Assembly (NCBI GenBank): GCA_025353765.1
Contig: JANXOD010000008.1
Span: forward strand, 1-64,000
Source of the DNA: Sphingobacteriales bacterium
Lineage (GTDB): Bacteria > Bacteroidota > Bacteroidia > Sphingobacteriales > Sphingobacteriaceae
Direction: 5' to 3'
DNA length: 64,000 nucleotides
Below the pieces are notes generated by a model. That model was not told the origin of the DNA. It did not search any database and was given only the letters and a program-made list of their open reading frames with translations. Positions 1 to 64,000 of this stretch are shown piece by piece. Position 1 is the first letter of the stretch, and the number at the start of each line of letters is the position of its first letter. The position numbers and the translations under genes were made by a program.

Positions 1-178
1 AAAGCTGCATCTATGTTGTCTACTTTCCAATAGGTAATGCTATGGTTACCTTTTGTGTACGTTTCTGAGCCGGGATCGAGCCCAAGTTCAAATCCGTCTA
101 TATTAAATCCCACATAATATGGTTCATCAAAATAGGGTTTACATGATAAACAATGGTTTTTAATCCTTTAAGCATCAT
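1..178 (-). pseudogene. VOC/glyoxalase family relic, internally deleted and cut by the window edge
   Basis: Read leftward from an ATG at 178-176, the sequence gives MMLKGLKTIVYHV, a typical first strand of a VOC (glyoxalase/bleomycin-resistance) protein. At about 138-140 the frame breaks, and a shifted frame continues with PYFDEPYYVGFNIDGFELGL and later ITYWKVDNIDAA, which is the second half of the first VOC motif. The stretch usually found between the two parts (roughly 15-20 residues covering the 'WY..vLG' helix) is missing. An internal deletion that left the frame shifted explains this best. The ATG overlaps the stop of the preceding holA-like fragment (TAATG). The 3' end is outside the window. 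An assembly error is possible. Confidence 0.6.
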
Positions 179-348
179 TAATGTATTATTTTAAATAGTA
201 ATTCTTTCATTAACTCTATATCTTCTGTATTGCCGGTTGCATCTACTTCTTTGGCTTTCAAATCACAATTTCTTAAATAACTGATGACATTAAAAAGTTT
301 CACCTTATCACAATTTCTTCCGGCCAGATCATAATCCCTTATCAAATT
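178..348 (-). pseudogene. 3' fragment of holA-like gene (DNA polymerase III delta subunit C-terminus)
   Basis: A leftward open frame of about 56 codons runs from just after a TAG at 351-349 to a TAA at 180-178. It has no proper start and overlaps the last 20 bases of tatC. Its end, NVISYLRNCDLKAKEV followed by DIELMKELLFKIIH, matches from memory the characteristic C-terminus of Bacteroidota DNA polymerase III delta subunits ('LREYDLRSKGV...ELLKELIFKILH'). The remaining 300 or so residues are absent. The fragment seems to be the end of a holA gene brought against the 3' end of tatC by a deletion or rearrangement. It could instead be a misassembly. Confidence 0.5.
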
Positions 349-1207
349 CTAATTCCGCTTGTTTTTTGCGTTTTTCTACCCTGCCTGATACAATTATACT
401 AACCTCGTATAATAAAAATAGAGGGAAACTTACAGTAAGCATTGTTAAAATATCCGGAGTGGGTGTTACAACTGCCGCAATAATTAAAATGATTACCGTT
501 GCATACCTTCTGGAAGAGCGCATCAATTTAGGAGTCATTAGCCCTAATTTGGAAAGAATGAAAATTACTATCGGCAACTCAAAAATAATACCTGTACCCA
601 AGGTAAGGGTAGCAACGGTTGATAAGTAAGAATCAATGGTAATATTATTTTTAATGATATCACTTACCGTATAATTGGCCAGAAAATTAATAGATAGAGG
701 AGAAATAATATAATAGCCGAACAAAATTCCCGTAAGGAAAAGCATACTGGCATAAAATGTAAATCCGCTTGCAGACTGGCGTTCTTTATCATGCAATGCA
801 GGTTTAACAAAGCGCCATATTTCAAACAAGAGGTAAGGAAATCCTAATACAATACCAATCATTAATGAGGAATTCATTTGCAGTGTAAACTGCCCGGCTA
901 ACTCTGTATTAATGATATTAAAATTGATTTTCTTCACACAGAAATCGGGACCCATATTAAATTTCTCGCCAATAAGGCACATCATTCTAAAGGTCCAGAA
1001 ATCAGTTCGGCTTGGGCCCATTATGATTTTATCAAAAATAAAATCATAATAATAGAAAGCAACACAGGTAAAAATTACAATAGCAATAGATGAACGGATC
1101 AAATGCATCCGGAGGACATCCAGATGATCAAAAAAAGACATTTCGGCTTCCAAGGTTTTACCTTTTTCTTTAATAGCCTTAACCAGGTTGGTACGTTCTT
1201 TACTCAT
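329..1207 (-). CDS. tatC: Sec-independent protein translocase TatC
   Basis: Core integral-membrane subunit of the twin-arginine translocase, which binds the RR signal peptide of folded proteins. At 292 aa it has the usual Bacteroidota length. Six hydrophobic segments lie near residues 36-54, 109-131, 150-170, 195-220, 234-250 and 255-275. Conserved features include the cytoplasmic N-terminal FFDHLDVLR (residues 25-33), LGFPYLLFEIWRFVKPAL with the key Pro and Glu (121-138), and VVTPTPDILTM (246-256). The last residues (ELEFDKGL) lie in sequence shared with the holA-like fragment, so the extreme C-terminus may be altered. A strong hairpin ends only 12 bases before the start codon. Confidence 0.95.
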   Translation of the reverse strand: MSKERTNLVKAIKEKGKTLEAEMSFFDHLDVLRMHLIRSSIAIVIFTCVAFYYYDFIFDKIIMGPSRTDFWTFRMMCLIGEKFNMGPDFCVKKINFNIINTELAGQFTLQMNSSLMIGIVLGFPYLLFEIWRFVKPALHDKERQSASGFTFYASMLFLTGILFGYYIISPLSINFLANYTVSDIIKNNITIDSYLSTVATLTLGTGIIFELPIVIFILSKLGLMTPKLMRSSRRYATVIILIIAAVVTPTPDILTMLTVSFPLFLLYEVSIIVSGRVEKRKKQAELEFDKGL

Positions 1208-1219
1208 AATATTGCAAAC

Positions 1220-1257
1220 AAAAATACCATTCTGTTTAACTTCAGAATGGTATTTTT
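1220..1257 (-). terminator. Perfect 15-bp hairpin between the lipoprotein gene and tatC
   Basis: Arms AAAAATACCATTCTG (1220-1234) and CAGAATGGTATTTTT (1243-1257) pair perfectly around an 8-base loop, with an A/T tract on both sides. It is intrinsic-terminator shaped in both directions and most likely ends the lipoprotein transcript. Its closeness to the tatC start (1207) means the tatC message must start inside or after it, or read through. Confidence 0.75.
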
Positions 1258-1361
1258 AATATTTTATTTAAATAACTCTTACTAAACTAAGAGAACAGTT
1301 TTCAACTAACTATATTAAGTATTAAAAGTTAACTGTACAGAAGAGAAAACTTATTTTCCAT

Positions 1362-1865
1362 TCATTGCTCTTTAGGCATATTTACTTTCCACTCGCCATT
1401 TATTTTCTTCACCGGTATTGGCATACCAGGAGGAGTAGAAGTTTGTATCACAGCATTATTCCCATCTATCTTAATTCCTATAATTGTTGGTGGCTTTGAA
1501 TTAGGACTTTTGCCTCCGGATTTAGCAGTTTCTTCCATCATGTTTATAAATTCTTCGCTTTCTTTAGTGGAATATTTGCGGGCATCGTTAAATTTTTCTG
1601 CAAACAAGACTTCTAAAAATTTAGTCCCAACTTCTCTTATTTTGCTTTCTTCTGTTCCGGCATTGGAAGGAGCAGTGGTTTTATCAGTAGCTACAGAATC
1701 GGGCATTTTATTAACGGAGGATCCTTGTGTTTTGGCTTGTTTGCTATTATCTGTCATAGAAGTTGAATTTTCGGTTTTCGTTGCTTTGTTAGCACTGGTA
1801 TTGCAAGCTGCTGTAAGGCACAAAATAAGAGTTGCAGGCAGAAAAAATAAGGAGATACGTTTCAT
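1362..1865 (-). CDS. Small lipoprotein, DUF4878/NTF2-like
   Basis: A 167-aa protein with an N-terminal lipoprotein signal (MKRISLFFLPATLILCLTAAC; lipobox LTAAC, Cys21), so it is probably anchored in a membrane facing the periplasm. A Ser/Thr/Lys-rich linker follows to about residue 75. The C-terminal domain resembles DUF4878/SnoaL-like folds: a helix with FLEVLFAEKFNDARKYST, then strands ending VKKINGEWKVNMP. No catalytic motif is visible and the function is unknown. It stands alone between accC and tatC, with its own promoter-like box upstream and a strong terminator downstream. The domain call rests on the overall pattern and is only moderately certain. Confidence 0.7.
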   Translation of the reverse strand: MKRISLFFLPATLILCLTAACNTSANKATKTENSTSMTDNSKQAKTQGSSVNKMPDSVATDKTTAPSNAGTEESKIREVGTKFLEVLFAEKFNDARKYSTKESEEFINMMEETAKSGGKSPNSKPPTIIGIKIDGNNAVIQTSTPPGMPIPVKKINGEWKVNMPKEQ

Positions 1866-1885
1866 TTCATTTAAGATTTAGAAGA

Positions 1886-1893
1886 CAAATATA
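1886..1893 (-). promoter_or_regulatory. Possible -7 box (TATATTTG) for the small lipoprotein gene
   Basis: Leftward TATATTTG fits the Bacteroidota -7 consensus TAnnTTTG and lies about 20 bases before the ATG at 1865. I could not see a clear -33 TTTG, so support is limited. Confidence 0.35.
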
Positions 1894-1940
1894 AAACTTA
1901 CAGAGGGTATTCTAATCTTTATTAGAAAACTATCCGCTAT

Positions 1941-3281
1941 TTATTCAGTTAGATCAAAAGTCTCCATAAACTTTGTCGTAAAGTTGCCTGCTCTGAAATT
2001 TGGATCTTTCATTAATCTGAGATGAAAAGGAATAGTTGTTTTTATACCTTCAATCACGAATTCACTTAAAGCCCGCTCCATAGTGCAGATGGCCTCTTCA
2101 CGAGTTTGGGCTATACAAATTACTTTTGCAATCATGGAATCATAATTGGATGGAATTTGATAACCGGCATATACATGTGTATCTACACGCACACCATGAC
2201 CACCAGGAGAATGGAAATGAGTAATTTTTCCCGGACAGGGACGGAAATCTTTAAATGGATCTTCCGCATTAATACGGCATTCAATGGCATGCATGGTTGG
2301 TTCATAGTTTTTCCCTGAAATAGGAATGCCTGAAGCAACTTTAATTTGTTCTTTGATCAGATCAAAATTGATCACTTCTTCTGTAACCGGGTGTTCTACC
2401 TGGATACGGGTATTCATTTCCATGAAATAGAAGTTGCGATGTTTATCTACCAAAAATTCGATGGTACCTGCACCTTCATAGCTCACAGCCTGTGCACCTT
2501 TGATAGCTGCAATTCCCATTTTTTTACGTAATTCTGGAGTCATGAAAGGAGATGGAGATTCCTCTACCAGTTTTTGATGACGGCGCTGAATGGAGCAATC
2601 TCGTTCTGAAAGATGGCATACTTTCCCATATTGATCGCCCACCACCTGAATTTCTATATGGCGTGGATCTTCTACATATTTTTCCAAATAAAGTCCATCA
2701 TTACCAAAGGCGGCAGCAGATTCCTGCCGTGCCGAATCCCAGGCGGGTTCAAATTCTTCATCTTTCCAAACAATACGCATTCCGCGGCCACCACCACCAG
2801 CTGTAGCTTTTAATATCACGGGATAACCCACCTTGTTGGCAATTTTGATGCCTTCCTTTACATCAGCAAGCAATCCTTCAGAACCCGGAATGGTAGGTAC
2901 GCCGGCAATTTTCATGGTTTCTTTAGCAGATGCTTTATCTCCCATGCCATTAATTTGCTCGGGTGTAGCTCCTATAAATTTGATTCCATATTCCCTGCAA
3001 ATGGCAGAGAATTTTGCGTTTTCAGAAAGAAAACCATATCCCGGATGTATTGCATCAGCATTGGTTAATTCTGCGGCCGAAATGATATTGGGAATGCTTA
3101 GATAAGAATCTTTACTTGGAGGCGGGCCAATACAAACAGCTTCATCGGCAAAGCGTACATGAAGACTATCACGATCTGCAGTAGAATAAACAGCAACTGT
3201 TTTAATGCCCATTTCTTTGCAGGTACGGATTATCCGAAGAGCAATTTCACCACGATTTGCAATAAGTATTTTTTTGAACAT
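1941..3281 (-). CDS. accC: Acetyl-CoA carboxylase, biotin carboxylase subunit AccC
   Basis: Carboxylates the biotin on AccB using ATP and bicarbonate, the first step of fatty-acid synthesis. At 446 aa it is the standard length. Visible parts are the N-terminal domain ([20 protein letters not shown]), the glycine-rich ATP-grasp loop [12 protein letters not shown] near residues 158-169, the catalytic segment [14 protein letters not shown] near 286-299, and a C-terminal carboxylase domain with [16 protein letters not shown]. It follows accB by about 100 bases in a lipid-synthesis operon read leftward. Nothing is missing. Confidence 0.97.
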
Positions 3282-3383
3282 AGAATTAATGAGTTAATTT
3301 GATGATAATTAATTCGATAACGTTAAATGCTTAGTCAATTTAAATAATTGGCACCTGAGCACATTTACAAATTAGCACATTGA

Positions 3384-3872
3384 TTAAATTGGTTCTACCA
3401 GAAATAAGGGCTGATCATATTCAACCGGACTTGAATTATCTGTGAGTACTTTAACAATACGGCCGGATACTTCAGATTCGATCTCATTAAATAATTTCAT
3501 TGCTTCAATAATACATACTACCTGGCCAACTTTCACTTCATCGCCAACATTTACAAAAAATGGTTTTTCAGGATTGGCAGACCGATAGAATGTACCAATC
3601 ATGGGAGATTTTATGGTAATATATTTTGACGTATCGTCTATAGGAGGAGTAACGGGTACTTTTGATTCGGCCGTGACTTGTGGTGTTGTTGCAGCAATTT
3701 GCTGCTGTACCGGTGGAGCCTGAACTGGTGCCGCAGGTATACTGGCTGTAACGTAAGTAGGAGCTTGATTAGTTTTTATGGTAATTTTAAACTCTTTCTG
3801 TTCAATTGAAACCTCATTAACTCCAGATTTAGAGACAAATTTGATAAGGTCCTGAATTTGTTTAATATCCAT
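3384..3872 (-). CDS. accB: Biotin carboxyl carrier protein of acetyl-CoA carboxylase
   Basis: Carries the carboxybiotin between AccC and the carboxyltransferase. The 162-aa protein has an N-terminal helical segment ([20 protein letters not shown]), a Pro/Ala/Gln-rich mobile linker (about 40-80) and a C-terminal biotinyl domain. The biotinylation site is [10 protein letters not shown] with Lys126, in the usual EAMK(L/M) context. It lies between fabH and accC on the same strand, the standard Bacteroidota order. Confidence 0.96.
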
Positions 3873-3945
3873 TTTGCTTGGTTTAGTGTATAAATTTAGT
3901 TTCTATAATTATAACAAAAATAGTGAGATATGTTATTCGATTTTT

Positions 3946-4938
3946 TTAATAAGCCCATTTTAAATAAACAGATCCCCATGTAAAGCCGCCGCCAAAGGCT
4001 GCAAGTATCAGGTTATCGCCTTTTTTAAGCTTGCTTTCCCATTCCCATAAGCATAATGGAATGGTTCCATTAGTTGTATTACCGTAACGTTCAATATTGA
4101 TCATTACTTTTTCTGAACTCACGCCCATACGGTTAGCAGTAGCATCAATAATACGCTTGTTCGCCTGGTGAGGTACTAACCAGGCTACATCATCTGCAGT
4201 TAAATTATTACGTTCCATAATTTCGGCAGCTACATCAGCCATATTGGTTACTGCGAACTTAAATACAGCCTGACCTTCCTGGTATAGAAAGTGTTCATGG
4301 TTATCGATTGTTTCATGGGAAGCAGGTTTAAGAGAGCCACCCGCTTTTTGATGAAGGAAAGGGCCACCGGAACCATCACTTTTTAGAATGGAATCTATAA
4401 TTCCATAACCTTCTGTATTGGGTTCAAGTAAAACTGCGCCGCAACCATCTCCAAAAATAATACAGGTTGAACGGTCTTCATAATTGATGATAGATGACAT
4501 TTTATCACCACCAATGACCAATACTTTTTTATATTTTCCTGTTTCAATAAATTGTGATCCGGTTGCTAATCCGAAAAGAAAGCCTGAGCAGGCTGCATTA
4601 AGGTCATATCCCCAAGCATTGTTAGCGCCAATTTTATGAGCCAAAATATTAGCTGATGCGGGAAATAACATATCCGGTGTAGTAGTACAAAAGATAATGA
4701 GATCAATTTCTGATGCGCTAATGCCACGTTTCTTAAGCAAACCGTTTACAGCAATAACTGCCATATCTGAAGTGCCTAAATCTCCTTTTAAAATTCGGCG
4801 TTCTTTGATGCCTGTACGGCTGGTGATCCACTCATCGTTGGTATCAACCATGCTTTCCAGCTCTTTATTCGTTAAAATATAATCAGGTGCATAAGCGTTA
4901 ACCGCTGTAATTGCAGCATGAATTTTATGCATACACAA
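3946..4938 (-). CDS. fabH: 3-oxoacyl-ACP synthase III FabH
   Basis: Condenses acetyl-CoA (or another short acyl-CoA) with malonyl-ACP to start fatty-acid elongation. The 330-aa thiolase-fold enzyme has its active-site Cys117 in [10 protein letters not shown], its His in [10 protein letters not shown] and its Asn in [17 protein letters not shown], so the Cys-His-Asn triad is complete. The first codons read [10 protein letters not shown], so translation could start at the first or third residue. It follows plsX by 13 bases and is clearly co-transcribed with it. Confidence 0.96.
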
Positions 4939-4951
4939 GGAATTGGATTTT

Positions 4952-5890
4952 TTATTTAAAAGCGTCTTTAATTTTATCTACCAATTTGGCTTCAATCATC
5001 GTTCTGGATAAGATTAGCATATTTTTAATCGCTTCTGGGCTGGAAATACCATGCCCAATTAATACAGGGGCATTTACACCCAAAATTGGGCTTCCTCCAT
5101 ATTGTTCATAATTAAACCGATCAAAAAACTCGTCCTTAAATCCTTTTTTAAGTGTTAAAATATAAAATGTCTCGGCAAGTTTAAGCATGACGTTGCCTGT
5201 AAAACCGTCACAAACTAATACATCAGCTTTATCATTAAACAAATCGCGGCCTTCTATATTGCCAACGAAGTTAAACATTTTACTATCTTTCATTAAAGGG
5301 AAGGTAGCTTGCGTGAGCATATTACCTTTCTCTTCCTCTTCGCCAATATTCATTAGAGCCACCTTCGGATTATTCATTCCATAAATATGCTGAGCATATA
5401 AACTTCCTAAAATTCCGAATTGTAACAGGACCTCAGGCTTACAATCTGCATTTGCGCCTACATCCAATAATATTCCAAAACCGGATTTTAATTTAGGAAC
5501 ATTACTTGCAATTGCCGGTCGGACAACGCCGGGAATAGTTTTCACACTAAACATGGCTCCAACAAGCATTGCTCCTGTATTTCCGGCAGAAGAGAATGAA
5601 TCTATTTTGCCTTCCTTTAGATACTGGAAGCCTAAACTAATACTGGAATCTGGTTTTTGTACCACAGCTTTTGTGCCATGTTCGCCCATACCAATCATTT
5701 CTGTAGTATGAACGAATTCGAAAAGATCCGGATTGGTATTATTTTGAGATAGGACGGGTAAGGCTTGCTCTTTATCGCCAAATAAAACTATTTTCTGATC
5801 TGTTGATAGGAGTTTTTGGGCTGCAATTGCTCCCAAAACCGTTGCCTTGGGAGCAAAATCTCCACCCATAATGTCTAAGCCAATCTTCAT
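4952..5890 (-). CDS. plsX: Phosphate acyltransferase PlsX
   Basis: Converts acyl-ACP and phosphate to acyl-phosphate, the acyl donor for PlsY in phospholipid synthesis. At 312 aa it has normal length. It starts with the family signature [20 protein letters not shown] and contains [13 protein letters not shown] and [15 protein letters not shown]. It is placed between rpmF and fabH, as in many bacteria where rpmF-plsX-fabH links ribosome and lipid production. Confidence 0.96.
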
Positions 5891-5904
5891 TCTAGAAAAT
5901 TAAC

Positions 5905-6096
5905 TTAGGCAATAGAAGTATTTTCGATAACCATTTTACCGTTGTAATACAAGTTACCATCAACGTTGTATGCACGATGAGGTAAATGTACTGCTCCGGT
6001 AGTTTGGCAAGTAGTTAAACTTGGAGCTTCTGCTTTATAATGTGTTCTTCTTTTATCTCTTCTAGATTTGGATATTTTCCGTTTTGGATGTGCCAT
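5905..6096 (-). CDS. rpmF: 50S ribosomal protein L32
   Basis: A 63-aa basic protein beginning [20 protein letters not shown], the L32 signature. Many L32 proteins carry a four-Cys zinc ribbon, but only one Cys is present here (TTCQTTG), so this is the zinc-independent form. It follows the DUF177 gene by 22 bases and precedes plsX by 14, matching the widespread yceD-rpmF-plsX arrangement. Confidence 0.97.
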
Positions 6097-6118
6097 TTTT
6101 TCCTAATGTATTAATTTA

Positions 6119-6652
6119 TTATTTTTTTATATTTTTCAATGCTTCCCAGCGTGGGTCTGCATTGTCTTTTTGTTCTTCTTTTTGGCCAGATAAAGATTCT
6201 AATTTTGCAATCATTTCTTTATCACACCACTTTGTATTTCCTTCATCTTCACAGCGGCTTATATAAGGAACCGCCAGGTTGATATATTCATAGATCAAGG
6301 TTGATACATCAATCTCATGATCATTTTTTGTTAGTACAATGATCTCTTCAGTATCATCCTCTAAGTTTTCATCGTTTGTAAACTTAGCAATTTGACGTTC
6401 TTTTATATTAACTTCAGATGGATAATTTGCCAAACAAACATCACAACTAAATTTTATTTCACCTGAAATATGAAATTGCATAATCAATAATGTTTCCTGC
6501 TTTTCAAATATAAGGTCAACTTTAAGCTTCCCATTTTTAACTAATGAGTATTCAAACTCATTGAAAAAAGCATCATCGACGTCAAAATGGAAGTTGTGTA
6601 CTCCAAGTTTTAATCCGGTATAGGGAATACGATATTGCTGTAACGATTTCAA
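6119..6652 (-). CDS. DUF177 (YceD family) protein
   Basis: A 177-aa member of the YceD/DUF177 family, which is linked to 23S rRNA biogenesis in bacteria and plants and is nearly always encoded just before rpmF, as here. It has a CxxC pair (SCDVCLANYPSE, Cys70/Cys73) and a second Cys pair (SRCEDEGNTKWCDK), so a metal-binding site is possible. The region between them is acidic (ENLEDDTEEIIVL), as is usual in the family. It is the first gene of the operon that runs to accC. Confidence 0.9.
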   Translation of the reverse strand: MKSLQQYRIPYTGLKLGVHNFHFDVDDAFFNEFEYSLVKNGKLKVDLIFEKQETLLIMQFHISGEIKFSCDVCLANYPSEVNIKERQIAKFTNDENLEDDTEEIIVLTKNDHEIDVSTLIYEYINLAVPYISRCEDEGNTKWCDKEMIAKLESLSGQKEEQKDNADPRWEALKNIKK

Positions 6653-6671
6653 AGCACGCCAATTGAGCCTG

Positions 6672-6679
6672 CAAATTTA
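6672..6679 (-). promoter_or_regulatory. -7 box (TAAATTTG) ahead of the DUF177-rpmF-plsX-fabH-accB-accC operon
   Basis: Leftward TAAATTTGC fits the TAnnTTTG consensus and lies 20 bases upstream of the first ATG in the only sizeable gap before this operon. The -33 element is not clear. Confidence 0.5.
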
Positions 6680-6775
6680 GAAAAATTTATTTAGTAGAGA
6701 ATAGTTTTTTTAAAATGGATTTAAAGACAAAAAATCAGCAAAACTCTAAATCCATTTCTGATTTATTAAATGTGA

Positions 6776-7810
6776 TTATTGATATTGAATATATGAAGGA
6801 ACCGGCTTAAGTTTCATTAATTCGTCGGGTGTCATCATTTTATTGGGCACCTTTTTAATATCATTTTTATAAAATAATTTGAAGCCGGTAAATTGTACAG
6901 GTGCTTCACTTACAAAATAACGGTATGTACCTTTCTTTAATTCAGGTTCACCCCATCCATCCATGTGCATTACAAATTGTACTTCAGGATGTAATTTGAT
7001 GTTTTGTACATTAGTAACCATTCCTTTTGTAAAACGATGCAGTGTAAATATTTTTGGAGGCAGGTTGTATTTTTTAACCAAATCAGCCAAATAATCAGTG
7101 CAATAATTCACATCAGCTGCATCAAAAGTACCTATTTTAGTACCTGGCCTTGCACCTGTTTTCATAGAAAACTCAGGATCAATACCCAAGTGAACCTGAG
7201 GTAGTTTTAAATATTTTTCAAGAAGTGGCAACTCGGACTTTATAGTACTTAAAGAAACCTGGATGTCTAAAAATACAATTGCTTTGCGCTCTAAAGCGAT
7301 TTTTAATACCGAGTCAATTTGCTTATCGGGCATTCGGGCACGATATTTTCCATCTTTACCAGGACTCCCTTGCGCCACCACAGCTATATAATGCAAAGCA
7401 GGTTGTACAGGTGTTTTAGGATCTACTTTTTCCCATTTTTTTATTTCTCCATCTAACTTTGCCAGCATTTCTTTTGGAGGGAGTTCTCCTAAAATTCCCA
7501 TCTTTTTTGAATACAGGTTTCCATAATAAGCAACAATACGCTTAAAAGGCAGAATGGCTCCCGGCAGGGGATAAGGTTGTTTTTTTACAGGCCAGCGACC
7601 AGTTGTATCTCCATTGGCCAGTTCTACTAATTTTTTATTGTACTTAAGGGTATCAATGGGAGCTAAGGTTGTATTAACGGCTACTTTAGCTTTGGTACTA
7701 TCACTTCCGTTGGCTTTGGCTTTGCTAGTAGAGTTTGTACAATTAGTAAATAATGCCGGTAAACTCCCGGCTAATAATAATGTGAAGGTAAGGTGTTTTG
7801 TTTTGGTCAT
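6776..7810 (-). CDS. Uncharacterised secreted TIM-barrel-like lipoprotein
   Basis: The 344-aa protein has a lipoprotein-like signal (LLLAGSLPALFTNC, Cys24), a low-complexity Ser/Lys/Ala linker, then a compact domain from about residue 85. That domain contains IVAYYGNLYSKKMGILGE, ALHYIAVVAQGSPGKDGKYR, IVFLDIQVSLS, VHLGIDPEFSM and FTLHRFTKGMV. These repeated strand-ends with acidic residues look like a glycoside-hydrolase-type (beta/alpha)8 barrel. I recall similar secreted proteins of unknown function in Actinobacteria. It starts 2 bases after the D-aminoacylase stop, so the two are translated together and may act on the same envelope substrate. The substrate is unknown. Confidence 0.65.
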   Translation of the reverse strand: MTKTKHLTFTLLLAGSLPALFTNCTNSTSKAKANGSDSTKAKVAVNTTLAPIDTLKYNKKLVELANGDTTGRWPVKKQPYPLPGAILPFKRIVAYYGNLYSKKMGILGELPPKEMLAKLDGEIKKWEKVDPKTPVQPALHYIAVVAQGSPGKDGKYRARMPDKQIDSVLKIALERKAIVFLDIQVSLSTIKSELPLLEKYLKLPQVHLGIDPEFSMKTGARPGTKIGTFDAADVNYCTDYLADLVKKYNLPPKIFTLHRFTKGMVTNVQNIKLHPEVQFVMHMDGWGEPELKKGTYRYFVSEAPVQFTGFKLFYKNDIKKVPNKMMTPDELMKLKPVPSYIQYQ

Positions 7811-7812
7811 TT

Positions 7813-9396
7813 TTATTTGTTTAAAATATATCCTGGCCCGTGCAGAACCATTCCGTTACGAACTTTGGTGTGTTTATAATTGTTTACAGTTATTTTTCCA
7901 TTGACAATAACATACTGAAAACCTTTGGAGTAAGCATGTGGCTTTTCATAAGTGGACTCATCATTTACAGTTTGCGGGTCAAATATAACAATATCAGCTG
8001 CCATACCTTCACGTAAAAGTCCACGATTTTTAAACCCAAACTTTTGTGCCGGTAAAGAGGTCATTCTGCGAATAGCATCTTCTAAACGGATTACATTACG
8101 TTCACGAACATATTTACCCAATACCTGGGCATTGGTTCCATAACCCCTGGGATGAGGAATACCAACCCCAAATTCCCGTATACCAGAATCTGATGCAATC
8201 ATAGTGAACGGATATTTCATAATGTTTTCAACATCAGCTTCATCCATGCTATGAAATACCATAGATGCACCACCTTTTTTAATTAGCTGAAGTATGGTTT
8301 CAATTTCATCCGGGATAGAACTTTTACGGCCCCAAAGCGTATTTATTTCTGAGATATTTTTTCCATTGAGATTTGTATCTGCATTAAAATTGGCAACTAC
8401 AGCATAACTAAAATCAGTACGTTGCCGCTTTTCCATATCGCTGATCATCTCATCCACAATCTTTTTATGGATAACCGGATCATGCAGGCGATATAGTATA
8501 GAGTCTATACCATTTTCTAAAGCCCAAGATGGGATTATAGAGTTTAAAGCTGTGCTGCTTGCTGTATAAGGGTACTGATCTATAGTTACATCAAATCCTT
8601 CTGTGCGGGCTTGCTCAACCATAGCCAATGTTTTGGATGATTGTCCCCAATAGGGCTTACCAATTTTAAAATGTGATATTTCAACAGGCATATTAGCTGC
8701 TTTACCAACATTGATGGCTTCATCAATTGCTGCAAAAACCTGCTGACTTTCACTTCGAATATGAGAAGTGTATGTTCCATGATATTTTGCCGCAATTTTT
8801 GCGAGTGCCACAACTTCATCTGTTTGAGCGTACGTACCCGGAATATAAATAAGGCCTGTAGAAAAACCCATTGCTCCATCCTGCATCGCTTTTGCAACCA
8901 GGCTCTCCATTTTATTTAATTCAATAGTGGTTGGTATTCGGTTGGCTGTTCCCATTACTGCTTCCCGTACATCATTATGGCCAATTAAAGAAGCCACATT
9001 TATGGAAAGTTTTAAACTATCAATAAACTGAAAATATTTTTTAATATCTACATTAGATGATCCGCAATTTCCTGTAATTACCGTAGTTACTCCGTCATAA
9101 ATAAAATTATCTGCAGTGGGTGTTTTTTTCTCATCTCCCTCAATATGGGTATGAACATCAATAAAACCAGGAGCTACTACCTGTTTCTTCGCATCAATTA
9201 TAGTGTTGGCTTTTATATTATTCAAATAACCAATGGCTGAAATTTTCCCATTGCTTATAGCGATATCACCGTAAAACCAGGAGTTTCCCGAGCCGTCAAT
9301 TATTTTTCCATTCTTAATCAGAATATCTGCCTGCTGTTGTGCAATAGAGAAGAATGAACTAAATAAGAAAAATAATAATGGGATGTTTGTTTTCAT
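7813..9396 (-). CDS. Secreted N-acyl-D-amino-acid deacylase (D-aminoacylase family amidohydrolase)
   Basis: A 527-aa amidohydrolase with a cleavable signal peptide ending FFSIAQ. Metal ligands are visible: H82/H84 in GFIDVHTHIEG, C111 in VITGNCGSS (the metal-bridging Cys of D-aminoacylases), the His in YTSHIRSES and EISHFKIG, and the Asp in IASDSGIREFG. GFSTGLIYIPGTYAQTDEVV is a family hallmark. It probably hydrolyses N-acyl-D-amino acids or D-amino-acid dipeptide-like wall fragments in the periplasm. It is co-transcribed with the following TIM-barrel lipoprotein. The exact substrate cannot be read from sequence. Confidence 0.88.
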   Translation of the reverse strand: MKTNIPLLFFLFSSFFSIAQQQADILIKNGKIIDGSGNSWFYGDIAISNGKISAIGYLNNIKANTIIDAKKQVVAPGFIDVHTHIEGDEKKTPTADNFIYDGVTTVITGNCGSSNVDIKKYFQFIDSLKLSINVASLIGHNDVREAVMGTANRIPTTIELNKMESLVAKAMQDGAMGFSTGLIYIPGTYAQTDEVVALAKIAAKYHGTYTSHIRSESQQVFAAIDEAINVGKAANMPVEISHFKIGKPYWGQSSKTLAMVEQARTEGFDVTIDQYPYTASSTALNSIIPSWALENGIDSILYRLHDPVIHKKIVDEMISDMEKRQRTDFSYAVVANFNADTNLNGKNISEINTLWGRKSSIPDEIETILQLIKKGGASMVFHSMDEADVENIMKYPFTMIASDSGIREFGVGIPHPRGYGTNAQVLGKYVRERNVIRLEDAIRRMTSLPAQKFGFKNRGLLREGMAADIVIFDPQTVNDESTYEKPHAYSKGFQYVIVNGKITVNNYKHTKVRNGMVLHGPGYILNK

Positions 9397-9605
9397 TAAG
9401 AGATCAAATTAAAAACGGCTAATGTCTTGAAGATGATTTGAAACCAGATATTTTCACAAGTGTTAATATAATTGTTAACTTAAATTCGTTTAGAAGCGGG
9501 ATATAAATATACATGCATTTTGTTCAATAATAATAAGTAACATTCTTCTTACCATAATCTTCATATTTATTTCTTTAATTTACTTTCTGAATTATAAATA
9601 TCAAC

Positions 9606-11639
9606 ATGAAACTACTAAAATTAAAATTACTACCCACTTTATTACTGGCCATACTGTCAGGCTTTACATCAGTTTTTGCTCAACAAGCTCCAACGCCAGT
9701 TGTCACTAATCTGCCTGTCTCCAAGTATGATTACCATGATACATTCAGCCCCGTGTTTTATACCAAAAACGGTAATGAATATCGCTCTGCAGGTGGACAA
9801 CCAGGTATAAAATACTGGCAGAACAGAGCTGATTATCAATTATCGGCTAAATTGAATGATCAAATGAATGAAATTACAGGAACTGAAATACTGACCTACA
9901 CCAATAACAGTCCGGATAAGATGTCGTTTATCTGGATGCAACTAGATCAAAATTTATTTAAAGAAGATTCCAGAGGAACTGCTATTATTCCTACTACAGG
10001 AAGCAGAAACGGTGGTCGGGGACAGAGATTTGATGCTGGTTATAAAATTAAGTCTATAAAAGTTTTATCTAATATCAAAGGGAAAATTACCGAGAAGAAT
10101 GTAGAATACAATATAGATGATACCCGAATGCAAGTTTTTCTTCCAGAGATGGTTAATTCGCAAGGCGGACAATTAAAACTTAAAGTAGAATATTCGTTCA
10201 TTTCTCCAACTTATGGTTCAGACCGTATGGGAATTGTAGATACTAAAAATGGGAAGATATTTTGTGTAGCTCAATGGTATCCACGTATGTGTGTTTATGA
10301 TGATGTATCTGGCTGGAATGCCCTTCCTTATACCGGGCCAAGTGAATTTTATTTAGATTATGGAGATTTTGATATTAATATAACGCTACCAGCTAATCAT
10401 ATTGTAGTTAGTTCGGGAGAATTAGTGAATCCACAGGAAGTGTATACCGCAGAACAGCAAACACGTTGGAAACTCGCAGCACAAAGTGATAAAACGGTCA
10501 TTATTCGTTCGGCAGAAGAGGTGATGGATCCTAAATCAAGACCCGCAGGAAAGCAGGAACTTACCTGGCACTTTAGATTGAAAAATGCCCGCGATGCTTC
10601 ATGGGCATCATCTGCTTCGTTTATTGTTGACGCTGCAAAAATGAATTTGGCCAGTGGAAAAAAGTCTATAGCTATTTCGGCTTACCCAATGGAAAGTAAT
10701 GGAGCTGATGCCTGGAGTCGCTCCACAGAATATGCTAAAGCATCTATTGAGTATAACTCTAAAAAATGGTTTGAATATCCATATCCTGCTGCTACCAATG
10801 TGGCTTCAAATGTAGGTGGGATGGAATATCCCGGTATTGTTTTTTGTGGATATAAAGATAAGAAGGATAATTTATGGGGAGTTACAGATCATGAATTTGG
10901 CCATACCTGGTTTCCTATGATTGTTGGATCTAATGAGCGTTTATATGCCTGGATGGATGAAGGATTTAATACATTCATAAATACCTTAACTACGGATGAT
11001 TTTAATAAAGGGGAATATCGTGAGAAAAAAAGAGATACGCATTTAATGGGCAAGGCGGTTACCAACCCTAATTTAGAACCTATCATGAGTAGTCCAGATA
11101 ATATGAGGGAATTTAATATTGGATTTCTAGCTTATTATAAACCCGGCATGGGATTAACTTTATTACGTGAGCAGATATTAGGCCCTGAAAAATTCGACAG
11201 AGCTTTTAAAACCTATATTGATCGTTGGGCATATAAACATCCTACACCAGATGATTTCTTCCGCACCATTGAAAATGTATCAGGCGAAAATTTAAGTTGG
11301 TTTTGGAGAGAATGGTTTTTTAATAACTGGAAATTGGATCAGGCTGTGAATAATGTAAAATATGTGAAAGATGATCCTACAAAAGGAGCGCTTATCACTA
11401 TTGATAATCTCGAAAAAATGGCCATGCCTGTTATCTTAGAAATAAAGACCAAAAGTGGAAAAACTAGTCGTATAAAATTACCTGTTGAAATATGGGTACG
11501 AAACACCAGTTGGACTTTCCTATATCCATCCACAGAAGAAATTGAATCTGTAACATCAGACCCGGATAAAGTTTTACCGGATTATAATTCTGATAATGAT
11601 GTTTGGAAGGCTCCTGCTGCTCCAGCACCATCAAAATAG
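9606..11639 (+). CDS. Secreted M1 family zinc aminopeptidase
   Basis: A 677-aa metallopeptidase with a signal peptide ending SVFAQQ. The zinc site HEFGH (429-433) is followed 18 residues later by the third ligand Glu452 in [21 protein letters not shown] is the M1 'GxMEN'-like substrate-binding strand, here [23 protein letters not shown] carries the conserved Tyr region. The enzyme would trim N-terminal residues from peptides in the periplasm or outside. It is divergent from the D-aminoacylase gene, with a 209-base gap, and is followed by a clear terminator. Confidence 0.9.
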
Positions 11640-11654
11640 AAAGGTAGATAAATC

Positions 11655-11690
11655 AAAAGCCGGCCTTAGAAGCCGGCTTTTTTGTTTTTA
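11655..11690 (+). terminator. Intrinsic terminator of the M1 peptidase gene
   Basis: AAAAGCCGGC (11655-11664) and GCCGGCTTTT (11672-11681) form a 10-bp stem with a 7-base loop, followed by TTTGTTTTT. Confidence 0.92.
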
Positions 11691-11978
11691 TTTTATTACT
11701 TCCAAACCTATTACCTATTTCTAATAGGAGGAGCTCGTTGTTTGAGAATAATCAGTTATCCACACAGTTCACAAAAAGACATTATCAGAAGGCTAACTTG
11801 CATCAAGAGATTACAGAAAGAAGTTTAGAAACAAAACAGAAAGCTGAGGATGGTTACGAGCTGGCAGAAAGGCAGCGGGGCTACAGGACTATACATTCGT
11901 TTTCCAGGTTATAAAACTGTAATTAAACTTTAGGTAAATTGCTTGCTGTAATTAGTTTTTCCTTTCGGAAAAAATTTC
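11691..11978. other. Gene-free stretch before rplU
   Basis: About 290 bases with stops in every frame and no recognisable RNA or protein gene. Nothing is seen in it beyond the rplU promoter at its end. Confidence 0.5.
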
Positions 11979-11986
11979 TATATTTG
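11979..11986 (+). promoter_or_regulatory. -7 box (TATATTTG) of the rplU-rpmA operon
   Basis: TATATTTGC matches the Bacteroidota TAnnTTTG consensus and lies 32 bases before the rplU ATG. The -33 TTG is not obvious. Confidence 0.6.
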
Positions 11987-12018
11987 CACCTCATTTAAAA
12001 TAAACAAAATAACTAATA

Positions 12019-12330
12019 ATGTACGCAATAGTAAATATAGCCGGACAGCAATTTAAAGTTGCTAAAGACCAGCATCTTTTTGTACACCGTTTACAGGGAG
12101 ATGAAGGCGCTAGTATTGAATTTGACAAGGTATTATTGGCAGAAGATGGTGGTAAGTTCAAAGTGGGTTCAGATGCTTTGAAAGGTGCTAAAGTTTCAGC
12201 TAAGATCGTGTCTCATTTAAAAGGTGACAAAGTGATCGTTTTCAAAAAGAAACGTCGTAAAGGTTACAAAAAGAAAAATGGTCACCGCCAGCAATTCACC
12301 AAAATCCAGATCACTGGTATCACCTTATAA
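12019..12330 (+). CDS. rplU: 50S ribosomal protein L21
   Basis: A 103-aa protein with the L21 pattern: [18 protein letters not shown] at the start, the basic [18 protein letters not shown] loop, then FTKIQITGI at the end. It binds 23S rRNA. It is the first gene of the conserved rplU-rpmA pair, 51 bases before rpmA. Confidence 0.97.
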
Positions 12331-12381
12331 TTAAAGATTTTAACATCTGAATTGAGTTTCAATTCATAAACAAAATATAAC

Positions 12382-12837
12382 ATGGCACATAAAAAAGGAG
12401 CCGGTAGTTCCAGAAACGGTCGCGAATCGCATAGCAAGCGTTTGGGTATTAAAATTTTCGGTGGTCAGGCTGCATTAGCAGGTAATATCATCGTTCGTCA
12501 ACGTGGTACAAAACACCACCCGGATAAAAATGTAGGAATTGGAAGAGATCATACTCTGTTTGCTTTGGTAGATGGTAATGTGGTTTTCAAGAAAAAACGT
12601 GATGATAAATCATACGTTTCTATTATTCCGATTGAGGATCAGATCATTATTATGCCTGTAGCAGAGAAAAAAGCTGCTGCTTCAAAAGCAAAAACTGAAC
12701 CTGTAGCCAAAAAAGTTGCTGCTGTAAAAAAGGAGGTGGTTAAAGCTGAAAAAACTCCTGCTAAAAAACCAGCAGTAAAGAAAGCGGCTCCTGCTAAACC
12801 AGCAAAAGAAGCTCCGGCATCTTCGGAAGAAGCATAG
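12382..12837 (+). CDS. rpmA: 50S ribosomal protein L27 with a long Ala/Lys/Pro-rich tail
   Basis: Residues 1 to about 88 are a normal L27 ([40 protein letters not shown]). The N-terminus is directly MAHKKG, with no cleavable Firmicutes-type presequence. The protein then runs on to 151 aa with a tail made almost only of Ala, Lys, Pro, Val and Glu ([19 protein letters not shown]). L27 is usually about 85-95 aa, so the tail is roughly 60 residues of added basic low-complexity sequence, probably rRNA-binding or disordered. A terminator follows directly. Confidence 0.95.
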
Positions 12838-12853
12838 ATTTAAAAGAGTTTTT

Positions 12854-12887
12854 AAAGCCTTGTTGATTTTTCAGCAAGGCTTTTTTA
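12854..12887 (+). terminator. Intrinsic terminator of rplU-rpmA
   Basis: AAAGCCTTGTTGA (12854-12866) pairs with TCAGCAAGGCTTT (12871-12883) across a 4-base loop, with one G-T pair, and is followed by a T tract. Confidence 0.9.
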
Positions 12888-12923
12888 ATGCAAAAGATTT
12901 TGGTTGCTGAGGACGCCAACCAA

Positions 12924-12973
12924 GGTAAAGAAATTTGTGTATGGTGTGAGGAATCAATCCCGGTAAAGAAATT
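12924..12973. repeat. Short direct repeat in the gap between rpmA and the prenyl synthase gene
   Basis: GGTAAAGAAATT occurs at 12924-12935 and 12962-12973, 38 bases apart. Between convergent genes this could be part of a dispersed intergenic repeat. Inverted segments GGTTG/CAACC (12902-12921) lie beside it. No coding potential is seen. Confidence 0.35.
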
Positions 12974-13000
12974 CCTGTGCAGTGCCCCACCGCACAGCAT

Positions 13001-13993
13001 TTAGCTTTCTCTAACCAGCAATTGTTTTGCAAAACTTTGCAGGCTTTCTTTTTTGGATGTTTCTACAGATACCTGGTCTAAAGCATGAAGTGCTTTTTTA
13101 GCAAAGCCAGTCATCTCTAATTCGGCAAGTTTACGGACTTCTAAACTATCGTAAATTGCAGTTACGGCATCTATTTTTTCGATGGAATGTTGATCATGGT
13201 TACTAATCCAAGCATTCAGGCTGGAAGCCATCGCATCTTTCGCCAATTCCTGGGCTTTAATGAGCATGAAGGTTTTTTTGTTGGATAGAATATCTCCTCC
13301 AACTTGCTTTCCAAATTTTTTTGGATCACCATATATGTCTAAAATGTCATCCTTAAGCTGGAAGGCAATACCTAAATTTACTCCGAATTCATGCAATAGA
13401 TCCCCATCAGCTTCATTACTTCCACCTATTAAAGCGCCAATTTCTAATGCTCCACCCAATAATACAGCAGTTTTAAGGCGTATCATATTAATATATTCGG
13501 ATATCTCTACATGGTTGATATTTTCAAAGTTCATATCAATTTGCTGGCCTTCGCAAACGCCTATTGCTGTTTTGTTAAAAATGTTGAGTACTTGTTTTAG
13601 TATTTCAGGCTCAACCTGCATGATCAGTTTATATGCTTCAACAAGCATGGCATCACCCGAAAGTATTCCTGCATTTCTATTCCATTTTTCATGAACCGTA
13701 GGTTTATTCCTGCGCAGTGGTGCATTATCCATAATGTCATCATGCATCAATGTGAAATTGTGAAAAACTTCAATAGCCAGAGCGGGATTAATCGCTTTGC
13801 GTATATCATCACTGAAAATATTACAAGCCATGAGGAGGAGTACAGGTCGTATACGTTTTCCTCCAAGGCCCATCAGGTAATTTATGGGTTCATAAAGTTC
13901 TTTTGGATGACCAGTATATTGCTTTTCGACAATTGTTTGACGAATAATTTGTTGAAGTTCAGTAAGGGAACGCATACTATTCATGTAATGCAA
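13001..13993 (-). CDS. Polyprenyl diphosphate synthase (IspA/IspB family)
   Basis: Trans-isoprenyl diphosphate synthase of 330 aa that condenses isopentenyl diphosphate with allylic diphosphates. Both aspartate-rich Mg-binding motifs are present: LMHDDIMDNAPLRR (first, DDxxD) and QLKDDILDIYGD (second). GGKRIRPVLLLMACN is the conserved IPP-binding region. Chain length cannot be judged firmly; farnesyl or geranylgeranyl type fits the length. Starts at M1, M4 or M7 are all possible (MHYMNSMRSL). It lies just after rnr (28-base gap) on the same strand. Confidence 0.9.
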   Translation of the reverse strand: MHYMNSMRSLTELQQIIRQTIVEKQYTGHPKELYEPINYLMGLGGKRIRPVLLLMACNIFSDDIRKAINPALAIEVFHNFTLMHDDIMDNAPLRRNKPTVHEKWNRNAGILSGDAMLVEAYKLIMQVEPEILKQVLNIFNKTAIGVCEGQQIDMNFENINHVEISEYINMIRLKTAVLLGGALEIGALIGGSNEADGDLLHEFGVNLGIAFQLKDDILDIYGDPKKFGKQVGGDILSNKKTFMLIKAQELAKDAMASSLNAWISNHDQHSIEKIDAVTAIYDSLEVRKLAELEMTGFAKKALHALDQVSVETSKKESLQSFAKQLLVRES

Positions 13994-14021
13994 AGGTATA
14001 ACTTATAGGGATGGAGGTAAA

Positions 14022-16151
14022 TTATTGTACTAACGAGAAATCTATCTGGCGTTTATTTAAATCTACTTTTTTTACCAGTATTTTAACTTCATCGCCTAAT
14101 TGGTATTTCTTTTTCTTACGCTGCCCAATGATGCAGTAATTTTTTTCATCCAGCACGTAAAAATCATCGTTTATGTCACGTAAGCGAACCATGCCTTCAC
14201 ATTTATTCTCAATAATCTCCACATACATTCCCCATTCGGTGAGGCCTGAAATGAGGCCGGTGTATTGTTCTCCAACATTATCTTCCAGGTATTCTGCCTG
14301 TTTATACTTTATAGAAGCACGTTCTGCATCAGCAGCTTTTTTCTCCATTTGGGATGAATGAAGACACATTTTTTCATAGGTTTCTTCATCTACAGATTTC
14401 CCGCCTTCCTGGTAATATTCCAGTAAACGGTGAGCCATTACATCCGGATAACGGCGAATAGGAGAGGTAAAATGAGTATAAAAATCAAAAGCTAAACCGT
14501 AATGGCTATGTTTTTTGGTGGTGTAAATGGCTTTAGCCATAGAACGAATAGCAAGCTGAGTTAACACGTTCTGCTCTTTTTTGCCTTCCACATCAAACAT
14601 TAAATCATTTAGGGAGCGAGCGGTTTCTCTCCCCGAACTAGTATCAATTTTATATCCGAATTTTAATGCAAACTGGGCAAAGTTTAAAATAGCATCTTCT
14701 TTTGGCAAATCATGAGAACGGTAAACAAAGGTGAATTTTTGTTTGCCTTTTCCTTTTTTAGCAATGAATTCGGCCACTTTTTTATTTGCCAAAAGCATAT
14801 AATCTTCAATTAGCTTATGGGCGTCTTTACGTTCTTTTATATAAACTCCTAAAGGTTTTCCATTTTCATCCAGCTTAAACTTAACTTCCGTGCTTTCAAA
14901 GCTTATGGCTCCATGTTTAAACTTGCGTTCTCTAAGAATATAAGCCAGCTCATTTAATTTTAGAAGCTCTTCACTGTATCCCCCTGTTTTATTTTCCAGA
15001 ATTGTTTGCGCATCTTCATAGCTAAACCGTTTATCTGAATGGATAATTGTTTTACCAAACCATTGAGTAATTACGTTGGCTTCTTTGTCTAATTCAAAAA
15101 CTGCTGCAAAGCATAATTTATCTTCATGTGGGCGCAAAGAGCACACCCCATTTGACAATCTTTCAGGTAGCATAGGAATCACGCGGTCAACCAAATAAAC
15201 GGATGTGCCGCGTTCAAATGCTTCTTTATCTAAAGCGGAATTAGGTTTTACATAGTGAGATACATCTGCAATATGAACTCCAACTTCCACATTTCCATTT
15301 TCTAGTTTCTTAAATGAAATGGCGTCATCAAAATCCTTCGCATCAGCAGGATCAATAGTGAAAGTGAGTACGTTTCTAAAATCACGGCGTTTAGCAATTT
15401 CTTCGGCAGAAATTATATCAGAAATGGCATTTGCTTCTTTTTCAACTTGATCAGGGAAAGCTAATGGAAAGCCATAATCTGCAAGTATGGCATTCATCTC
15501 GGCGTTGTTATCTCCTTGTTTACCTAATACTTGCTTTATTTTACCAATGGGGTTTTTTGCCTCTTCCGGCCAGTCTACAATTTGGGCAATTGCTTTTTCC
15601 TCGTTTTTAGCTCCGTTTATATCAGCAAGCGGAATGAAAATATCATGCAGCATTTTGCGATCATCGGGTACAAAAAAGGCAAATTTTTCAGAGAATTTTA
15701 CAATCCCGGTAAACTCCATTTTTGCACGTTTTATGATCTCTACAACTTCACCATCTTTCTTTCGGCCTTTGCTTTTGGCGTATACGTAAGCTTTAACTAT
15801 ATCTCCATGTAAGGCGTTCCGTAATTTTTTCGGAGCGATAAAAATATCTTCTTCAAACTCATCTTCGCTAACAATAAAAGCCGAACCATCGGCAGTCATA
15901 TCTACCTTACCTGTTACATAGGTTTTAAGCTGTTTTAATATAAATTTTCCTTTTTCAGGCTCTTGTAATACTCCTTTTCTGGTTTCTTCCTTTAATACCA
16001 GAAGAATCAATTCACGGGTTTCGTAATCCTGGATATTTAACTCGGCGGCTACTTGTTTATAATTGAGAGATTTATTCCCTGCCTTTTCAAAAACATCTGA
16101 AATGAGTTTTGTAAGAACAAGATCAAAATTATTAGAATTCTTTTTTGACAT
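14022..16151 (-). CDS. rnr: Ribonuclease R
   Basis: Processive 3'-5' exoribonuclease of the RNase II/R family, 709 aa. In order it has an N-terminal winged-helix-like part (1-70), cold-shock domains (about 80-240), the RNB catalytic domain with TIDPADAKDFDDAISF (Asp cluster binding Mg) and HYGLAFDFYTHFTSPIRRYPD, and a C-terminal S1 domain (YTGLISGLTEWGMYVEI). It degrades structured RNA and takes part in RNA quality control. The lysine-rich tail of E. coli RNase R is absent. Confidence 0.95.
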   Translation of the reverse strand: MSKKNSNNFDLVLTKLISDVFEKAGNKSLNYKQVAAELNIQDYETRELILLVLKEETRKGVLQEPEKGKFILKQLKTYVTGKVDMTADGSAFIVSEDEFEEDIFIAPKKLRNALHGDIVKAYVYAKSKGRKKDGEVVEIIKRAKMEFTGIVKFSEKFAFFVPDDRKMLHDIFIPLADINGAKNEEKAIAQIVDWPEEAKNPIGKIKQVLGKQGDNNAEMNAILADYGFPLAFPDQVEKEANAISDIISAEEIAKRRDFRNVLTFTIDPADAKDFDDAISFKKLENGNVEVGVHIADVSHYVKPNSALDKEAFERGTSVYLVDRVIPMLPERLSNGVCSLRPHEDKLCFAAVFELDKEANVITQWFGKTIIHSDKRFSYEDAQTILENKTGGYSEELLKLNELAYILRERKFKHGAISFESTEVKFKLDENGKPLGVYIKERKDAHKLIEDYMLLANKKVAEFIAKKGKGKQKFTFVYRSHDLPKEDAILNFAQFALKFGYKIDTSSGRETARSLNDLMFDVEGKKEQNVLTQLAIRSMAKAIYTTKKHSHYGLAFDFYTHFTSPIRRYPDVMAHRLLEYYQEGGKSVDEETYEKMCLHSSQMEKKAADAERASIKYKQAEYLEDNVGEQYTGLISGLTEWGMYVEIIENKCEGMVRLRDINDDFYVLDEKNYCIIGQRKKKKYQLGDEVKILVKKVDLNKRQIDFSLVQ

Positions 16152-16219
16152 GCAATAACTGTTTTTTTCTAAGATAGGATATTCATAATTAATGCGTCAG
16201 GTTTTATAAAGAATTAATG

Positions 16220-17953
16220 CTATGATAACAATATTGCTCCTTTTGGGATTGCATTTATTAATTTTTGAGTATACTCCTGTTTCGGATTATTATAGATATC
16301 TTCAGAATCACCTACTTCTATTATTTTCCCTTTATTCATAACGATTATGCGATCTGAAATATGTTTTATTACGGCTAAGTCGTGCGAAATAAAGATATAG
16401 GTTAAACCTAATTCCTGCTGAAGTTCTCTTAATAAATTTAATATCTGAGCTTGTACAGAAACATCTAAAGCAGATACCGATTCATCACAAATAATAAATT
16501 CGGGTTGTAATGCTAAAGCCCTGGCAATAGAAACGCGTTGTTTTTGACCGCCGGAAAATTCATGTGGATAGCGGTTAAAATGTTCTGGTTTTAAGTTAAC
16601 GCGTTCCAGTAAAGATATTACACGCTCTTTACATTGTTTATAAGTAGCGTAAATGCCATGAACCAGCATCGGCTCAATGATCGATTGTCCAACTGTTAAG
16701 CGAGGGTTTAGCGATGAAGAAGGATCCTGAAATATAATTTGAATATTCTTGCGATATATTCTCATTTCATTTTCGGAAAATTTTGTAATATCAGTTCCTT
16801 TAAATATTATCTTTCCGGCAGTAAGTTCCACTAATTTTAAAATACTTCTCCCTAAAGTAGTTTTTCCACAACCCGATTCTCCGACTAAACCCAATGTTTC
16901 ACCCGGAAATACCTCAAAACTAACATCATTTACAGCTTTAACAAATTTAGTAGCTGCACTAAACAATCCTGTTTTAATGGGATGCCAGGTTTTTAAATTC
17001 TTAACCTTAAGAATGGGCTTCTGCGAATATATTTTTTCTTTACGATCAGCCAATTCATTGTAATTGAATTTTAAGCTGTTTATTAAATGAGATATCGTTT
17101 CATTGGTGCTTTCAATTTTGCCATGCATATTGACCTTTAAAAAATCAGCAATAACAGGCAATTTTTTAAGTTTTCTTTCTGGAGATGGGCGGCAAGCTAA
17201 TAATCCTTTTGTATAAGGATGTTGCGGATTAGAAAATAGTTCAGCTACAGATGCTTTTTCAACTATTTTGCCCTTGTACATTACAGCTACCTGATCTGCA
17301 ATTTCACCAATAACTCCAAGATCATGAGATATGAATATTATACTCATATTTCGCTTATTTCTTAGATTCAGTAATACTTGTAAAATTGTTTTTTGTACAG
17401 TTACGTCAAGTGCAGTAGTTGGTTCGTCAGCAATTAAAACCTCAGGATCACATGATAAGGCCATAGCAATCATTACACGTTGCTTTTGCCCCCCAGATAA
17501 TTGATGAGGGTAACAATCGTAAACATTTTTAGGCCGTATTAATTGTACTTCTTTAAAAAGTTCTATAACCTTTTGTTTAGCTGCTGTTTTACCAATACGA
17601 AAATGTTGTCGCATGGCTTCAGTAACCTGGTCACCGCAGGTTAATACGGGATTAAGTGATGTCATCGGTTCCTGGAATACCATAGACATCATATTTCCAC
17701 GATATGCTCGCATTTGCTTCTCCGCCAGGCTTAAAAGGTCAGTGCCTCTAAAATTAATTGAACCACTAATTTTTGCTGCCCGGGTATCCAGTAATCGCAT
17801 AATAGTCAATGCTGTTACAGATTTTCCTGAACCAGATTCACCAACTATACCCAAGATTTCACCTCTGGCTAAATTAAAGGAAACATCTTTAACAGCTTCA
17901 ATCCATTTGTTTTCAGTACGAAAACTTACATGTAAATCGTTAATACTAATCAT
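16220..17953 (-). CDS. Fused ABC transporter ATPase, oligopeptide/dipeptide (OppDF/GsiA/YejF) type
   Basis: A single 577-aa chain with two ATPase halves, equivalent to OppD plus OppF. Half 1 has Walker A GESGSGKS, signature LSGGQKQRVMIAMAL and Walker B VLIADEPTTALD. Half 2 has GESGCGKT, FSGGQKQRVSIARAL and FIICDESVSALD. Both carry the oligopeptide_HPY-like extension (QHPYTKGLLACRP; KQEYTQKLINAIP). No permease or binding-protein gene is adjacent, so the membrane partners must be elsewhere. It starts 4 bases after the exonuclease gene. Confidence 0.9.
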   Translation of the reverse strand: MISINDLHVSFRTENKWIEAVKDVSFNLARGEILGIVGESGSGKSVTALTIMRLLDTRAAKISGSINFRGTDLLSLAEKQMRAYRGNMMSMVFQEPMTSLNPVLTCGDQVTEAMRQHFRIGKTAAKQKVIELFKEVQLIRPKNVYDCYPHQLSGGQKQRVMIAMALSCDPEVLIADEPTTALDVTVQKTILQVLLNLRNKRNMSIIFISHDLGVIGEIADQVAVMYKGKIVEKASVAELFSNPQHPYTKGLLACRPSPERKLKKLPVIADFLKVNMHGKIESTNETISHLINSLKFNYNELADRKEKIYSQKPILKVKNLKTWHPIKTGLFSAATKFVKAVNDVSFEVFPGETLGLVGESGCGKTTLGRSILKLVELTAGKIIFKGTDITKFSENEMRIYRKNIQIIFQDPSSSLNPRLTVGQSIIEPMLVHGIYATYKQCKERVISLLERVNLKPEHFNRYPHEFSGGQKQRVSIARALALQPEFIICDESVSALDVSVQAQILNLLRELQQELGLTYIFISHDLAVIKHISDRIIVMNKGKIIEVGDSEDIYNNPKQEYTQKLINAIPKGAILLS

Positions 17954-17957
17954 TAGC

Positions 17958-18671
17958 TTAGTTTACTAAAAAAATAAAGTCGTCAGCAATTAAAGGCTGG
18001 CATTTAAAACGCAATAATAATTGCGCTGTGGTAATTACGTCTTTTTGACAATATATTTTAATTCTTTCCAAATCTTGTTCCTGCCAATATACACGATGAA
18101 CATCACTCCCGCTAATATCATCTTTAGGAGTTGGAATATTGAAAACTGCTGCCAATAAGTTTAAAGAAGTATAATTTTTATAATCGCCAAATTTCCAAAG
18201 ATCCAATGTGTCTAAATGATTTATTTCCCAGGGTTTTTTGCCTGTTATTTGAAGTTGTTTTGGTATTTCAAGACAATTAATAAGCATTCTCCGACATAAA
18301 TAAGGGAAGTCAAATTCTTTGCCATTATGAGCACATAAAATTAAAGTATCAGGCTGCTTTTTAAGCATGGCAATAAAATCTTGTAATAAAGTTGTCTCAT
18401 CATCACCATAAAAAGATTTTATACGCAAACCTGCTTGATCTTGTTGCTGATTAAACATGCCTATAGAAATGCATATTATTTTTCCAAATTCTGCCCATAT
18501 TCCAGCACGCGAATAATACTCTTCAGCACTTTCGCCATCACGACGTTGATATTGTGTTTTCTGCTCCCATAATGCGCTAAAGTGTTCTGGAACCTGATCA
18601 AAGGAAGGATATTGCGGAACTGTTTCAATATCAAGTACTAAGATCTGTTGCAGATTGATATTTTCTATCAT
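17958..18671 (-). CDS. Predicted 3'-5' exonuclease, PolB-like RNase H fold
   Basis: A 237-aa DnaQ-like nuclease. Exo motifs are visible: VLDIETVPQYPSFDQVP (Asp/Glu of ExoI), LILCAHNGKEFDFPYLCRRM (Asp of ExoII) and IYCQKDVITTAQLLLRFK (Asp of ExoIII). The family is often annotated 'predicted 3'-5' exonuclease related to the exonuclease domain of PolB'. It would act in DNA repair or nucleic-acid turnover. It overlaps no other gene and is translated with the ABC ATPase gene that follows. Confidence 0.85.
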   Translation of the reverse strand: MIENINLQQILVLDIETVPQYPSFDQVPEHFSALWEQKTQYQRRDGESAEEYYSRAGIWAEFGKIICISIGMFNQQQDQAGLRIKSFYGDDETTLLQDFIAMLKKQPDTLILCAHNGKEFDFPYLCRRMLINCLEIPKQLQITGKKPWEINHLDTLDLWKFGDYKNYTSLNLLAAVFNIPTPKDDISGSDVHRVYWQEQDLERIKIYCQKDVITTAQLLLRFKCQPLIADDFIFLVN

Positions 18672-18725
18672 AAGGTAAATTTAATAAAAGAGTTTCTTAT
18701 TTTTAAAAAGGTAAAATTCGTGCTT

Positions 18726-21149
18726 TTAAGGGTTTTTCTTTTCTTTATCCAATACTTCAAATTCTTGAACTAACCTGTTACCTTTTTCATCTACCAAAGT
18801 AATAGAGTGTTTGCCGGCTGGTGGACTTAGGGCTAATTGATGAAACTCTGTAGTAGTACCGATGAACTCATTATCTAAATGCCAAAAAATCTTAGTTTTA
18901 GGATCACGATGAGCTGCATTAAAAATAGCCTTGCCTCGTTTACCATCAATCTCAACTGGAATATAAACTTTAGCATTATTTTTAGGATATATAAGCTCCA
19001 TAGGCCTGTATAGATCTTGCTCGGCTACACAATTAGGGCTATAAGGAGGAAGCACTTTATATTCACGATGACGCATTTTATAATAATATTCCATAGATGG
19101 CGGTAAGATAAACCATGATTTATGGATCATATTTTCAGGTGATTCACATTGTGAGGTAACCCGGTAAGTTTGCGTAGCATCTAAATGAATTAATTGATGA
19201 TACGGGCACACAGCTGATTTTAATCCTGGTATCGGGATGAGTACGGTGTCTTTTTCGGGGCAATTATTCCCTGCTTTAAAACCACTTTGATGACAAACAA
19301 CGGTAGTAGTCAGTTTATTGAATGGGATATCAAACCATTTACCCCGAGGTAGCAAATCAAAAATATCAAAAAGGATGGGTGCTGCAGTTTCTATACCGGT
19401 CAAGCCTGGTCGGCCTTCTCCATCAGCATTGCCTACCCAAACACAAACTACATACTGTGGTGTTAATCCAATTGCCCATCCATCACGAAAGCCAAAGCTA
19501 GTACCTGTTTTCCAGGCTATTTTTTGTGAAGATGAAAACTGTTCCCATAATATTTCTTCTCCCGGACGCATAACTTCCTTCATAGCCTGAAAAGTATAAT
19601 AATAGGCTCCGATCAAATCTCCTGATGGAGAAACACTGGAGGAACTTAAAGATTCTTTTTTTATGAGAGGATTTAAGCTGGTCTTTATATAGTTGGGTGA
19701 GTGATAATCATCAGCATTGTTCTTTCCATTTTTATTATAATGATTAAGGGTTCTGGCTATACTGGCATAAATGCCGCTAAGTTCCCACATAGAAGTCTCG
19801 CAACCTCCTAAAATTAGGGATAGACCATAAAAATCTGCAGGTTTGGTTAACGTAGTCATCCCCAGCTTTTTTAACTGCTGATGAAAGCGTTCATACTTAT
19901 ACTGTTGCAGCATTTTTACAGCCGGAATATTTAAAGAGCGACTCAATGCTTTGGATGCCGGAATTGCACCATCATAACCTAAATCAAAATTTTGTGGTGT
20001 ATAACCACCAATCTGAGTAGGAATGTCAGGAACCAGGCTATTAGGTAACAGCTGTCCGTCTGCCATCATACTTGCATAAAGCAAAGGCTTCAGTGTACTA
20101 CCCGGACTACGAACCGCCGGAATCATATCAACCTGACTTTCCATATCCGGGTGATTAGGCTCATTTATATTTCCAACGTACGCAATTGCATTTCCTGTTT
20201 CTACCTCTAAAACGAGAGCCGCTGCATTGTTAATGCCATTAGATTTAAACTGTTGATGATATCGCTGCAGCATGGAAGTAATGTTCTTTTGCAAATCAGA
20301 TTTTATAGTAGTTTCTATACGTGTACTAAGTACGTTAAGTTTCTTATAATCGGATTTAAAACGGTCTAATAAATGTGGAGCATTTCTGGGTAAAGGTAGT
20401 GGATTATCTGGTATAGGTTCCAGTTTGGCTAATTTGGCTGTATTTTTATCAATTATTTTTTCAGCAACGAGTTTATCAAGCAGATCATTCCGTTTTTTAA
20501 TTAGTTTTTCTCTATTCCTTCCGGGATGAACAAGCGATGGAGAATTAGGCAGAACAGCAAGAGTGGCCATTTCTCCCCAGGAGAGTTGCTGTGGACTACG
20601 ACCATAATATCGCCAGGCTGCTGCATTCAATCCAACTACATTAGTGCCGAAAGGTGCATTGCTTGCATAAAAAGCTAAAATTTCATTTTTAGAATAGGTA
20701 AGCTCTAATCGCACAGATAATATAATCTCAATTAATTTTTGCCAAAGCGATCTGGCTTTTTTTCTGCTTAAGCGAATAACCTGCATAGTTAGCGTACTGC
20801 CCCCACTCACAATTTTTTTATGTAAGAAGTTCTGTCTGATGGCTCGTGCCAATGCTATAGGATCAAATCCGGGATGATAATAAAAATGCTTATCCTCAAA
20901 AGCAATAATACATTTAGCAAATTTCTCAGGAACGGTATCATTTCCCGGGAAACGCCATTGCCCGTCTTTTGCGATAGCAGCACTTAATAATTCTCCTTTT
21001 TCATCCTCAATAACAAAGGAAGTGGGAGTGTTAAACAGAGGTTTAGGAAGGGAAAACCAAAACCAGCAAAATAGGATTAATAATAATCCTATAAAAGCTG
21101 ATTGTGGTTTTTTGAATTTATTAATCAAGTTAAATCGTCCCAGGTTCAT
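18726..21149 (-). CDS. pbpC: Penicillin-binding protein 1C
   Basis: Bifunctional class A PBP of 807 aa, anchored by one N-terminal membrane segment (AFIGLLLILFCWFWFSL). Transglycosylase motifs are EDKHFYYHPGFDP and GGSTLTMQVIRLSRKKARS. Transpeptidase motifs are SxxK in SPGSTLKPLLYASM, SxN in SRSLNIPAVKML and KTGTS. The C-terminal BiPBP_C domain (about 710-800, Ig-like) is specific to PbpC. It directly follows the alpha-2-macroglobulin gene, a well-known pairing in which the macroglobulin may protect the periplasm when the wall is breached. Confidence 0.95.
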   Translation of the reverse strand: MNLGRFNLINKFKKPQSAFIGLLLILFCWFWFSLPKPLFNTPTSFVIEDEKGELLSAAIAKDGQWRFPGNDTVPEKFAKCIIAFEDKHFYYHPGFDPIALARAIRQNFLHKKIVSGGSTLTMQVIRLSRKKARSLWQKLIEIILSVRLELTYSKNEILAFYASNAPFGTNVVGLNAAAWRYYGRSPQQLSWGEMATLAVLPNSPSLVHPGRNREKLIKKRNDLLDKLVAEKIIDKNTAKLAKLEPIPDNPLPLPRNAPHLLDRFKSDYKKLNVLSTRIETTIKSDLQKNITSMLQRYHQQFKSNGINNAAALVLEVETGNAIAYVGNINEPNHPDMESQVDMIPAVRSPGSTLKPLLYASMMADGQLLPNSLVPDIPTQIGGYTPQNFDLGYDGAIPASKALSRSLNIPAVKMLQQYKYERFHQQLKKLGMTTLTKPADFYGLSLILGGCETSMWELSGIYASIARTLNHYNKNGKNNADDYHSPNYIKTSLNPLIKKESLSSSSVSPSGDLIGAYYYTFQAMKEVMRPGEEILWEQFSSSQKIAWKTGTSFGFRDGWAIGLTPQYVVCVWVGNADGEGRPGLTGIETAAPILFDIFDLLPRGKWFDIPFNKLTTTVVCHQSGFKAGNNCPEKDTVLIPIPGLKSAVCPYHQLIHLDATQTYRVTSQCESPENMIHKSWFILPPSMEYYYKMRHREYKVLPPYSPNCVAEQDLYRPMELIYPKNNAKVYIPVEIDGKRGKAIFNAAHRDPKTKIFWHLDNEFIGTTTEFHQLALSPPAGKHSITLVDEKGNRLVQEFEVLDKEKKNP

Positions 21150-21153
21150 CTGG

Positions 21154-24100
21154 TTATTTCCCTTGCTCTACTACTTCAACCCATTTGCCTCCAAGCAAGG
21201 CAGAAATTGAATTATCATACATGGCTTCATTACTTGTTGCCGGTAAATAATACCTGCCCAAATAGGAAGCATTTAATAATACCTGATAAGTAAGGGTTTC
21301 CCTTTCGCGAATATTATAATACGTAAGTACACGATCATCGCGAATATTCCGGTAAGTATATGGCGAAGAAACTATTGCTCCATCATTATCATTAAGGCGG
21401 GTATTTATAATCTCCCATCCGGACGGAAATATTTGAGTTAAGGCCATTTGTTCGTAATAGCCACGGTTGCCGGGATTTCTTATCGTTACCTCGGCAATAA
21501 AATCTGTTCCTTGAGCTAAGTGTACAGGATTAAGAACTTTTCCTCCTAACGTGAGATAGGAGATACTCATATCCAATATATGCGGATCATTCTTTATGGG
21601 TGGATTTTGGCCTATAGGAGCCTGTCCTTGTTTAATTACACGAACATACAATTGGTTACCTCCCTGATTTATTATTGAAAATGAGCTGTTAGGCAATTTA
21701 AAGTTTAATGGAATCCGAGTAAGAACAGAGGATGAATTTCCAGCACTCTTTATACCATTAAGTGTATAACTAAAATTCATTTTTACGCCCGATTTATTTT
21801 GGCCGTTATATTTGGCTATAGCAATAAGTGCATAAGCAGTGGTTTGTGTACTATACCATTCCTCTTGAGATAGCTTAGAAGTAACAGATAATAACAATTT
21901 AGAAGCCTCTGCTCTGCGGCCTAACTCTGTTAAGCTTTCTAATACCATAGCCTGGTCACGAAGATCTGAACCAAAAGTGCCACCTAATTGCCTGTAAGGC
22001 TTCATATTATAACTTAAACCCTTAATCAGGTTATTTGCAATTTCAGTTTGTCCAATCATTTTATAGGCGGCTGCCAATCGCCATTTAGCTTCTGCTGATA
22101 AATATTGAAATTCTTTAAGGCGATTCATCGCACCTATTTCTGGTACTTTGGCTACAGCCAGCAAATACAGTCGGTAAGATTGTAACAGATCGCCACCATA
22201 AAAATTAGTGCTGTTAACCGTCCAGGAAACTGATCTGTTTCGCTGGTAACGTTTCCACTGATCAAGAAACCCAATTGGTAAACTGTAACCTCTTGCCTGA
22301 GCTTCTAACATAAAATGCCCCGCATAATTTGTTCCCCAGTCATCCGCCTCACGATCTCCAGGCCAGTAACTTAATCCTCCATTAGGCGTTTGAAAGGTTT
22401 TAAGGCGATTAATAGCAGCTTTTATATTCCGTTCTACAGCAGTTTTTTGCTGTTCTGTGAGATCAGTTAATTGGTTTAGAACTAGTTGAGGAAACACAGA
22501 TGAAGTGATCTGTTCTACACAACCATGAGGATATTCAATAAGATAATTTAATCGTTTAGTTAAATTCATTGGTGGAATGGACGATATTTCAATCATACCC
22601 GAATTTGAACCACTTGTTCCAATTGGCATGATAGTGCTTGTCCAGCTTTTCCCTGATAAAATTTCTGCACCGGATACAGAGGTGATATAAGGGTTTGGAT
22701 TACGGATATCCAATTCCACATCATACTCGGCTTTTTCATTTCCGCTTCTAGCGATGATCTTCACTTTGGCTATTCCGATAGCATCTTTTACTTTAATGTC
22801 TACATAGATCATTTTTTCCCCTGTTTGAGCAAAACTAATGGATTGGTTGCCTCCCGAAGAACTCAGTAAACTATTGGTTTGTACCTCTATGCTTACCTTT
22901 TTAATATTGTTTTCCATTGCAAACACCGTGATAGGCAGCTTGAATGTTTCTCCCGGGCCTGCAACTCTGGGCAGAGTGGCCAAGATCATCAGTGGTTTTT
23001 TTACTTCTGCTGCTTTTTCAGCAAAACCATAAGCACCGTTATCTCCGGCAATAACCATGGTGCGGATAGACCCGATATATTGCGGTAATTTAAAAGAATG
23101 TGTTTTCTTTTCACCTTTTCCAAGATAAAACGGTCCCAAAAATTTCACAACAGGTTTAAATCTATTTGCTTTAGCCGGATTAACATTTCGGTTAATACTG
23201 GCATCACCGCCAATACTTAAGATACGTTCCAGATCGCCGCCCCAGGCGCCTATCACATAATCAAACAAATCCCATGTTTTTACGCCCAATGCTTCTCTTG
23301 CATAAAAACTACTATGCGGATCTGGAGTTTTAAAACGAGTGATATCTAACAATCCTTCATCTACAATAGCAATAGTATAAGTCATTGCTTTACCAGAACT
23401 TTCGCTAACCGTAATGGAGGAGTTTGTTTCCGGCCTTAAGACATTTGGCATGGAGATAACTGGTTTCAAAACAGTTTGTGGATCTTCTACCAAAATAGGA
23501 AGTACACCATACATGCGAATAGGCAGATCATTAATGGTTTGTGCATGAGGCTGTAATAAAGTAACATTCACATACACATTGGGCGCCATTTCTTTTTCTA
23601 CTTTAAAGCTGAATTTGGTTTGACCTTTTTGAGTTTCTACCCAATATGTTTTGAGAACTTTAGTGCCACTTTCAATACTAACCAAACCGCGTCCGCCTTT
23701 GCTACTTGGTATAGTTAAGGTTACATCTTCGCCTACTTTATATTTTTCTTTATTGGATGTAAAAGAAAGCATAGAAGCCTCTGTGGGGCTATTTTTTTGC
23801 TCTCTTTGTGCCCATCCCGGCCAATCTACATAGATGGTTTGCCCGGTTGTATGTCCGCTTTGAAGATCTTTAACCCGAATAAGGTAACGTCCCCAATCTG
23901 GTTGGTTAATGCGCAGATTCCACTTGCCGGTACCATTATTTAACGTAATAATTTCTTTTTTTAGAAGTTGATTATATCGGTTTTGGGTGAAATTGCTGAG
24001 ATTTTCTTCGCCTTGATCCCACCACCAACGCCATTGGATCTTATAAAATTCAACCTGTACTTTGCGTTGGCCGGGCAATAAATCGCCATTAGTATTTACG

Positions 24101-26736
24101 TTGGCGATGTTAATAATATGATCCCGATCTGTAAGAAGCATGCCCGATAATTTATCGCCGGCAGGCAAACGAACTCCTACATAAGCATCATACACATGAT
24201 AAGGCATCGAAAAATTATCAATACTGAAATTGCCGCCGGGTTCAAATACTTTAGTGAAGAAATTGGCTTGCAACATACCCGGTGCATTGACTGATGAACC
24301 TATATTCGCATCAATTAAAGCAAGTCCATTTCCATTTAGTTTACCTTCAAAAATCGTTTTATTTTCAGTTTCAAAAGTGCTGGTAGGATCATCAAAAGTA
24401 TAATCGGGGAATTTTTTAAATACGGTTTGACTGGGTGTTAGTGTAGCATCAATTTTTGCGGTTAAATTTTGAGCTGTGGCACCAAAAAGCCATTTTGCAG
24501 ACAAAGTTCCACTTGCTGCAGAACCTTTTACCAATTCTTTTTTGCCTCCAAAATCAAGATTTATCTTTAGTCTGTTAGGCATAATCGTTTCTACCTTGAG
24601 GGATTTTTCGAATAAGGCACCGCCTACTTTTACTTTTGCCTGCCAATTTCCTGTTGGTGCACCGGTTTCTGTGGCTATGCGAAAAGTATAGAATCCGTTA
24701 AGGGCCTTAGTTTGAATAATACGTTTGTTTAATTGCCCTTGCGGATTGTATAGTTCAAAGGTTACAGGATCTGATGCCGGGAGTTTTTTGTCTTTGTCCT
24801 CTAATATAAATCCTACAAAAATAGAATCCCCAGGACGCCATACGCCACGTTCTCCGTAAATAAATCCTTTAATTCCTTTTTGAATTATATTACCATTAAC
24901 ATTAAATCGGCTAAGTGGGAGAGAGCTGCCATCATCTAATTTTAAATAACCTCGCTGATCTCCTTTTTTAGCAATAAGCAAAGCTGGCTTTCGCTTCATT
25001 TCTATGGAAGCGAGGCCATCATTATCTGTAGTAATGGTTTGTAAAACTTGTTGTTGATAGTCTAATAATTGTAGTTCAACACCGCTCATAGGTTCTGTGC
25101 TAAGAATATCCGTTGCTGCTATAAGCATTGAATTATCATTTCCGCGTTTAGCAATCAAGCCTATATTTGAAGCAATTACATTTCGGGTTGCCCATTTTTC
25201 ATTGGTATAATATGAGTCGTCGCAGGGGTCATCTTTTTTATTCCAATCATAATCATATGAGTAGTAATTATTATATAAGCTCCAAAACTCATCATCTTCA
25301 TCTATTTTATTCCCATCATATTCCCTTTCCTCTGTTTCATAATTTTTTGTAGTAGTTTCTGCATCACATTTAAAAAGAGAGTAACTTTTTCTAAAACCGA
25401 TAGTAATGCGATAAATAGCTCCGGGCTCTGTACGTAAAAGCTTGTCTATATCTAATGAAAACCTGTTTTTCCGCTTCAGATTAAGCGTTTTATCAATATC
25501 CAAACGGATGGTTTTTTTAACTACTGGTTTGGCAACGCGGCGTAGTTCTTCACCGCCATTCATATTATTTAATTGGAAGTATTGTGGGATGTTATTTGCA
25601 TAGATCTTAATAATGGTTACATCTACTGCTGTTAAATTGATAGCCTCAAAAGGAAAGGTGAGTTTCCCTGAACTTGGCAGGATGATGCCTTTGCCCGGAA
25701 TAGTTACTGATGGCAGTTGATTTTCAAAACTGATATTGGCAGACATTGCTTTTATTATCTTTTTTGAAACAATATTTTCAATGCCTTCATTCACTATTAC
25801 GGAGTAATTTCCATCCAATCTATCCGGAGCGTAAACTTTCACTTCACTGCCATCAATAGTATAATGCAAATTATCTACATTACTTATACCAATTAATCCG
25901 TTCAGATCCTGTGATATGGATATAGGAGTGGAAAATTGCACCAAAACATACTGTTCGGGCTCTTGTATAGCTTTAATATCTAAAATTTTAAAGTCTCCGA
26001 GAGTGGGAACCTTCAATGTTTTATTGCCTTTAATATCCGAATTGATAGCATCGCCATCCCAACTCAATTTTAAATTTTGCTCCTGCTTGCCTTGTACGAT
26101 ACTATCAATAGTAAAACGTGAACTATGTTCTTCCAGATTATGTGACCATTTTATTCCTATCTTTTTGCCTTCATATTCTGCTGTTAGCATTTTTTCAACT
26201 TTTGTAGGATCTTCGGCATCGGCTAATAAAATATTTCCAGTCAGTTTCATTCGGTCTATTGATGAACTGTTAAATGATTTTAAACCATCTTGTTCAAGTT
26301 TGAAAGATGGTTTGATAACCTGAAACTGAAATTCGAACTCTTCCAGATCAGAAGGAACCTCGGTAAGTTTACCTAAATTAAAATTGCCAGTATATAATTT
26401 ACCCGGATCTAAATTTTCATCAGGCCGGAATTCCAGCGTTCTGGCATCTATCCAAAACGTTTTTCCTTTTATGGCAGGGCTGAATTTGAATAATTCCTTT
26501 TCTTCAATCTCATTGTTGGTGTGCAATGTACTTACATCACTTGCCAGTTGGATACGTATAATTCCCTGTTTAGAGATGACTCCGGATGTGTATCCATCTA
26601 TATATTTACTGAAAGCCGGATTAACATCTTTAATCTTTTTAGGAACTATTAACCAATAACTCAAAACAGCAATAGAAAGAACGGCAGTCACTGAAATAGC
26701 TATCAATGCTGATCTATTTAAAGAAAAATTTTTCAT
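21154..26736 (-). CDS. Bacterial alpha-2-macroglobulin (YfhM-like, thioester-containing)
   Basis: Giant 1860-aa periplasmic protease trap, anchored by an N-terminal hydrophobic segment (SALIAISVTAVLSIAVLSYW) rather than a lipobox Cys. MG-type beta domains run to about residue 1300. The thioester motif GCVEQ is intact (Cys1406, Gln1409), followed by a helical thioester domain with repeated alpha-alpha pairs (YWPGDREADDWGTNYAGHF) and a receptor-binding-like C-terminus. An Asp/Glu/Tyr-rich patch (YYSYDYDWNKKDDPCDDSYY) lies near residue 500. The protein covalently captures attacking proteases. It is the first gene of the pair with pbpC, 4 bases apart. Confidence 0.93.
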   Translation of the reverse strand: MKNFSLNRSALIAISVTAVLSIAVLSYWLIVPKKIKDVNPAFSKYIDGYTSGVISKQGIIRIQLASDVSTLHTNNEIEEKELFKFSPAIKGKTFWIDARTLEFRPDENLDPGKLYTGNFNLGKLTEVPSDLEEFEFQFQVIKPSFKLEQDGLKSFNSSSIDRMKLTGNILLADAEDPTKVEKMLTAEYEGKKIGIKWSHNLEEHSSRFTIDSIVQGKQEQNLKLSWDGDAINSDIKGNKTLKVPTLGDFKILDIKAIQEPEQYVLVQFSTPISISQDLNGLIGISNVDNLHYTIDGSEVKVYAPDRLDGNYSVIVNEGIENIVSKKIIKAMSANISFENQLPSVTIPGKGIILPSSGKLTFPFEAINLTAVDVTIIKIYANNIPQYFQLNNMNGGEELRRVAKPVVKKTIRLDIDKTLNLKRKNRFSLDIDKLLRTEPGAIYRITIGFRKSYSLFKCDAETTTKNYETEEREYDGNKIDEDDEFWSLYNNYYSYDYDWNKKDDPCDDSYYTNEKWATRNVIASNIGLIAKRGNDNSMLIAATDILSTEPMSGVELQLLDYQQQVLQTITTDNDGLASIEMKRKPALLIAKKGDQRGYLKLDDGSSLPLSRFNVNGNIIQKGIKGFIYGERGVWRPGDSIFVGFILEDKDKKLPASDPVTFELYNPQGQLNKRIIQTKALNGFYTFRIATETGAPTGNWQAKVKVGGALFEKSLKVETIMPNRLKINLDFGGKKELVKGSAASGTLSAKWLFGATAQNLTAKIDATLTPSQTVFKKFPDYTFDDPTSTFETENKTIFEGKLNGNGLALIDANIGSSVNAPGMLQANFFTKVFEPGGNFSIDNFSMPYHVYDAYVGVRLPAGDKLSGMLLTDRDHIINIANVNTNGDLLPGQRKVQVEFYKIQWRWWWDQGEENLSNFTQNRYNQLLKKEIITLNNGTGKWNLRINQPDWGRYLIRVKDLQSGHTTGQTIYVDWPGWAQREQKNSPTEASMLSFTSNKEKYKVGEDVTLTIPSSKGGRGLVSIESGTKVLKTYWVETQKGQTKFSFKVEKEMAPNVYVNVTLLQPHAQTINDLPIRMYGVLPILVEDPQTVLKPVISMPNVLRPETNSSITVSESSGKAMTYTIAIVDEGLLDITRFKTPDPHSSFYAREALGVKTWDLFDYVIGAWGGDLERILSIGGDASINRNVNPAKANRFKPVVKFLGPFYLGKGEKKTHSFKLPQYIGSIRTMVIAGDNGAYGFAEKAAEVKKPLMILATLPRVAGPGETFKLPITVFAMENNIKKVSIEVQTNSLLSSSGGNQSISFAQTGEKMIYVDIKVKDAIGIAKVKIIARSGNEKAEYDVELDIRNPNPYITSVSGAEILSGKSWTSTIMPIGTSGSNSGMIEISSIPPMNLTKRLNYLIEYPHGCVEQITSSVFPQLVLNQLTDLTEQQKTAVERNIKAAINRLKTFQTPNGGLSYWPGDREADDWGTNYAGHFMLEAQARGYSLPIGFLDQWKRYQRNRSVSWTVNSTNFYGGDLLQSYRLYLLAVAKVPEIGAMNRLKEFQYLSAEAKWRLAAAYKMIGQTEIANNLIKGLSYNMKPYRQLGGTFGSDLRDQAMVLESLTELGRRAEASKLLLSVTSKLSQEEWYSTQTTAYALIAIAKYNGQNKSGVKMNFSYTLNGIKSAGNSSSVLTRIPLNFKLPNSSFSIINQGGNQLYVRVIKQGQAPIGQNPPIKNDPHILDMSISYLTLGGKVLNPVHLAQGTDFIAEVTIRNPGNRGYYEQMALTQIFPSGWEIINTRLNDNDGAIVSSPYTYRNIRDDRVLTYYNIRERETLTYQVLLNASYLGRYYLPATSNEAMYDNSISALLGGKWVEVVEQGK

Positions 26737-26753
26737 TATGGAAAGGATTTAGA

Positions 26754-26772
26754 TTGCTGTCTAAGATAGCAA
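26754..26772 (-). promoter_or_regulatory. 19-bp near-perfect palindrome upstream of the macroglobulin gene
   Basis: On the minus strand it reads TTGCTATCTTAGACAGCAA, symmetric at 16 of 19 positions, and lies 17 bases upstream of the start. It could be an operator overlapping the promoter, or a small hairpin in the leader. Confidence 0.4.
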
Positions 26773-26845
26773 CAATTTAGGAATCTGAAGATAAGCTGAA
26801 GGTTTGGCTATGAACTTGTTACAAGTTTTGATTTATAAGTCAGGC

Positions 26846-27250
26846 TTATCCGATCATTACTCCGGGTTTATTTAAAATCGGGACACGAATAAGATTTGAT
26901 TCGACAATACTTTCTGGCAGGAAAATAAATTTTTTATCATAAATCTGATCGTTAATATAATAGCTGAGCAGGTATTCATTTGTTAATCCAAAAACCCGCT
27001 CATCAATTAATTCGATCAAGGCATAATCATGAGCCGCTATATCGCCAATAGAATGACGCAGGATAGATGTTTTAACATCTCCGCCATCTTTTTGTCCATA
27101 TCCCTTAGAGCTAATTAATACGGTTTTGATAGGCTCGTTTTTTAAGTTGATTAGGTAGACATTCCAGAGTTTTGATTCTGGTGTTGCATTTTCTAATACT
27201 ACGGCAATAGAAATATCTTCAACTATATTTTCAGGGAGGTCTTTTTTCAT
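26846..27250 (-). CDS. Conserved hypothetical protein of Bacteroidota
   Basis: A soluble protein of about 134 aa with no signal peptide and no known catalytic motif. I recognise the pattern (MKKDLPENIVEDISIAVV at the start, KGYGQKDGGDVKTSILRH in the middle, DKKFIFLPESI and LNKPGVMIG at the end) as a family conserved in Sphingobacteria without assigned function. I chose the ATG at 27250 because the family normally begins MKKDLP; an in-frame ATG at 27274 would add eight residues. It is encoded after topA on the same strand. Confidence 0.75.
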   Translation of the reverse strand: MKKDLPENIVEDISIAVVLENATPESKLWNVYLINLKNEPIKTVLISSKGYGQKDGGDVKTSILRHSIGDIAAHDYALIELIDERVFGLTNEYLLSYYINDQIYDKKFIFLPESIVESNLIRVPILNKPGVMIG

Positions 27251-27331
27251 GGTTAACCAGATCGCTTGGCGCAAAGTGCCTAACGATATTTTCTTGTTTA
27301 TACTATTCTCTCTTTTTAAGAGATATTTTGA

Positions 27332-29686
27332 TTATTTCTTCTTTGCAAACTTACGGCCTCCGGCTTTTTTAGGCTCTTTTTCTGCAATTTTTGCCAGGGC
27401 AAGAACTTCTTCGTATGTAATTGTTTCCGGTTCTTTATCTTTTGGGATTTTAATATTCAATTTTCCAAACTTAATATATGGCCCCCAACGGCCATTTTCT
27501 ACACGGGCATCCGGATTTTCATCAAATGATTTAATAAGCTTTTCAATATCTTTTTTACGCTTTTCTTCAATAATGGTAATTGCCTGTTCTTCTGTTACAG
27601 CATGTGGATCAATTTCTTTTGGCAAAGAGTAAAAGGATGCATTATGACGTATGTAAGGGCCAAATTTCCCAATGGCTACCGTCATATCCAGATCTTCAAA
27701 AACACCCACTTTTTTAGGAAGTTTGAATAGTTCGAGCGCCTCTTCTAATGAAATAGTTTCTATCATTTGGCCCGAACGAAGACTTGCATAACGTGGTTTT
27801 TCATCACCTTCGTTTTCTACTGCATCTCCAATTTGTACAAATGGTCCAAAACGTCCAATCCGGACAGATATTTTTTTGCCTGTGGCAGGGTCAGTACCTA
27901 ATTCGCGTTCTCCACTTGCTCTGTTAGCATTTAATAACGTAGTTTCTACTTCAGCATGAAAGGGACTGTAAAATGTTTTAAGCATTTCTGTCCAGTTTTT
28001 CAGTCCGTGAGCAATCTCATCAAATTCCTTTTCTACAGTCGCAGTAAAGTTAAAGTCTACAATTCCTTTAAAATGCTCCACTAAAAAATCATTTACTACC
28101 GCACCAATATCAGTCGGGAATAATTTATTTTTTTCTGCACCTGTGTTTTCAGTTTTTGTAAGCGTAGTTATTTCGCCATCTTTAAGTGTAAGTAATTGGA
28201 AATTTCGTGGCTTTCCTTCGCGTTCTTCTTTAACTACATAACCTCTGTTTTGAATGGTTGATATGGTAGGAGCATAAGTAGAAGGACGGCCAATTCCTAA
28301 TTCCTCCAGCTTTTTTACCAAACTTGCTTCGGTATAACGTGCAGGCGGACGAGTATAGCGTTCTGTCGCATTCATCTCACGTAAATTCAATGTTTGCCCT
28401 TTACTTAAAGGAGGTAAAATTGAATTATCTGCATCTTCATCTAGATTTACATCTTGCTCTTCTTCATCAGTAGATTCCATGTAAACCTTTAAAAAGCCAT
28501 CAAATTTCATAACTTCTCCATTAGCTACAAATTCTTCCGGCCTGCTGGAAACCGTAATTCGTGCAGTAGTTTTTTCAAACTGTGCTTCGCTCATTTGAGA
28601 TGCAATGGCTCTTTTCCAGATCAGCTCATATAAGCGTTGTTCTGAAGCATCGCCATCGGTAGTGTGTTGATCGAAATAAGTTGGACGAATAGCTTCATGT
28701 GCTTCCTGTGCTCCGGCTGATTTGGTTTTATATTTTCTTAATTGATGATATTTCTCTCCATATGCTGATTTTATTTCAGTTGCAGCTGCGTTTAATGCGG
28801 TGTCTGATAAGTTAACCGAATCAGTACGCATATAGGTGATCTTACCATATTCGTAAAGTTTTTGGGCTACAGACATGGTTCTGGCAACAGAAAATCCTAG
28901 CTTTCTGCTTGCTTCCTGTTGTAAAGTAGAAGTGGTAAACGGTGCAGCCGGATTACGTTTTGTAGGGCGTGTATCCAGGCTTTTTATGGTGAAAGCCGCA
29001 TGGATACAATCTTTTAAAAATTGTTCAGCTTCGGCTGATTTTTCAAAACGTTCCGGTAATTCGGCTCTAAAAAGCTCTTTTTGTTTATCTGTAGAAAAAA
29101 TAGCAACAACACGAAATGCTGCTGTAGGAATGAATTTATTTACTTCGCGTTCACGATCTACAATTAAACGAACGGCGACAGATTGTACCCGGCCAGCAGA
29201 AAGTGATGGTTTAACCTTTTTCCATAAAACTGGTGAAAGTTCGAAACCGACTAAACGATCTAAAACCCGACGAGCCTGTTGTGCATAAACTAAATTATAA
29301 TCAATTTTTCTGGGTGAATCTATCGCTTTTAAAATGGCGGGCTTAGTGATCTCATGAAAAACAATACGTTTTGTTTTTTCATCTTTAAGACCTAAAGTTT
29401 CAAATAAGTGCCATGAAATTGCTTCTCCTTCCCGGTCCTCATCCGAAGCCAGCCAAACCATTTCTGCTTCTTTAGCCAGTTTTTTAAGTTCACTAACAAT
29501 GGCTTTTTTGTCGGCGGGCACTTCATATTTTTGAGTGAAGTTATTGTTGGTATCTATCGCATCATCCGTTTTAATTAAATCACGGATATGCCCGTAGCTG
29601 GACTTAACAAGAAAGTCTTTCCCAAGATAACCTTCAATAGTTTTGGCCTTAGCCGGAGATTCAACAATTAATAAATTTTTGGCCAT
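27332..29686 (-). CDS. topA: DNA topoisomerase I
   Basis: Type IA topoisomerase that relaxes negative supercoils, 784 aa. The TOPRIM domain starts with NLLIVESPAKAKTIEGYLG and has the acidic triad in SDEDREGEAISWHL. The active-site Tyr is in ITYMRTDSVNLS. In place of zinc-finger Cys clusters, the C-terminus has repeated 'GRFGPFVQIGD / GKFGPYIRHN / GRWGPYIKFGK' modules and a basic tail (KKAGGRKFAKKK), as in other Bacteroidota. I prefer the start at 29686 (MAKNLLIVESPAKA); an upstream ATG at 29707 would add seven unusual residues. Confidence 0.95.
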   Translation of the reverse strand: MAKNLLIVESPAKAKTIEGYLGKDFLVKSSYGHIRDLIKTDDAIDTNNNFTQKYEVPADKKAIVSELKKLAKEAEMVWLASDEDREGEAISWHLFETLGLKDEKTKRIVFHEITKPAILKAIDSPRKIDYNLVYAQQARRVLDRLVGFELSPVLWKKVKPSLSAGRVQSVAVRLIVDREREVNKFIPTAAFRVVAIFSTDKQKELFRAELPERFEKSAEAEQFLKDCIHAAFTIKSLDTRPTKRNPAAPFTTSTLQQEASRKLGFSVARTMSVAQKLYEYGKITYMRTDSVNLSDTALNAAATEIKSAYGEKYHQLRKYKTKSAGAQEAHEAIRPTYFDQHTTDGDASEQRLYELIWKRAIASQMSEAQFEKTTARITVSSRPEEFVANGEVMKFDGFLKVYMESTDEEEQDVNLDEDADNSILPPLSKGQTLNLREMNATERYTRPPARYTEASLVKKLEELGIGRPSTYAPTISTIQNRGYVVKEEREGKPRNFQLLTLKDGEITTLTKTENTGAEKNKLFPTDIGAVVNDFLVEHFKGIVDFNFTATVEKEFDEIAHGLKNWTEMLKTFYSPFHAEVETTLLNANRASGERELGTDPATGKKISVRIGRFGPFVQIGDAVENEGDEKPRYASLRSGQMIETISLEEALELFKLPKKVGVFEDLDMTVAIGKFGPYIRHNASFYSLPKEIDPHAVTEEQAITIIEEKRKKDIEKLIKSFDENPDARVENGRWGPYIKFGKLNIKIPKDKEPETITYEEVLALAKIAEKEPKKAGGRKFAKKK

Positions 29687-29782
29687 TAGATGTTTTGCTT
29701 TCTGCAAATAAAGTAATTATAAAAGGGAAAGCCAAATTAGCGATTGCTAAACATCTTGATTTTTAACTTAATTAAGCGGATT

Positions 29783-30550
29783 CTATTGAAATTTATAGCT
29801 TTTTATTTGCATGTAATAAATGAGCCCTTTCAATGTATCACCTCTGGCAATTCCCTTTTGGGGATCATCTGTAAGGGCTTTGTTAAGGTCTTTTAATTCC
29901 ATTTTTACTAAACCCACATGATTGGCATAAACTTTTGATACATAGTCTTCCTGAATTAAATTAAACTCATCTATTTCTTTAATGGTAGCAGTTGAGTCAA
30001 AGGGAATGGAATTAATTGTTTGGGATATATTAGCATCTGTAAAAATATATTCTTGGTTACCAACAAGGTAGGTATAAGCATTGGCAATATTGTTATACGT
30101 ATTTCCATTCCATTTTTTATCCTTTTCGGGAGGAAAAATAAATCGGACAAAGCGTTGGTTATCTACAAATTCTTCGCCCCGTAAACCGGCTAGAGTATGC
30201 GTAAATACCTTTTGGAAAACCCAATCTACATTGTTTATGCTTTTGTATCGTTCAAACACAAAAGTTTTCCTGCCTGCAGTTTCCGGAATTTCTGAAACAG
30301 CGCTATCTTTTAATTGAAAAACATATTTTGTTTTATGCTTAGGATCGGATGGCGTATAAAAATCGTCATAAGCAATTGAATCAACATCGTAAATAACTAC
30401 ACTATTCAATTTTAAGGGAAAATAATCTTTTTTAAGATCAATTGGCTTTAGCGTTTCATTTTTGCATTGGCTGAGTATAAACAAGCATAAACCCAACAAA
30501 AGCCATGCAGGAATATTTTTAAATATGGAAATTCTCTGTTGTGATTTCAT
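29783..30550 (-). CDS. Hypothetical Bacteroidota lipoprotein
   Basis: About 255 aa with a lipoprotein signal (IPAWLLLGLCLFILSQC; Cys is the predicted lipidated residue). The rest is rich in beta structure, starting KDYFPLKLNSVVIYDVDS, a pattern common in uncharacterised lipoproteins of Sphingobacteria and Cytophagia. No enzymatic motif is seen. It sits between mnmA and topA on the same strand, and the following gap to topA is about 75 bases. I chose the ATG at 30550; the one at 30562 adds MSFP. Confidence 0.75.
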   Translation of the reverse strand: MKSQQRISIFKNIPAWLLLGLCLFILSQCKNETLKPIDLKKDYFPLKLNSVVIYDVDSIAYDDFYTPSDPKHKTKYVFQLKDSAVSEIPETAGRKTFVFERYKSINNVDWVFQKVFTHTLAGLRGEEFVDNQRFVRFIFPPEKDKKWNGNTYNNIANAYTYLVGNQEYIFTDANISQTINSIPFDSTATIKEIDEFNLIQEDYVSKVYANHVGLVKMELKDLNKALTDDPQKGIARGDTLKGLIYYMQIKSYKFQ

Positions 30551-30590
30551 GGGAAAACTCATAACGAAGATAAGTAAATTAAGAACAGAA

Positions 30591-31679
30591 TTAGATTAGA
30601 AATCCGCCACCTAACAAATCATTACCTTCATAAAAAACAGCTGACTGCCCTGGAGCAATACCAGAAACAGAATGATTAAATTCTACATTCATGTTATCAC
30701 CGTCTTGCACAATCATACTCATGGCACCGGGATCTTTATAGCGAATTTTGGTAATCGCTTCCAAGGGCTCAAGAATGGTTTCGTATTTTACCAGGTTGAT
30801 ATTTCGTACCACTGCAGACGATTTTTCGAGCTCATCTATTGTACCTAACATTACTGTATTGCTTTTGGGTAATATGCGGGTTACAAACATCGGATGGCCA
30901 AAAGCAATGCCTAATCCTTTACGCTGGCCAATAGTATAGAAAGGATATCCCTGGTGTTTTCCAACAATAGTTCCATTATTTAGTATGAAATTGCCAGGCC
31001 CTACACGTTCATCCAGATCTTCTACTTTATGGCGTAAAAAAGAACGGTAATCATTATCGGGTACAAAACAAATTTCATAACTTTCAGATTTATTGGCCAA
31101 TTCCAGCTGGCCCATATCTTTGGCCATCTGGCGTATTTCTGCTTTAGCAAAACTGCCTAAAGGAAATTGAGTGCGTGCCAAATTTTGTTGCGAGACTCCC
31201 CAAAGCACATAAGATTGGTCTTTGTTTTCGTCTTTGCCTTGAGAAATTACATAGCGTCCGTTGTCTTGTAGACGAATATTTGCATAATGTCCGGTTGCTA
31301 TAAACTCGCAATCCAGCTTATCAGCACGTTTTAATAATGCTTCCCATTTTATATGTGTATTGCATAATACGCAAGGATTTGGTGTTCTTCCTGCTAAATA
31401 CTCATCCACAAAATTGTCTATCACAAAATCCCCGAATTCATCCCTAATATCCAGAATGTAATGAGGGAAACCATACCCAACAGCTAATGCCCGGGCATCA
31501 TTGATGCTATCCAAACTACAACAACCCGTTTCTTTAGAGGAACCACCCGAAGATGCATAATCCCAGGTTTTCATGGTTAAGCCAATTACTTCATAGCCCT
31601 GTTCATGCAGCATAACTGCTGCTACTGAACTGTCTACCCCGCCACTCATGGCTACCAAAATTCTACCTTTTTTGCTCAT
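30591..31679 (-). CDS. mnmA: tRNA-specific 2-thiouridylase MnmA
   Basis: Adds sulfur to the wobble uridine (U34) of tRNA-Lys, -Glu and -Gln. The 362-aa protein has the PP-loop AMSGGVDSSVAAVML near residues 8-22. The catalytic Cys is in TPNPCVLCNTHIKW, the second in SYEICFVPDNDY. The central IGQRKGLGIAFG and a C-terminal beta-barrel domain are complete. It is monocistronic or at the head of a short transcript with the lipoprotein gene. Confidence 0.96.
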   Translation of the reverse strand: MSKKGRILVAMSGGVDSSVAAVMLHEQGYEVIGLTMKTWDYASSGGSSKETGCCSLDSINDARALAVGYGFPHYILDIRDEFGDFVIDNFVDEYLAGRTPNPCVLCNTHIKWEALLKRADKLDCEFIATGHYANIRLQDNGRYVISQGKDENKDQSYVLWGVSQQNLARTQFPLGSFAKAEIRQMAKDMGQLELANKSESYEICFVPDNDYRSFLRHKVEDLDERVGPGNFILNNGTIVGKHQGYPFYTIGQRKGLGIAFGHPMFVTRILPKSNTVMLGTIDELEKSSAVVRNINLVKYETILEPLEAITKIRYKDPGAMSMIVQDGDNMNVEFNHSVSGIAPGQSAVFYEGNDLLGGGFLI

Positions 31680-31726
31680 CGCTTTAAAAACAAACCTTAC
31701 AAGTTTGATTGTGTAGGTTTATAAAG

Positions 31727-31734
31727 CAAAGATA
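31727..31734 (-). promoter_or_regulatory. -7 box (TATCTTTG) of mnmA
   Basis: Leftward TATCTTTGC matches TAnnTTTG and lies 47 bases upstream of the mnmA ATG. No clear -33 motif is seen. Confidence 0.5.
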
Positions 31735-31827
31735 GAGCTTTATGTAATTATTTAATATTTCATCAGTCAGTTGACAGTAATTATTGACGCAAATAATCTT
31801 AGAGCCGCATTTATTTAATTATATACT

Positions 31828-31926
31828 TTTAAGTAGATAATGTGTATTTATCTACTATTTAATCTATAATTGATGATTATCCATTAAATAGTAGATAATT
31901 TTGAATATCTATTAAATAGTTGATAA
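31828..31926 (+). promoter_or_regulatory. Repeated operator-like sites upstream of the satD-like gene
   Basis: The 16-mer ATTAAATAGTAGATAA occurs at 31883-31898. It recurs with one mismatch at 31911-31926 (ATTAAATAGTTGATAA) and in inverted orientation at 31848-31863 (TTATCTACTATTTAAT). A shorter part-copy (AAGTAGATAA) lies at 31831-31840. The last site ends 18 bases before the ATG. This clustering is typical of an autoregulated promoter, and the first gene product carries a helix-turn-helix. Confidence 0.6.
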
Positions 31927-31944
31927 ATTAGCCTATTCAAAAAT

Positions 31945-32574
31945 ATGAAAGGATACATAGTAATAACAGGGGATGTAATTGGTTTTACAAGCATTACTGT
32001 CAGTAAGCGAAAAAAATTGATGCTTGATACAAATGAGCTTATGGCTTCATGGGTGCAAAAGCCAGGTTATGCAAGGGTATTTCGTGGAGATAGTTTTCAA
32101 ATGCTGTTTGAAAATACGGAAGAAGCATTAAAGAGAAGTATCCAATTACGTTGCTGGTTCAAAAAAAACTCTTCAGGTTTAAAAGATATGCTTGATGTTA
32201 AAATGGCAATCGGGATAGGCAACATATCATACCATGGAAAAACAGTGCTTGATTCGGATGGCGAAGCATTTCATTTATCAGGCCGCACATTTGATGTGAT
32301 GGAAGAAGATGAGAATTTAAGTATTGTAACAAGTGATAAATTGAAAAATGAGCAATTAAAAATCATTTTAAATCTGGCAGATATTATTATTAGCAGTTGG
32401 ACCATCAATCAGGCAACAGTGATATATTTATTACTGGAAGGCAAAACACAGCAGCAAATGGCAGATGAACTTAAAATTTCTCAATCTGCAGTAAACAATA
32501 GAATTAAACTTTCCAGATGGAAAAAAATTGAAAAAGCGATTCGATATATTGCAACTTTAATTGACCAACAATAA
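31945..32574 (+). CDS. SatD-family protein with C-terminal helix-turn-helix
   Basis: A 209-aa protein. The N-terminal part (ITGDVIGF, ARVFRGDSFQMLFE, VKMAIGIGN, DGEAFHLSGR) follows the SatD family, whose fold resembles nucleotide-cyclase or GGDEF domains. The C-terminal part (IYLLLEGKTQQQMADELK, ISQSAVNNRIK) is a clear helix-turn-helix. A ligand-sensing regulator is therefore likely. The stop is followed 2 bases later by the start of a DUF3307 membrane protein gene, a pairing known from several phyla. Repeated sites immediately upstream suggest that it controls its own operon. Confidence 0.75.
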   Translation: MKGYIVITGDVIGFTSITVSKRKKLMLDTNELMASWVQKPGYARVFRGDSFQMLFENTEEALKRSIQLRCWFKKNSSGLKDMLDVKMAIGIGNISYHGKTVLDSDGEAFHLSGRTFDVMEEDENLSIVTSDKLKNEQLKIILNLADIIISSWTINQATVIYLLLEGKTQQQMADELKISQSAVNNRIKLSRWKKIEKAIRYIATLIDQQ

Positions 32575-32576
32575 CC

Positions 32577-33302
32577 ATGTTCGAAGAAATAAGCATTTTA
32601 ATCAGATTAATTATAGCACATCTTCTGACAGACTTTGTACTGCAACCCTCTTCTTGGGTGCAAGATAGACAGCAAAAAAAACATAGATCTTCGAAATTAT
32701 ATCTTCATGCATTTATAACGGCAGTAGTTGCTTATTTATTAACCGGCTTGTGGACTATATGGTGGCTTCCTCTAGCCATATTTATATCTCATTTAGGCAT
32801 AGATATGTGGAAATCTTATCAGCCCTCAAAACTCAAGTATTTTTTAATAGATCAACTATTACATCTGTTAGTTATAGCGTTATTATGGATTATATTGTTT
32901 GATAAATGGCATTATACAAGCATCCTGTTAGGGGAAGTGTATACTAATAACAAATATTTAACAGTTTTTGCAATTTACCTCATCGTGGCTTGGCCCTTAG
33001 GGATTTTAATCGGCATTGCTACAGAAAAATGGAGAAATGAATCAGGAGTAAATACAGATGGTTTGGCTAAAGCTGGAATGTGGATTGGACTTTTAGAACG
33101 TTTTTTAATTTTAACATTCATACTTATAAACCAATATACAGCTATTGGCTTTTTAATTGCGGCTAAATCCATTTTACGATTTAGTGATAAGGAAATCAGT
33201 ACCCAGAAAAAAACAGAATATGTTTTAATGGGTACTTTGATGAGTTTTTCTGCTACTCTGTTACTAGGTTTAATAATGAATACTTTGCTCCGAATTATTT
33301 GA
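32577..33302 (+). CDS. DUF3307 membrane protein
   Basis: A 241-aa polytopic membrane protein. The first part (LIRLIIAHLLTDFVLQPSSW, LYLHAFITAVVAYLLTG, HLGIDMWKSY) is the DUF3307 signature with conserved His/Asp residues inside membrane helices. Six or so hydrophobic segments follow. Function is unknown. It is translated together with the satD-like gene and probably carries out the response that the SatD-like regulator controls. Confidence 0.8.
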   Translation: MFEEISILIRLIIAHLLTDFVLQPSSWVQDRQQKKHRSSKLYLHAFITAVVAYLLTGLWTIWWLPLAIFISHLGIDMWKSYQPSKLKYFLIDQLLHLLVIALLWIILFDKWHYTSILLGEVYTNNKYLTVFAIYLIVAWPLGILIGIATEKWRNESGVNTDGLAKAGMWIGLLERFLILTFILINQYTAIGFLIAAKSILRFSDKEISTQKKTEYVLMGTLMSFSATLLLGLIMNTLLRII

Positions 33303-33379
33303 TATAGCTGCTTTAATATTCTTTTAATAAAACTCTTTAAACCCCCTTTAAGTTTTTAAATTACAACAAATAGTCTGCT

Positions 33380-35425
33380 ATGCCCAATAAACTCATTCAC
33401 GAAACTTCACCCTATCTGTTGCAACATGCTCAAAACCCGGTTGAATGGTATCCATGGGGAAAGGAGGCTTTGTCAAAAGCTCAATCAGAGAATAAAGTAA
33501 TTCTGGTAAGTATAGGTTATTCTGCCTGCCACTGGTGCCATGTAATGGAACATGAAAGCTTTGAAGACGATCAAGTTGCTGAGATTATGAACAGGCATTT
33601 TGTCTGCATTAAAATTGACCGGGAAGAGCGCCCGGATATTGATCAGATATATATGAACGCCGTACAGTTAATGACCGGTAGTGGTGGATGGCCTTTAAAT
33701 TGTTTTTGTTTGCCTGACCAGCGGCCAATTTACGGGGGTACTTATTTTCAAAAAAATGATTGGATGAATCTGTTATTGAATTTAGCGGATTTTTGGAATA
33801 AAAAGCCAAAAGAGGCCCAGGAATATGCGGTAAAACTAACCGAAGGAATCCGTCAAAGCGAACAATTCAATTTAATAACTGATCAGACAGAATATAGTAA
33901 AAAAGACTTGCTGGATATTTTCGAGCCTTGGAAACGATTATTTGATATGCTTGAAGGAGGATATAACCGGGCTCCAAAGTTCCCATTACCTAATAACTGG
34001 CAATTTATGTTACGGTATGCGCATTTAATGAAAAATGATGCGGCTCATGTTAGTGCCAGATTAACTCTGCAAAAGATGGCTTTTGGAGGGATTTACGATC
34101 ATATTGGTGGTGGTTTTGCACGATATTCTGTGGATGGGCAATGGCATGTGCCGCATTTTGAAAAAATGCTATACGATAATGCCCAACTAGTTTCTCTTTA
34201 TGCAGAAGCATATCAATATACTCCTGATGAAATCTATAAAGAGGTTGTTTATGAAACCTTGGATTTTATAAAACGTGAAATGACATCCCAAGAAAGTGGT
34301 TTTTATTCTGCTTTGGATGCTGATAGCGAGGGTATAGAAGGCAAATTTTATACTTTTACAAAAGATGAACTTCGTACTATTTTAGGGGAAGATGAAGCTC
34401 TGTTCAGTATTTATTATAACGTTACAGAAGGAGGAAATTGGGAAGAGGAACACACCAATATATTCTTCAGAGCTCAGGAGGATACAGAACTGGCTTTAAA
34501 GCTGGGTTTGTCTATAACTGAACTAAAGAAGAAAATTGCTATTGCCAAACAGAAAGTACTTGATTATCGTGCAAAACGTATCAGGCCAGGTTTAGATGAT
34601 AAAATTTTAGCTTCCTGGAATGGAATGATGCTAAAAGCCTATACAGATGCTTATCGTGTTTTTGCCGAAAAGCAATTTTTAGATATTGCAATAACCAACG
34701 CCAATTTCATTTTAACTAATCTATCGCAAAATAGTAAACTCACCAGAGTTTATAAAACTTCATCTTCGCAGCAAGATGGCTCTGGGGAGGCAGCATTTTT
34801 GGACGATTATGCTTTTGTTATTGATGGATTAATAGGTTTATATGAGGCTACTTTTAATGAAAAATGGCTGCAGCATGCCAAACGATTTACAGATTATGCC
34901 ATTGCTAATTTTTATGATGAAGAAAGCAGATTGTTTTTTTACACTTCTAAAATTGGTGAACAATTAATAGCCAAAAAGCAGGAAATTATGGATAATGTAA
35001 TTCCTTCATCAAACTCTGTTATGGCTCATAATCTTTTTAAACTGGGTCATTTATTTGATAATATACAGTATATCAATATATCCGCTCAACAATTACGAAA
35101 TGTTCAGCCACATATTAAAAGTTATGGTTCGGGGTATTCAAACTGGTCTTCTCTATTATTAAACGCAATATTTGGGATGTTCGAGATAGCGATAACAGGA
35201 CCGGAAACCGAAATAAAACGCACGCAATTAGAAAAAAATTACATTCCTAATAAAATTCTTTTGGGTGGAGCGGCCGGAACTTTACCTTTGCTTCAAGATA
35301 AGATGAACAATGGAACTAAAATCTTTGTTTGCCAAAACAGGACTTGTTCCTTGCCTGTTACCGAAGTAGGAGATGCAATTAAACAAATCATTAACCTGAG
35401 TACAGTGTACAAAAACCTGAAATAA
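33380..35425 (+). CDS. YyaL/DUF255 thioredoxin-domain protein
   Basis: A 681-aa member of the YyaL (spermatogenesis-associated protein 20-like) family. The N-terminal thioredoxin-like domain begins [19 protein letters not shown] and has a CxxC in [34 protein letters not shown] follows. The rest is an (alpha/alpha)6-barrel of the glycosidase/epimerase type ([40 protein letters not shown]). The biochemical role is not firmly known. It stands alone, 77 bases after the DUF3307 gene. Confidence 0.9.
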
Positions 35426-35464
35426 TTAACTGGGTTTCTGGCTTGTACTTTATTTTAATTCAAA

Positions 35465-35962
35465 ATGAATATTCAATTAAACAGCGTTGTGGCGCTAACG
35501 TACGATTTGTACACAAAAGAAAATGGAGAAGAAGTATTTGTAGAACAAGCAAATGAAGAAAATCCGCTTGTTTTTTTATACGGCATTGGAATGATGCTTC
35601 CAAAATTTGAAGAAAACTTGGAGGGTTTAGTAGCTGGAGATACCTATGACTTTCATTTGGTAGCCATTGATGCTTATGGCCATAAGGATGAAAATGCAGT
35701 AACTGAATTGCCTCTAGATATGTTTGGGGAAATGGAAAAACCAGCAGTTGATACTATTTTGCCTTTACAGGATAATAATGGGAACCAATTTAAAGCACGC
35801 GTTACAGCTATTTCAGAGACTGGAATAACAGTAGATTTAAACCATCCGATGGCAGGGCAAGATTTGCATTTTAAAGGGAAAATCATAGGAGTACGTGAAG
35901 CAACTAAAGATGAACTAGCTCACGGACATGTACATGGTATTGATGGTCATGCAGGGCATTAA
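35465..35962 (+). CDS. FKBP-type peptidyl-prolyl isomerase, SlyD-like
   Basis: A 165-aa cytosolic prolyl isomerase and chaperone of the SlyD type. The FKBP core is split by an insert-in-flap domain (residues about 70-125: FHLVAIDAYGHKDENAV). LVFLYGIGMMLPKFEENLEG is the family hallmark. The tail ends GHVHGIDGHAGH, a short His-rich stretch that could bind nickel or another metal, though it is much shorter than in E. coli SlyD. A terminator follows. Confidence 0.9.
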   Translation: MNIQLNSVVALTYDLYTKENGEEVFVEQANEENPLVFLYGIGMMLPKFEENLEGLVAGDTYDFHLVAIDAYGHKDENAVTELPLDMFGEMEKPAVDTILPLQDNNGNQFKARVTAISETGITVDLNHPMAGQDLHFKGKIIGVREATKDELAHGHVHGIDGHAGH

Positions 35963-35983
35963 TTTAATTTATCTTTACAAAAG

Positions 35984-36014
35984 AAAGGCCACTTTTTCAT
36001 AGGAAGTGGCCTTT
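35984..36014 (+). terminator. Intrinsic terminator of the SlyD-like gene
   Basis: AAAGGCCACTT (35984-35994) and AAGTGGCCTTT (36004-36014) make an 11-bp stem with a 9-base loop, followed by TT. Confidence 0.9.
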
Positions 36015-36257
36015 TTGCATTAGAAGACTTAAACCATCTTATTTAAACATTCTTTTCTAAAAAGTAATTCTATCAAAAATATTACACAAATAATTAAATT
36101 TTAAGGTATAAATATTCTAAATTACAGGTAAAAATAGCTCGTTTATTAAAAATATTAGACACTCACGATGCTCTTATAACGTTATAAACAACTAATTTAA
36201 TAATTAGTTACAAATGCTATATTTATACAGATTTATTAATTAAATCAGAATTATCTT

Positions 36258-38924
36258 ATGAAACGCGTATTAATAAGTATTTTCTCTATTGGGTTTCTAA
36301 TATCCTTGCTAATATTATTATCTTCTAATAAAGAAGTGAAACCCTCCCATCCCGCTAACGTGCTTACAAACCCTATTATGTTTGTTACTCTAATGCCGGG
36401 AAGAGCTTTTGAGTATCAATTACAAACTTTTTCTAATCATTTGGCCGCTTTTACATCTGCTCCCCGCGGATCCAATTTAAATATTATGTACCCTGATGGA
36501 GTGATCAGAAATCTAACTGCTGATGCTCACCTCGGAGTGGATCCTTCCCAGGTTCAGGGAGACGGAGCCATTGGTGTGAGGCAGCCTTGCATACACTGGT
36601 CTGGTAAAAAGGCTTTAGTTTCAATCATAGTAGGTGGCCCTACAAAGCAGTATGATTATAATTATTTAAATAACAAATGGCAAATATATGAAGTAACAGG
36701 TTTTGGTGAAGGCGAAACAGTAAGCTTCAGAAAAATTGCAAACCAACCAGATTATAATAATATATCACCTGCTTATGCAGCAGACGGGCAAATATTTTTC
36801 ATTTCTGATGCTCCCATTTTTATGAAAACACAACTTTATCCTCAACGGGATGAATATGAAACTGCATCTAGTGTAACCGGTATTTTTAAACTGGATGAAG
36901 TAACGGGTAAAACCGTACAGATAGAACATGCGCCCAGCGGAGTATTTGATTTAACTGTTTCTGTTCACCCGAGTGACGGACGCGTTTTCTTTACCAAATG
37001 GGATCATCTTAAAAGAGACCAGGAAGCGGACCATGATCGATATGATGGTGCTACTTTTGGGTCTGTAGACATGACTGATGAAAGTGCTACAGCTACTATA
37101 AAAATTTATCCTCAAATGGTAAATAACAAACTTATTGCAGATAATAGAGGTGTACGTTACGATCTGATGCCCGAAGCACTTAATCCGAAAGATCCTACAA
37201 AAGACCCTAATGAAGCAGTATCCGATTTCAATCATTTTATGTTTTGGGAGATAAATGCAGATGGAAGTGGTGAAGAAGTAGTAAATCATGCCGGGAGACA
37301 TGAATTTGGTGGAACTTTTACATATGGCTCTAAACTAAATGATCCTAATCTTACTTATCTGTTAACTGCAGATTCAAAAAATGCATTAAGAGGCACTTTT
37401 GGATCTGATGCCGGCTTGTTCCAGGTGAAAGAAGATCCCAATAAACCCGGTACATTTTATGGTACGTATGCTCATGAATTTTCAAGGTGCGCTTCGGGAA
37501 GAATTATTGAATTTTCCCTCCCTATTGGTGCTAATCCGGAGGATATGAATGTTATTGACTGGACTAACCCTCATTTAGATGACGATCCTTACGGAGATAA
37601 CCCTGCAACGCAAGAGATGACCGGGCATTACAGAAATCCAATCATGTTAACCAATGGAACGATGCTTGTTTCTCATACCCCAGAATACATCAGGCAAGAC
37701 ATTCCGAAAAATATCATATATAATTTTCGTATTAAACCTTTGGTGTTGCGGTATCCTAATAATCCTGCAAGCACCGAGCATATAGCAGGCACTCCATTAA
37801 CCGGTATCAATCCAATTATACAAACCATAAAATATTGGGATGAGAACTATCCAACAGCTCAGGTATATACCGGGCCTATGAATGAAGTTGATGTGGTAGA
37901 AGTAGTGGCCAGGCCTGCCCCAACAGAAAGAAAAAGCTCTGTTGATCCCATTGAAAAAGGGGTATTTGCAGAAGAATCGGTTGATATAAATCAGTTTCAA
38001 AAATGGCTTTCTGATAATAATCTTGCTTTAATTGTATCGAGGAATGTGACTAAAAGGGATAGGGCCGATGTGCAGCAACCTTTTAACCTTAAAGTACCTG
38101 GAGGAGTTTCAACTATGTCTAGTAAAGGTGGCATACAGTATGATATTTCTCATCTCCAAATTTTTCAGGCTGATATGACTCGTGCTTATAAATTCCCCAA
38201 TAGCCCCGGTCTTCATCCGGGAAGGAGAACATTTGCTACACCCTTACATAATAGTGTAGAACATCCCAATGTGGCCGATGTAAATGTTCCAAACCCATCT
38301 GGCCCTGTGGGAAGCGTGAAAATAGGCTTAGATGGTTCTGTAGCTGCGCTGGTTCCTGCTGGCAGGGCACTTACCTGGCAAACGACTGATGCTACAGGAA
38401 AAGGCGTAGTGCGGGAGCGTAACTGGTTAAGCTTTGCAAAAGGAGAGATACGAACTTGTGCAAGTTGCCATGCAGTTAATAAAAAAGCTCAGGATGGAAC
38501 CGACAGCCCTGTAAATAAGCCTCAGGCACTAAGAGATTTATTAACACTTTGGAAAAAGAACATACAAAGTGGTTTACCCCCAGTTATACCGCCGGTTACA
38601 GGTGGAGTGCCGCCAGTTATTTCTAATCCTACTGATGTAACCCAACTTACTCTTTTTCAAAATTATCCGAACCCTTTTGACCAATCCACATTGATAAGTT
38701 ATTACCTGCCAAAAAATACTTCGGTAATAATAAAAATATATAATTCCTCGGGTTCTGAAATTAGAACTTTAGTAAATGAGAATGAGTCCTTAGGATCACA
38801 TGAAATATCGTGGGATGGAAAAAGTAATACCGGTCAAAAAGTTAAGAGTGGAATATATGTTTATGGTTTGCAAACGGGGGATAGATATATTACTAAAAAA
38901 ATGTCATTCTATGGATCTTTATGA
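36258..38924 (+). CDS. Secreted HzsA-related propeller-type protein with one c-type haem motif and a T9SS sorting domain
   Basis: An 888-aa exported protein (signal ISIFSIGFLISLLILLSS). The main body (about 40-720) resembles the hydrazine-synthase-subunit-A-related family of propeller-like secreted proteins (FVTLMPGRAFEYQ, VSVHPSDGRVFFTKWDHL, GGTFTYGS). Near residue 735 there is a CxxCH haem c motif in IRTCASCHAVNKK. A Pro/Val-rich linker precedes a C-terminal FlgD-like sorting domain (LFQNYPNPFDQSTLISYYLP to GIYVYGLQTG) that directs type IX secretion. The substrate is unknown. It may be an electron-transferring or structural surface protein. Confidence 0.8.
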   Translation: MKRVLISIFSIGFLISLLILLSSNKEVKPSHPANVLTNPIMFVTLMPGRAFEYQLQTFSNHLAAFTSAPRGSNLNIMYPDGVIRNLTADAHLGVDPSQVQGDGAIGVRQPCIHWSGKKALVSIIVGGPTKQYDYNYLNNKWQIYEVTGFGEGETVSFRKIANQPDYNNISPAYAADGQIFFISDAPIFMKTQLYPQRDEYETASSVTGIFKLDEVTGKTVQIEHAPSGVFDLTVSVHPSDGRVFFTKWDHLKRDQEADHDRYDGATFGSVDMTDESATATIKIYPQMVNNKLIADNRGVRYDLMPEALNPKDPTKDPNEAVSDFNHFMFWEINADGSGEEVVNHAGRHEFGGTFTYGSKLNDPNLTYLLTADSKNALRGTFGSDAGLFQVKEDPNKPGTFYGTYAHEFSRCASGRIIEFSLPIGANPEDMNVIDWTNPHLDDDPYGDNPATQEMTGHYRNPIMLTNGTMLVSHTPEYIRQDIPKNIIYNFRIKPLVLRYPNNPASTEHIAGTPLTGINPIIQTIKYWDENYPTAQVYTGPMNEVDVVEVVARPAPTERKSSVDPIEKGVFAEESVDINQFQKWLSDNNLALIVSRNVTKRDRADVQQPFNLKVPGGVSTMSSKGGIQYDISHLQIFQADMTRAYKFPNSPGLHPGRRTFATPLHNSVEHPNVADVNVPNPSGPVGSVKIGLDGSVAALVPAGRALTWQTTDATGKGVVRERNWLSFAKGEIRTCASCHAVNKKAQDGTDSPVNKPQALRDLLTLWKKNIQSGLPPVIPPVTGGVPPVISNPTDVTQLTLFQNYPNPFDQSTLISYYLPKNTSVIIKIYNSSGSEIRTLVNENESLGSHEISWDGKSNTGQKVKSGIYVYGLQTGDRYITKKMSFYGSL

Positions 38925-39095
38925 AGATATATAGCATTAAGCATTTGGAACTTATTTAGAGCCCCTTTCCAGAGTAGATGAGAATACTCCTTCATCTTAT
39001 CCTCTAATTTTTTTGTTATGATATGTTACCTGAATGCCAAGAGATCTAATTCATAACTCTTCAAAGCGCCTTCTAGTTAAAGAATAATTCTATAT

Positions 39096-41915
39096 TTATT
39101 GGATAATCATTTTTACTGTCCTAAAAGTGGTTATTGAAGATATAGCCACAACATATGCTCCTTTCTGTAAGCCTGTCCAATCGTATGCTTCTTTATATAA
39201 AGTGCCTTTACTATCAATATTTAAACTAATTACCTTTTTCCCGGTTATATCAAAAACTTCTACTAACAGCTTTTCTTTAGGAGGATTTAATAAATTCAGA
39301 GTTATTAAGCCAGTACTTGGATTGGGATAAACATCAACCTCGTAAGTACTTTTAGTTTTATCTGTAATAGGTGGTACAACTGGTGGTATGACTGGCGGAA
39401 TAATTACAGTTCCATTTCCCATCTGAAAATTAAGTACACCGGAAGGTGAGGCTGTTAAATTACCGGATGCAGATTGTGTTACCGTTACAGTTGATGAGTT
39501 ATAATCAACTTGATAAACTTTGTTTGGGCCTAATCCGCATAATGAATGTTGTGTATTGACCGGACCATTGAAAGAATAGGAAGCCATAGTAATGGGTGGC
39601 GGATATTTAGCTGTGCTATTATTGAATAATACTACTTCAGTATTTCCATTAACCTGCACGATAGACCCTTCCATATTATTTTCGTTAGTAGTTATTGCAG
39701 TAGTTACCATTTCTGTAGAAGCTAACCCTCCGGGCTGCATAACCGTCAAAATATCTTGCTTAATCGGATTCCCGTAAACACTGACTTCTGCCCGCCAGGT
39801 ATAAGTTTTGGTTACTAGAGGATCCAGATCAATATGTTCGTTTACTTTTGCAATAGTTACAGCAGCAGGAAGAACAGTATGTACATATAATTTAGAATTA
39901 TCCATAGTAGCAGTAATATTATTGCCACTTACAATGGGGCTTTCCATAAAATGCCAACGTAGATGCTTTGGATACTGGTTTGATGGATTGTTCTTCGCAA
40001 GGAATTTATCGTATACTACAAATATGTTAGAATTTCTAAGGTATAAAAATGAGCGGTAATAATATCTTAATGTTCGTTGGGAGGTGTCTGGGTTAGAATA
40101 ACTTACAAAATATGCACTGGTTAGATCTGTACGGAAATAAGAAAAAATATCATTTTGTTCTTCATGCGTAGGCTCATCATAACCATAAGCAGTTTGCCCA
40201 CCTCTCATGCCAGCATGGGTAGCATTGTCAGAATGCAAAGGGTTATCATAGTCATTGCCATCATCAATAAATAAGGTATTGCTATAGCTATTCGCATAAG
40301 TATATGTTGTCCCTCCACTTATACCATTTTGGCCGAAACCAGTTCCCTGCCCAACTTCATTGGCACCTACTAATAAATGGTCGTCTCCGTCATGAGCATC
40401 CCCTCTAATTATTTTAAAATGTCCGGCATTATTATGATTATGCTGATCATAAACACCAGCACCTAAGTCCATAGTGCACCAGGTTGCCGTATCACTCCAG
40501 TTGGTACGCATATAAAATTTATGCAGGCCTGAATTAATAGGAACAGCAGAAAATAAATTTTGTGAAGGAATAGGATAATAGGGCGGATAATTAAAAAGAG
40601 CTGATGGGCGTGTTGTGTTTTTATATAATAATTTTTCCCAGTTTAATTCAAAATAACCAAGGCTAGAGCCTGCCAAGTTTACCGGTTTAATCCAATTGGT
40701 ATAAAATTCCTGAATTTTAGGGCCTGCCGGGTGCCCTTCTGAAATAGCTGCTAAGCGAAGAGGTAAAGCATAAGCTGCCACACAGCCTAAGAATGAGCCG
40801 TTATCATTACTGTTATCATATTGAAATCTATTTGGAGTGTAAGCGTGTACTAGTGCTTCTGATGATTTATCAAAATAAGATCTTAAACTATCAGCAATAA
40901 CTTCAGTAGTTGAACTTTTCACCAAAAAGCAGTAATCTATCAAAAAATTGTTTGATTCTCCGCCATAGCTCCAACCTTGTACAGGAATTCCATCTTTTTG
41001 AGGTGCAGCTAAATAAGTATGGGGACCAAGGTATGATTGGGGGGCGGACGCAGCGGACGGAAGGCCTCCCGTAAAAGATTGCTTAAAATAATTAAATGGC
41101 AAATCGCTAGGGGATAATGAACCACTTTGTGTTCCCAAAACTCTTGCCCTGGCAAAATCTATCATTTGTTGAGAGTAAGTACTGCCATTTTTTGAATGGC
41201 TATCACCCGCTATCGCATAGCCCATATAAGCTGCACATACTAAATGTCCTATATAATAATTTCCAGTTGTCCCATATTGAATTTGATTCACTCCATGATT
41301 AGGGTCTCGCATATAATCAAACCAATCTTCCATTACATGAATTAAGGCAGCTTTGCGGGTAGGGCCTAGTTCGTCATAACACCAATCATAGATAATACCA
41401 ATGGCTTTTCCAACATGTCGTGTAGCATAAGCACTATTAAATTGGAATATGTTAGCACCATTATTATTTGCCTTAGGTGGATAGGCGGCATAAGCTGCAA
41501 TAATGACATCTGCAAATTGCATTAATTTATCAGAATAAGCAGTTTTATTAATGCCAGGATTATTTGTTTTGGTCAATTGGTGGGCCATTCCAAGCGCCAT
41601 GGCTGCGGCTTCCCATTCACTTCCGCAATATGAATAGAAAATAGAGGAAGTACCATAATAGGCATTAGATGAGGCGCTATTCACATCCCATGGTATAACT
41701 GTACCTGTTGTATACTTATCTGCTTCTGCTTTTAAAGCTATCCAATCTGGATCATTAATACTCTTCTTTGTTAGTAATGACGCTTTGGTAGTAGCATCTA
41801 AAAAAATGCGTGGATGAGCAGAAGTAACTGGTTTTTGAGCAAATGATGGGGAGCTATATAGAATAATAAAGGGAAAAAAGCAAGAAAAGCAGTAAAATAA
41901 TATATTTTTTTTCAT
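39096..41915 (-). CDS. Secreted heparinase II/III- or alginate-lyase-like polysaccharide lyase with T9SS sorting domain
   Basis: A 939-aa exported enzyme (signal peptide ending SPSFAQKP). Residues 35-400 look like an (alpha/alpha)n toroid (SAHPRIFLDATTKASLL, EAAAMALGMAHQLTK, AIGIIYDWCYDEL). A beta-rich heparinase-II/III-type part follows with YDQHNHNNAGHFKIIRGDAH, whose His/Asn residues suit a metal or catalytic site. The end (DVYPNPSTGLITLNLLNPP to KGAYVVAISS) is a T9SS sorting domain after a Pro/Val linker. It probably breaks uronic-acid-containing polysaccharide outside the cell. The substrate cannot be assigned. Two inverted repeats precede the gene. Confidence 0.8.
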   Translation of the reverse strand: MKKNILFYCFSCFFPFIILYSSPSFAQKPVTSAHPRIFLDATTKASLLTKKSINDPDWIALKAEADKYTTGTVIPWDVNSASSNAYYGTSSIFYSYCGSEWEAAAMALGMAHQLTKTNNPGINKTAYSDKLMQFADVIIAAYAAYPPKANNNGANIFQFNSAYATRHVGKAIGIIYDWCYDELGPTRKAALIHVMEDWFDYMRDPNHGVNQIQYGTTGNYYIGHLVCAAYMGYAIAGDSHSKNGSTYSQQMIDFARARVLGTQSGSLSPSDLPFNYFKQSFTGGLPSAASAPQSYLGPHTYLAAPQKDGIPVQGWSYGGESNNFLIDYCFLVKSSTTEVIADSLRSYFDKSSEALVHAYTPNRFQYDNSNDNGSFLGCVAAYALPLRLAAISEGHPAGPKIQEFYTNWIKPVNLAGSSLGYFELNWEKLLYKNTTRPSALFNYPPYYPIPSQNLFSAVPINSGLHKFYMRTNWSDTATWCTMDLGAGVYDQHNHNNAGHFKIIRGDAHDGDDHLLVGANEVGQGTGFGQNGISGGTTYTYANSYSNTLFIDDGNDYDNPLHSDNATHAGMRGGQTAYGYDEPTHEEQNDIFSYFRTDLTSAYFVSYSNPDTSQRTLRYYYRSFLYLRNSNIFVVYDKFLAKNNPSNQYPKHLRWHFMESPIVSGNNITATMDNSKLYVHTVLPAAVTIAKVNEHIDLDPLVTKTYTWRAEVSVYGNPIKQDILTVMQPGGLASTEMVTTAITTNENNMEGSIVQVNGNTEVVLFNNSTAKYPPPITMASYSFNGPVNTQHSLCGLGPNKVYQVDYNSSTVTVTQSASGNLTASPSGVLNFQMGNGTVIIPPVIPPVVPPITDKTKSTYEVDVYPNPSTGLITLNLLNPPKEKLLVEVFDITGKKVISLNIDSKGTLYKEAYDWTGLQKGAYVVAISSITTFRTVKMIIQ

Positions 41916-41937
41916 GATTGAATTATTATTTCAATCA
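41915..41937 (-). repeat. 8-bp inverted repeat at the lyase start codon
   Basis: TGATTGAA (41915-41922) and TTCAATCA (41930-41937) with a 7-base spacer; the arm touches the ATG at 41915-41913. It could fold over the translation start. Confidence 0.45.
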
Positions 41938-41949
41938 AAAATAAAAAAA

Positions 41950-41995
41950 AATAATTAAGTTATAGTAAATTTATTGCTTTTATAACTTAATTATT
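41950..41995 (-). promoter_or_regulatory. 15-bp perfect inverted repeat upstream of the lyase gene
   Basis: AATAATTAAGTTATA (41950-41964) is perfectly matched by TATAACTTAATTATT (41981-41995), with 16 bases between. It may be a two-half operator or a leader hairpin controlling the lyase gene. Confidence 0.5.
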
Positions 41996-42045
41996 ATACA
42001 ACATATTGTCAAACTTTAAAAAAATATTGGGCTTTAAAAATATAG

Positions 42046-42077
42046 AAAGTCTCTAAATATCATTATTTAGAGACTTT
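42046..42077 (-). terminator. Hairpin at the left edge of the 42.1-kb scar
   Basis: AAAGTCTCTAAAT (42046-42058) pairs with ATTTAGAGACTTT (42065-42077) around a 6-base loop; a T-rich stretch follows in the leftward direction. It probably ends the leftward transcript from the COG4705/two-component operon. Confidence 0.8.
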
Positions 42078-42100
42078 TGAATCCAGATAAACTGAAGGTT

Positions 42101-42196
42101 GTCGCCCTGCCTGTACAAATTTCGAATCTATTTCTAGCAGATTTGAAGCTACTAGTGAAATTGATTGCTTAAAAAATTTTAGCCGAAATAAGAACT
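42101..42196 (-). repeat. Scar repeat A, copy 1
   Basis: About 96 bases that match 51286-51380 at close to 90% with one single-base gap; most differences are transitions. Both copies lie in the same orientation. On the minus strand a reading frame is open to a nearby stop and encodes FVQAGR near its end in both copies, so A may derive from the 3' end of a gene. It lies directly beside repeat B copy 1. Confidence 0.85.
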
Positions 42197-42201
42197 AATG
42201 A

Positions 42202-42257
42202 ATAGTCAACGAAAAGTGATTTTATCTGCCTACAATAATTTATAGTTAAAGATGTAA
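42202..42257 (-). repeat. Scar repeat B, copy 1: decayed copy of the fic promoter region
   Basis: 49 of 56 bases match 59291-59346, the upstream region of the fic gene, in the same orientation. The palindromic operator of that region is partly degraded here (AACTATAAATTATTGTAGGC on the minus strand). No fic coding sequence follows; only 5 bases separate it from repeat A. Confidence 0.85.
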
Positions 42258-42271
42258 TGTTATTTTCTTTT

Positions 42272-42540
42272 TTACACGGTAATCGCATTATGTTCCTCCA
42301 GTTTGCCAAAAAGATAACCTGTATCGTGAAGCCATGCAGCAGCAGATAATATAAAAAGTTCTTCCTCATCTAAGTTCTAATTAGCAGGTATTTCGCCAGT
42401 TCTTGTACTACACTTTGCGTATGAATAAGATTGTGGTATTGTAATTCAGGAGTTTCAAGTTCATTATATAATTGAGTAACGTATTCACTTACTGCTTGTG
42501 ATAAAACAAGATTAGACATAGCTTGATAAATGGTCAGCAT
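42272..42540 (-). pseudogene. Truncated, frameshifted HD-domain phosphohydrolase gene
   Basis: From an ATG at 42540, 3 bases after the COG4705 stop, the frame encodes LVLSQAVSEYVTQLYNELET then YHNLIHTQSVVQELAKYLL, the first His region of an HD domain. It stops at 42370. A shifted frame continues NLDEEELFILSAAAWLHD and TGYLFGKLEEHNAI, giving the HD motif itself, and ends at 42272. A single frameshift near 42375-42390 joins the two. The C-terminal half is missing where repeat B begins 14 bases further on, so the gene was probably cut by the insertion that left the scar. Confidence 0.7.
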
Positions 42541-42543
42541 ACC

Positions 42544-43344
42544 TTACGTTTGAGCTTTTATCACATCTTTTTTGGTTATCGAGAGATAAATTACTGTTAT
42601 TAAAATTGCAGTAAGAAAAATAATACTTGTTATTACTGTTCCGAGACCTAACCCACCATCAGCATGTGCCTGTGAAAGATAATCACCTATTGAAGCACCA
42701 AGAGGACGGGTTAAGATATACGCTAACCAAAATGCCAGGATGGTATTTAATTTAAAAATTTTATATGATAAATAGATTATTGCAATTGCCCCTGCAAAAA
42801 TGAGTGCTGAAAGTAAATATCCTAGTTTTAGACTCTCAGCTAATAAATCTCCTGCTGCTGTACCCAATGCAAATGTGAAAAGTATCGCCAGCCAATAAAA
42901 CATCTCTCTTCGTGAATTATTTATCTTATGAACTGATAATGTTTTCTCATAAAAATACCAAACTGATAAGGTGATAATTAAAGCAAGCGCAAAAATAATC
43001 GTAGTTGTTACCAGTGATACTCCAAAATTATCTGTTAGATTATCTGTAATTAAAGTACCAACTATACTTATTAAAACAACTGCAAGCCAGTAAATACTGG
43101 GCACATACTTATTTACTTTAAATTGAAAATAAAGTACAATAATTAGAATGAATGCCATTATTGCTGAAGTGCCTGTTAATCCCAGACCTAAATTTTCATT
43201 TAAAAAATCTGCAGCAGTTTCACCAACAGTAGTACATAAAACTTTGATGACCCAAAAATAAAACGTGATCTGAGGAACTTTATTTAAAGTTTCTCTAACC
43301 ACTAATTTAAGCGGAGTGTTAGGTTGTAGATCATTTTTATTCAT
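42544..43344 (-). CDS. COG4705 membrane protein (paralogue of 50467-51234)
   Basis: A 266-aa protein with about eight membrane helices arranged as four repeats, each holding a T-x-G-x-x-x-x-D-x-L-like motif: TTVGETAADFLNE, GTLITDNLTDN, LGTAAGDLLAES and LGASIGDYLSQA, each followed by a 'lGl'-type turn. The family is uncharacterised. The repeated Gly/Asp motifs inside helices suggest a transporter or metal path. It lies in a leftward operon after a histidine phosphatase, and a related gene lies 7 kb away facing the other way. Confidence 0.8.
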   Translation of the reverse strand: MNKNDLQPNTPLKLVVRETLNKVPQITFYFWVIKVLCTTVGETAADFLNENLGLGLTGTSAIMAFILIIVLYFQFKVNKYVPSIYWLAVVLISIVGTLITDNLTDNFGVSLVTTTIIFALALIITLSVWYFYEKTLSVHKINNSRREMFYWLAILFTFALGTAAGDLLAESLKLGYLLSALIFAGAIAIIYLSYKIFKLNTILAFWLAYILTRPLGASIGDYLSQAHADGGLGLGTVITSIIFLTAILITVIYLSITKKDVIKAQT

Positions 43345-43361
43345 AATTAGATTTTTACAAA

Positions 43362-43922
43362 TCAGTAATTACATTTATCAGCAGGGCTTAAATTTTCTAT
43401 ATCTCTTTTCAATACTGCTATTCCTTTTTCAAATGTTATAATAAGAATTGAATCATAATCATTATCAGCCCATTGAATATTCTCTTTAATGCCTAACTCC
43501 TTAAGTATTTTTGAAATGTGCTTATGTTCCCATACCAACAGAACCGTGCCATTTAAGTATTTGATTGCGTTTGCAATGGTTTTACTTTCGGATTCATCAT
43601 ATTTGGTATTAATGTCCATATAATGCTGTATAGCATAGGGCGAAATAGTTTGGAACATTCTAGAATGATTAGTAGAGTTTCCATTTTTTAATGCAGGAAC
43701 CAATATGTGATCAATTACACCAAACTTTTTATTCAGAACTTCTGGAAGCTGTAAGGACCTGTTTAAACCTTTGCAGGACAGGTTATCTCCGTGTTCAGGT
43801 TTTTCGCCATGCCTGATAAATATAATTTTCTTAGCTGTTACACTTGAAGTAGATTGACTAAAACAACTGCTGGAATAAACAATTGCTATAGAAAATACTA
43901 TCATTTTTAATTTCCAGTTCAC
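43362..43922 (-). CDS. Exported histidine phosphatase family protein
   Basis: A 186-aa protein with a signal peptide (MIVFSIAIVYSSSCFS) and the phosphoglycerate-mutase-like catalytic start IIFIRHGEKPEHGDNLSCKG, where the RHGE His would be phosphorylated. The second His is in VLLVWEHKHISKILKEL. The proteins of this group with RHGEKP are small and of unknown substrate. It would act in the periplasm. It is within the operon of the two-component system, after the PepSY-like gene. Confidence 0.8.
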   Translation of the reverse strand: MNWKLKMIVFSIAIVYSSSCFSQSTSSVTAKKIIFIRHGEKPEHGDNLSCKGLNRSLQLPEVLNKKFGVIDHILVPALKNGNSTNHSRMFQTISPYAIQHYMDINTKYDESESKTIANAIKYLNGTVLLVWEHKHISKILKELGIKENIQWADNDYDSILIITFEKGIAVLKRDIENLSPADKCNY

Positions 43923-43984
43923 TTTCTATAAATTTTAAATACTACAAATTATTAACCATTGAAGTAATACCGGTGAAAATATAT

Positions 43985-44425
43985 TTAATCTTTTTTTATA
44001 TACTTACCATTAAAATCAAAGATTAAATCTTTCCCTTTTATTTCAACCTCATAAGTTTGCGCACCTGCAGCATCTGTAACTTTTCCTACCTCTTTTATCT
44101 TTGCTCCTTTATAATTTTTAGCTATGTATGGCGCAATAGACTTTGGCAATGAACTAACAGGAATTGCTTCTACCATTTCAATGAAAGTACCTGAAGGGGT
44201 AAACATAACAGAATGATCTTCATTCGACTTGCCACCCCAATTGGCTTCATAATTTCCCTTTTCTTTTTCCCACGTAACTTTTTTTGCATCAGGATATTTT
44301 TTTGCAAGTGCTGTTTTAACAGCTGCTGGTACATCAATTTTTTCTGAACCTTTTTCTTCCTTCTGAGCGAAAGAAGCGGTATTTAAAGCAATGAGAATTG
44401 CTAATACTGAAAATAATCTTTTCAA
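43985..44425 (-). CDS. Periplasmic PepSY-like (DUF2874) protein
   Basis: About 146 aa from a TTG start at 44425, which gives a proper signal peptide (LKRLFSVLAILIALNTASFAQ). An upstream in-frame ATG at 44500 would add 25 residues before the signal and seems unlikely. The mature part has two PepSY-like repeats: VPAAVKTALAKKYPDAKKVT with WEKEKGNYEANW, and LPKSIAPYIAKNYKGAKIKE with YEVEIKGKDLIFDFNG. These proteins often sit beside two-component systems in Bacteroidota and may sense or bind at the envelope. It follows the sensor kinase gene by 81 bases. Confidence 0.75.
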   Translation of the reverse strand: MKRLFSVLAILIALNTASFAQKEEKGSEKIDVPAAVKTALAKKYPDAKKVTWEKEKGNYEANWGGKSNEDHSVMFTPSGTFIEMVEAIPVSSLPKSIAPYIAKNYKGAKIKEVGKVTDAAGAQTYEVEIKGKDLIFDFNGKYIKKD

Positions 44426-44506
44426 AACTTTTATTTTAAATGAATAAAGAACAAATCTAAAAATACATTCTGGTAAAAATTTGAAGATTGAATCCGCCAA
44501 CCAAAA

Positions 44507-45763
44507 CTAAAAGTTAATTGTTGTTGCATGGATGGAATCAGCATAAGAGTATTTAATATCAAAATTATATCTATCGCAAATCTTTTTTACTATGGATAAT
44601 CCCAAACCTAATGAATCGGAAGTGACTTTATCTTTTTTAAACCTTTCAAATAATGCTGAGGGGTTGCTGATTAAAGGTATACCAGTATTAAAGATATTTA
44701 AAGATTGCGTTGTTAATGTAATTTGAATACAGCCATCATCATAATTGTGTTTAATTGCATTCGTTATAAGATTTACAATTAATATTTGGGCAAGGTCTTC
44801 GTTGATAATTAGCTTTACATCTGCTTTAATATCTTTTGAAAGGTTTATTTGTTTTGCTGTGATAAGTTCTTCAAAATTATTAAGATGTTTGCTAGTAATA
44901 TCGCTAATATCAACTTCATCATTTTCAGTAAACTGCCTATTCTCAATCTTTGTTAATAGTATAAGTGATTGATTCAATTTCGAGAGCCTGTTGGTAGTTT
45001 CATATATTGATTGTATTGTATCCATTTGTTCTTCTTTCAAATTTTCTGACTGACTTAGTAATTCGAGTTTTGATTTAATGATAGCTAATGGTGTTTGTAT
45101 CTCATGTGATGCATTTTCTGTAAAATTTTTTATTTCTTCATAATCCTGACTTACTTGATTAGTCATTATGTTTACAGCGTCATTTAGCTCTTTAAATTCA
45201 TTAATATCGCTGTCTTCAAGATCAATTTTTTCTTTACCAGATAGATTGAATTTTTTAATTTGATGAAGGGTAGAATTAAATGGCTTCCATAGTTTACTTA
45301 ATAAAAATCTATTAATTAAAAAGAGTGATACAAGCAATATTAAAGCAATTGCAAGGGAGATAGTTAGTATTAACTGTATAAGGTCTTCTGTTTCCTCAAG
45401 AGATCTTCTTATTACAATTTTGTATTTTTTATTCCCCGCATTTACACCAAATTGCAGCTGCCGGTATGAAACATTTTCGTCTTGCTGTTTATTAAAAATG
45501 TTGATAGTGCTAAATGTGCGTAAAGTTTTTGCATCAGTAGCGGGCAAAAATTCCTCCTGTTCATCTTTGTAATTTGTAGGCTCAGGCAATTGGTTATTTT
45601 CTTTAGCATAGTTTGTAATTTCCCGCTCTTCAACCTTCACGTTTTTATCCAACTGGTGTACTAATACAGCTCTTATAAAAAAATAATAGCAGATAGCACT
45701 TAGCAACAAAACAATTACTGTGGCGATTGCATTAGCCCTGTTATATTTGACAATTAGTTTCAT
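44507..45763 (-). CDS. Sensor histidine kinase
   Basis: A 418-aa membrane kinase. Two membrane segments (about 13-31 and 137-158) bracket a small periplasmic sensor domain. The H-box is ENASHEIQTPLAIIKSK near residue 217. The N-box (LIVNLITNAIKHNYDD), F-box (FERFKKD) and G2-box (SLGLGLSIVKKICDRY) follow. It would phosphorylate the response regulator gene product, whose stop overlaps its start by 4 bases. It most resembles OmpR-class kinases that respond to envelope signals. Confidence 0.92.
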   Translation of the reverse strand: MKLIVKYNRANAIATVIVLLLSAICYYFFIRAVLVHQLDKNVKVEEREITNYAKENNQLPEPTNYKDEQEEFLPATDAKTLRTFSTINIFNKQQDENVSYRQLQFGVNAGNKKYKIVIRRSLEETEDLIQLILTISLAIALILLVSLFLINRFLLSKLWKPFNSTLHQIKKFNLSGKEKIDLEDSDINEFKELNDAVNIMTNQVSQDYEEIKNFTENASHEIQTPLAIIKSKLELLSQSENLKEEQMDTIQSIYETTNRLSKLNQSLILLTKIENRQFTENDEVDISDITSKHLNNFEELITAKQINLSKDIKADVKLIINEDLAQILIVNLITNAIKHNYDDGCIQITLTTQSLNIFNTGIPLISNPSALFERFKKDKVTSDSLGLGLSIVKKICDRYNFDIKYSYADSIHATTINF

Positions 45764-46431
45764 ATGTCAGAAAATTTATACCCCATCCCGTATATGGATT
45801 TTATATAATCAATCTGACCTGCATCAAATAATTTTTTGCGAAGGTTTTTGATATGCGTATAAATAAAATCGTTGTTGCCTTCCATACCATCCCCCCAAAG
45901 ATGTTCTGCTATTGCATTTTTAGAAATTACCTTTTTTTTATTGCTCACAAAGTATAAAAGGAGCTCATATTCTTTTTTAGTAAGCTCCAGGTGTTTATTG
46001 TAAATAGTAACAATTTTTGCTTGTGTATCAATGCTTATGCAATTAAATTTTACTAAATGGTTACCATCAAATTTTTTACGCCTTATAATGGCAGCAATTC
46101 TTGCACTTAATTCTGAAAGATGAAAGGGCTTTGGCAAATAATCATCTGCGCCCAACGTAAGCCCTTTTACTTTGTCATCTAAAGAATTTTTTGCAGAAAT
46201 AATAAGCACGCCATCCATTTTTTTATTCGCTTTTAATTCCTTTAAAATTTCAAGACCACTCCCACCCGGTAAAGTAATGTCTAATAAAATACAGTCATAA
46301 TCATATTGTTCAGTTTTTGCTAATGCACTATGAAATGTGTTGGCAACTTCACATAAATAATCCTCACTTTTTAAGTAAGTAGCAATGCTCTTACTCAATT
46401 CTTTTTCATCTTCTATAATAAGGATTTTCAT
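45760..46431 (-). CDS. OmpR/PhoB-family response regulator
   Basis: A 223-aa two-domain regulator. The receiver has the acidic pocket (ILIIEDEKELSKSI), the phospho-Asp in YDCILLDITLPGGSG and the Lys in DDYLPKPFHLSEL. The C-terminal winged helix ends NDFIYTHIKNLRKKLFDAGQ. It is the first gene of the leftward operon and is divergent from the PAP2 gene, with 96 bases between. It may therefore control both directions. Confidence 0.93.
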   Translation of the reverse strand: MKILIIEDEKELSKSIATYLKSEDYLCEVANTFHSALAKTEQYDYDCILLDITLPGGSGLEILKELKANKKMDGVLIISAKNSLDDKVKGLTLGADDYLPKPFHLSELSARIAAIIRRKKFDGNHLVKFNCISIDTQAKIVTIYNKHLELTKKEYELLLYFVSNKKKVISKNAIAEHLWGDGMEGNNDFIYTHIKNLRKKLFDAGQIDYIKSIYGMGYKFSDI

Positions 46432-46527
46432 TATTATTGTTGTAAATTATGGAATGAGGTTGAAGAAAACTGAAGTATAAAGGTAGTTCTTCAATTTTTC
46501 TACAGAATTGTACCTAATTTTTGTCTT

Positions 46528-47508
46528 ATGAAATATGCCCATAAAAAGTTATTTTTGATACCTTTTTTTCTGATCTTGTTTTCTCCGTTTTTGGCTTTCT
46601 CACAAAAAGATACGTTAATAAATAAATTAGACAGCCTAAGTAAAAAAACTGATAGTTTGGGAGGGCAACTTAATAATATAAATCCAAAAGCTTACAATAA
46701 AAAAACTGCACTTTCGGTAAATACATATTTTACATTATTAGGCAGTGATCTTAAGCAGGCATTTACCAAACCTTTTCATATGAAAAGAAAAGATTGGTTG
46801 AGATTTGGAAAGTTTGCGATTTTTACTGGCGCTATGATGTTTGCAGATAAGCCTATTCAAAAATTTACTGTAGAACATATTAGTAATAACACGGCAATAA
46901 GGAATATAAGTAAAAACATTACTACCTTTGGAGGAGTAGGTGAAATAGCAACTCTGACTGCCTTTGGAGCTTATGGAGTTATTTTTAAAAAGTCTAAGAT
47001 GGTTACAACGACGCTATTAGCAACACAGTCTTATATTACAGCAGCGGCAGTAGAAAATGTTCTTAAATTTTTATCAGGAAGAACAAGACCTTCAGTTTAT
47101 TATAATGGAGAAGAACCAAAGCCAAGATTTTTAGGACCTTTTTCAAAAACTGGAACAGATGCTAATGGAAAAAAATTGTACAGTTCTTTTCCTTCCGGAC
47201 ATACGACGGTTGTTTTTGCAGCAGCTACTGTTTTTGCCAAAGAGTATAGTGATAAACCCTTAGTACCGATACTCGCATATAGTGTAGCTACCCTTGTTGG
47301 TATAAGCAGAATTATTGAGAATGCTCATTGGACTACAGATGTTATTGCAGGAGCAGCATTAGGATATTTAAGTGGACGGCTGGTTGTAAATAATTATCAC
47401 AGGTATGCAAAAATTAAAGCCCCTAATCAAAATAAAGGAACAATTTCATTTAATTTAAATTATATGCAGGGGTCAATTATGCCAGGCTTTATTTATAAAT
47501 TTAAGTGA
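46528..47508 (+). CDS. PAP2-family phosphatase, exported
   Basis: A 326-aa protein with a signal peptide (LFLIPFFLILFSPFLAFSQ). The three PAP2 motifs are complete: KFLSGRTRPSVY, SFPSGHTTVVFAAA and SRIIENAHWTTDVIAG, so the phosphatase is probably active on lipid or nucleotide phosphates at the envelope. Hydrophobic helices lie between motifs. It begins the rightward operon that includes the TonB-type protein and lies opposite the response regulator gene. Confidence 0.88.
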   Translation: MKYAHKKLFLIPFFLILFSPFLAFSQKDTLINKLDSLSKKTDSLGGQLNNINPKAYNKKTALSVNTYFTLLGSDLKQAFTKPFHMKRKDWLRFGKFAIFTGAMMFADKPIQKFTVEHISNNTAIRNISKNITTFGGVGEIATLTAFGAYGVIFKKSKMVTTTLLATQSYITAAAVENVLKFLSGRTRPSVYYNGEEPKPRFLGPFSKTGTDANGKKLYSSFPSGHTTVVFAAATVFAKEYSDKPLVPILAYSVATLVGISRIIENAHWTTDVIAGAALGYLSGRLVVNNYHRYAKIKAPNQNKGTISFNLNYMQGSIMPGFIYKFK

Positions 47509-47585
47509 CATAACGAGTGCTACATTATGAATTTCTGCTCCAAATTTTCTCCAGAATCATAAGTAATATTTGCAAAAATATTTTG

Positions 47586-50003
47586 ATGATGTTCAAAAGA
47601 AAATTGCTTTTATTAATTAATCTCACTCTGTGTTCAATATCTGTTTTAGCTCAATTGAAAGGTTCAGAGATTTCCGGTACTGTTACTGATGGAAATTCAA
47701 AAGCCCCTATTGAATTTGCTAACGTGCAATTATTAAAATCTATTGATAGTAGTATAGTAAAAGCTACAGCCACAGATAAAAAAGGGAGATTTACTATTAA
47801 GAACGTGGCTATAGGTAACTATATTTTGCTTTGTACTTTTATCAGTTATGAAAAAGTAAAACTGCCAATATCAATAAGTGCAGGGCAGCAAAAATATAAT
47901 ACTGGTATCATTAAAATCTCTTCCCTTTCACAAACAATGGATGCTGTTCTGGTTACCACAAAAAAATCTATGCTCAATACTTCTATTGACCGAAAAATAT
48001 ATAATGTTGGTCAGGATATCATGGCGCAAAGCGGTTCTGCTTCAGATATTTTAAAGAATGTTCCTTCAGTAGAAGTTGATATTGATGGTGGCGTAAGTCT
48101 TAGAGGTTCTGCGGAAGTTATGATACTTATTGATGGGAAACCTTCTCCATTAATGGGTAAAACAAGAGCGGAAGTGCTTCAACAATTACCTGCTAATTCC
48201 ATTGAAAGAATTGAAGTTATTACAAATCCATCAGCAAGATTTAAACCCGATGGAACTGCCGGCATAATTAATATTGTAATGAAAAAAAATATAAAGAGCG
48301 GTTGGAATGGAACGGCTACAGGGAATATTGGAACTAATAACCGTTACAATGGAAGTCTTAATCTAAATTATAAAACAAATAATTTAAATGTTTTTGGGAG
48401 TTATGGTATAAGGCAGGATAGCAGAAGAAGGATAAACATAATTGATCGCCAGGAAATTGACTCTTCGGGACATACTTCGTTATTCTATAATGAACAAAAC
48501 GTTTCCCCTGCACGACCACTTTCTCATTTATTTTCAGGAGGTGCAGAATATAAATTAGATGATCATAACAGTATTGGTATTTCAGGCAATCACTCTAATC
48601 GTTATCTTACTAAGAATGACATTGCAAACAAATATTATTATTCCCCTTCACACGTCCTTACCCAGCAATATGACCGTTTGCGTTATGATCCTGAATATGA
48701 GATAGAGAGTGATGCCACTGCTTTTTGGCAACATGATTTTAAAAAAGAAGATCATAACATACGTTTTGAATATAATAAATCATGGCAAAATGAACAGGAA
48801 GATAATCACTTCACCAATAAATATAATTTTCCTATAGCAGCTACTACCTATGATAATACTTTAATAAAACAAACGAGCAAAGAAAATCACATCACTGCTG
48901 ATTATTCAAACCCAATATCAGAGAATGCAAAGTTGGAATTAGGTTATGATGGTTCCTTTAATGTTTATGACCCCATTTTTTACGGTGAGTATTTTGATGC
49001 CTATCAGCAAAAGTTTATTATGGATGTTACTAAATCAAATAAATTTATTTATGATCAAAAGCTCAATGCTATTTATGCAACATATCAACGGAGCTATGGT
49101 GCATTTGGTTACTCTGCAGGGTTGCGAGGAGAGCAAACCAATATTAAAGCAAACCTGGTTTCAATAGATTCTGTTTTGAACAACAGCTATTTTAAGCTTT
49201 ATCCTACCATACATTTTGATTACAAAGTTAAAAATGGAGATTTGCAATTGAATTACAGCAGAAGGGTTCGTCGCCCTGAAGCAGATGACCTAAACCCTTT
49301 TCCAGAATATGCTGATCCAAGAAATTTACGTGCAGGTAATCCCAAATTATTGCCTGAAATTATTAATTCTATTGAGTTTGGATATAAATGGCAAAATGAT
49401 AAATATTCATTTGTACCCAGCCTTTATTACCGCTACAAACAAAACGGGTTTACACAGGTTATCTCAAAATTTAATGATTCAACTTTTCTGACAACTCAAC
49501 AAAATTTATCAAATGATCAGTCCGCAGGTTTAGAATTAATTGTTTCTGCAAAGCCAGCTAAATTTGTACAAACAAACCTTATTTCTAATATTTTTTATGA
49601 TATGATTGATGCATCAAACCTTGGATTTACCGCAAAAAAATCTGTTATTTCCATGAGCGCAAACTTCAACAGTACTTTTATTGTTACTAAAAATACCATG
49701 CTGCAAATCAGCAGTAATTATCGTTCTGCAAGATTAACTCCACAAGGAAAATCTTATGGCACATTTGTTTTTAATGCCGGTGTTAGACAGGATCTTTTTA
49801 AAAAGAAATTATCTTTAACGCTAACAGGTTTTGATCTTTTTAAAACGTTACAGGAAAAAAGGGAATTAAATACTCCTTTTTTGAAACAGCTCAATATTGG
49901 AAGGCGTGATGCACAAATATTCTATTTTGGTGCTGCATATCACTTTGGTAAAACGATAAAAAAATCAAGCGAAGAGAAATTGCAATTTGATAGTGGGCTA
50001 TAA
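47586..50003 (+). CDS. Outer-membrane TonB-dependent-type beta-barrel protein with CarboxypepD_reg domain
   Basis: About 805 aa. The signal peptide follows MMFKRKLLLLINLTLCSISV, so I start at 47586 (next Met at 47589) rather than upstream, where 23 residues precede the signal. A CarboxypepD_reg-like domain (ISGTVTDGNSKAPIEFANVQ) follows, then a plug region (GSASDILKNVPSVEVDIDGG, SIERIEVITNPSARF) and an outer-membrane barrel (OMP_b-brl_3 type) ending in an aromatic strand (AQIFYFGAAYHF) before a short tail. The ligand is unknown. It is next to PAP2 and the two-component system, so it is likely regulated by them. Confidence 0.88.
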   Translation: MMFKRKLLLLINLTLCSISVLAQLKGSEISGTVTDGNSKAPIEFANVQLLKSIDSSIVKATATDKKGRFTIKNVAIGNYILLCTFISYEKVKLPISISAGQQKYNTGIIKISSLSQTMDAVLVTTKKSMLNTSIDRKIYNVGQDIMAQSGSASDILKNVPSVEVDIDGGVSLRGSAEVMILIDGKPSPLMGKTRAEVLQQLPANSIERIEVITNPSARFKPDGTAGIINIVMKKNIKSGWNGTATGNIGTNNRYNGSLNLNYKTNNLNVFGSYGIRQDSRRRINIIDRQEIDSSGHTSLFYNEQNVSPARPLSHLFSGGAEYKLDDHNSIGISGNHSNRYLTKNDIANKYYYSPSHVLTQQYDRLRYDPEYEIESDATAFWQHDFKKEDHNIRFEYNKSWQNEQEDNHFTNKYNFPIAATTYDNTLIKQTSKENHITADYSNPISENAKLELGYDGSFNVYDPIFYGEYFDAYQQKFIMDVTKSNKFIYDQKLNAIYATYQRSYGAFGYSAGLRGEQTNIKANLVSIDSVLNNSYFKLYPTIHFDYKVKNGDLQLNYSRRVRRPEADDLNPFPEYADPRNLRAGNPKLLPEIINSIEFGYKWQNDKYSFVPSLYYRYKQNGFTQVISKFNDSTFLTTQQNLSNDQSAGLELIVSAKPAKFVQTNLISNIFYDMIDASNLGFTAKKSVISMSANFNSTFIVTKNTMLQISSNYRSARLTPQGKSYGTFVFNAGVRQDLFKKKLSLTLTGFDLFKTLQEKRELNTPFLKQLNIGRRDAQIFYFGAAYHFGKTIKKSSEEKLQFDSGL

Positions 50004-50040
50004 AAAAGTATTTTACTTATTGACTCTTTAAAAAATTTAT

Positions 50041-50454
50041 ATGTGGTGGATTTATGCTTTATTAGCTGCTTTTTTTGCAGCGCTTACAGCAATATTTGCA
50101 AAAGTTGGTATAAAAGGAGTTGATACTGATTTAGCTACTGCAATAAGAACGGTTGTAATCTTAATAATTGCATGGGGCATTGCAATTTTCCGGGGCGGGG
50201 TTTTTACAATAACAACATTATCAAAACAAAATATTTTGTTCCTATGCTTTTCGGGTATTGCAACAGGGCTTTCTTGGATATTTTATTTTAAAGCCTTGCA
50301 AATTGGTAAGGTTTCTCAAGTGGCACCCGTAGATAAATTGAGTGTGGCAATTGCTATTATTTTATCAGTTGTTTTTTTAGGGGAAACTTTATCACTAAAA
50401 ATTGCAGCTGGTGCATTACTAATAATAGCAGGTACAATTATTTTGATTTTATAA
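50041..50454 (+). CDS. EamA/DMT-family small membrane protein
   Basis: A 137-aa membrane protein with about five hydrophobic segments and the half-length EamA pattern (WIYALLAAFFAALTAIFAKV at the start, VAPVDKLSVAIAIILSVVFL near the end). Full-size EamA exporters have two such halves, so this one may act as a dimer. It is 38 bases after the barrel gene and 13 bases before the second COG4705 gene. The transported substrate is unknown. Confidence 0.85.
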   Translation: MWWIYALLAAFFAALTAIFAKVGIKGVDTDLATAIRTVVILIIAWGIAIFRGGVFTITTLSKQNILFLCFSGIATGLSWIFYFKALQIGKVSQVAPVDKLSVAIAIILSVVFLGETLSLKIAAGALLIIAGTIILIL

Positions 50455-50466
50455 GATTTAAACATT

Positions 50467-51234
50467 ATGAAAAGTACATTAAATAAGGTTGCAAAAATTA
50501 CTGTTTTCTTTTGGATAATGAAAGTGATTGCTACAACGCTTGGAGAAATGCTTGGTGATTTCTTTTCAATGACTTTAAATTTGGGTTATATAGTTAGCCT
50601 TGGTATTACTGTTGGTTTATTTTTAATTGTATTGATAATGCAGTTACGGGCAAATAAATACCATCCTGCACTTTATTGGTTAGTTATTGTAGGTACAACA
50701 ACTGTTGGTACTGAAATATCTGACCTTATGGACAGAACATTGGGGCTTGGGTATGCACTCGGTTCGCTTATACTCTTTTTGTGTTTATTACTCACTTTAT
50801 TTTTATGGCATAAAAACCAAAAAGAAATAAAAGTTTATCCTATAACCGAAGTAAGAGTAGAAATGTTTTATTGGATAGCTATATTGTTCTCAAATAGCTT
50901 AGGTACTGCCTTCGGTGATTATCTTACAGACAATATGAGATTGAGTTATTTAGAAGGTGCTGGTATAACAGCAGCAATAATAATTATTGTTGTTCTTGTA
51001 CATTATTTTACTAAAATCAATGAGATATTGCTTTTTTGGATAGCTTTTATTTTTACACGTCCTTTTGGAGCAACTTTTGGAGACTTACTTACAAAATCTT
51101 TGGCAAAAGGAGGTTTAAATTTTGGAAGAGGTACTGCCACCTTAATTGCCGCTGCAATGTTGGCTATAATAATTTATTTTTCTGATAGGAACGAGAAGGC
51201 TGGGGAATTAGAAACTAAGAGATCCCAGTTTTAA
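50467..51234 (+). CDS. COG4705 membrane protein (paralogue of 42544-43344)
   Basis: A 255-aa protein with the same fourfold pattern as the first copy: TTLGEMLGDFFSM, TTVGTEISDLMD, NSLGTAFGDYLTDN and RPFGATFGDLLTKS. The similarity to the 42.5-kb protein (start KVAKITVFFWIMKVIATTLGE versus KVPQITFYFWVIKVLCTTVGE) is clear. It closes the rightward operon and is followed by a hairpin terminator and repeat A2. Confidence 0.8.
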   Translation: MKSTLNKVAKITVFFWIMKVIATTLGEMLGDFFSMTLNLGYIVSLGITVGLFLIVLIMQLRANKYHPALYWLVIVGTTTVGTEISDLMDRTLGLGYALGSLILFLCLLLTLFLWHKNQKEIKVYPITEVRVEMFYWIAILFSNSLGTAFGDYLTDNMRLSYLEGAGITAAIIIIVVLVHYFTKINEILLFWIAFIFTRPFGATFGDLLTKSLAKGGLNFGRGTATLIAAAMLAIIIYFSDRNEKAGELETKRSQF

Positions 51235-51250
51235 TGCGTGTAATCATAAT

Positions 51251-51281
51251 ATTTAAAGCCCTGAATTTCAGGGCTTTAAAT
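51251..51281 (+). terminator. 15-bp hairpin after the second COG4705 gene
   Basis: ATTTAAAGCCCTGAA (51251-51265) and TTCAGGGCTTTAAAT (51267-51281) form a perfect inverted repeat with one central base. Repeat A2 starts 5 bases further on. Confidence 0.8.
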
Positions 51282-51285
51282 TAGT

Positions 51286-51380
51286 GTCGCCCTGCCTGTA
51301 CAAATTTCGAACCTATTTTTAGCAGATTTAAAGCTATTAGTAAAATTGATTGCTTAAAAAATCTTAGTCGCAATAAAACT
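51286..51380 (-). repeat. Repeat A, copy 2: left boundary of the defence cassette
   Basis: About 90% identical to 42101-42196, same orientation. It lies between the terminator above and the 3' end of the defence operon. The minus-strand frame also ends FVQAGR, then H and a TAA just before the hairpin. Confidence 0.85.
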
Positions 51381-51495
51381 AAAATTGAAGATTTTAAGGG
51401 TTAGATATTACAATTAAAGTGTTTCAATATTAGTTACACTATATTTCGTAGCTGTAATTACCAATATTGTTGCACCTATTATAATTAGATTCACC

Positions 51496-53496
51496 TTAAG
51501 TAGAATCATTATTTACCTCAAGTAAGTAGCGACAAGTATAGGCTGTATAGGAAGGATATATATGCTCAAAGTACATTTTACTGAAAATTCCAACATTTAG
51601 ATACATTATTTTTTTAGTGGCTTCATCAGTAATTTTAATACCGCGATTTTTATAAATAAATAAGCCACTGTTTTTTTGATTATCTACAATTTTCATAGTT
51701 TCCTTTCGTGAAAGCCATTCCGCTTTTAATCCATAATTAGAAAACAACATTAAATATTGGTCTATATTTAGCATGAAAAATAACTTTGTTCTTCCGAATA
51801 AGATGTCAAATAAAAAATCTTTTGAAAATGGTAAAAACAATAGTGGTTTATTTAATGACCTAATTACATGTAAGAAATCCATTATAATAAAGTTATTACC
51901 TGAATGCTGACCTATAGAATCTAGAATTGAAGGACCAATAAATTTTAATGGGCCTTTGTATAAGGCAATGTGCAAGCAATCTTCAATTACATCATAAGCC
52001 CATAAATTTCTCGCTTCTAATTGCTTTTGGAGCTTACGCAGCTTATCATCAAATTTAGGAGTGTCTTCTCTAGGAGTTATAATCTTAACCGATTTACCTG
52101 ATTTATCTACTCCTTTATCATTATTTAAAATGTTGGTAAGATTTATCATCTCCCTTAATTGTTTAAGATTCCGATCTAACTGTTTAATTGACTTTCCATC
52201 CAATTTTAAATTATCTATTATTTTTTCTAAAGGTTCATCCGAATTTATTATATCCTCAAGGATTTTAAAAATCTCCTGATTCTTTACTCCTTCTTTAACT
52301 TCAACGAATTCGAGTGATTTATTCTCTTTCATTATCATTATATCTCCTGATTGGATATAGGCGGACAGGTCAGTAATCAGTGCGAAATCAAGATCATTTT
52401 TATTTATTTCATCAGCAGCCCTGATAACAGAGGCTATATTTGATTTTAAAAGTCTTTTTTCTCCTTTAACATCCTGATACAGTCGTCTTGCTATATACAG
52501 TTGTCCTTTTATCATCTGCCATGCTATAGTATCAATTAAGTGTCTTAATATATGTTCCTTACTTTCAATACCTATAACAGAAGCATTTAGTTCTAAAACC
52601 TGAGACTTATTTTTTTCATTATCTAAACTTTTTAGAACCAGTTTCAATTTATATTTTTCAACTTCAAAAGCTAACATTAATGCTAATATTTTTTGTTGCG
52701 CTTTTTTAAATCCTTCATGGCAATTTTTTATAAAGGCTTCCCTGTTTTGTTCAATGAAGTTTTTAAAATCTGAGGGGTTAAATTTTTTATCTTTAACAGT
52801 CTTATCAAAGCCATAGTGACAAATAAGATCAGCAATCTCTATAACTTGATCTTCAAATTTATTTAACTCATCTTTTTTTTTGAGTTGTAAGGGTCTTTGA
52901 TTATCCAGTTTAGCAATGGCTTCTTCTAATGATTGTGTTTGTGTATATTCAAGAATATTCTTTTCATATTCGTCACTCAAAGGCGTAACTATCCCATTAC
53001 TTTTGGCATTTAATAGGTATCGAATGCCATCCATTTGTTTATCTCCAGCATCATTAAGTATAGATTTAATTGCGAGATCAGCAAGTATGTTAGGTGAATT
53101 AACACCAAGATTAGATGCAATAGATGTATAAATAACTTTGTTAATCCCTTCAAAATTTTCTAAGGTTCTAACTTGCACACTATCCTTCCCGGGATTGGCC
53201 TTCTTTTTATACTTCTTATTTGTATCAGCTTCTCTTATTTCCCTCCGCCAAAGCATATTTTCAGCTTCTTCTATAGAAATGCTTTTATCTAAGACCAGAA
53301 TTACTCCATTTACCTGTGCCCCTTCATTTTCTATGGGAATAAGCGTAGGAGCATAATCTCTTGATTTACTCATCCTGGCATATTCAACATTGAAAGGAGT
53401 AACGCAGGAAATCCGTTCAATAATTAATGGGGCAATTTCACTACCTGGTTCATTAATTAATGACCCGTAAGCTAAGATTCCTATAGTCGTTTCCAT
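51496..53496 (-). CDS. GGCT-like domain fused to a putative PD-(D/E)xK nuclease, last gene of the defence operon
   Basis: A 666-aa protein that I do not recognise as a described defence protein. Residues 1-180 look like a gamma-glutamylcyclotransferase-like (AIG2/BtrG) fold: GILAYGSLINEPG with the YGSL substrate loop, AQVNGVILVLDKSI and a Glu-rich segment NMLWRREIREADT that could supply the catalytic acid. Residues 200-370 are helical. Near 384-403, GDIMIMKENKSLEFVEVKEG has the spacing of a PD-(D/E)xK nuclease (Asp385, Glu399, Lys401). The remaining 250 residues have no clear match. It starts 15 bases after the UvrD-like gene, so it is translated with the Gabija-like pair. Confidence 0.75.
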   Translation of the reverse strand: METTIGILAYGSLINEPGSEIAPLIIERISCVTPFNVEYARMSKSRDYAPTLIPIENEGAQVNGVILVLDKSISIEEAENMLWRREIREADTNKKYKKKANPGKDSVQVRTLENFEGINKVIYTSIASNLGVNSPNILADLAIKSILNDAGDKQMDGIRYLLNAKSNGIVTPLSDEYEKNILEYTQTQSLEEAIAKLDNQRPLQLKKKDELNKFEDQVIEIADLICHYGFDKTVKDKKFNPSDFKNFIEQNREAFIKNCHEGFKKAQQKILALMLAFEVEKYKLKLVLKSLDNEKNKSQVLELNASVIGIESKEHILRHLIDTIAWQMIKGQLYIARRLYQDVKGEKRLLKSNIASVIRAADEINKNDLDFALITDLSAYIQSGDIMIMKENKSLEFVEVKEGVKNQEIFKILEDIINSDEPLEKIIDNLKLDGKSIKQLDRNLKQLREMINLTNILNNDKGVDKSGKSVKIITPREDTPKFDDKLRKLQKQLEARNLWAYDVIEDCLHIALYKGPLKFIGPSILDSIGQHSGNNFIIMDFLHVIRSLNKPLLFLPFSKDFLFDILFGRTKLFFMLNIDQYLMLFSNYGLKAEWLSRKETMKIVDNQKNSGLFIYKNRGIKITDEATKKIMYLNVGIFSKMYFEHIYPSYTAYTCRYLLEVNNDST

Positions 53497-53511
53497 ATCA
53501 CTATTGCTTTA

Positions 53512-55248
53512 CTAAAGTATAATTATATCGTTGCCGAACTTAGATTTCAAATCAATGTCGCTATAAGTATCAGGAATGCCTAAACACAATAGTTTTCGAG
53601 GTCTTGAAATACCAACGTAAATTAATCGTTGCTTTTCTGTTGGCATATCAACAGGCTCAATAAAATGATCTAATGAAATGTTTTGGGCAGTATTATTTTC
53701 ACTTAAAATTAGCAGTACAGAATCAAACGTCATTCCTTTTACTTGATGAATGGTTGTTATGGGTAAATTGCTTTCAGTAGTTGCTTTCTTAAAATATTGA
53801 TTAATCGGGCTTTCGAGAGTTTTTACATCAAATTTATTGGAAGACCTTTTTCTGATGCCAAAATCAAGATTGGCTGATAACACTAGAGTTTCCTTAAGAT
53901 ACTTTTCCGTATCCATTGTCCATTGCTTTATAGATAGATCAAAAGCGGGCATAGCACGAATTAAGTTAAAAACCTGTGCATGTAATTCATGGTTAGATTG
54001 GTTTTCATCTTCCTTTTCTCTTAAATCTTTAAAACCCAAACCAGGGTTCAATAAAGCAATAAATAATCTTTTAACTTTACGAACGGCTTCCTTTATTTCG
54101 TTTGATTCCAAATGAATTTTAGCTTCAATTAGCTTGTAAGGCAAATCATTACTCCAAGGTTCAAATGAGGCATGCCTTCCTAATAGGGAATTTCGTAAAG
54201 TATTACCTCTTACTAAAATTCGATTATTATCAAAGGATTTATCTAAACATAGCTTTTCATAAATTGGAATTATAAATGCTGGCGAACCAACTGGATATTT
54301 TAAAATATGTGGATATAAATCATCTTCAGTATTATTGCAAGAACTAATTGGTGCCTCTCCCTTTCTTCTCAAAGGGCTGAATATATTTACTATTCTTTGA
54401 GTAGACCTTCTGTTTTCCGAAAGACAAAGTCTCCTCCAGTTATTTTTATCATCAAACTTCTGTAAGAATAATTCGGGGCTTGCATTTCTCCATTGATATA
54501 AACATTGATAAGGGTCGCCCACTAAATCTAAATGCTCTAGCCCACCTTTTGTTAACTCATCAAGAATAGTATGTTGAATTTCAGATGTGTCGTCTTGCGC
54601 CTCATCTATTATCAAATAAGGAAATCTTGAAGCTAGATATTTTGATACTCGTGGAAATTGCTGCAATATCTTCAGGGCAAACAATGCAGAATCGGATATT
54701 TTTAATAATAGTGCTTTATATTGAGCTTCCTTTATTGCATTTCCGTACTTCACAAAATCCGTATCATCACTTTTATCATGCCCATCCCAAATAATGTTAC
54801 CATCAAAATCAATTTTACTTGGCGCAAAACGATATATAAAGTTCTTGTATGTCTTTATAAACTGCCAGTTATTTTGAAATAATCGATCTATATAACTAAT
54901 GTCATCAACTATTCTGAACCGTTTATTATTATCCATTAACTTATGGATAAATGGAAGGGCAATGTTCATATTAACAAAGCTATCTATAGTTGAGATGGTA
55001 TGCGGATAACTCAAAGGAAACCCACTTGCTTCCCTGAACTTTTCCGCAATTTCATTTTTAGCTACATTTGTAAAAGATAAGCAAGCAATGCCGCCTGAAC
55101 TTCCATAGGAAAAGTCCCAATCGCTAACTAATTTTATTAGCTTATGAGCAATGGTCGAAGTCTTTCCGCTACCTGGGCAGGCATTTAGCACTACTTTTCC
55201 TAATGCCTCAATATATGTTTGTTGTTCGGCAGTAGAGATAAAACTCAT
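53512..55248 (-). CDS. gajB: UvrD/Rep-like helicase, Gabija GajB-like
   Basis: Superfamily 1 helicase of 578 aa. Motifs are visible in order: Walker A ACPGSGKTSTIAHKL (23-37), Ia SFTNVAKNEIAEKF, II YLIIDEAQDDTSE, III LVGDPYQCLYQWRN, IV CLSENRRSTQRIV, V TTIHQVKGMTFDSVLL and VI RLIYVGISRPRKLL. The start overlaps the stop of the OLD-family gene by 4 bases. An OLD ATPase-TOPRIM gene followed by a UvrD-like helicase is the two-gene Gabija anti-phage architecture (GajA plus GajB), and the sizes fit. Confidence 0.85.
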   Translation of the reverse strand: MSFISTAEQQTYIEALGKVVLNACPGSGKTSTIAHKLIKLVSDWDFSYGSSGGIACLSFTNVAKNEIAEKFREASGFPLSYPHTISTIDSFVNMNIALPFIHKLMDNNKRFRIVDDISYIDRLFQNNWQFIKTYKNFIYRFAPSKIDFDGNIIWDGHDKSDDTDFVKYGNAIKEAQYKALLLKISDSALFALKILQQFPRVSKYLASRFPYLIIDEAQDDTSEIQHTILDELTKGGLEHLDLVGDPYQCLYQWRNASPELFLQKFDDKNNWRRLCLSENRRSTQRIVNIFSPLRRKGEAPISSCNNTEDDLYPHILKYPVGSPAFIIPIYEKLCLDKSFDNNRILVRGNTLRNSLLGRHASFEPWSNDLPYKLIEAKIHLESNEIKEAVRKVKRLFIALLNPGLGFKDLREKEDENQSNHELHAQVFNLIRAMPAFDLSIKQWTMDTEKYLKETLVLSANLDFGIRKRSSNKFDVKTLESPINQYFKKATTESNLPITTIHQVKGMTFDSVLLILSENNTAQNISLDHFIEPVDMPTEKQRLIYVGISRPRKLLCLGIPDTYSDIDLKSKFGNDIIIL

Positions 55249-57140
55249 TTAGTTATTTGTTTTATTAAATGAGGAACTGCATTATTAATATATTCAGGAA
55301 CTACAAAATATTCTTTGGCATGTTGTATATTATCAATTAAAAAAATTGAAAAATCTTGTGCAAATTCTGCTTTTGAAGGCAGCATTTTCCATATTAGTAA
55401 CCATAAGGTATATTGCTGCTCATCTGATAATTCATCTCCTGCTACTCCGTCCAAATAATTATTAATTTTATTTATCTTCTTCTTCAAACCTGGATGCGCC
55501 GACACATATTTCAAGAGTAAATTATCAGCATTTGCTTTCTTTGATTTACCTAAATTTTCTTTTATTAATGCAAATTCAAATGTCTTAAATCCCGATTGTA
55601 GCATAACTCCATCGGTAACATCTTTAATTAGTTTGCTAATGTTATTTATTCTGGTTGCAGGTATCGCTTCTTCAATCTTTTCTCTCAATTCTTTAACTGT
55701 GGCAGATTCTACAATTAATTTCTTGAATGAATATTTCGAGTCCTTTGATTCAGGAAACCTGTCATCATCTGTTATTATCGATAATGGTAGAGAAAGTGTT
55801 TTGTGGGGTTCAGTTGAATTGAATAAATAAATGAAAGGATAAAATGATATACCGTCTGCATTCACCAGTTCAATCTTATAATCTTCTAATTTATAGTTGA
55901 GTATTCTTGCAAAAACTGGAATTAATAGTTCTTCGGAAATTCCTTCCACAAAAAGCGCTCCTTTAGAAAAGAATAATTGTGATTTTGTAACATCAATATA
56001 TCTTTCCAATTGCTTCTTCCTTACAATTGGATCATCCTGAAAAGCGTCTTCATCATCTTCTATTATTTCATTAGGCTCTCTGCCTTCAAAGCAATCAGAA
56101 ATATTTATAGTTTTGTTATTCTTATTTAGCAATATGAGATTATCAATAGGAACTTTTGACGTAAGCGTTGGAGAGTGACTTGTTATGAATAATTGTGAAT
56201 TTTCTTTACCGTTTGTTTCCTTTAAAAACTCAAATAAACTAAGTTGTAATTGAGGATGCAAATGGGCTTCTGGCTCCTCAATCAATAAAGCAAAATGAGA
56301 AATGGTGTCATCTTCCAATTGATGATTAATATCCCCTAAAATCGTTGCTATATATATGAGATTATTAAAACCGAGGCTATTTTGCTTTAAATTAAACCCT
56401 TCTCCCTCAAGTGTCTTTTTATCATGAGGTAAAAATGGCTTAATGATGTTTACAATATATTCCGCCTTTGATTCCTCAATTCTTAGCCCTATTTGATTCT
56501 CTATTGACTGCTTATAAATTCCTGTCAGATTAGAGTTAATTGACTGTTTTGAGTCAATTACTTCTTTCAATTTCAACAATTCATCATTGGCATTTTTCAT
56601 AAGAGTTTCATAGGACAACTGGCTTTTATTTTTTTCGACCTGCCTACTTATTAGACTTCCTAAAGTATTTCCTCTGTTTGTGAGCAAATCTCTTGTACTA
56701 TCTCTTAATGCGCCTAAGTAGTAGTGTAAGAAAAGCTGGAATGTTTCGCTATCAGCCCTTTGTCCTTCAATTTCTCCAGTATAATAACTAAAAAGTACTT
56801 TTTGATTATCTTTCTTATATATCAAAGTCACTTTAGCAAAATCATTTTCCTCTTTATCAGCAAGCACTAAATATTCATAAAAAGCTCCTTTCTGTTTGGA
56901 ACTTAATCCTTTGAAATCATAGCTAATTTTTATTACATCGGAAACTAAATAAAAGTCATCTGTTGTAACATATAAATCTCTCTGCTGTTTCCCCAGGTTA
57001 TATAGCATACGTATAGCATCTATCAAAGCCGTTTTATGACTTCCATTTTCACCAATAATTACGTTTATGTCTTTTTGGAATCCAACTGTTAGGCTTTTGA
57101 TTCCTTTGTAGTTTTCAATGAAAATTGATGCTAAATACAT
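55245..57140 (-). CDS. gajA: OLD-family ATPase-TOPRIM nuclease, Gabija GajA-like
   Basis: A 631-aa class 2 OLD protein. The ABC ATPase part has Walker A IGENGSHKTALIDA (29-42; a His replaces the usual Gly before Lys), a signature-like NSLGFNNLIYIA and Walker B ALLIEEPEAHLHPQLQL (284-300), then the H-loop ITSHSPTL. The TOPRIM domain begins ALFVEGISEELLIPVFARIL (395-414) and has the Asp cluster in LSIITDDDRFPE near 458-460. In Gabija the ATPase restrains the nuclease until nucleotides are depleted by phage. The gene is followed directly by the helicase gene. Confidence 0.85.
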   Translation of the reverse strand: MYLASIFIENYKGIKSLTVGFQKDINVIIGENGSHKTALIDAIRMLYNLGKQQRDLYVTTDDFYLVSDVIKISYDFKGLSSKQKGAFYEYLVLADKEENDFAKVTLIYKKDNQKVLFSYYTGEIEGQRADSETFQLFLHYYLGALRDSTRDLLTNRGNTLGSLISRQVEKNKSQLSYETLMKNANDELLKLKEVIDSKQSINSNLTGIYKQSIENQIGLRIEESKAEYIVNIIKPFLPHDKKTLEGEGFNLKQNSLGFNNLIYIATILGDINHQLEDDTISHFALLIEEPEAHLHPQLQLSLFEFLKETNGKENSQLFITSHSPTLTSKVPIDNLILLNKNNKTINISDCFEGREPNEIIEDDEDAFQDDPIVRKKQLERYIDVTKSQLFFSKGALFVEGISEELLIPVFARILNYKLEDYKIELVNADGISFYPFIYLFNSTEPHKTLSLPLSIITDDDRFPESKDSKYSFKKLIVESATVKELREKIEEAIPATRINNISKLIKDVTDGVMLQSGFKTFEFALIKENLGKSKKANADNLLLKYVSAHPGLKKKINKINNYLDGVAGDELSDEQQYTLWLLIWKMLPSKAEFAQDFSIFLIDNIQHAKEYFVVPEYINNAVPHLIKQITK

Positions 57141-57185
57141 GGTTCTTATCTTATGAATGCTATTATATAAGCTGCTTAAATTTTA

Positions 57186-57626
57186 CTAGGGTTCAACCAT
57201 TTCAATTTCACCATTTGTCGCCAAGTAAATTATTGCTATTTCCGCAACAACACCGACAAATAACTTAGCGTATTTACTCTCTAATCCTTTAAAATCAGCA
57301 TCCTTACCATGACCTGAACCATAAGCATTTCTCAATTCTGTTACACCTTGTGCAATTGTTGCAATACCTCCTAAAACCTGTTTTATAGAACGTTCAGCAG
57401 CTTCTGGATCATCTGCACCTTTTGGTTTAAAATCAACTGAGTTAGTTGTATGTTTAACTAATTGCTGTAATGTCCAGTTTTTATCAATAACGATCCCTTT
57501 AGGTTTAAGTATAGATTTACAAATAGTCTCCAAAAATTCTTTCCCTGTTCCAATTGCAATATCTGTATCAGAAATAATTGCTTTATTCATTTGTTCAATC
57601 TTCCTATTTACATAGTCAGTATTCAA
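57186..57626 (-). CDS. Abi-C domain (3' part of the split abi gene)
   Basis: About 146 aa carrying the abortive-infection C-terminal (Abi-C) domain: GTGKEFLETICKSIL, ERSIKQVLGGIATIAQGVTE and the signature LRNAYGSGHGKDA, typical of HEPN-like toxin folds. As an independent gene it would need the TTG at 57626. The same frame stays open further upstream and joins the 5' part after the frameshift, so it is probably not a separate gene. The OLD gene follows 45 bases on. Confidence 0.65.
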   Translation of the reverse strand: MNTDYVNRKIEQMNKAIISDTDIAIGTGKEFLETICKSILKPKGIVIDKNWTLQQLVKHTTNSVDFKPKGADDPEAAERSIKQVLGGIATIAQGVTELRNAYGSGHGKDADFKGLESKYAKLFVGVVAEIAIIYLATNGEIEMVEP

Positions 57627-57655
57627 GTGTTTTCTAATGCTAACCGCCTTTTCTG

Positions 57656-58114
57656 CTAATTGCGCCTGCCCTGTATTTTCTCTTGTCCATTTAAATATGG
57701 GCCTACCCGATATTTCATCTGCATGATAAAATTTAAATCCCTCTGGCTGTAGATACTTGTTATAATATCAACTAATTTATCAGCAGCATCATTGTCAGAT
57801 CTTATATGTGGGCCTAACGTTTCATTCAAAAATCTTAAGTATACATCATCATCACCATGCATTAAGTTTAATCTTACATCAGTAAATACCCAGCCGGGTG
57901 GCCAATCTCCCATATTCATATCCGCATGTTGATGAATATCTTTATATGCATTATTATATTCTGGTCTATAATCTGTGGAAGGCATAGATGATAAATCATA
58001 TAGGCGGTTTAAAAAATCAGCTTCTTTCAGTCTTCCATGATACCATAATCTTTCTTCTGTTAATGAATCTGCAATATTTCTTCTTGTAACGGCCGTTATT
58101 TTATTTTTACTCAT
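57656..58114 (-). CDS. AbiJ-type N-terminal domain (5' part of the split abi gene)
   Basis: 152 aa beginning MSKNKITAVTRRNIADSL, with RLKEADFLNRLYDLSSMPST and WVFTDVRLNLMHGDDDVYLR, the pattern of AbiJ N-terminal domain proteins (probably the NTD3 type). From about residue 126 (TSIYSQRDLNF...) the reading is out of the family frame and is an artefact of the frameshift. The gene starts 11 bases after fic. Confidence 0.65.
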   Translation of the reverse strand: MSKNKITAVTRRNIADSLTEERLWYHGRLKEADFLNRLYDLSSMPSTDYRPEYNNAYKDIHQHADMNMGDWPPGWVFTDVRLNLMHGDDDVYLRFLNETLGPHIRSDNDAADKLVDIITSIYSQRDLNFIMQMKYRVGPYLNGQEKIQGRRN

Positions 58115-58125
58115 TTATCTGCAAT

Positions 58126-59262
58126 TTATCTTTCAAATAATCTGAGGTATTCTTCAAATACAAATATTCTATTTCGCTTATACCCGGTTTGCTCCTTAAG
58201 TATACCAAGATTGTGGAAATCTTTAATTAGAGCATTTGCTGTCTGTTTGGTTACATTAAGGTTTGTCATTACATCGGAAACCGTTACGACTGGTTTGCTG
58301 TACAAATAGGTAAGTAATGATTTAGCATTAGGTAGCCTTTTCCCTAACGATATAATGGTATTTTTTTCAAGTTTGTCTCTTAAGGCAATAATTTTGGTAA
58401 ACGTATCTATAGCACTTTTTGCAGTCTCAATTATACCCACCAAAAAAAACTTAAGCCATTGTTCCATCTTACTATTAAGAGAAACAGCCATTAGGTTATT
58501 ATAATAGTGTTGTCTGTTTTTTTCAATAAAATCAGATAGATATAACGTTGGTTTAGTAAGTACTTTTTGAGTTATAAGATATAGTGTGATCAATAATCTC
58601 CCAATCCTGCCATTGCCATCAAGAAAAGGGTGAATGGCTTCAAATTGGTAATGTGCAATTCCAATTCTGATTAGATGCGGTACTTGTATTTCTTCATTGT
58701 TTAGAAACTTTTCCAAGTCGCTGATGCAATCAGGTACAAGTGTATGGTGCGGTGGCACAAAAACAGCATCATTGATTGTAGCTCCGCCTATCCAGTTTTG
58801 GCTTGTGCGAAATTCTCCAGGCAATTTATTCTTACCTCTCACACCTTTTAATAAGATTTTATGTGCTTCTTTTATTAGGCGAGAAGACAAGGGCAATTTC
58901 TCTAAATTCTTAATGGAATGGTTCATTGCCTCAATATAGTTTTGCACCTCCTGCCAATCGTCCTTTAATTCAGGGCTGATGTCTTTTGCCTCTAATACAA
59001 CCTCGTCCATCCGTGTACGTGTTCCTTCAATACGACTAGATTGCGTTGCTTCTTTTACTATGTGCATCCTGATAAAAACATCCACATCTGGTACAAAAGT
59101 CGAGAATGCGTTAAGCTCTCCCAGCTTTAAATTAGCTTCTTCTAAAAGCGTATTAATTTCAGGGTTATTTATACTCCATTCCTTATTGATTGGATTAGGA
59201 CTAAAACTTCTGTAACCATACTCTTTGGTAAAGCCACCTGATTTGTATTCTTTGATATTCAT
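58126..59262 (-). CDS. Fic-family protein (AMPylator-type) with C-terminal winged helix
   Basis: About 378 aa, class II Fic protein. The inhibitory helix motif (S/T)xxxE(G/N) is present as SSRIEG (75-80), and the active site HPFLDGNGRIGR is intact (about 211-222). A flap region and a C-terminal winged-helix part (VSDVMTNLNVTKQTANALIK) follow. Such proteins transfer AMP to a target, held in check by the helix. I chose the ATG at 59262 (MNIKEYKSGGF), the usual family start; an ATG at 59298 would add 12 residues overlapping the promoter area. It is the first gene of the defence operon, and a palindromic operator lies upstream. Confidence 0.9.
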   Translation of the reverse strand: MNIKEYKSGGFTKEYGYRSFSPNPINKEWSINNPEINTLLEEANLKLGELNAFSTFVPDVDVFIRMHIVKEATQSSRIEGTRTRMDEVVLEAKDISPELKDDWQEVQNYIEAMNHSIKNLEKLPLSSRLIKEAHKILLKGVRGKNKLPGEFRTSQNWIGGATINDAVFVPPHHTLVPDCISDLEKFLNNEEIQVPHLIRIGIAHYQFEAIHPFLDGNGRIGRLLITLYLITQKVLTKPTLYLSDFIEKNRQHYYNNLMAVSLNSKMEQWLKFFLVGIIETAKSAIDTFTKIIALRDKLEKNTIISLGKRLPNAKSLLTYLYSKPVVTVSDVMTNLNVTKQTANALIKDFHNLGILKEQTGYKRNRIFVFEEYLRLFER

Positions 59263-59290
59263 ACGCTTGACAAACTTACTAAAAAAACAC

Positions 59291-59346
59291 ATAGTCAACG
59301 AAAATTGATTTGCCCTGACTATAATAATTTATAGTCAAAGATGTAA
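59291..59346 (-). repeat. Repeat B, copy 2: right boundary of the defence cassette
   Basis: 49 of 56 bases match 42202-42257. Contains the fic operator. It marks the upstream end of the defence operon. Confidence 0.85.
59317..59336 (-). promoter_or_regulatory. Palindromic operator upstream of fic
   Basis: GACTATAATAATTTATAGTC: two perfect 8-bp half-sites (GACTATAA/TTATAGTC) with a 4-base spacer, 55-74 bases before the fic ATG. A further half-site ATAGTC lies at 59291-59296. The Fic winged helix is a possible binder, giving autoregulation of the whole operon. Confidence 0.65.
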
Positions 59347-59469
59347 ATTTGTTTAGTCTTCTATGATGATTGGCACCTAGTTTGTGAAATTTTTCTTAAA
59401 CATACCTAGTGAAAAAGCATCCAGACTTTTGTTGCAAACAATTGTCCATAAAAATTAAAATAATAATAT

Positions 59470-59892
59470 ATGAAACAGCTATTTAAATTGCTTAGCATTA
59501 TTTTTTTAATCTCTACCGCATCTTGTCATGCGCAGAAAATGATGCAAACATTAAGTGATGCTAAGAAATTGGAAATTAATAAAGATAAATTTATTGGCAA
59601 ACCCCTAAAAGTACTTTTAGATCAAATTGGCCCTAAAATAAAGAGTGCTATTGGAGACCCAGATGATAATAGTAAGACCCAAACTAAAATTATCAGCTTT
59701 TATTTTGTTGATAAAAAGGAGTTTTTTAGTCGTGATCGAAAAGGAGAAAAACCCACAAGTATAAGTGTTATTTTAGAACCCGCTAAAGAAAAAAAACTTC
59801 CTTTATCAGGTGAAAAACCATGGACAGAAGAACAGGTAAAGGAGTATGGAAATATGATTATTATTAGACTTTCGGTAAGGGGTGAAAATTAG
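59470..59892 (+). CDS. Small hypothetical lipoprotein
   Basis: A 140-aa protein with a lipoprotein signal (LLSIIFLISTASC). The mature part has KFIGKPLKVLLDQIGPKIKS and TQTKIISFYFVDKKEFFSRD. No family is recognised. The gene lies between the defence operon and the mobilisation genes, and a decayed second copy of its 5' part lies just downstream, so it duplicated in tandem. Confidence 0.7.
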   Translation: MKQLFKLLSIIFLISTASCHAQKMMQTLSDAKKLEINKDKFIGKPLKVLLDQIGPKIKSAIGDPDDNSKTQTKIISFYFVDKKEFFSRDRKGEKPTSISVILEPAKEKKLPLSGEKPWTEEQVKEYGNMIIIRLSVRGEN

Positions 59893-59943
59893 TGTAACTA
59901 TAGTGTGGGAAAGCCTTTTTAGGTATCCCATTAGCTAAACAAT

Positions 59944-60080
59944 ATGAACAGCTATTAAAACTTTTTAGCATTAATTTTTTATTATCTGCCATATCTTACC
60001 ATGCACAACAATTGATGAAGACAGTTAATAGTGCTTAAAAAATAAAGCTAATGGGCAATCGTGTAATCGCCAAAACTTAA
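59944..60080 (+). pseudogene. Decayed tandem copy of the small lipoprotein gene's 5' part
   Basis: Starting ATGAACAGCTATTAAAA, the sequence aligns with the beginning of the 59470 gene (ATGAAACAGCTATTTAAA) through the signal peptide and into the next motif (GCCAAAACTT versus GCAAACCCCTAAAA). It has lost one base after the second codon and has several stops, so it is not expressed as protein. Confidence 0.65.
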
Positions 60081-60099
60081 TCTGACAGAGTAGGTTTTT

Positions 60100-62088
60100 T
60101 TAAGACTTCTTCACAATTAAATGCCTTAAGCTTGGATCACTTAGTACTCGCTCTATTTCTGACTGAATAATGTCCTGCACATCCTGTTTAATTTGCAAAT
60201 AATTCCGCTGAACCATAACATTATCCAATTTGCGAATGACAGGAATTTCCTTATAACTTTCTTGTTCCTGATTCAAAACTTTATGATCATTTAGTATCTC
60301 ACAATGAAAGGCTTTAAGCTCAATTTTACAGTCAGGATCATCCGCTACCATACCAACGAATTCACCAGAAGAAAGAGCCGAAATTTTTGATGGCGGTATA
60401 GCTACCTCTAACTGTTTGGAACGACTAATGGAGATGTCTGTCCTATTAATGGATAGACTTTCTCTGTCTTGCATAATCTTTCCAAAACGCTCCGAAAGTT
60501 GCTTAGCTGTATCACCTGTAACCTGACCACTAACAATATTCCCAATAATGTTCATAATTACATCTGCCTGCTCTTTGCCATAATCCTTTCGAAGCTGACT
60601 AAAATCCTGTATTCCCAAGCAAGTGGCTACCCTATTGCCACGAGCAGTAGCAATCAAGCTATCCATATTATTAAGGTAAATAGTAGGAAACTCGTCAAAA
60701 ATTAAGCTACTTATTTGCTTTCCTTTTTTGTTTACCAGTTTAAGTAAGCGGGTTACATAAAGGGATAAAACTGCACCATAAATTTGGATTTTCTGGGGAT
60801 TATTACCCATACAAACAATCTTTGGCTGGTCAGGATTGTTGATATCAAGTTTAAAGTCGTTGCCAGAAAGTACATAATATAATTGTGGAGAGGAAAGCCT
60901 TGCCATAGCTATTTTAGCGGCAGCTATTTGTCCTTCTAATTGTTCCATTACATCGTTCAGGTAGGCATTTACAAAAGGATTGATTAATACTTCAATTTCC
61001 TTTTCTGTTCGTAAAACTGTAAAGAGATTATCATAATCTACTTGCATTAATTCTATGACGTGTGGGAGGGTACAAAATTCACCATCTTTATACTTTCGTA
61101 AATACCAAATAATAGCTGTAAGAAAATTAATAGGTGATTCAACAAAAAAATCACCTTGCCGTTTAATCCATTCCCTGTTTAAGCCCATCAGAATAGTACG
61201 TGCGGATTCTGCTGCATCAGTTATATCAGTCATGTTTTCATGGTCAAGTGGATTACATCGGTGACTGCGGGTTAGGTCATCAAAATTAATAACATAGAAC
61301 ATGGGTTCTATGGGGTATCTCGTTTTGTATTTCAGCCAAGTATTATATGCTATTTTGGATAAGTCATCAAACTTAAAGTCGTATACAAACATTGTAAAAC
61401 CCTTCTTAATGTGCTGTGTGATTACATGGCGAATAACAAAGTAAGATTTACCTGCTCCAGGTGAGCCAAGTACCATTAAAGCCCTGAAGGGATTGATGAT
61501 GTTTATCCAGCTTTTTCGTGTCTTTCCTTTCAGCTTATATTGTGCAGGCAAGTTAATGGAATATTTATTTTCCAATAGTCTTTCTTCCTGCGGAAAGGTT
61601 TCATTTTCCTTGTTGAAAATATCCTTCCCATTTAGCTTTTGCTGTATAACACAGGACAGTAAAGTACCACCTGAGAGCACCAGCATAAACCCTATAGATG
61701 TAATTCCTATATAGAGCACAGCAGCGGTTGTAAGAGCAATTTTAGGAACAAAAAAAGAAAGATAACTTAGAAAGTAAATTGATAAGCCTGTAAGGATATA
61801 AGCAAAGGCAGTTTTGTAGCTTAATTTTTCATCTTTCCTTCCTCTTGTGCCCATCAGAGAAATGGATAAAAATCCTAATGCGAACAACTTTGATGTATGA
61901 AAACTATTAAATAAACCTGTATTATGGATGTTATCCATTAATCGGTCAGTTAGGGTAACTGTCAAGTCCCAATACTTAAAAGCAGTATAGCAATAATAAT
62001 AAAAGTGCAATACTAAAATTGCTAGGCTGATAAACCTAGTCATATCCAGAATTTTACTGAGTGCTTGTTCGTTTTCTCCTGTTTGCAT
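60100..62088 (-). CDS. TraG/VirD4-family conjugative coupling protein (Bacteroidota MobC type)
   Basis: A 662-aa membrane ATPase that would deliver the nicked DNA strand to a secretion channel. Hydrophobic segments near the N-terminus (LAILVLHFYYYCYTAF and others up to about 160) anchor it. Walker A is VLGSPGAGKSYFVIRHV, Walker B-like is SSLIFDEFPTIYLNNMDSL, and QDFSQLRKDYGKEQADVIM carries the coupling-protein Gln/Arg motifs. It is 18 bases after the relaxase gene and belongs to the same mobilisation operon. Confidence 0.9.
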   Translation of the reverse strand: MQTGENEQALSKILDMTRFISLAILVLHFYYYCYTAFKYWDLTVTLTDRLMDNIHNTGLFNSFHTSKLFALGFLSISLMGTRGRKDEKLSYKTAFAYILTGLSIYFLSYLSFFVPKIALTTAAVLYIGITSIGFMLVLSGGTLLSCVIQQKLNGKDIFNKENETFPQEERLLENKYSINLPAQYKLKGKTRKSWINIINPFRALMVLGSPGAGKSYFVIRHVITQHIKKGFTMFVYDFKFDDLSKIAYNTWLKYKTRYPIEPMFYVINFDDLTRSHRCNPLDHENMTDITDAAESARTILMGLNREWIKRQGDFFVESPINFLTAIIWYLRKYKDGEFCTLPHVIELMQVDYDNLFTVLRTEKEIEVLINPFVNAYLNDVMEQLEGQIAAAKIAMARLSSPQLYYVLSGNDFKLDINNPDQPKIVCMGNNPQKIQIYGAVLSLYVTRLLKLVNKKGKQISSLIFDEFPTIYLNNMDSLIATARGNRVATCLGIQDFSQLRKDYGKEQADVIMNIIGNIVSGQVTGDTAKQLSERFGKIMQDRESLSINRTDISISRSKQLEVAIPPSKISALSSGEFVGMVADDPDCKIELKAFHCEILNDHKVLNQEQESYKEIPVIRKLDNVMVQRNYLQIKQDVQDIIQSEIERVLSDPSLRHLIVKKS

Positions 62089-62106
62089 AGTTTTTACTTT
62101 CTAGAA

Positions 62107-63387
62107 TTAAAGACGTTTAGAAACACGTTTTTTTCTTTTCTTTTTTCCTTTTTTCATTAGCTGATTAGGTACATAATTGGATGCATGTTCCGCATGTAGC
62201 AATGTTTCAAGCAAGTCATTCCCATCTTTCTTTTGTAAGGGTTGTGATACTGGCATGTGTCCTTCCGTTGGAAAGGTTTTGGATGTGGATTGTTTAACGA
62301 AGTCCTGTTGTTGTGAGGGCGTTTCTCTTACTTCACTACATCTTTCCAGTATGCCTTTCGCACTATACTGTTTCCCCAACATGCTGCCATTAAAAATACA
62401 TTTTGTGCGATGATCTATATAGGTAAGTCCGAAGATGATTCCATTGTCATTTTGCCTTAAAACTGTGGCTATGCCTTCTTTTTCAAGTATCTTTATAAGA
62501 TTTTGTAATTTTTGTTCAGGCTGCTTTAAGAAGGCAAAATCAATCACATTTTTTACCCTTGCTTTATGTATCTGCCGAGCAACCTCATTGGCTACAAATT
62601 TTTCTTCCAGATAGCTAAGTGTTGGCTTGCTATAAAAGTCACTGGCCTTTATTGGAACACCAATTTTATTTCCTTGCTCATCTAATATGCGATAAACTAA
62701 TCCACGCTTTTGAAATACTCTTGAATTTTCACTACCCCGATCAGCCATGATATTGTATTGTTTTAGGACAGCATTTAACTCTGGCAGGCTGGCATATTTA
62801 TATTCTTTTAGTATGGCATCCAAAACATTGGTAATCGCTCTTTTGGTATCTGAGCGGCCATACTGTACCTTCTGTGCATTAACAGGCTTCAACCTGTATA
62901 ATTCCTGCCGAAGGATACTATCTTCTGCTCTCTTTAATCCAAAGGATTGATCGATTTCCTTCCGAGCTTTTTCAGATTGATTTCGTCCGATATTTTGAGT
63001 ATCTATCCGGCTTCCATCAGCCCTTACTTTTACTGATACAATATGAATATGCGGGTGGCCTGCATCAAAATGCTGATAGACCAAATAAGGCTGATTACCG
63101 AATCCAATTTTCTGCATATAGGTATTGGCAATCTCCTGTAAGCGGTCATTTGAAATCTTTTCAGATGGGTCAAAATTTAGTGAAATATGTACGCTATTCC
63201 TGCTTACATTTTCATTTAAAGAGGCCTGTTTAAGTAGCCTGTTTAATTTATTATTGAAGGACAATTGTTCAACATCCATAGGATAGTTAGCGGCTAAAAA
63301 ACATTCTGCCAAGCCTTCTTTCACTTTGTTTTCATTGTAGTTTACAATGCGCTGAATGGAGTGTCCCGTTTTAATTACTGCAACCAT
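62107..63387 (-). CDS. MobB-type relaxase
   Basis: A 426-aa relaxase/mobilisation nuclease. The N-terminal domain has the three-His metal motif in QHFDAGHPHIHIVSVKVRAD and a possible nicking Tyr near the N-terminus (VNYNENKV). The C-terminal part is basic, ending KKGKKKRKKRVSKRL. It nicks oriT and attaches to the transferred strand. It overlaps the accessory MobA gene by 13 bases. Confidence 0.9.
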   Translation of the reverse strand: MVAVIKTGHSIQRIVNYNENKVKEGLAECFLAANYPMDVEQLSFNNKLNRLLKQASLNENVSRNSVHISLNFDPSEKISNDRLQEIANTYMQKIGFGNQPYLVYQHFDAGHPHIHIVSVKVRADGSRIDTQNIGRNQSEKARKEIDQSFGLKRAEDSILRQELYRLKPVNAQKVQYGRSDTKRAITNVLDAILKEYKYASLPELNAVLKQYNIMADRGSENSRVFQKRGLVYRILDEQGNKIGVPIKASDFYSKPTLSYLEEKFVANEVARQIHKARVKNVIDFAFLKQPEQKLQNLIKILEKEGIATVLRQNDNGIIFGLTYIDHRTKCIFNGSMLGKQYSAKGILERCSEVRETPSQQQDFVKQSTSKTFPTEGHMPVSQPLQKKDGNDLLETLLHAEHASNYVPNQLMKKGKKKRKKRVSKRL

Positions 63388-63767
63388 TTTTCACCAATTT
63401 TTTGGATGTGATTTTTGACTTCATCCACCTTATTCAAAAGAGTTTTTTTCTCTAGTTCATAAGTGATAATCCAATCCCTTAACTCTGAGATTTGACTAAG
63501 CGTATGAAGCTTTTTTACTGCCTGGTTGAAGTTATTACCAATGCCATTTAAGTCATTTCTTAACTTAATAGCTTCTGTCATAAATTCATCCAAAGACTGG
63601 TTACGATATGTAGCAACAATGGGCTTTCCAAAGATTATCCGGCGTATGTAATCGCTTAACTTTCGACAAGTACTTGCTTTCCATTTCTTCTCTACCTGCT
63701 CATATTCTTTAGGAGTAAGCCTTAGCCCGATAATGCGGGTCCTGTTTGAATTTTCCTTTTTCATCAC
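63375..63767 (-). CDS. MobA/MobC-type relaxosome accessory protein
   Basis: A 130-aa DNA-binding protein with a ribbon-helix-helix-like N-terminus (IIGLRLTPKEYEQVEKKW, SDYIRRIIFGKP) and the Bacteroidota MobA/MobC tail (LRNDLNGIGNNFNQAVKKL). It binds oriT and helps the relaxase. It is the first gene of the mobilisation operon, and an inverted-repeat cluster lies upstream. Confidence 0.85.
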   Translation of the reverse strand: MMKKENSNRTRIIGLRLTPKEYEQVEKKWKASTCRKLSDYIRRIIFGKPIVATYRNQSLDEFMTEAIKLRNDLNGIGNNFNQAVKKLHTLSQISELRDWIITYELEKKTLLNKVDEVKNHIQKIGEKWLQ

Positions 63768-63808
63768 TTATCATTTTCACGTTTTCAAACTTTTTTAGTT
63801 TTAAGTTT

Positions 63809-63895
63809 CTCCGCCCACGACTTCGGAGTAAGGGCGGCCAGATACGGCTGTTTAACAACCGGACATCTGGCCGATTGCTGAAAAGAGGCAATATC
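63809..63895. other. Candidate oriT: inverted-repeat cluster upstream of the mob genes
   Basis: CCGCCC (63811-63816) pairs with GGGCGG (63832-63837). GGCCAGAT (63836-63843) pairs with ATCTGGCC (63865-63872), and an inner GGCTGT/ACAACC adds to the second stem. ATTGC/GCAAT (63874-63892) follows. GC content is higher than in the surroundings. Its place just before mobA/mobB suits an oriT. No nick-site consensus can be assigned by eye. A small open frame crosses it but has no support. Confidence 0.45.
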
Positions 63896-64000
63896 ACCGC
63901 CTTCCATAAGTCCTGAAAGATTATAGTACTTATAATTGGCATTTTGAATATCCGCAAAAGCATAAAATCATTATTATAATAACTTACAAAAAGCTAATCC

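Follow-up and report, generated by a model that had tools for sequence, protein, structure and literature searches.

Repeats beside a Gabija-Abi-Fic gene run point to stacked integrative elements at a tRNA-Pro gene and to a serine recombinase gene divided by its own attachment site

Introduction

CTnDOT-like conjugative transposons of Bacteroidota carry TraG, TraJ, TraM, a YWFCY coupling protein and a MobA-type relaxase. Accretion of ICEs and CIMEs, of the type represented by ICESt1, was reportedly described by Pavlovic et al. in 2004. In Dehalococcoides, the gene for the serine recombinase DsiB overlaps both the att site and ssrA, as stated in the accessible text of the report (PMC3146451), whose authors raise the possibility that full function of the gene is restricted to the circle or to a position next to a neighbouring island that supplies a 3' fragment. 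Suicidal integrases of the SSV type are called exclusively archaeal in the available sections of another paper (PMC8371274). Insertion of serine recombinase elements into tRNA genes is referred to as rare in the available sections of a paper on actinobacterial elements (PMC3218068).

The window considered here comprises the first 64,000 nucleotides of contig JANXOD010000008.1 from a Sphingobacteriales bacterium. It contains a run of Gabija, Abi and Fic genes flanked by two sequences, A and B, of which second copies lie side by side at 42.1 kb. An earlier note had interpreted the genes as a mobile defence cassette with the ends A and B, and the pair at 42.1 kb as the scar of a related cassette. 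We compared both sequences with other genomes of the same family and followed A to the gene at the far end of the element to which it belongs.

Results

In a self-comparison of the window (E 1e-3), the two strongest repeats were the plus-strand pair A1 (42100-42198) and A2 (51285-51382), which align over 99 columns with 91% identity (E 6e-31), and the minus-strand pair B1 (42202-42257) and B2 (59291-59346), which align without gaps over 56 columns with 87.5% identity (E 7e-11). These local alignments bear out, to within a base or two, that A1 resembles A2 and B1 resembles B2 in the same order and orientation. The small spacing between A1 and B1 was confirmed as well, with 3 bases in the present alignment in place of the 5 given before. 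The 2.83 Mb genome to which the window belongs contains two strong copies of A, next to nine other matches that are all short (E 0.09-0.6), and only two copies of B. Since each repeat occurs twice in the genome and the copies adjoin in the same order, the pairing of A and B is not due to chance.

A DNA search found A in 39 of 399 genomes of the family, including the own genome, and in 8 of 25 genera, the weakest matches lying outside the core, covering A only in parts and possibly reflecting chance. An exact 29-base pattern of A was present in 10 named records, among them Hufsiella, Flavobacterium, Chitinophaga, Sediminibacterium and Mucilaginibacter. In many loci, A starts sharply at GTCGCCC directly after a terminator-like hairpin (recognised by eye), and in four of them (L047, L071, L074 and L075) similar right sides and different left sides meet at exactly this motif. 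The sharp start and the shared right sides next to differing left sides indicate that A is the end of a mobile element. Other genomes carry different cargo near A, including genes for Toprim and relaxase proteins, HSP70, SusD, RtcB, an amidohydrolase, an RND pump and an OLD-like ATPase, in a survey of hand-chosen proteins, some of which gave no family match. This variety implies that the defence genes beside A2 are one cargo among many. A function of A as terminator was ruled out, because the hairpins are located outside A and belong to neighbouring genes or to a tRNA trailer. A tRNA remnant was also rejected, as the window contains no tRNA and the variation of A is coding-like.

The plus strand of A contains the end of a reading frame, ..VQISNLFLxDLK/RxLA..stop, which can be read at 23 of 29 family loci (L011-L039) and is broken, cut or unreadable in the remaining six. 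It corresponds to the last 23 codons and the stop codon of a recombinase gene (42101-42172 in A1, encoding VALPVQISNLFLADLKLLVKLIA; 51286-51357 in A2), the rest of which forms the other end of the element, 52 kb from A. In the own genome (G000), this gene lies outside the window at 101,550-103,193, on the same contig and strand as A2 at 51,285, and its frame runs without a stop into tRNA-Pro(TGG), which is positioned antisense at 103,062-103,136. Resolvase (PF00239, 4e-22), Recombinase (PF07508, 2e-9) and zinc-ribbon (PF13408, 3e-6) domains in one protein mark the product as a large serine recombinase, for which recombination activity on attP and attB is predicted. A is, as far as its sequence tells, the attL shared by a family of integrative elements whose movement depends on such a recombinase.

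At least six pairs of attL and recombinase, no more than 100 kb apart on one contig and strand, were found by eye. Besides G000, genes with PF07508 were present in G001 and G278, and relatives of the own recombinase in G170, G065 and G103, all at distances of about 17-80 kb from A. Up to three recombinase candidates were scored per genome, and in several genomes with A the recombinases listed are remote or located on different contigs. In five of the six elements, the recombinase gene and the A tail are in the same reading frame at the core; the exception is G103, where one base is missing and the join is out of frame. tRNA-Pro overlaps the 3' end of the recombinase gene in G000 and G001; in G001, whose element (L067) measures 16.7 kb, the gene likewise enters the antisense strand of the tRNA with no stop. 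Two of the six pairs are of a Lys type and keep the tail as SNHFLADLKLL, so the pairing of tail and recombinase covers both Pro-type and Lys-type elements.

Related recombinases were detected in 222 of 399 family genomes (E 1e-30). We inspected 70 recombinase 3' ends, consisting of 30 loci from the family search and 40 that were picked by hand from the upper part of the table of a further recombinase listing; three loci without a clear recombinase end (L157, L158 and L159) were counted as misses. An antisense tRNA was reached by 52 of these ends (Met 12, Pro 9, Lys 7, Arg 6, Leu 6, His 6, Glu 3, Asp 2, Val 1), and a tRNA on the same strand by none of the 70. Several of the remaining 18 recombinases end in tRNA-like fragments, as judged by eye. 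At L137, the recombinase frame crosses repeated antisense copies of tRNA-Asp and yields a repeated peptide. One locus (L150 in G308) was considered as a naturally joined recombinase and tail, but its frame runs about 60 residues past the tail-like part; no tRNA was found within the 60 kb read around it. It may represent an insertion in a different gene and was not counted.

The half-sites at the two ends place the attachment site of the recombinase inside its own gene, which is split on integration as in suicidal integrases, and the joined gene can be deduced from them. In the mechanism that we propose, attP would lie within the 3' end of the recombinase gene, and integration at the 3' end of tRNA-Pro would cut the gene at the codon GTC (core GTCG, at 42101 in A1). 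The last 23 codons would thereby come to stand at the left end as A, and the gene at the right end would read on into the antisense strand of the tRNA and gain the peptide encoded there. On the circle, the joined gene would read ..SSEV followed by ALPVQISNLFLADLKLLVKLIA and a stop, and integration and excision may be ongoing. The recombinase had no match in plasmids or phages, A had none in plasmids, and an exact 27-base pattern of A was absent from viral contigs. Five recombinase loci were present in viral contigs, and the four with a readable frame had no joined tail (L207 was unreadable at its listed start). As no circular form was found, attP itself has never been observed.

A narrower account of the tail would accept the stack of elements described below and hold that the tail is conserved only as a DNA recognition site, with the overlap of the recombinase frame as a by-product. 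For this comparison, 41 tails were reduced to 29 by leaving out a near-duplicate (L014), six broken or partial tails (L016, L017, L018, L020, L031 and L037) and five duplicates (L067, L071, L072, L073 and L076). Codons 1-8, which adjoin the core, are conserved with differences of 0.23/0.30/0.29 at codon positions 1/2/3 and have no codon pattern, as expected for a DNA site. Against a purely DNA-based conservation, the corresponding values in codons 9-19 are 0.32/0.25/0.51, and close pairs in this part differ by 193 synonymous versus 58 nonsynonymous single-difference codons, counted among related sequences that are not independent. The tails of A1 and A2 differ in 5 of 24 codons, 5 synonymously and 0 nonsynonymously, which simple models assign a chance probability of 0.001-0.006. 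In addition, SNxFLxDLK/RxLA is common to Pro-type and Lys-type elements. By these sequence comparisons, the separated tail varies like protein-coding sequence, and we regard conservation as a DNA site alone as unlikely.

The position of A1 is explained by its left flank. The 72 bases at this edge had 8 matches other than the own locus in 20 genomes of the genus, six of which directly adjoin a tRNA-Pro 3'-end sequence, three of them next to a whole tRNA-Pro; the other two (L202 and L206) have no tRNA-Pro sequence beside them. The tRNA-Pro site was found in 16 other genomes of the genus as a hairpin (by eye), a short spacer and GTCGGG...tRNA-Pro, the seventeenth locus (L090) being the occupied own site. 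The left flank of A1, with a terminator hairpin at 42046-42077, is the trailer of tRNA-Pro and the left half of the original attB, so A1 represents the original junction and 61 kb (42,100-103,061) have been inserted between tRNA-Pro and its trailer. Judged from its sequence, the stretch from 42.1 to 103.06 kb is a stack of a 9.2 kb remnant, e1, on the side of A1, followed by a 51.8 kb element, e2, on the side of A2. Short copies of the tRNA-Pro 3' end next to the trailer, with the rest of the tRNA missing, were seen in G119, G139 and G104 (L198, L203 and L204) and are probably junctions of other elements at the same target. The other 19 genomes of the genus contained no match (E 1e-20) to the gene on the left of A1 (39096-41915).

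The element e2 starts with A2 and ends at tRNA-Pro, with both ends defined at one target gene (A2 at 51286, tRNA-Pro at 103,062, trailer at 42046). Its conjugation genes, assigned by Pfam, comprise a relaxase, a YWFCY/TraG coupling protein, a TraG P-loop protein, CtnDOT_TraJ and TraM; this coupling protein and the relaxase are encoded at 60100-63387 on the minus strand. By its genes and ends, e2 appears to be a CTnDOT-like conjugative element that may excise and transfer. Just inside A2, it carries the Gabija, Abi and Fic genes, all on the minus strand: the SoFic-type Fic protein (58126-59298, PADLOC E 1.5e-121), an AbiJ_NTD3 protein (57656-58114, PF18860 E 3e-35), an Abi_C protein (57186-57626, PF14355 E 2e-17), the Gabija nuclease GajA (55245-57140, PADLOC E 1e-257) and the Gabija helicase GajB (53512-55248, PADLOC E 8e-100). 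Abi_C and AbiJ_NTD3 are distributed over two small adjacent genes (57186-58114), which PADLOC lists as AbiJ and PDC-M01A, respectively. The run ends with a 666 aa protein (51496-53496, minus strand) that matched no Pfam or PADLOC family and may be a partner of unknown type. Further cargo of e2 (L080-L081, contig C6, 66-84 kb) includes an RND pump, a P-type ATPase and a multicopper oxidase, apparently for copper resistance.

The element e1, a candidate cis-mobilizable element, would be a remnant without recombinase, beginning with A1 beside the original tRNA-Pro trailer. Pfam detected neither a recombinase nor a conjugation family among the 9 ORFs examined, and the matches to PF07508 in the genome are located on C28 and at C6:102084 and those to PF00589 all outside 42-51 kb, so that none falls into e1. 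Its interior (42270-51284) contains PepSY-like, PAP2, TonB-type outer-membrane and EamA proteins and a two-component pair (Pfam). Two genes for DUF347 membrane proteins (42544-43344, minus strand, and 50467-51234, plus strand) lie inside e1 at its two sides and face outwards. On its left, e1 has A1 as attachment site; on its right, it stops at the GTCG core of A2 with a half-site that has no recognisable relative and, unlike a recombinase end, consists of the DUF347 terminator followed by GT and then GTCG. The left flank of A2 gave weak, mostly hairpin-sized matches in 26 of 301 genomes, including the own one, and was rejected as a second tRNA-Pro trailer because 14 inspected match loci contained neither a tRNA nor the tRNA-Pro 3'-end motif. 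The interior of e1 matched 261 of 399 genomes, including the own one, with 65-76% DNA identity among the matches listed, which does not tell its origin.

B is located at the start of fic and had five matches outside the own genome among the 399 genomes. In G165, it lies upstream of a fic gene whose protein is 88% identical over 372 residues, and in G015 (L041) a B-like promoter adjoins a fic remnant that retains only the start, residues 5-48 or about the first 44 codons, with 57% identity; the other three, weaker matches had no fic match. By position and sequence, B is the putative promoter/operator region of fic. The half-sites TGACTATA...TATAGTCAA are common to the three intact copies, B2 and those of the two other genomes, and have changed to TGCCTACA and TATAGTTAA in B1, in agreement with the operator decay that had been described there. 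No match to fic is left beside B1 (L046). The promoter with a fic remnant in G015 indicates that loss of fic beside a promoter of this type is not unique to the window. Immediately to the right of B1, a short frame (42345-42515, minus strand) with the HD-like string YHNLIHTQSVVQ appears to be a broken gene.

We propose that tRNA-Pro once harboured an older element which shared the left end and had fic close to it, and that the DNA between the end of A and the start of fic was then deleted, which would have brought A1 next to the decaying promoter B1. The remnant e1 would accordingly derive from a diverged relative in which fic likewise lay close to the left end, and it would have arrived before e2. 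Five bases, ACTAA, occur at the end of A and again shortly before B2, which fits a deletion through short homology; together with parsimony, this shared sequence is our reason for suggesting a single event. Alternatively, A1 and B1 could be a local duplication of parts of the present e2, an idea favoured by the A1/A2 match of 99 bases, which extends past the stop codon and is longer than any match of A outside the own genome. The divergence of 9-12% in A1/A2 and B1/B2, which is synonymous in the tail, speaks for two separately arrived elements rather than a recent duplication, and the tRNA-Pro trailer to the left of A1 marks this copy as an original integration junction. A local duplication thus seems quite improbable to us.

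The proposal that the defence cassette itself is the mobile unit, with A and B as its ends and the scar as the joined ends after its loss, draws on the fact that A and B flank the cassette and are fused at 42.2 kb in the same order, and on the two strong genome copies of each. Against it, other A copies stand beside other cargoes, with fic and the B operator absent from 30 A loci (L047-L076), and B accompanies fic where no A was found, since G165 and G015 are not among the genomes with an A match. The earlier note had suggested a search for A-B pairs around other gene sets in related genomes; A occurs in 39 and B in 6 of the 399 family genomes (DNA, E 0.001), and the own genome is the only one with both. 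This independent occurrence, a refuting condition named in the earlier note, counts against a cassette bounded by A and B and leaves the interpretation as a relic unaffected. The two halves of the attachment site match A with the recombinase end at tRNA-Pro and not with B, and the difference of about 9% between A1 and A2 means that the scar is not a recent footprint. Cassette ends at about 51286 and 59346 had to be given up, because A is the attL of a far larger element that extends to the recombinase gene at tRNA-Pro, at 103 kb. Mobility is indeed involved, with the whole element as mobile unit and the cassette as its cargo, and a 3' tail was indeed left behind at the scar, but its owner is the recombinase and not the cassette. 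A stretch of related DNA that shared the left end and the fic promoter probably resided at 42.1 kb and lost its interior, as had been assumed, so the earlier interpretation as a whole is partly supported, whereas a mobile cassette with the ends A and B is not supported and in our estimate highly improbable. A chance meeting of an ordinary terminator (A) with an ordinary promoter (B) at 42.2 kb, as the promoter-like B and the hairpin adjoining many A copies might suggest, has a practically negligible probability, given that the hairpins lie outside A and come from neighbouring genes or the tRNA trailer, that A varies like coding sequence, that the genome has two copies of each in adjacent position and the same order, and that recombinase and tRNA genes were seen at the far ends of A copies for six elements.

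Discussion

The explanation that we favour as a whole, and hold to be very probable, combines a recombinase gene split at attL, elements stacked at tRNA-Pro and a scar containing the former promoter of fic. What looked like the scar of a cassette thereby documents two mobile elements at a single tRNA gene, and the 51.8 kb conjugative element becomes the likely unit by which the Gabija-Abi-Fic genes are moved. A can be used to recognise the far end of serine recombinase elements of a class that is common in Bacteroidota, many of which are inserted in tRNA genes.

Tentatively, we consider a more general role of the tail, although we would not expect it to hold in most outcomes. In a large class of serine recombinases of Bacteroidota, attP would be placed in the coding end of the recombinase gene itself, and each integration would replace a conserved tail, the last 20-30 residues or so of the protein, by a tRNA-antisense peptide, so that the tail would act as a built-in sensor of the integration state. 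If this were true, the free circle would produce the integrating form of the enzyme and the integrated element a different one, and within a stack an adjacent element could return the tail to the recombinase on its left. The state of integration would then be coupled to the direction of recombination without a separate factor, and the class would represent a bacterial counterpart, based on serine recombinases, of the archaeal suicidal integrases. We found no description of a split and conserved tail in Bacteroidota in the literature searched, most subscription journals being beyond reach.

The closest known systems each share part of these features. Like CTnDOT-like transposons, e2 carries TraG, TraJ, TraM, a YWFCY coupling protein and a MobA-type relaxase, but its recombinase is a large serine recombinase at tRNA-Pro. 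As in the ICE-CIME accretion of ICESt1, a remnant without recombinase is located next to an intact element with shared attachment sites in one target gene; here, in contrast, a serine recombinase and a tRNA gene are involved, and the right half-site of e1 is not recognisable. The AICEs in tRNA-Leu of Mycobacterium are also serine recombinase elements in tRNA genes, but their conjugation is of the actinobacterial type, and a split tail is absent from the accessible part of their description (PMC3218068). Integrases of the SSV type likewise have the attachment site within the integrase gene, which integration splits between the ends of the element; according to the available sections of PMC8371274, they differ in being tyrosine recombinases that are cut into inactive halves. 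The recombinase described here is a bacterial serine recombinase and not a tyrosine recombinase of the Phage_integr_3 type, and it would lose only about 23 residues. The greatest similarity exists to the dsiB islands, in which, as the accessible text of PMC3146451 states, the gene also overlaps the att site at its 3' end and reads into the antisense strand of an RNA gene without a clear stop, and which likewise occur as tandem and possibly cis-mobilizable islands. The suggestion made there that the recombinase is fully functional only on the circle becomes directly testable with the split tail. DsiB differs by its CcrB-type recombinase, its tmRNA target and its occurrence in Dehalococcoides, whereas the elements of Bacteroidota use many tRNA targets, and the missing 3' fragment lies at their far end, where it varies in a protein-like manner.
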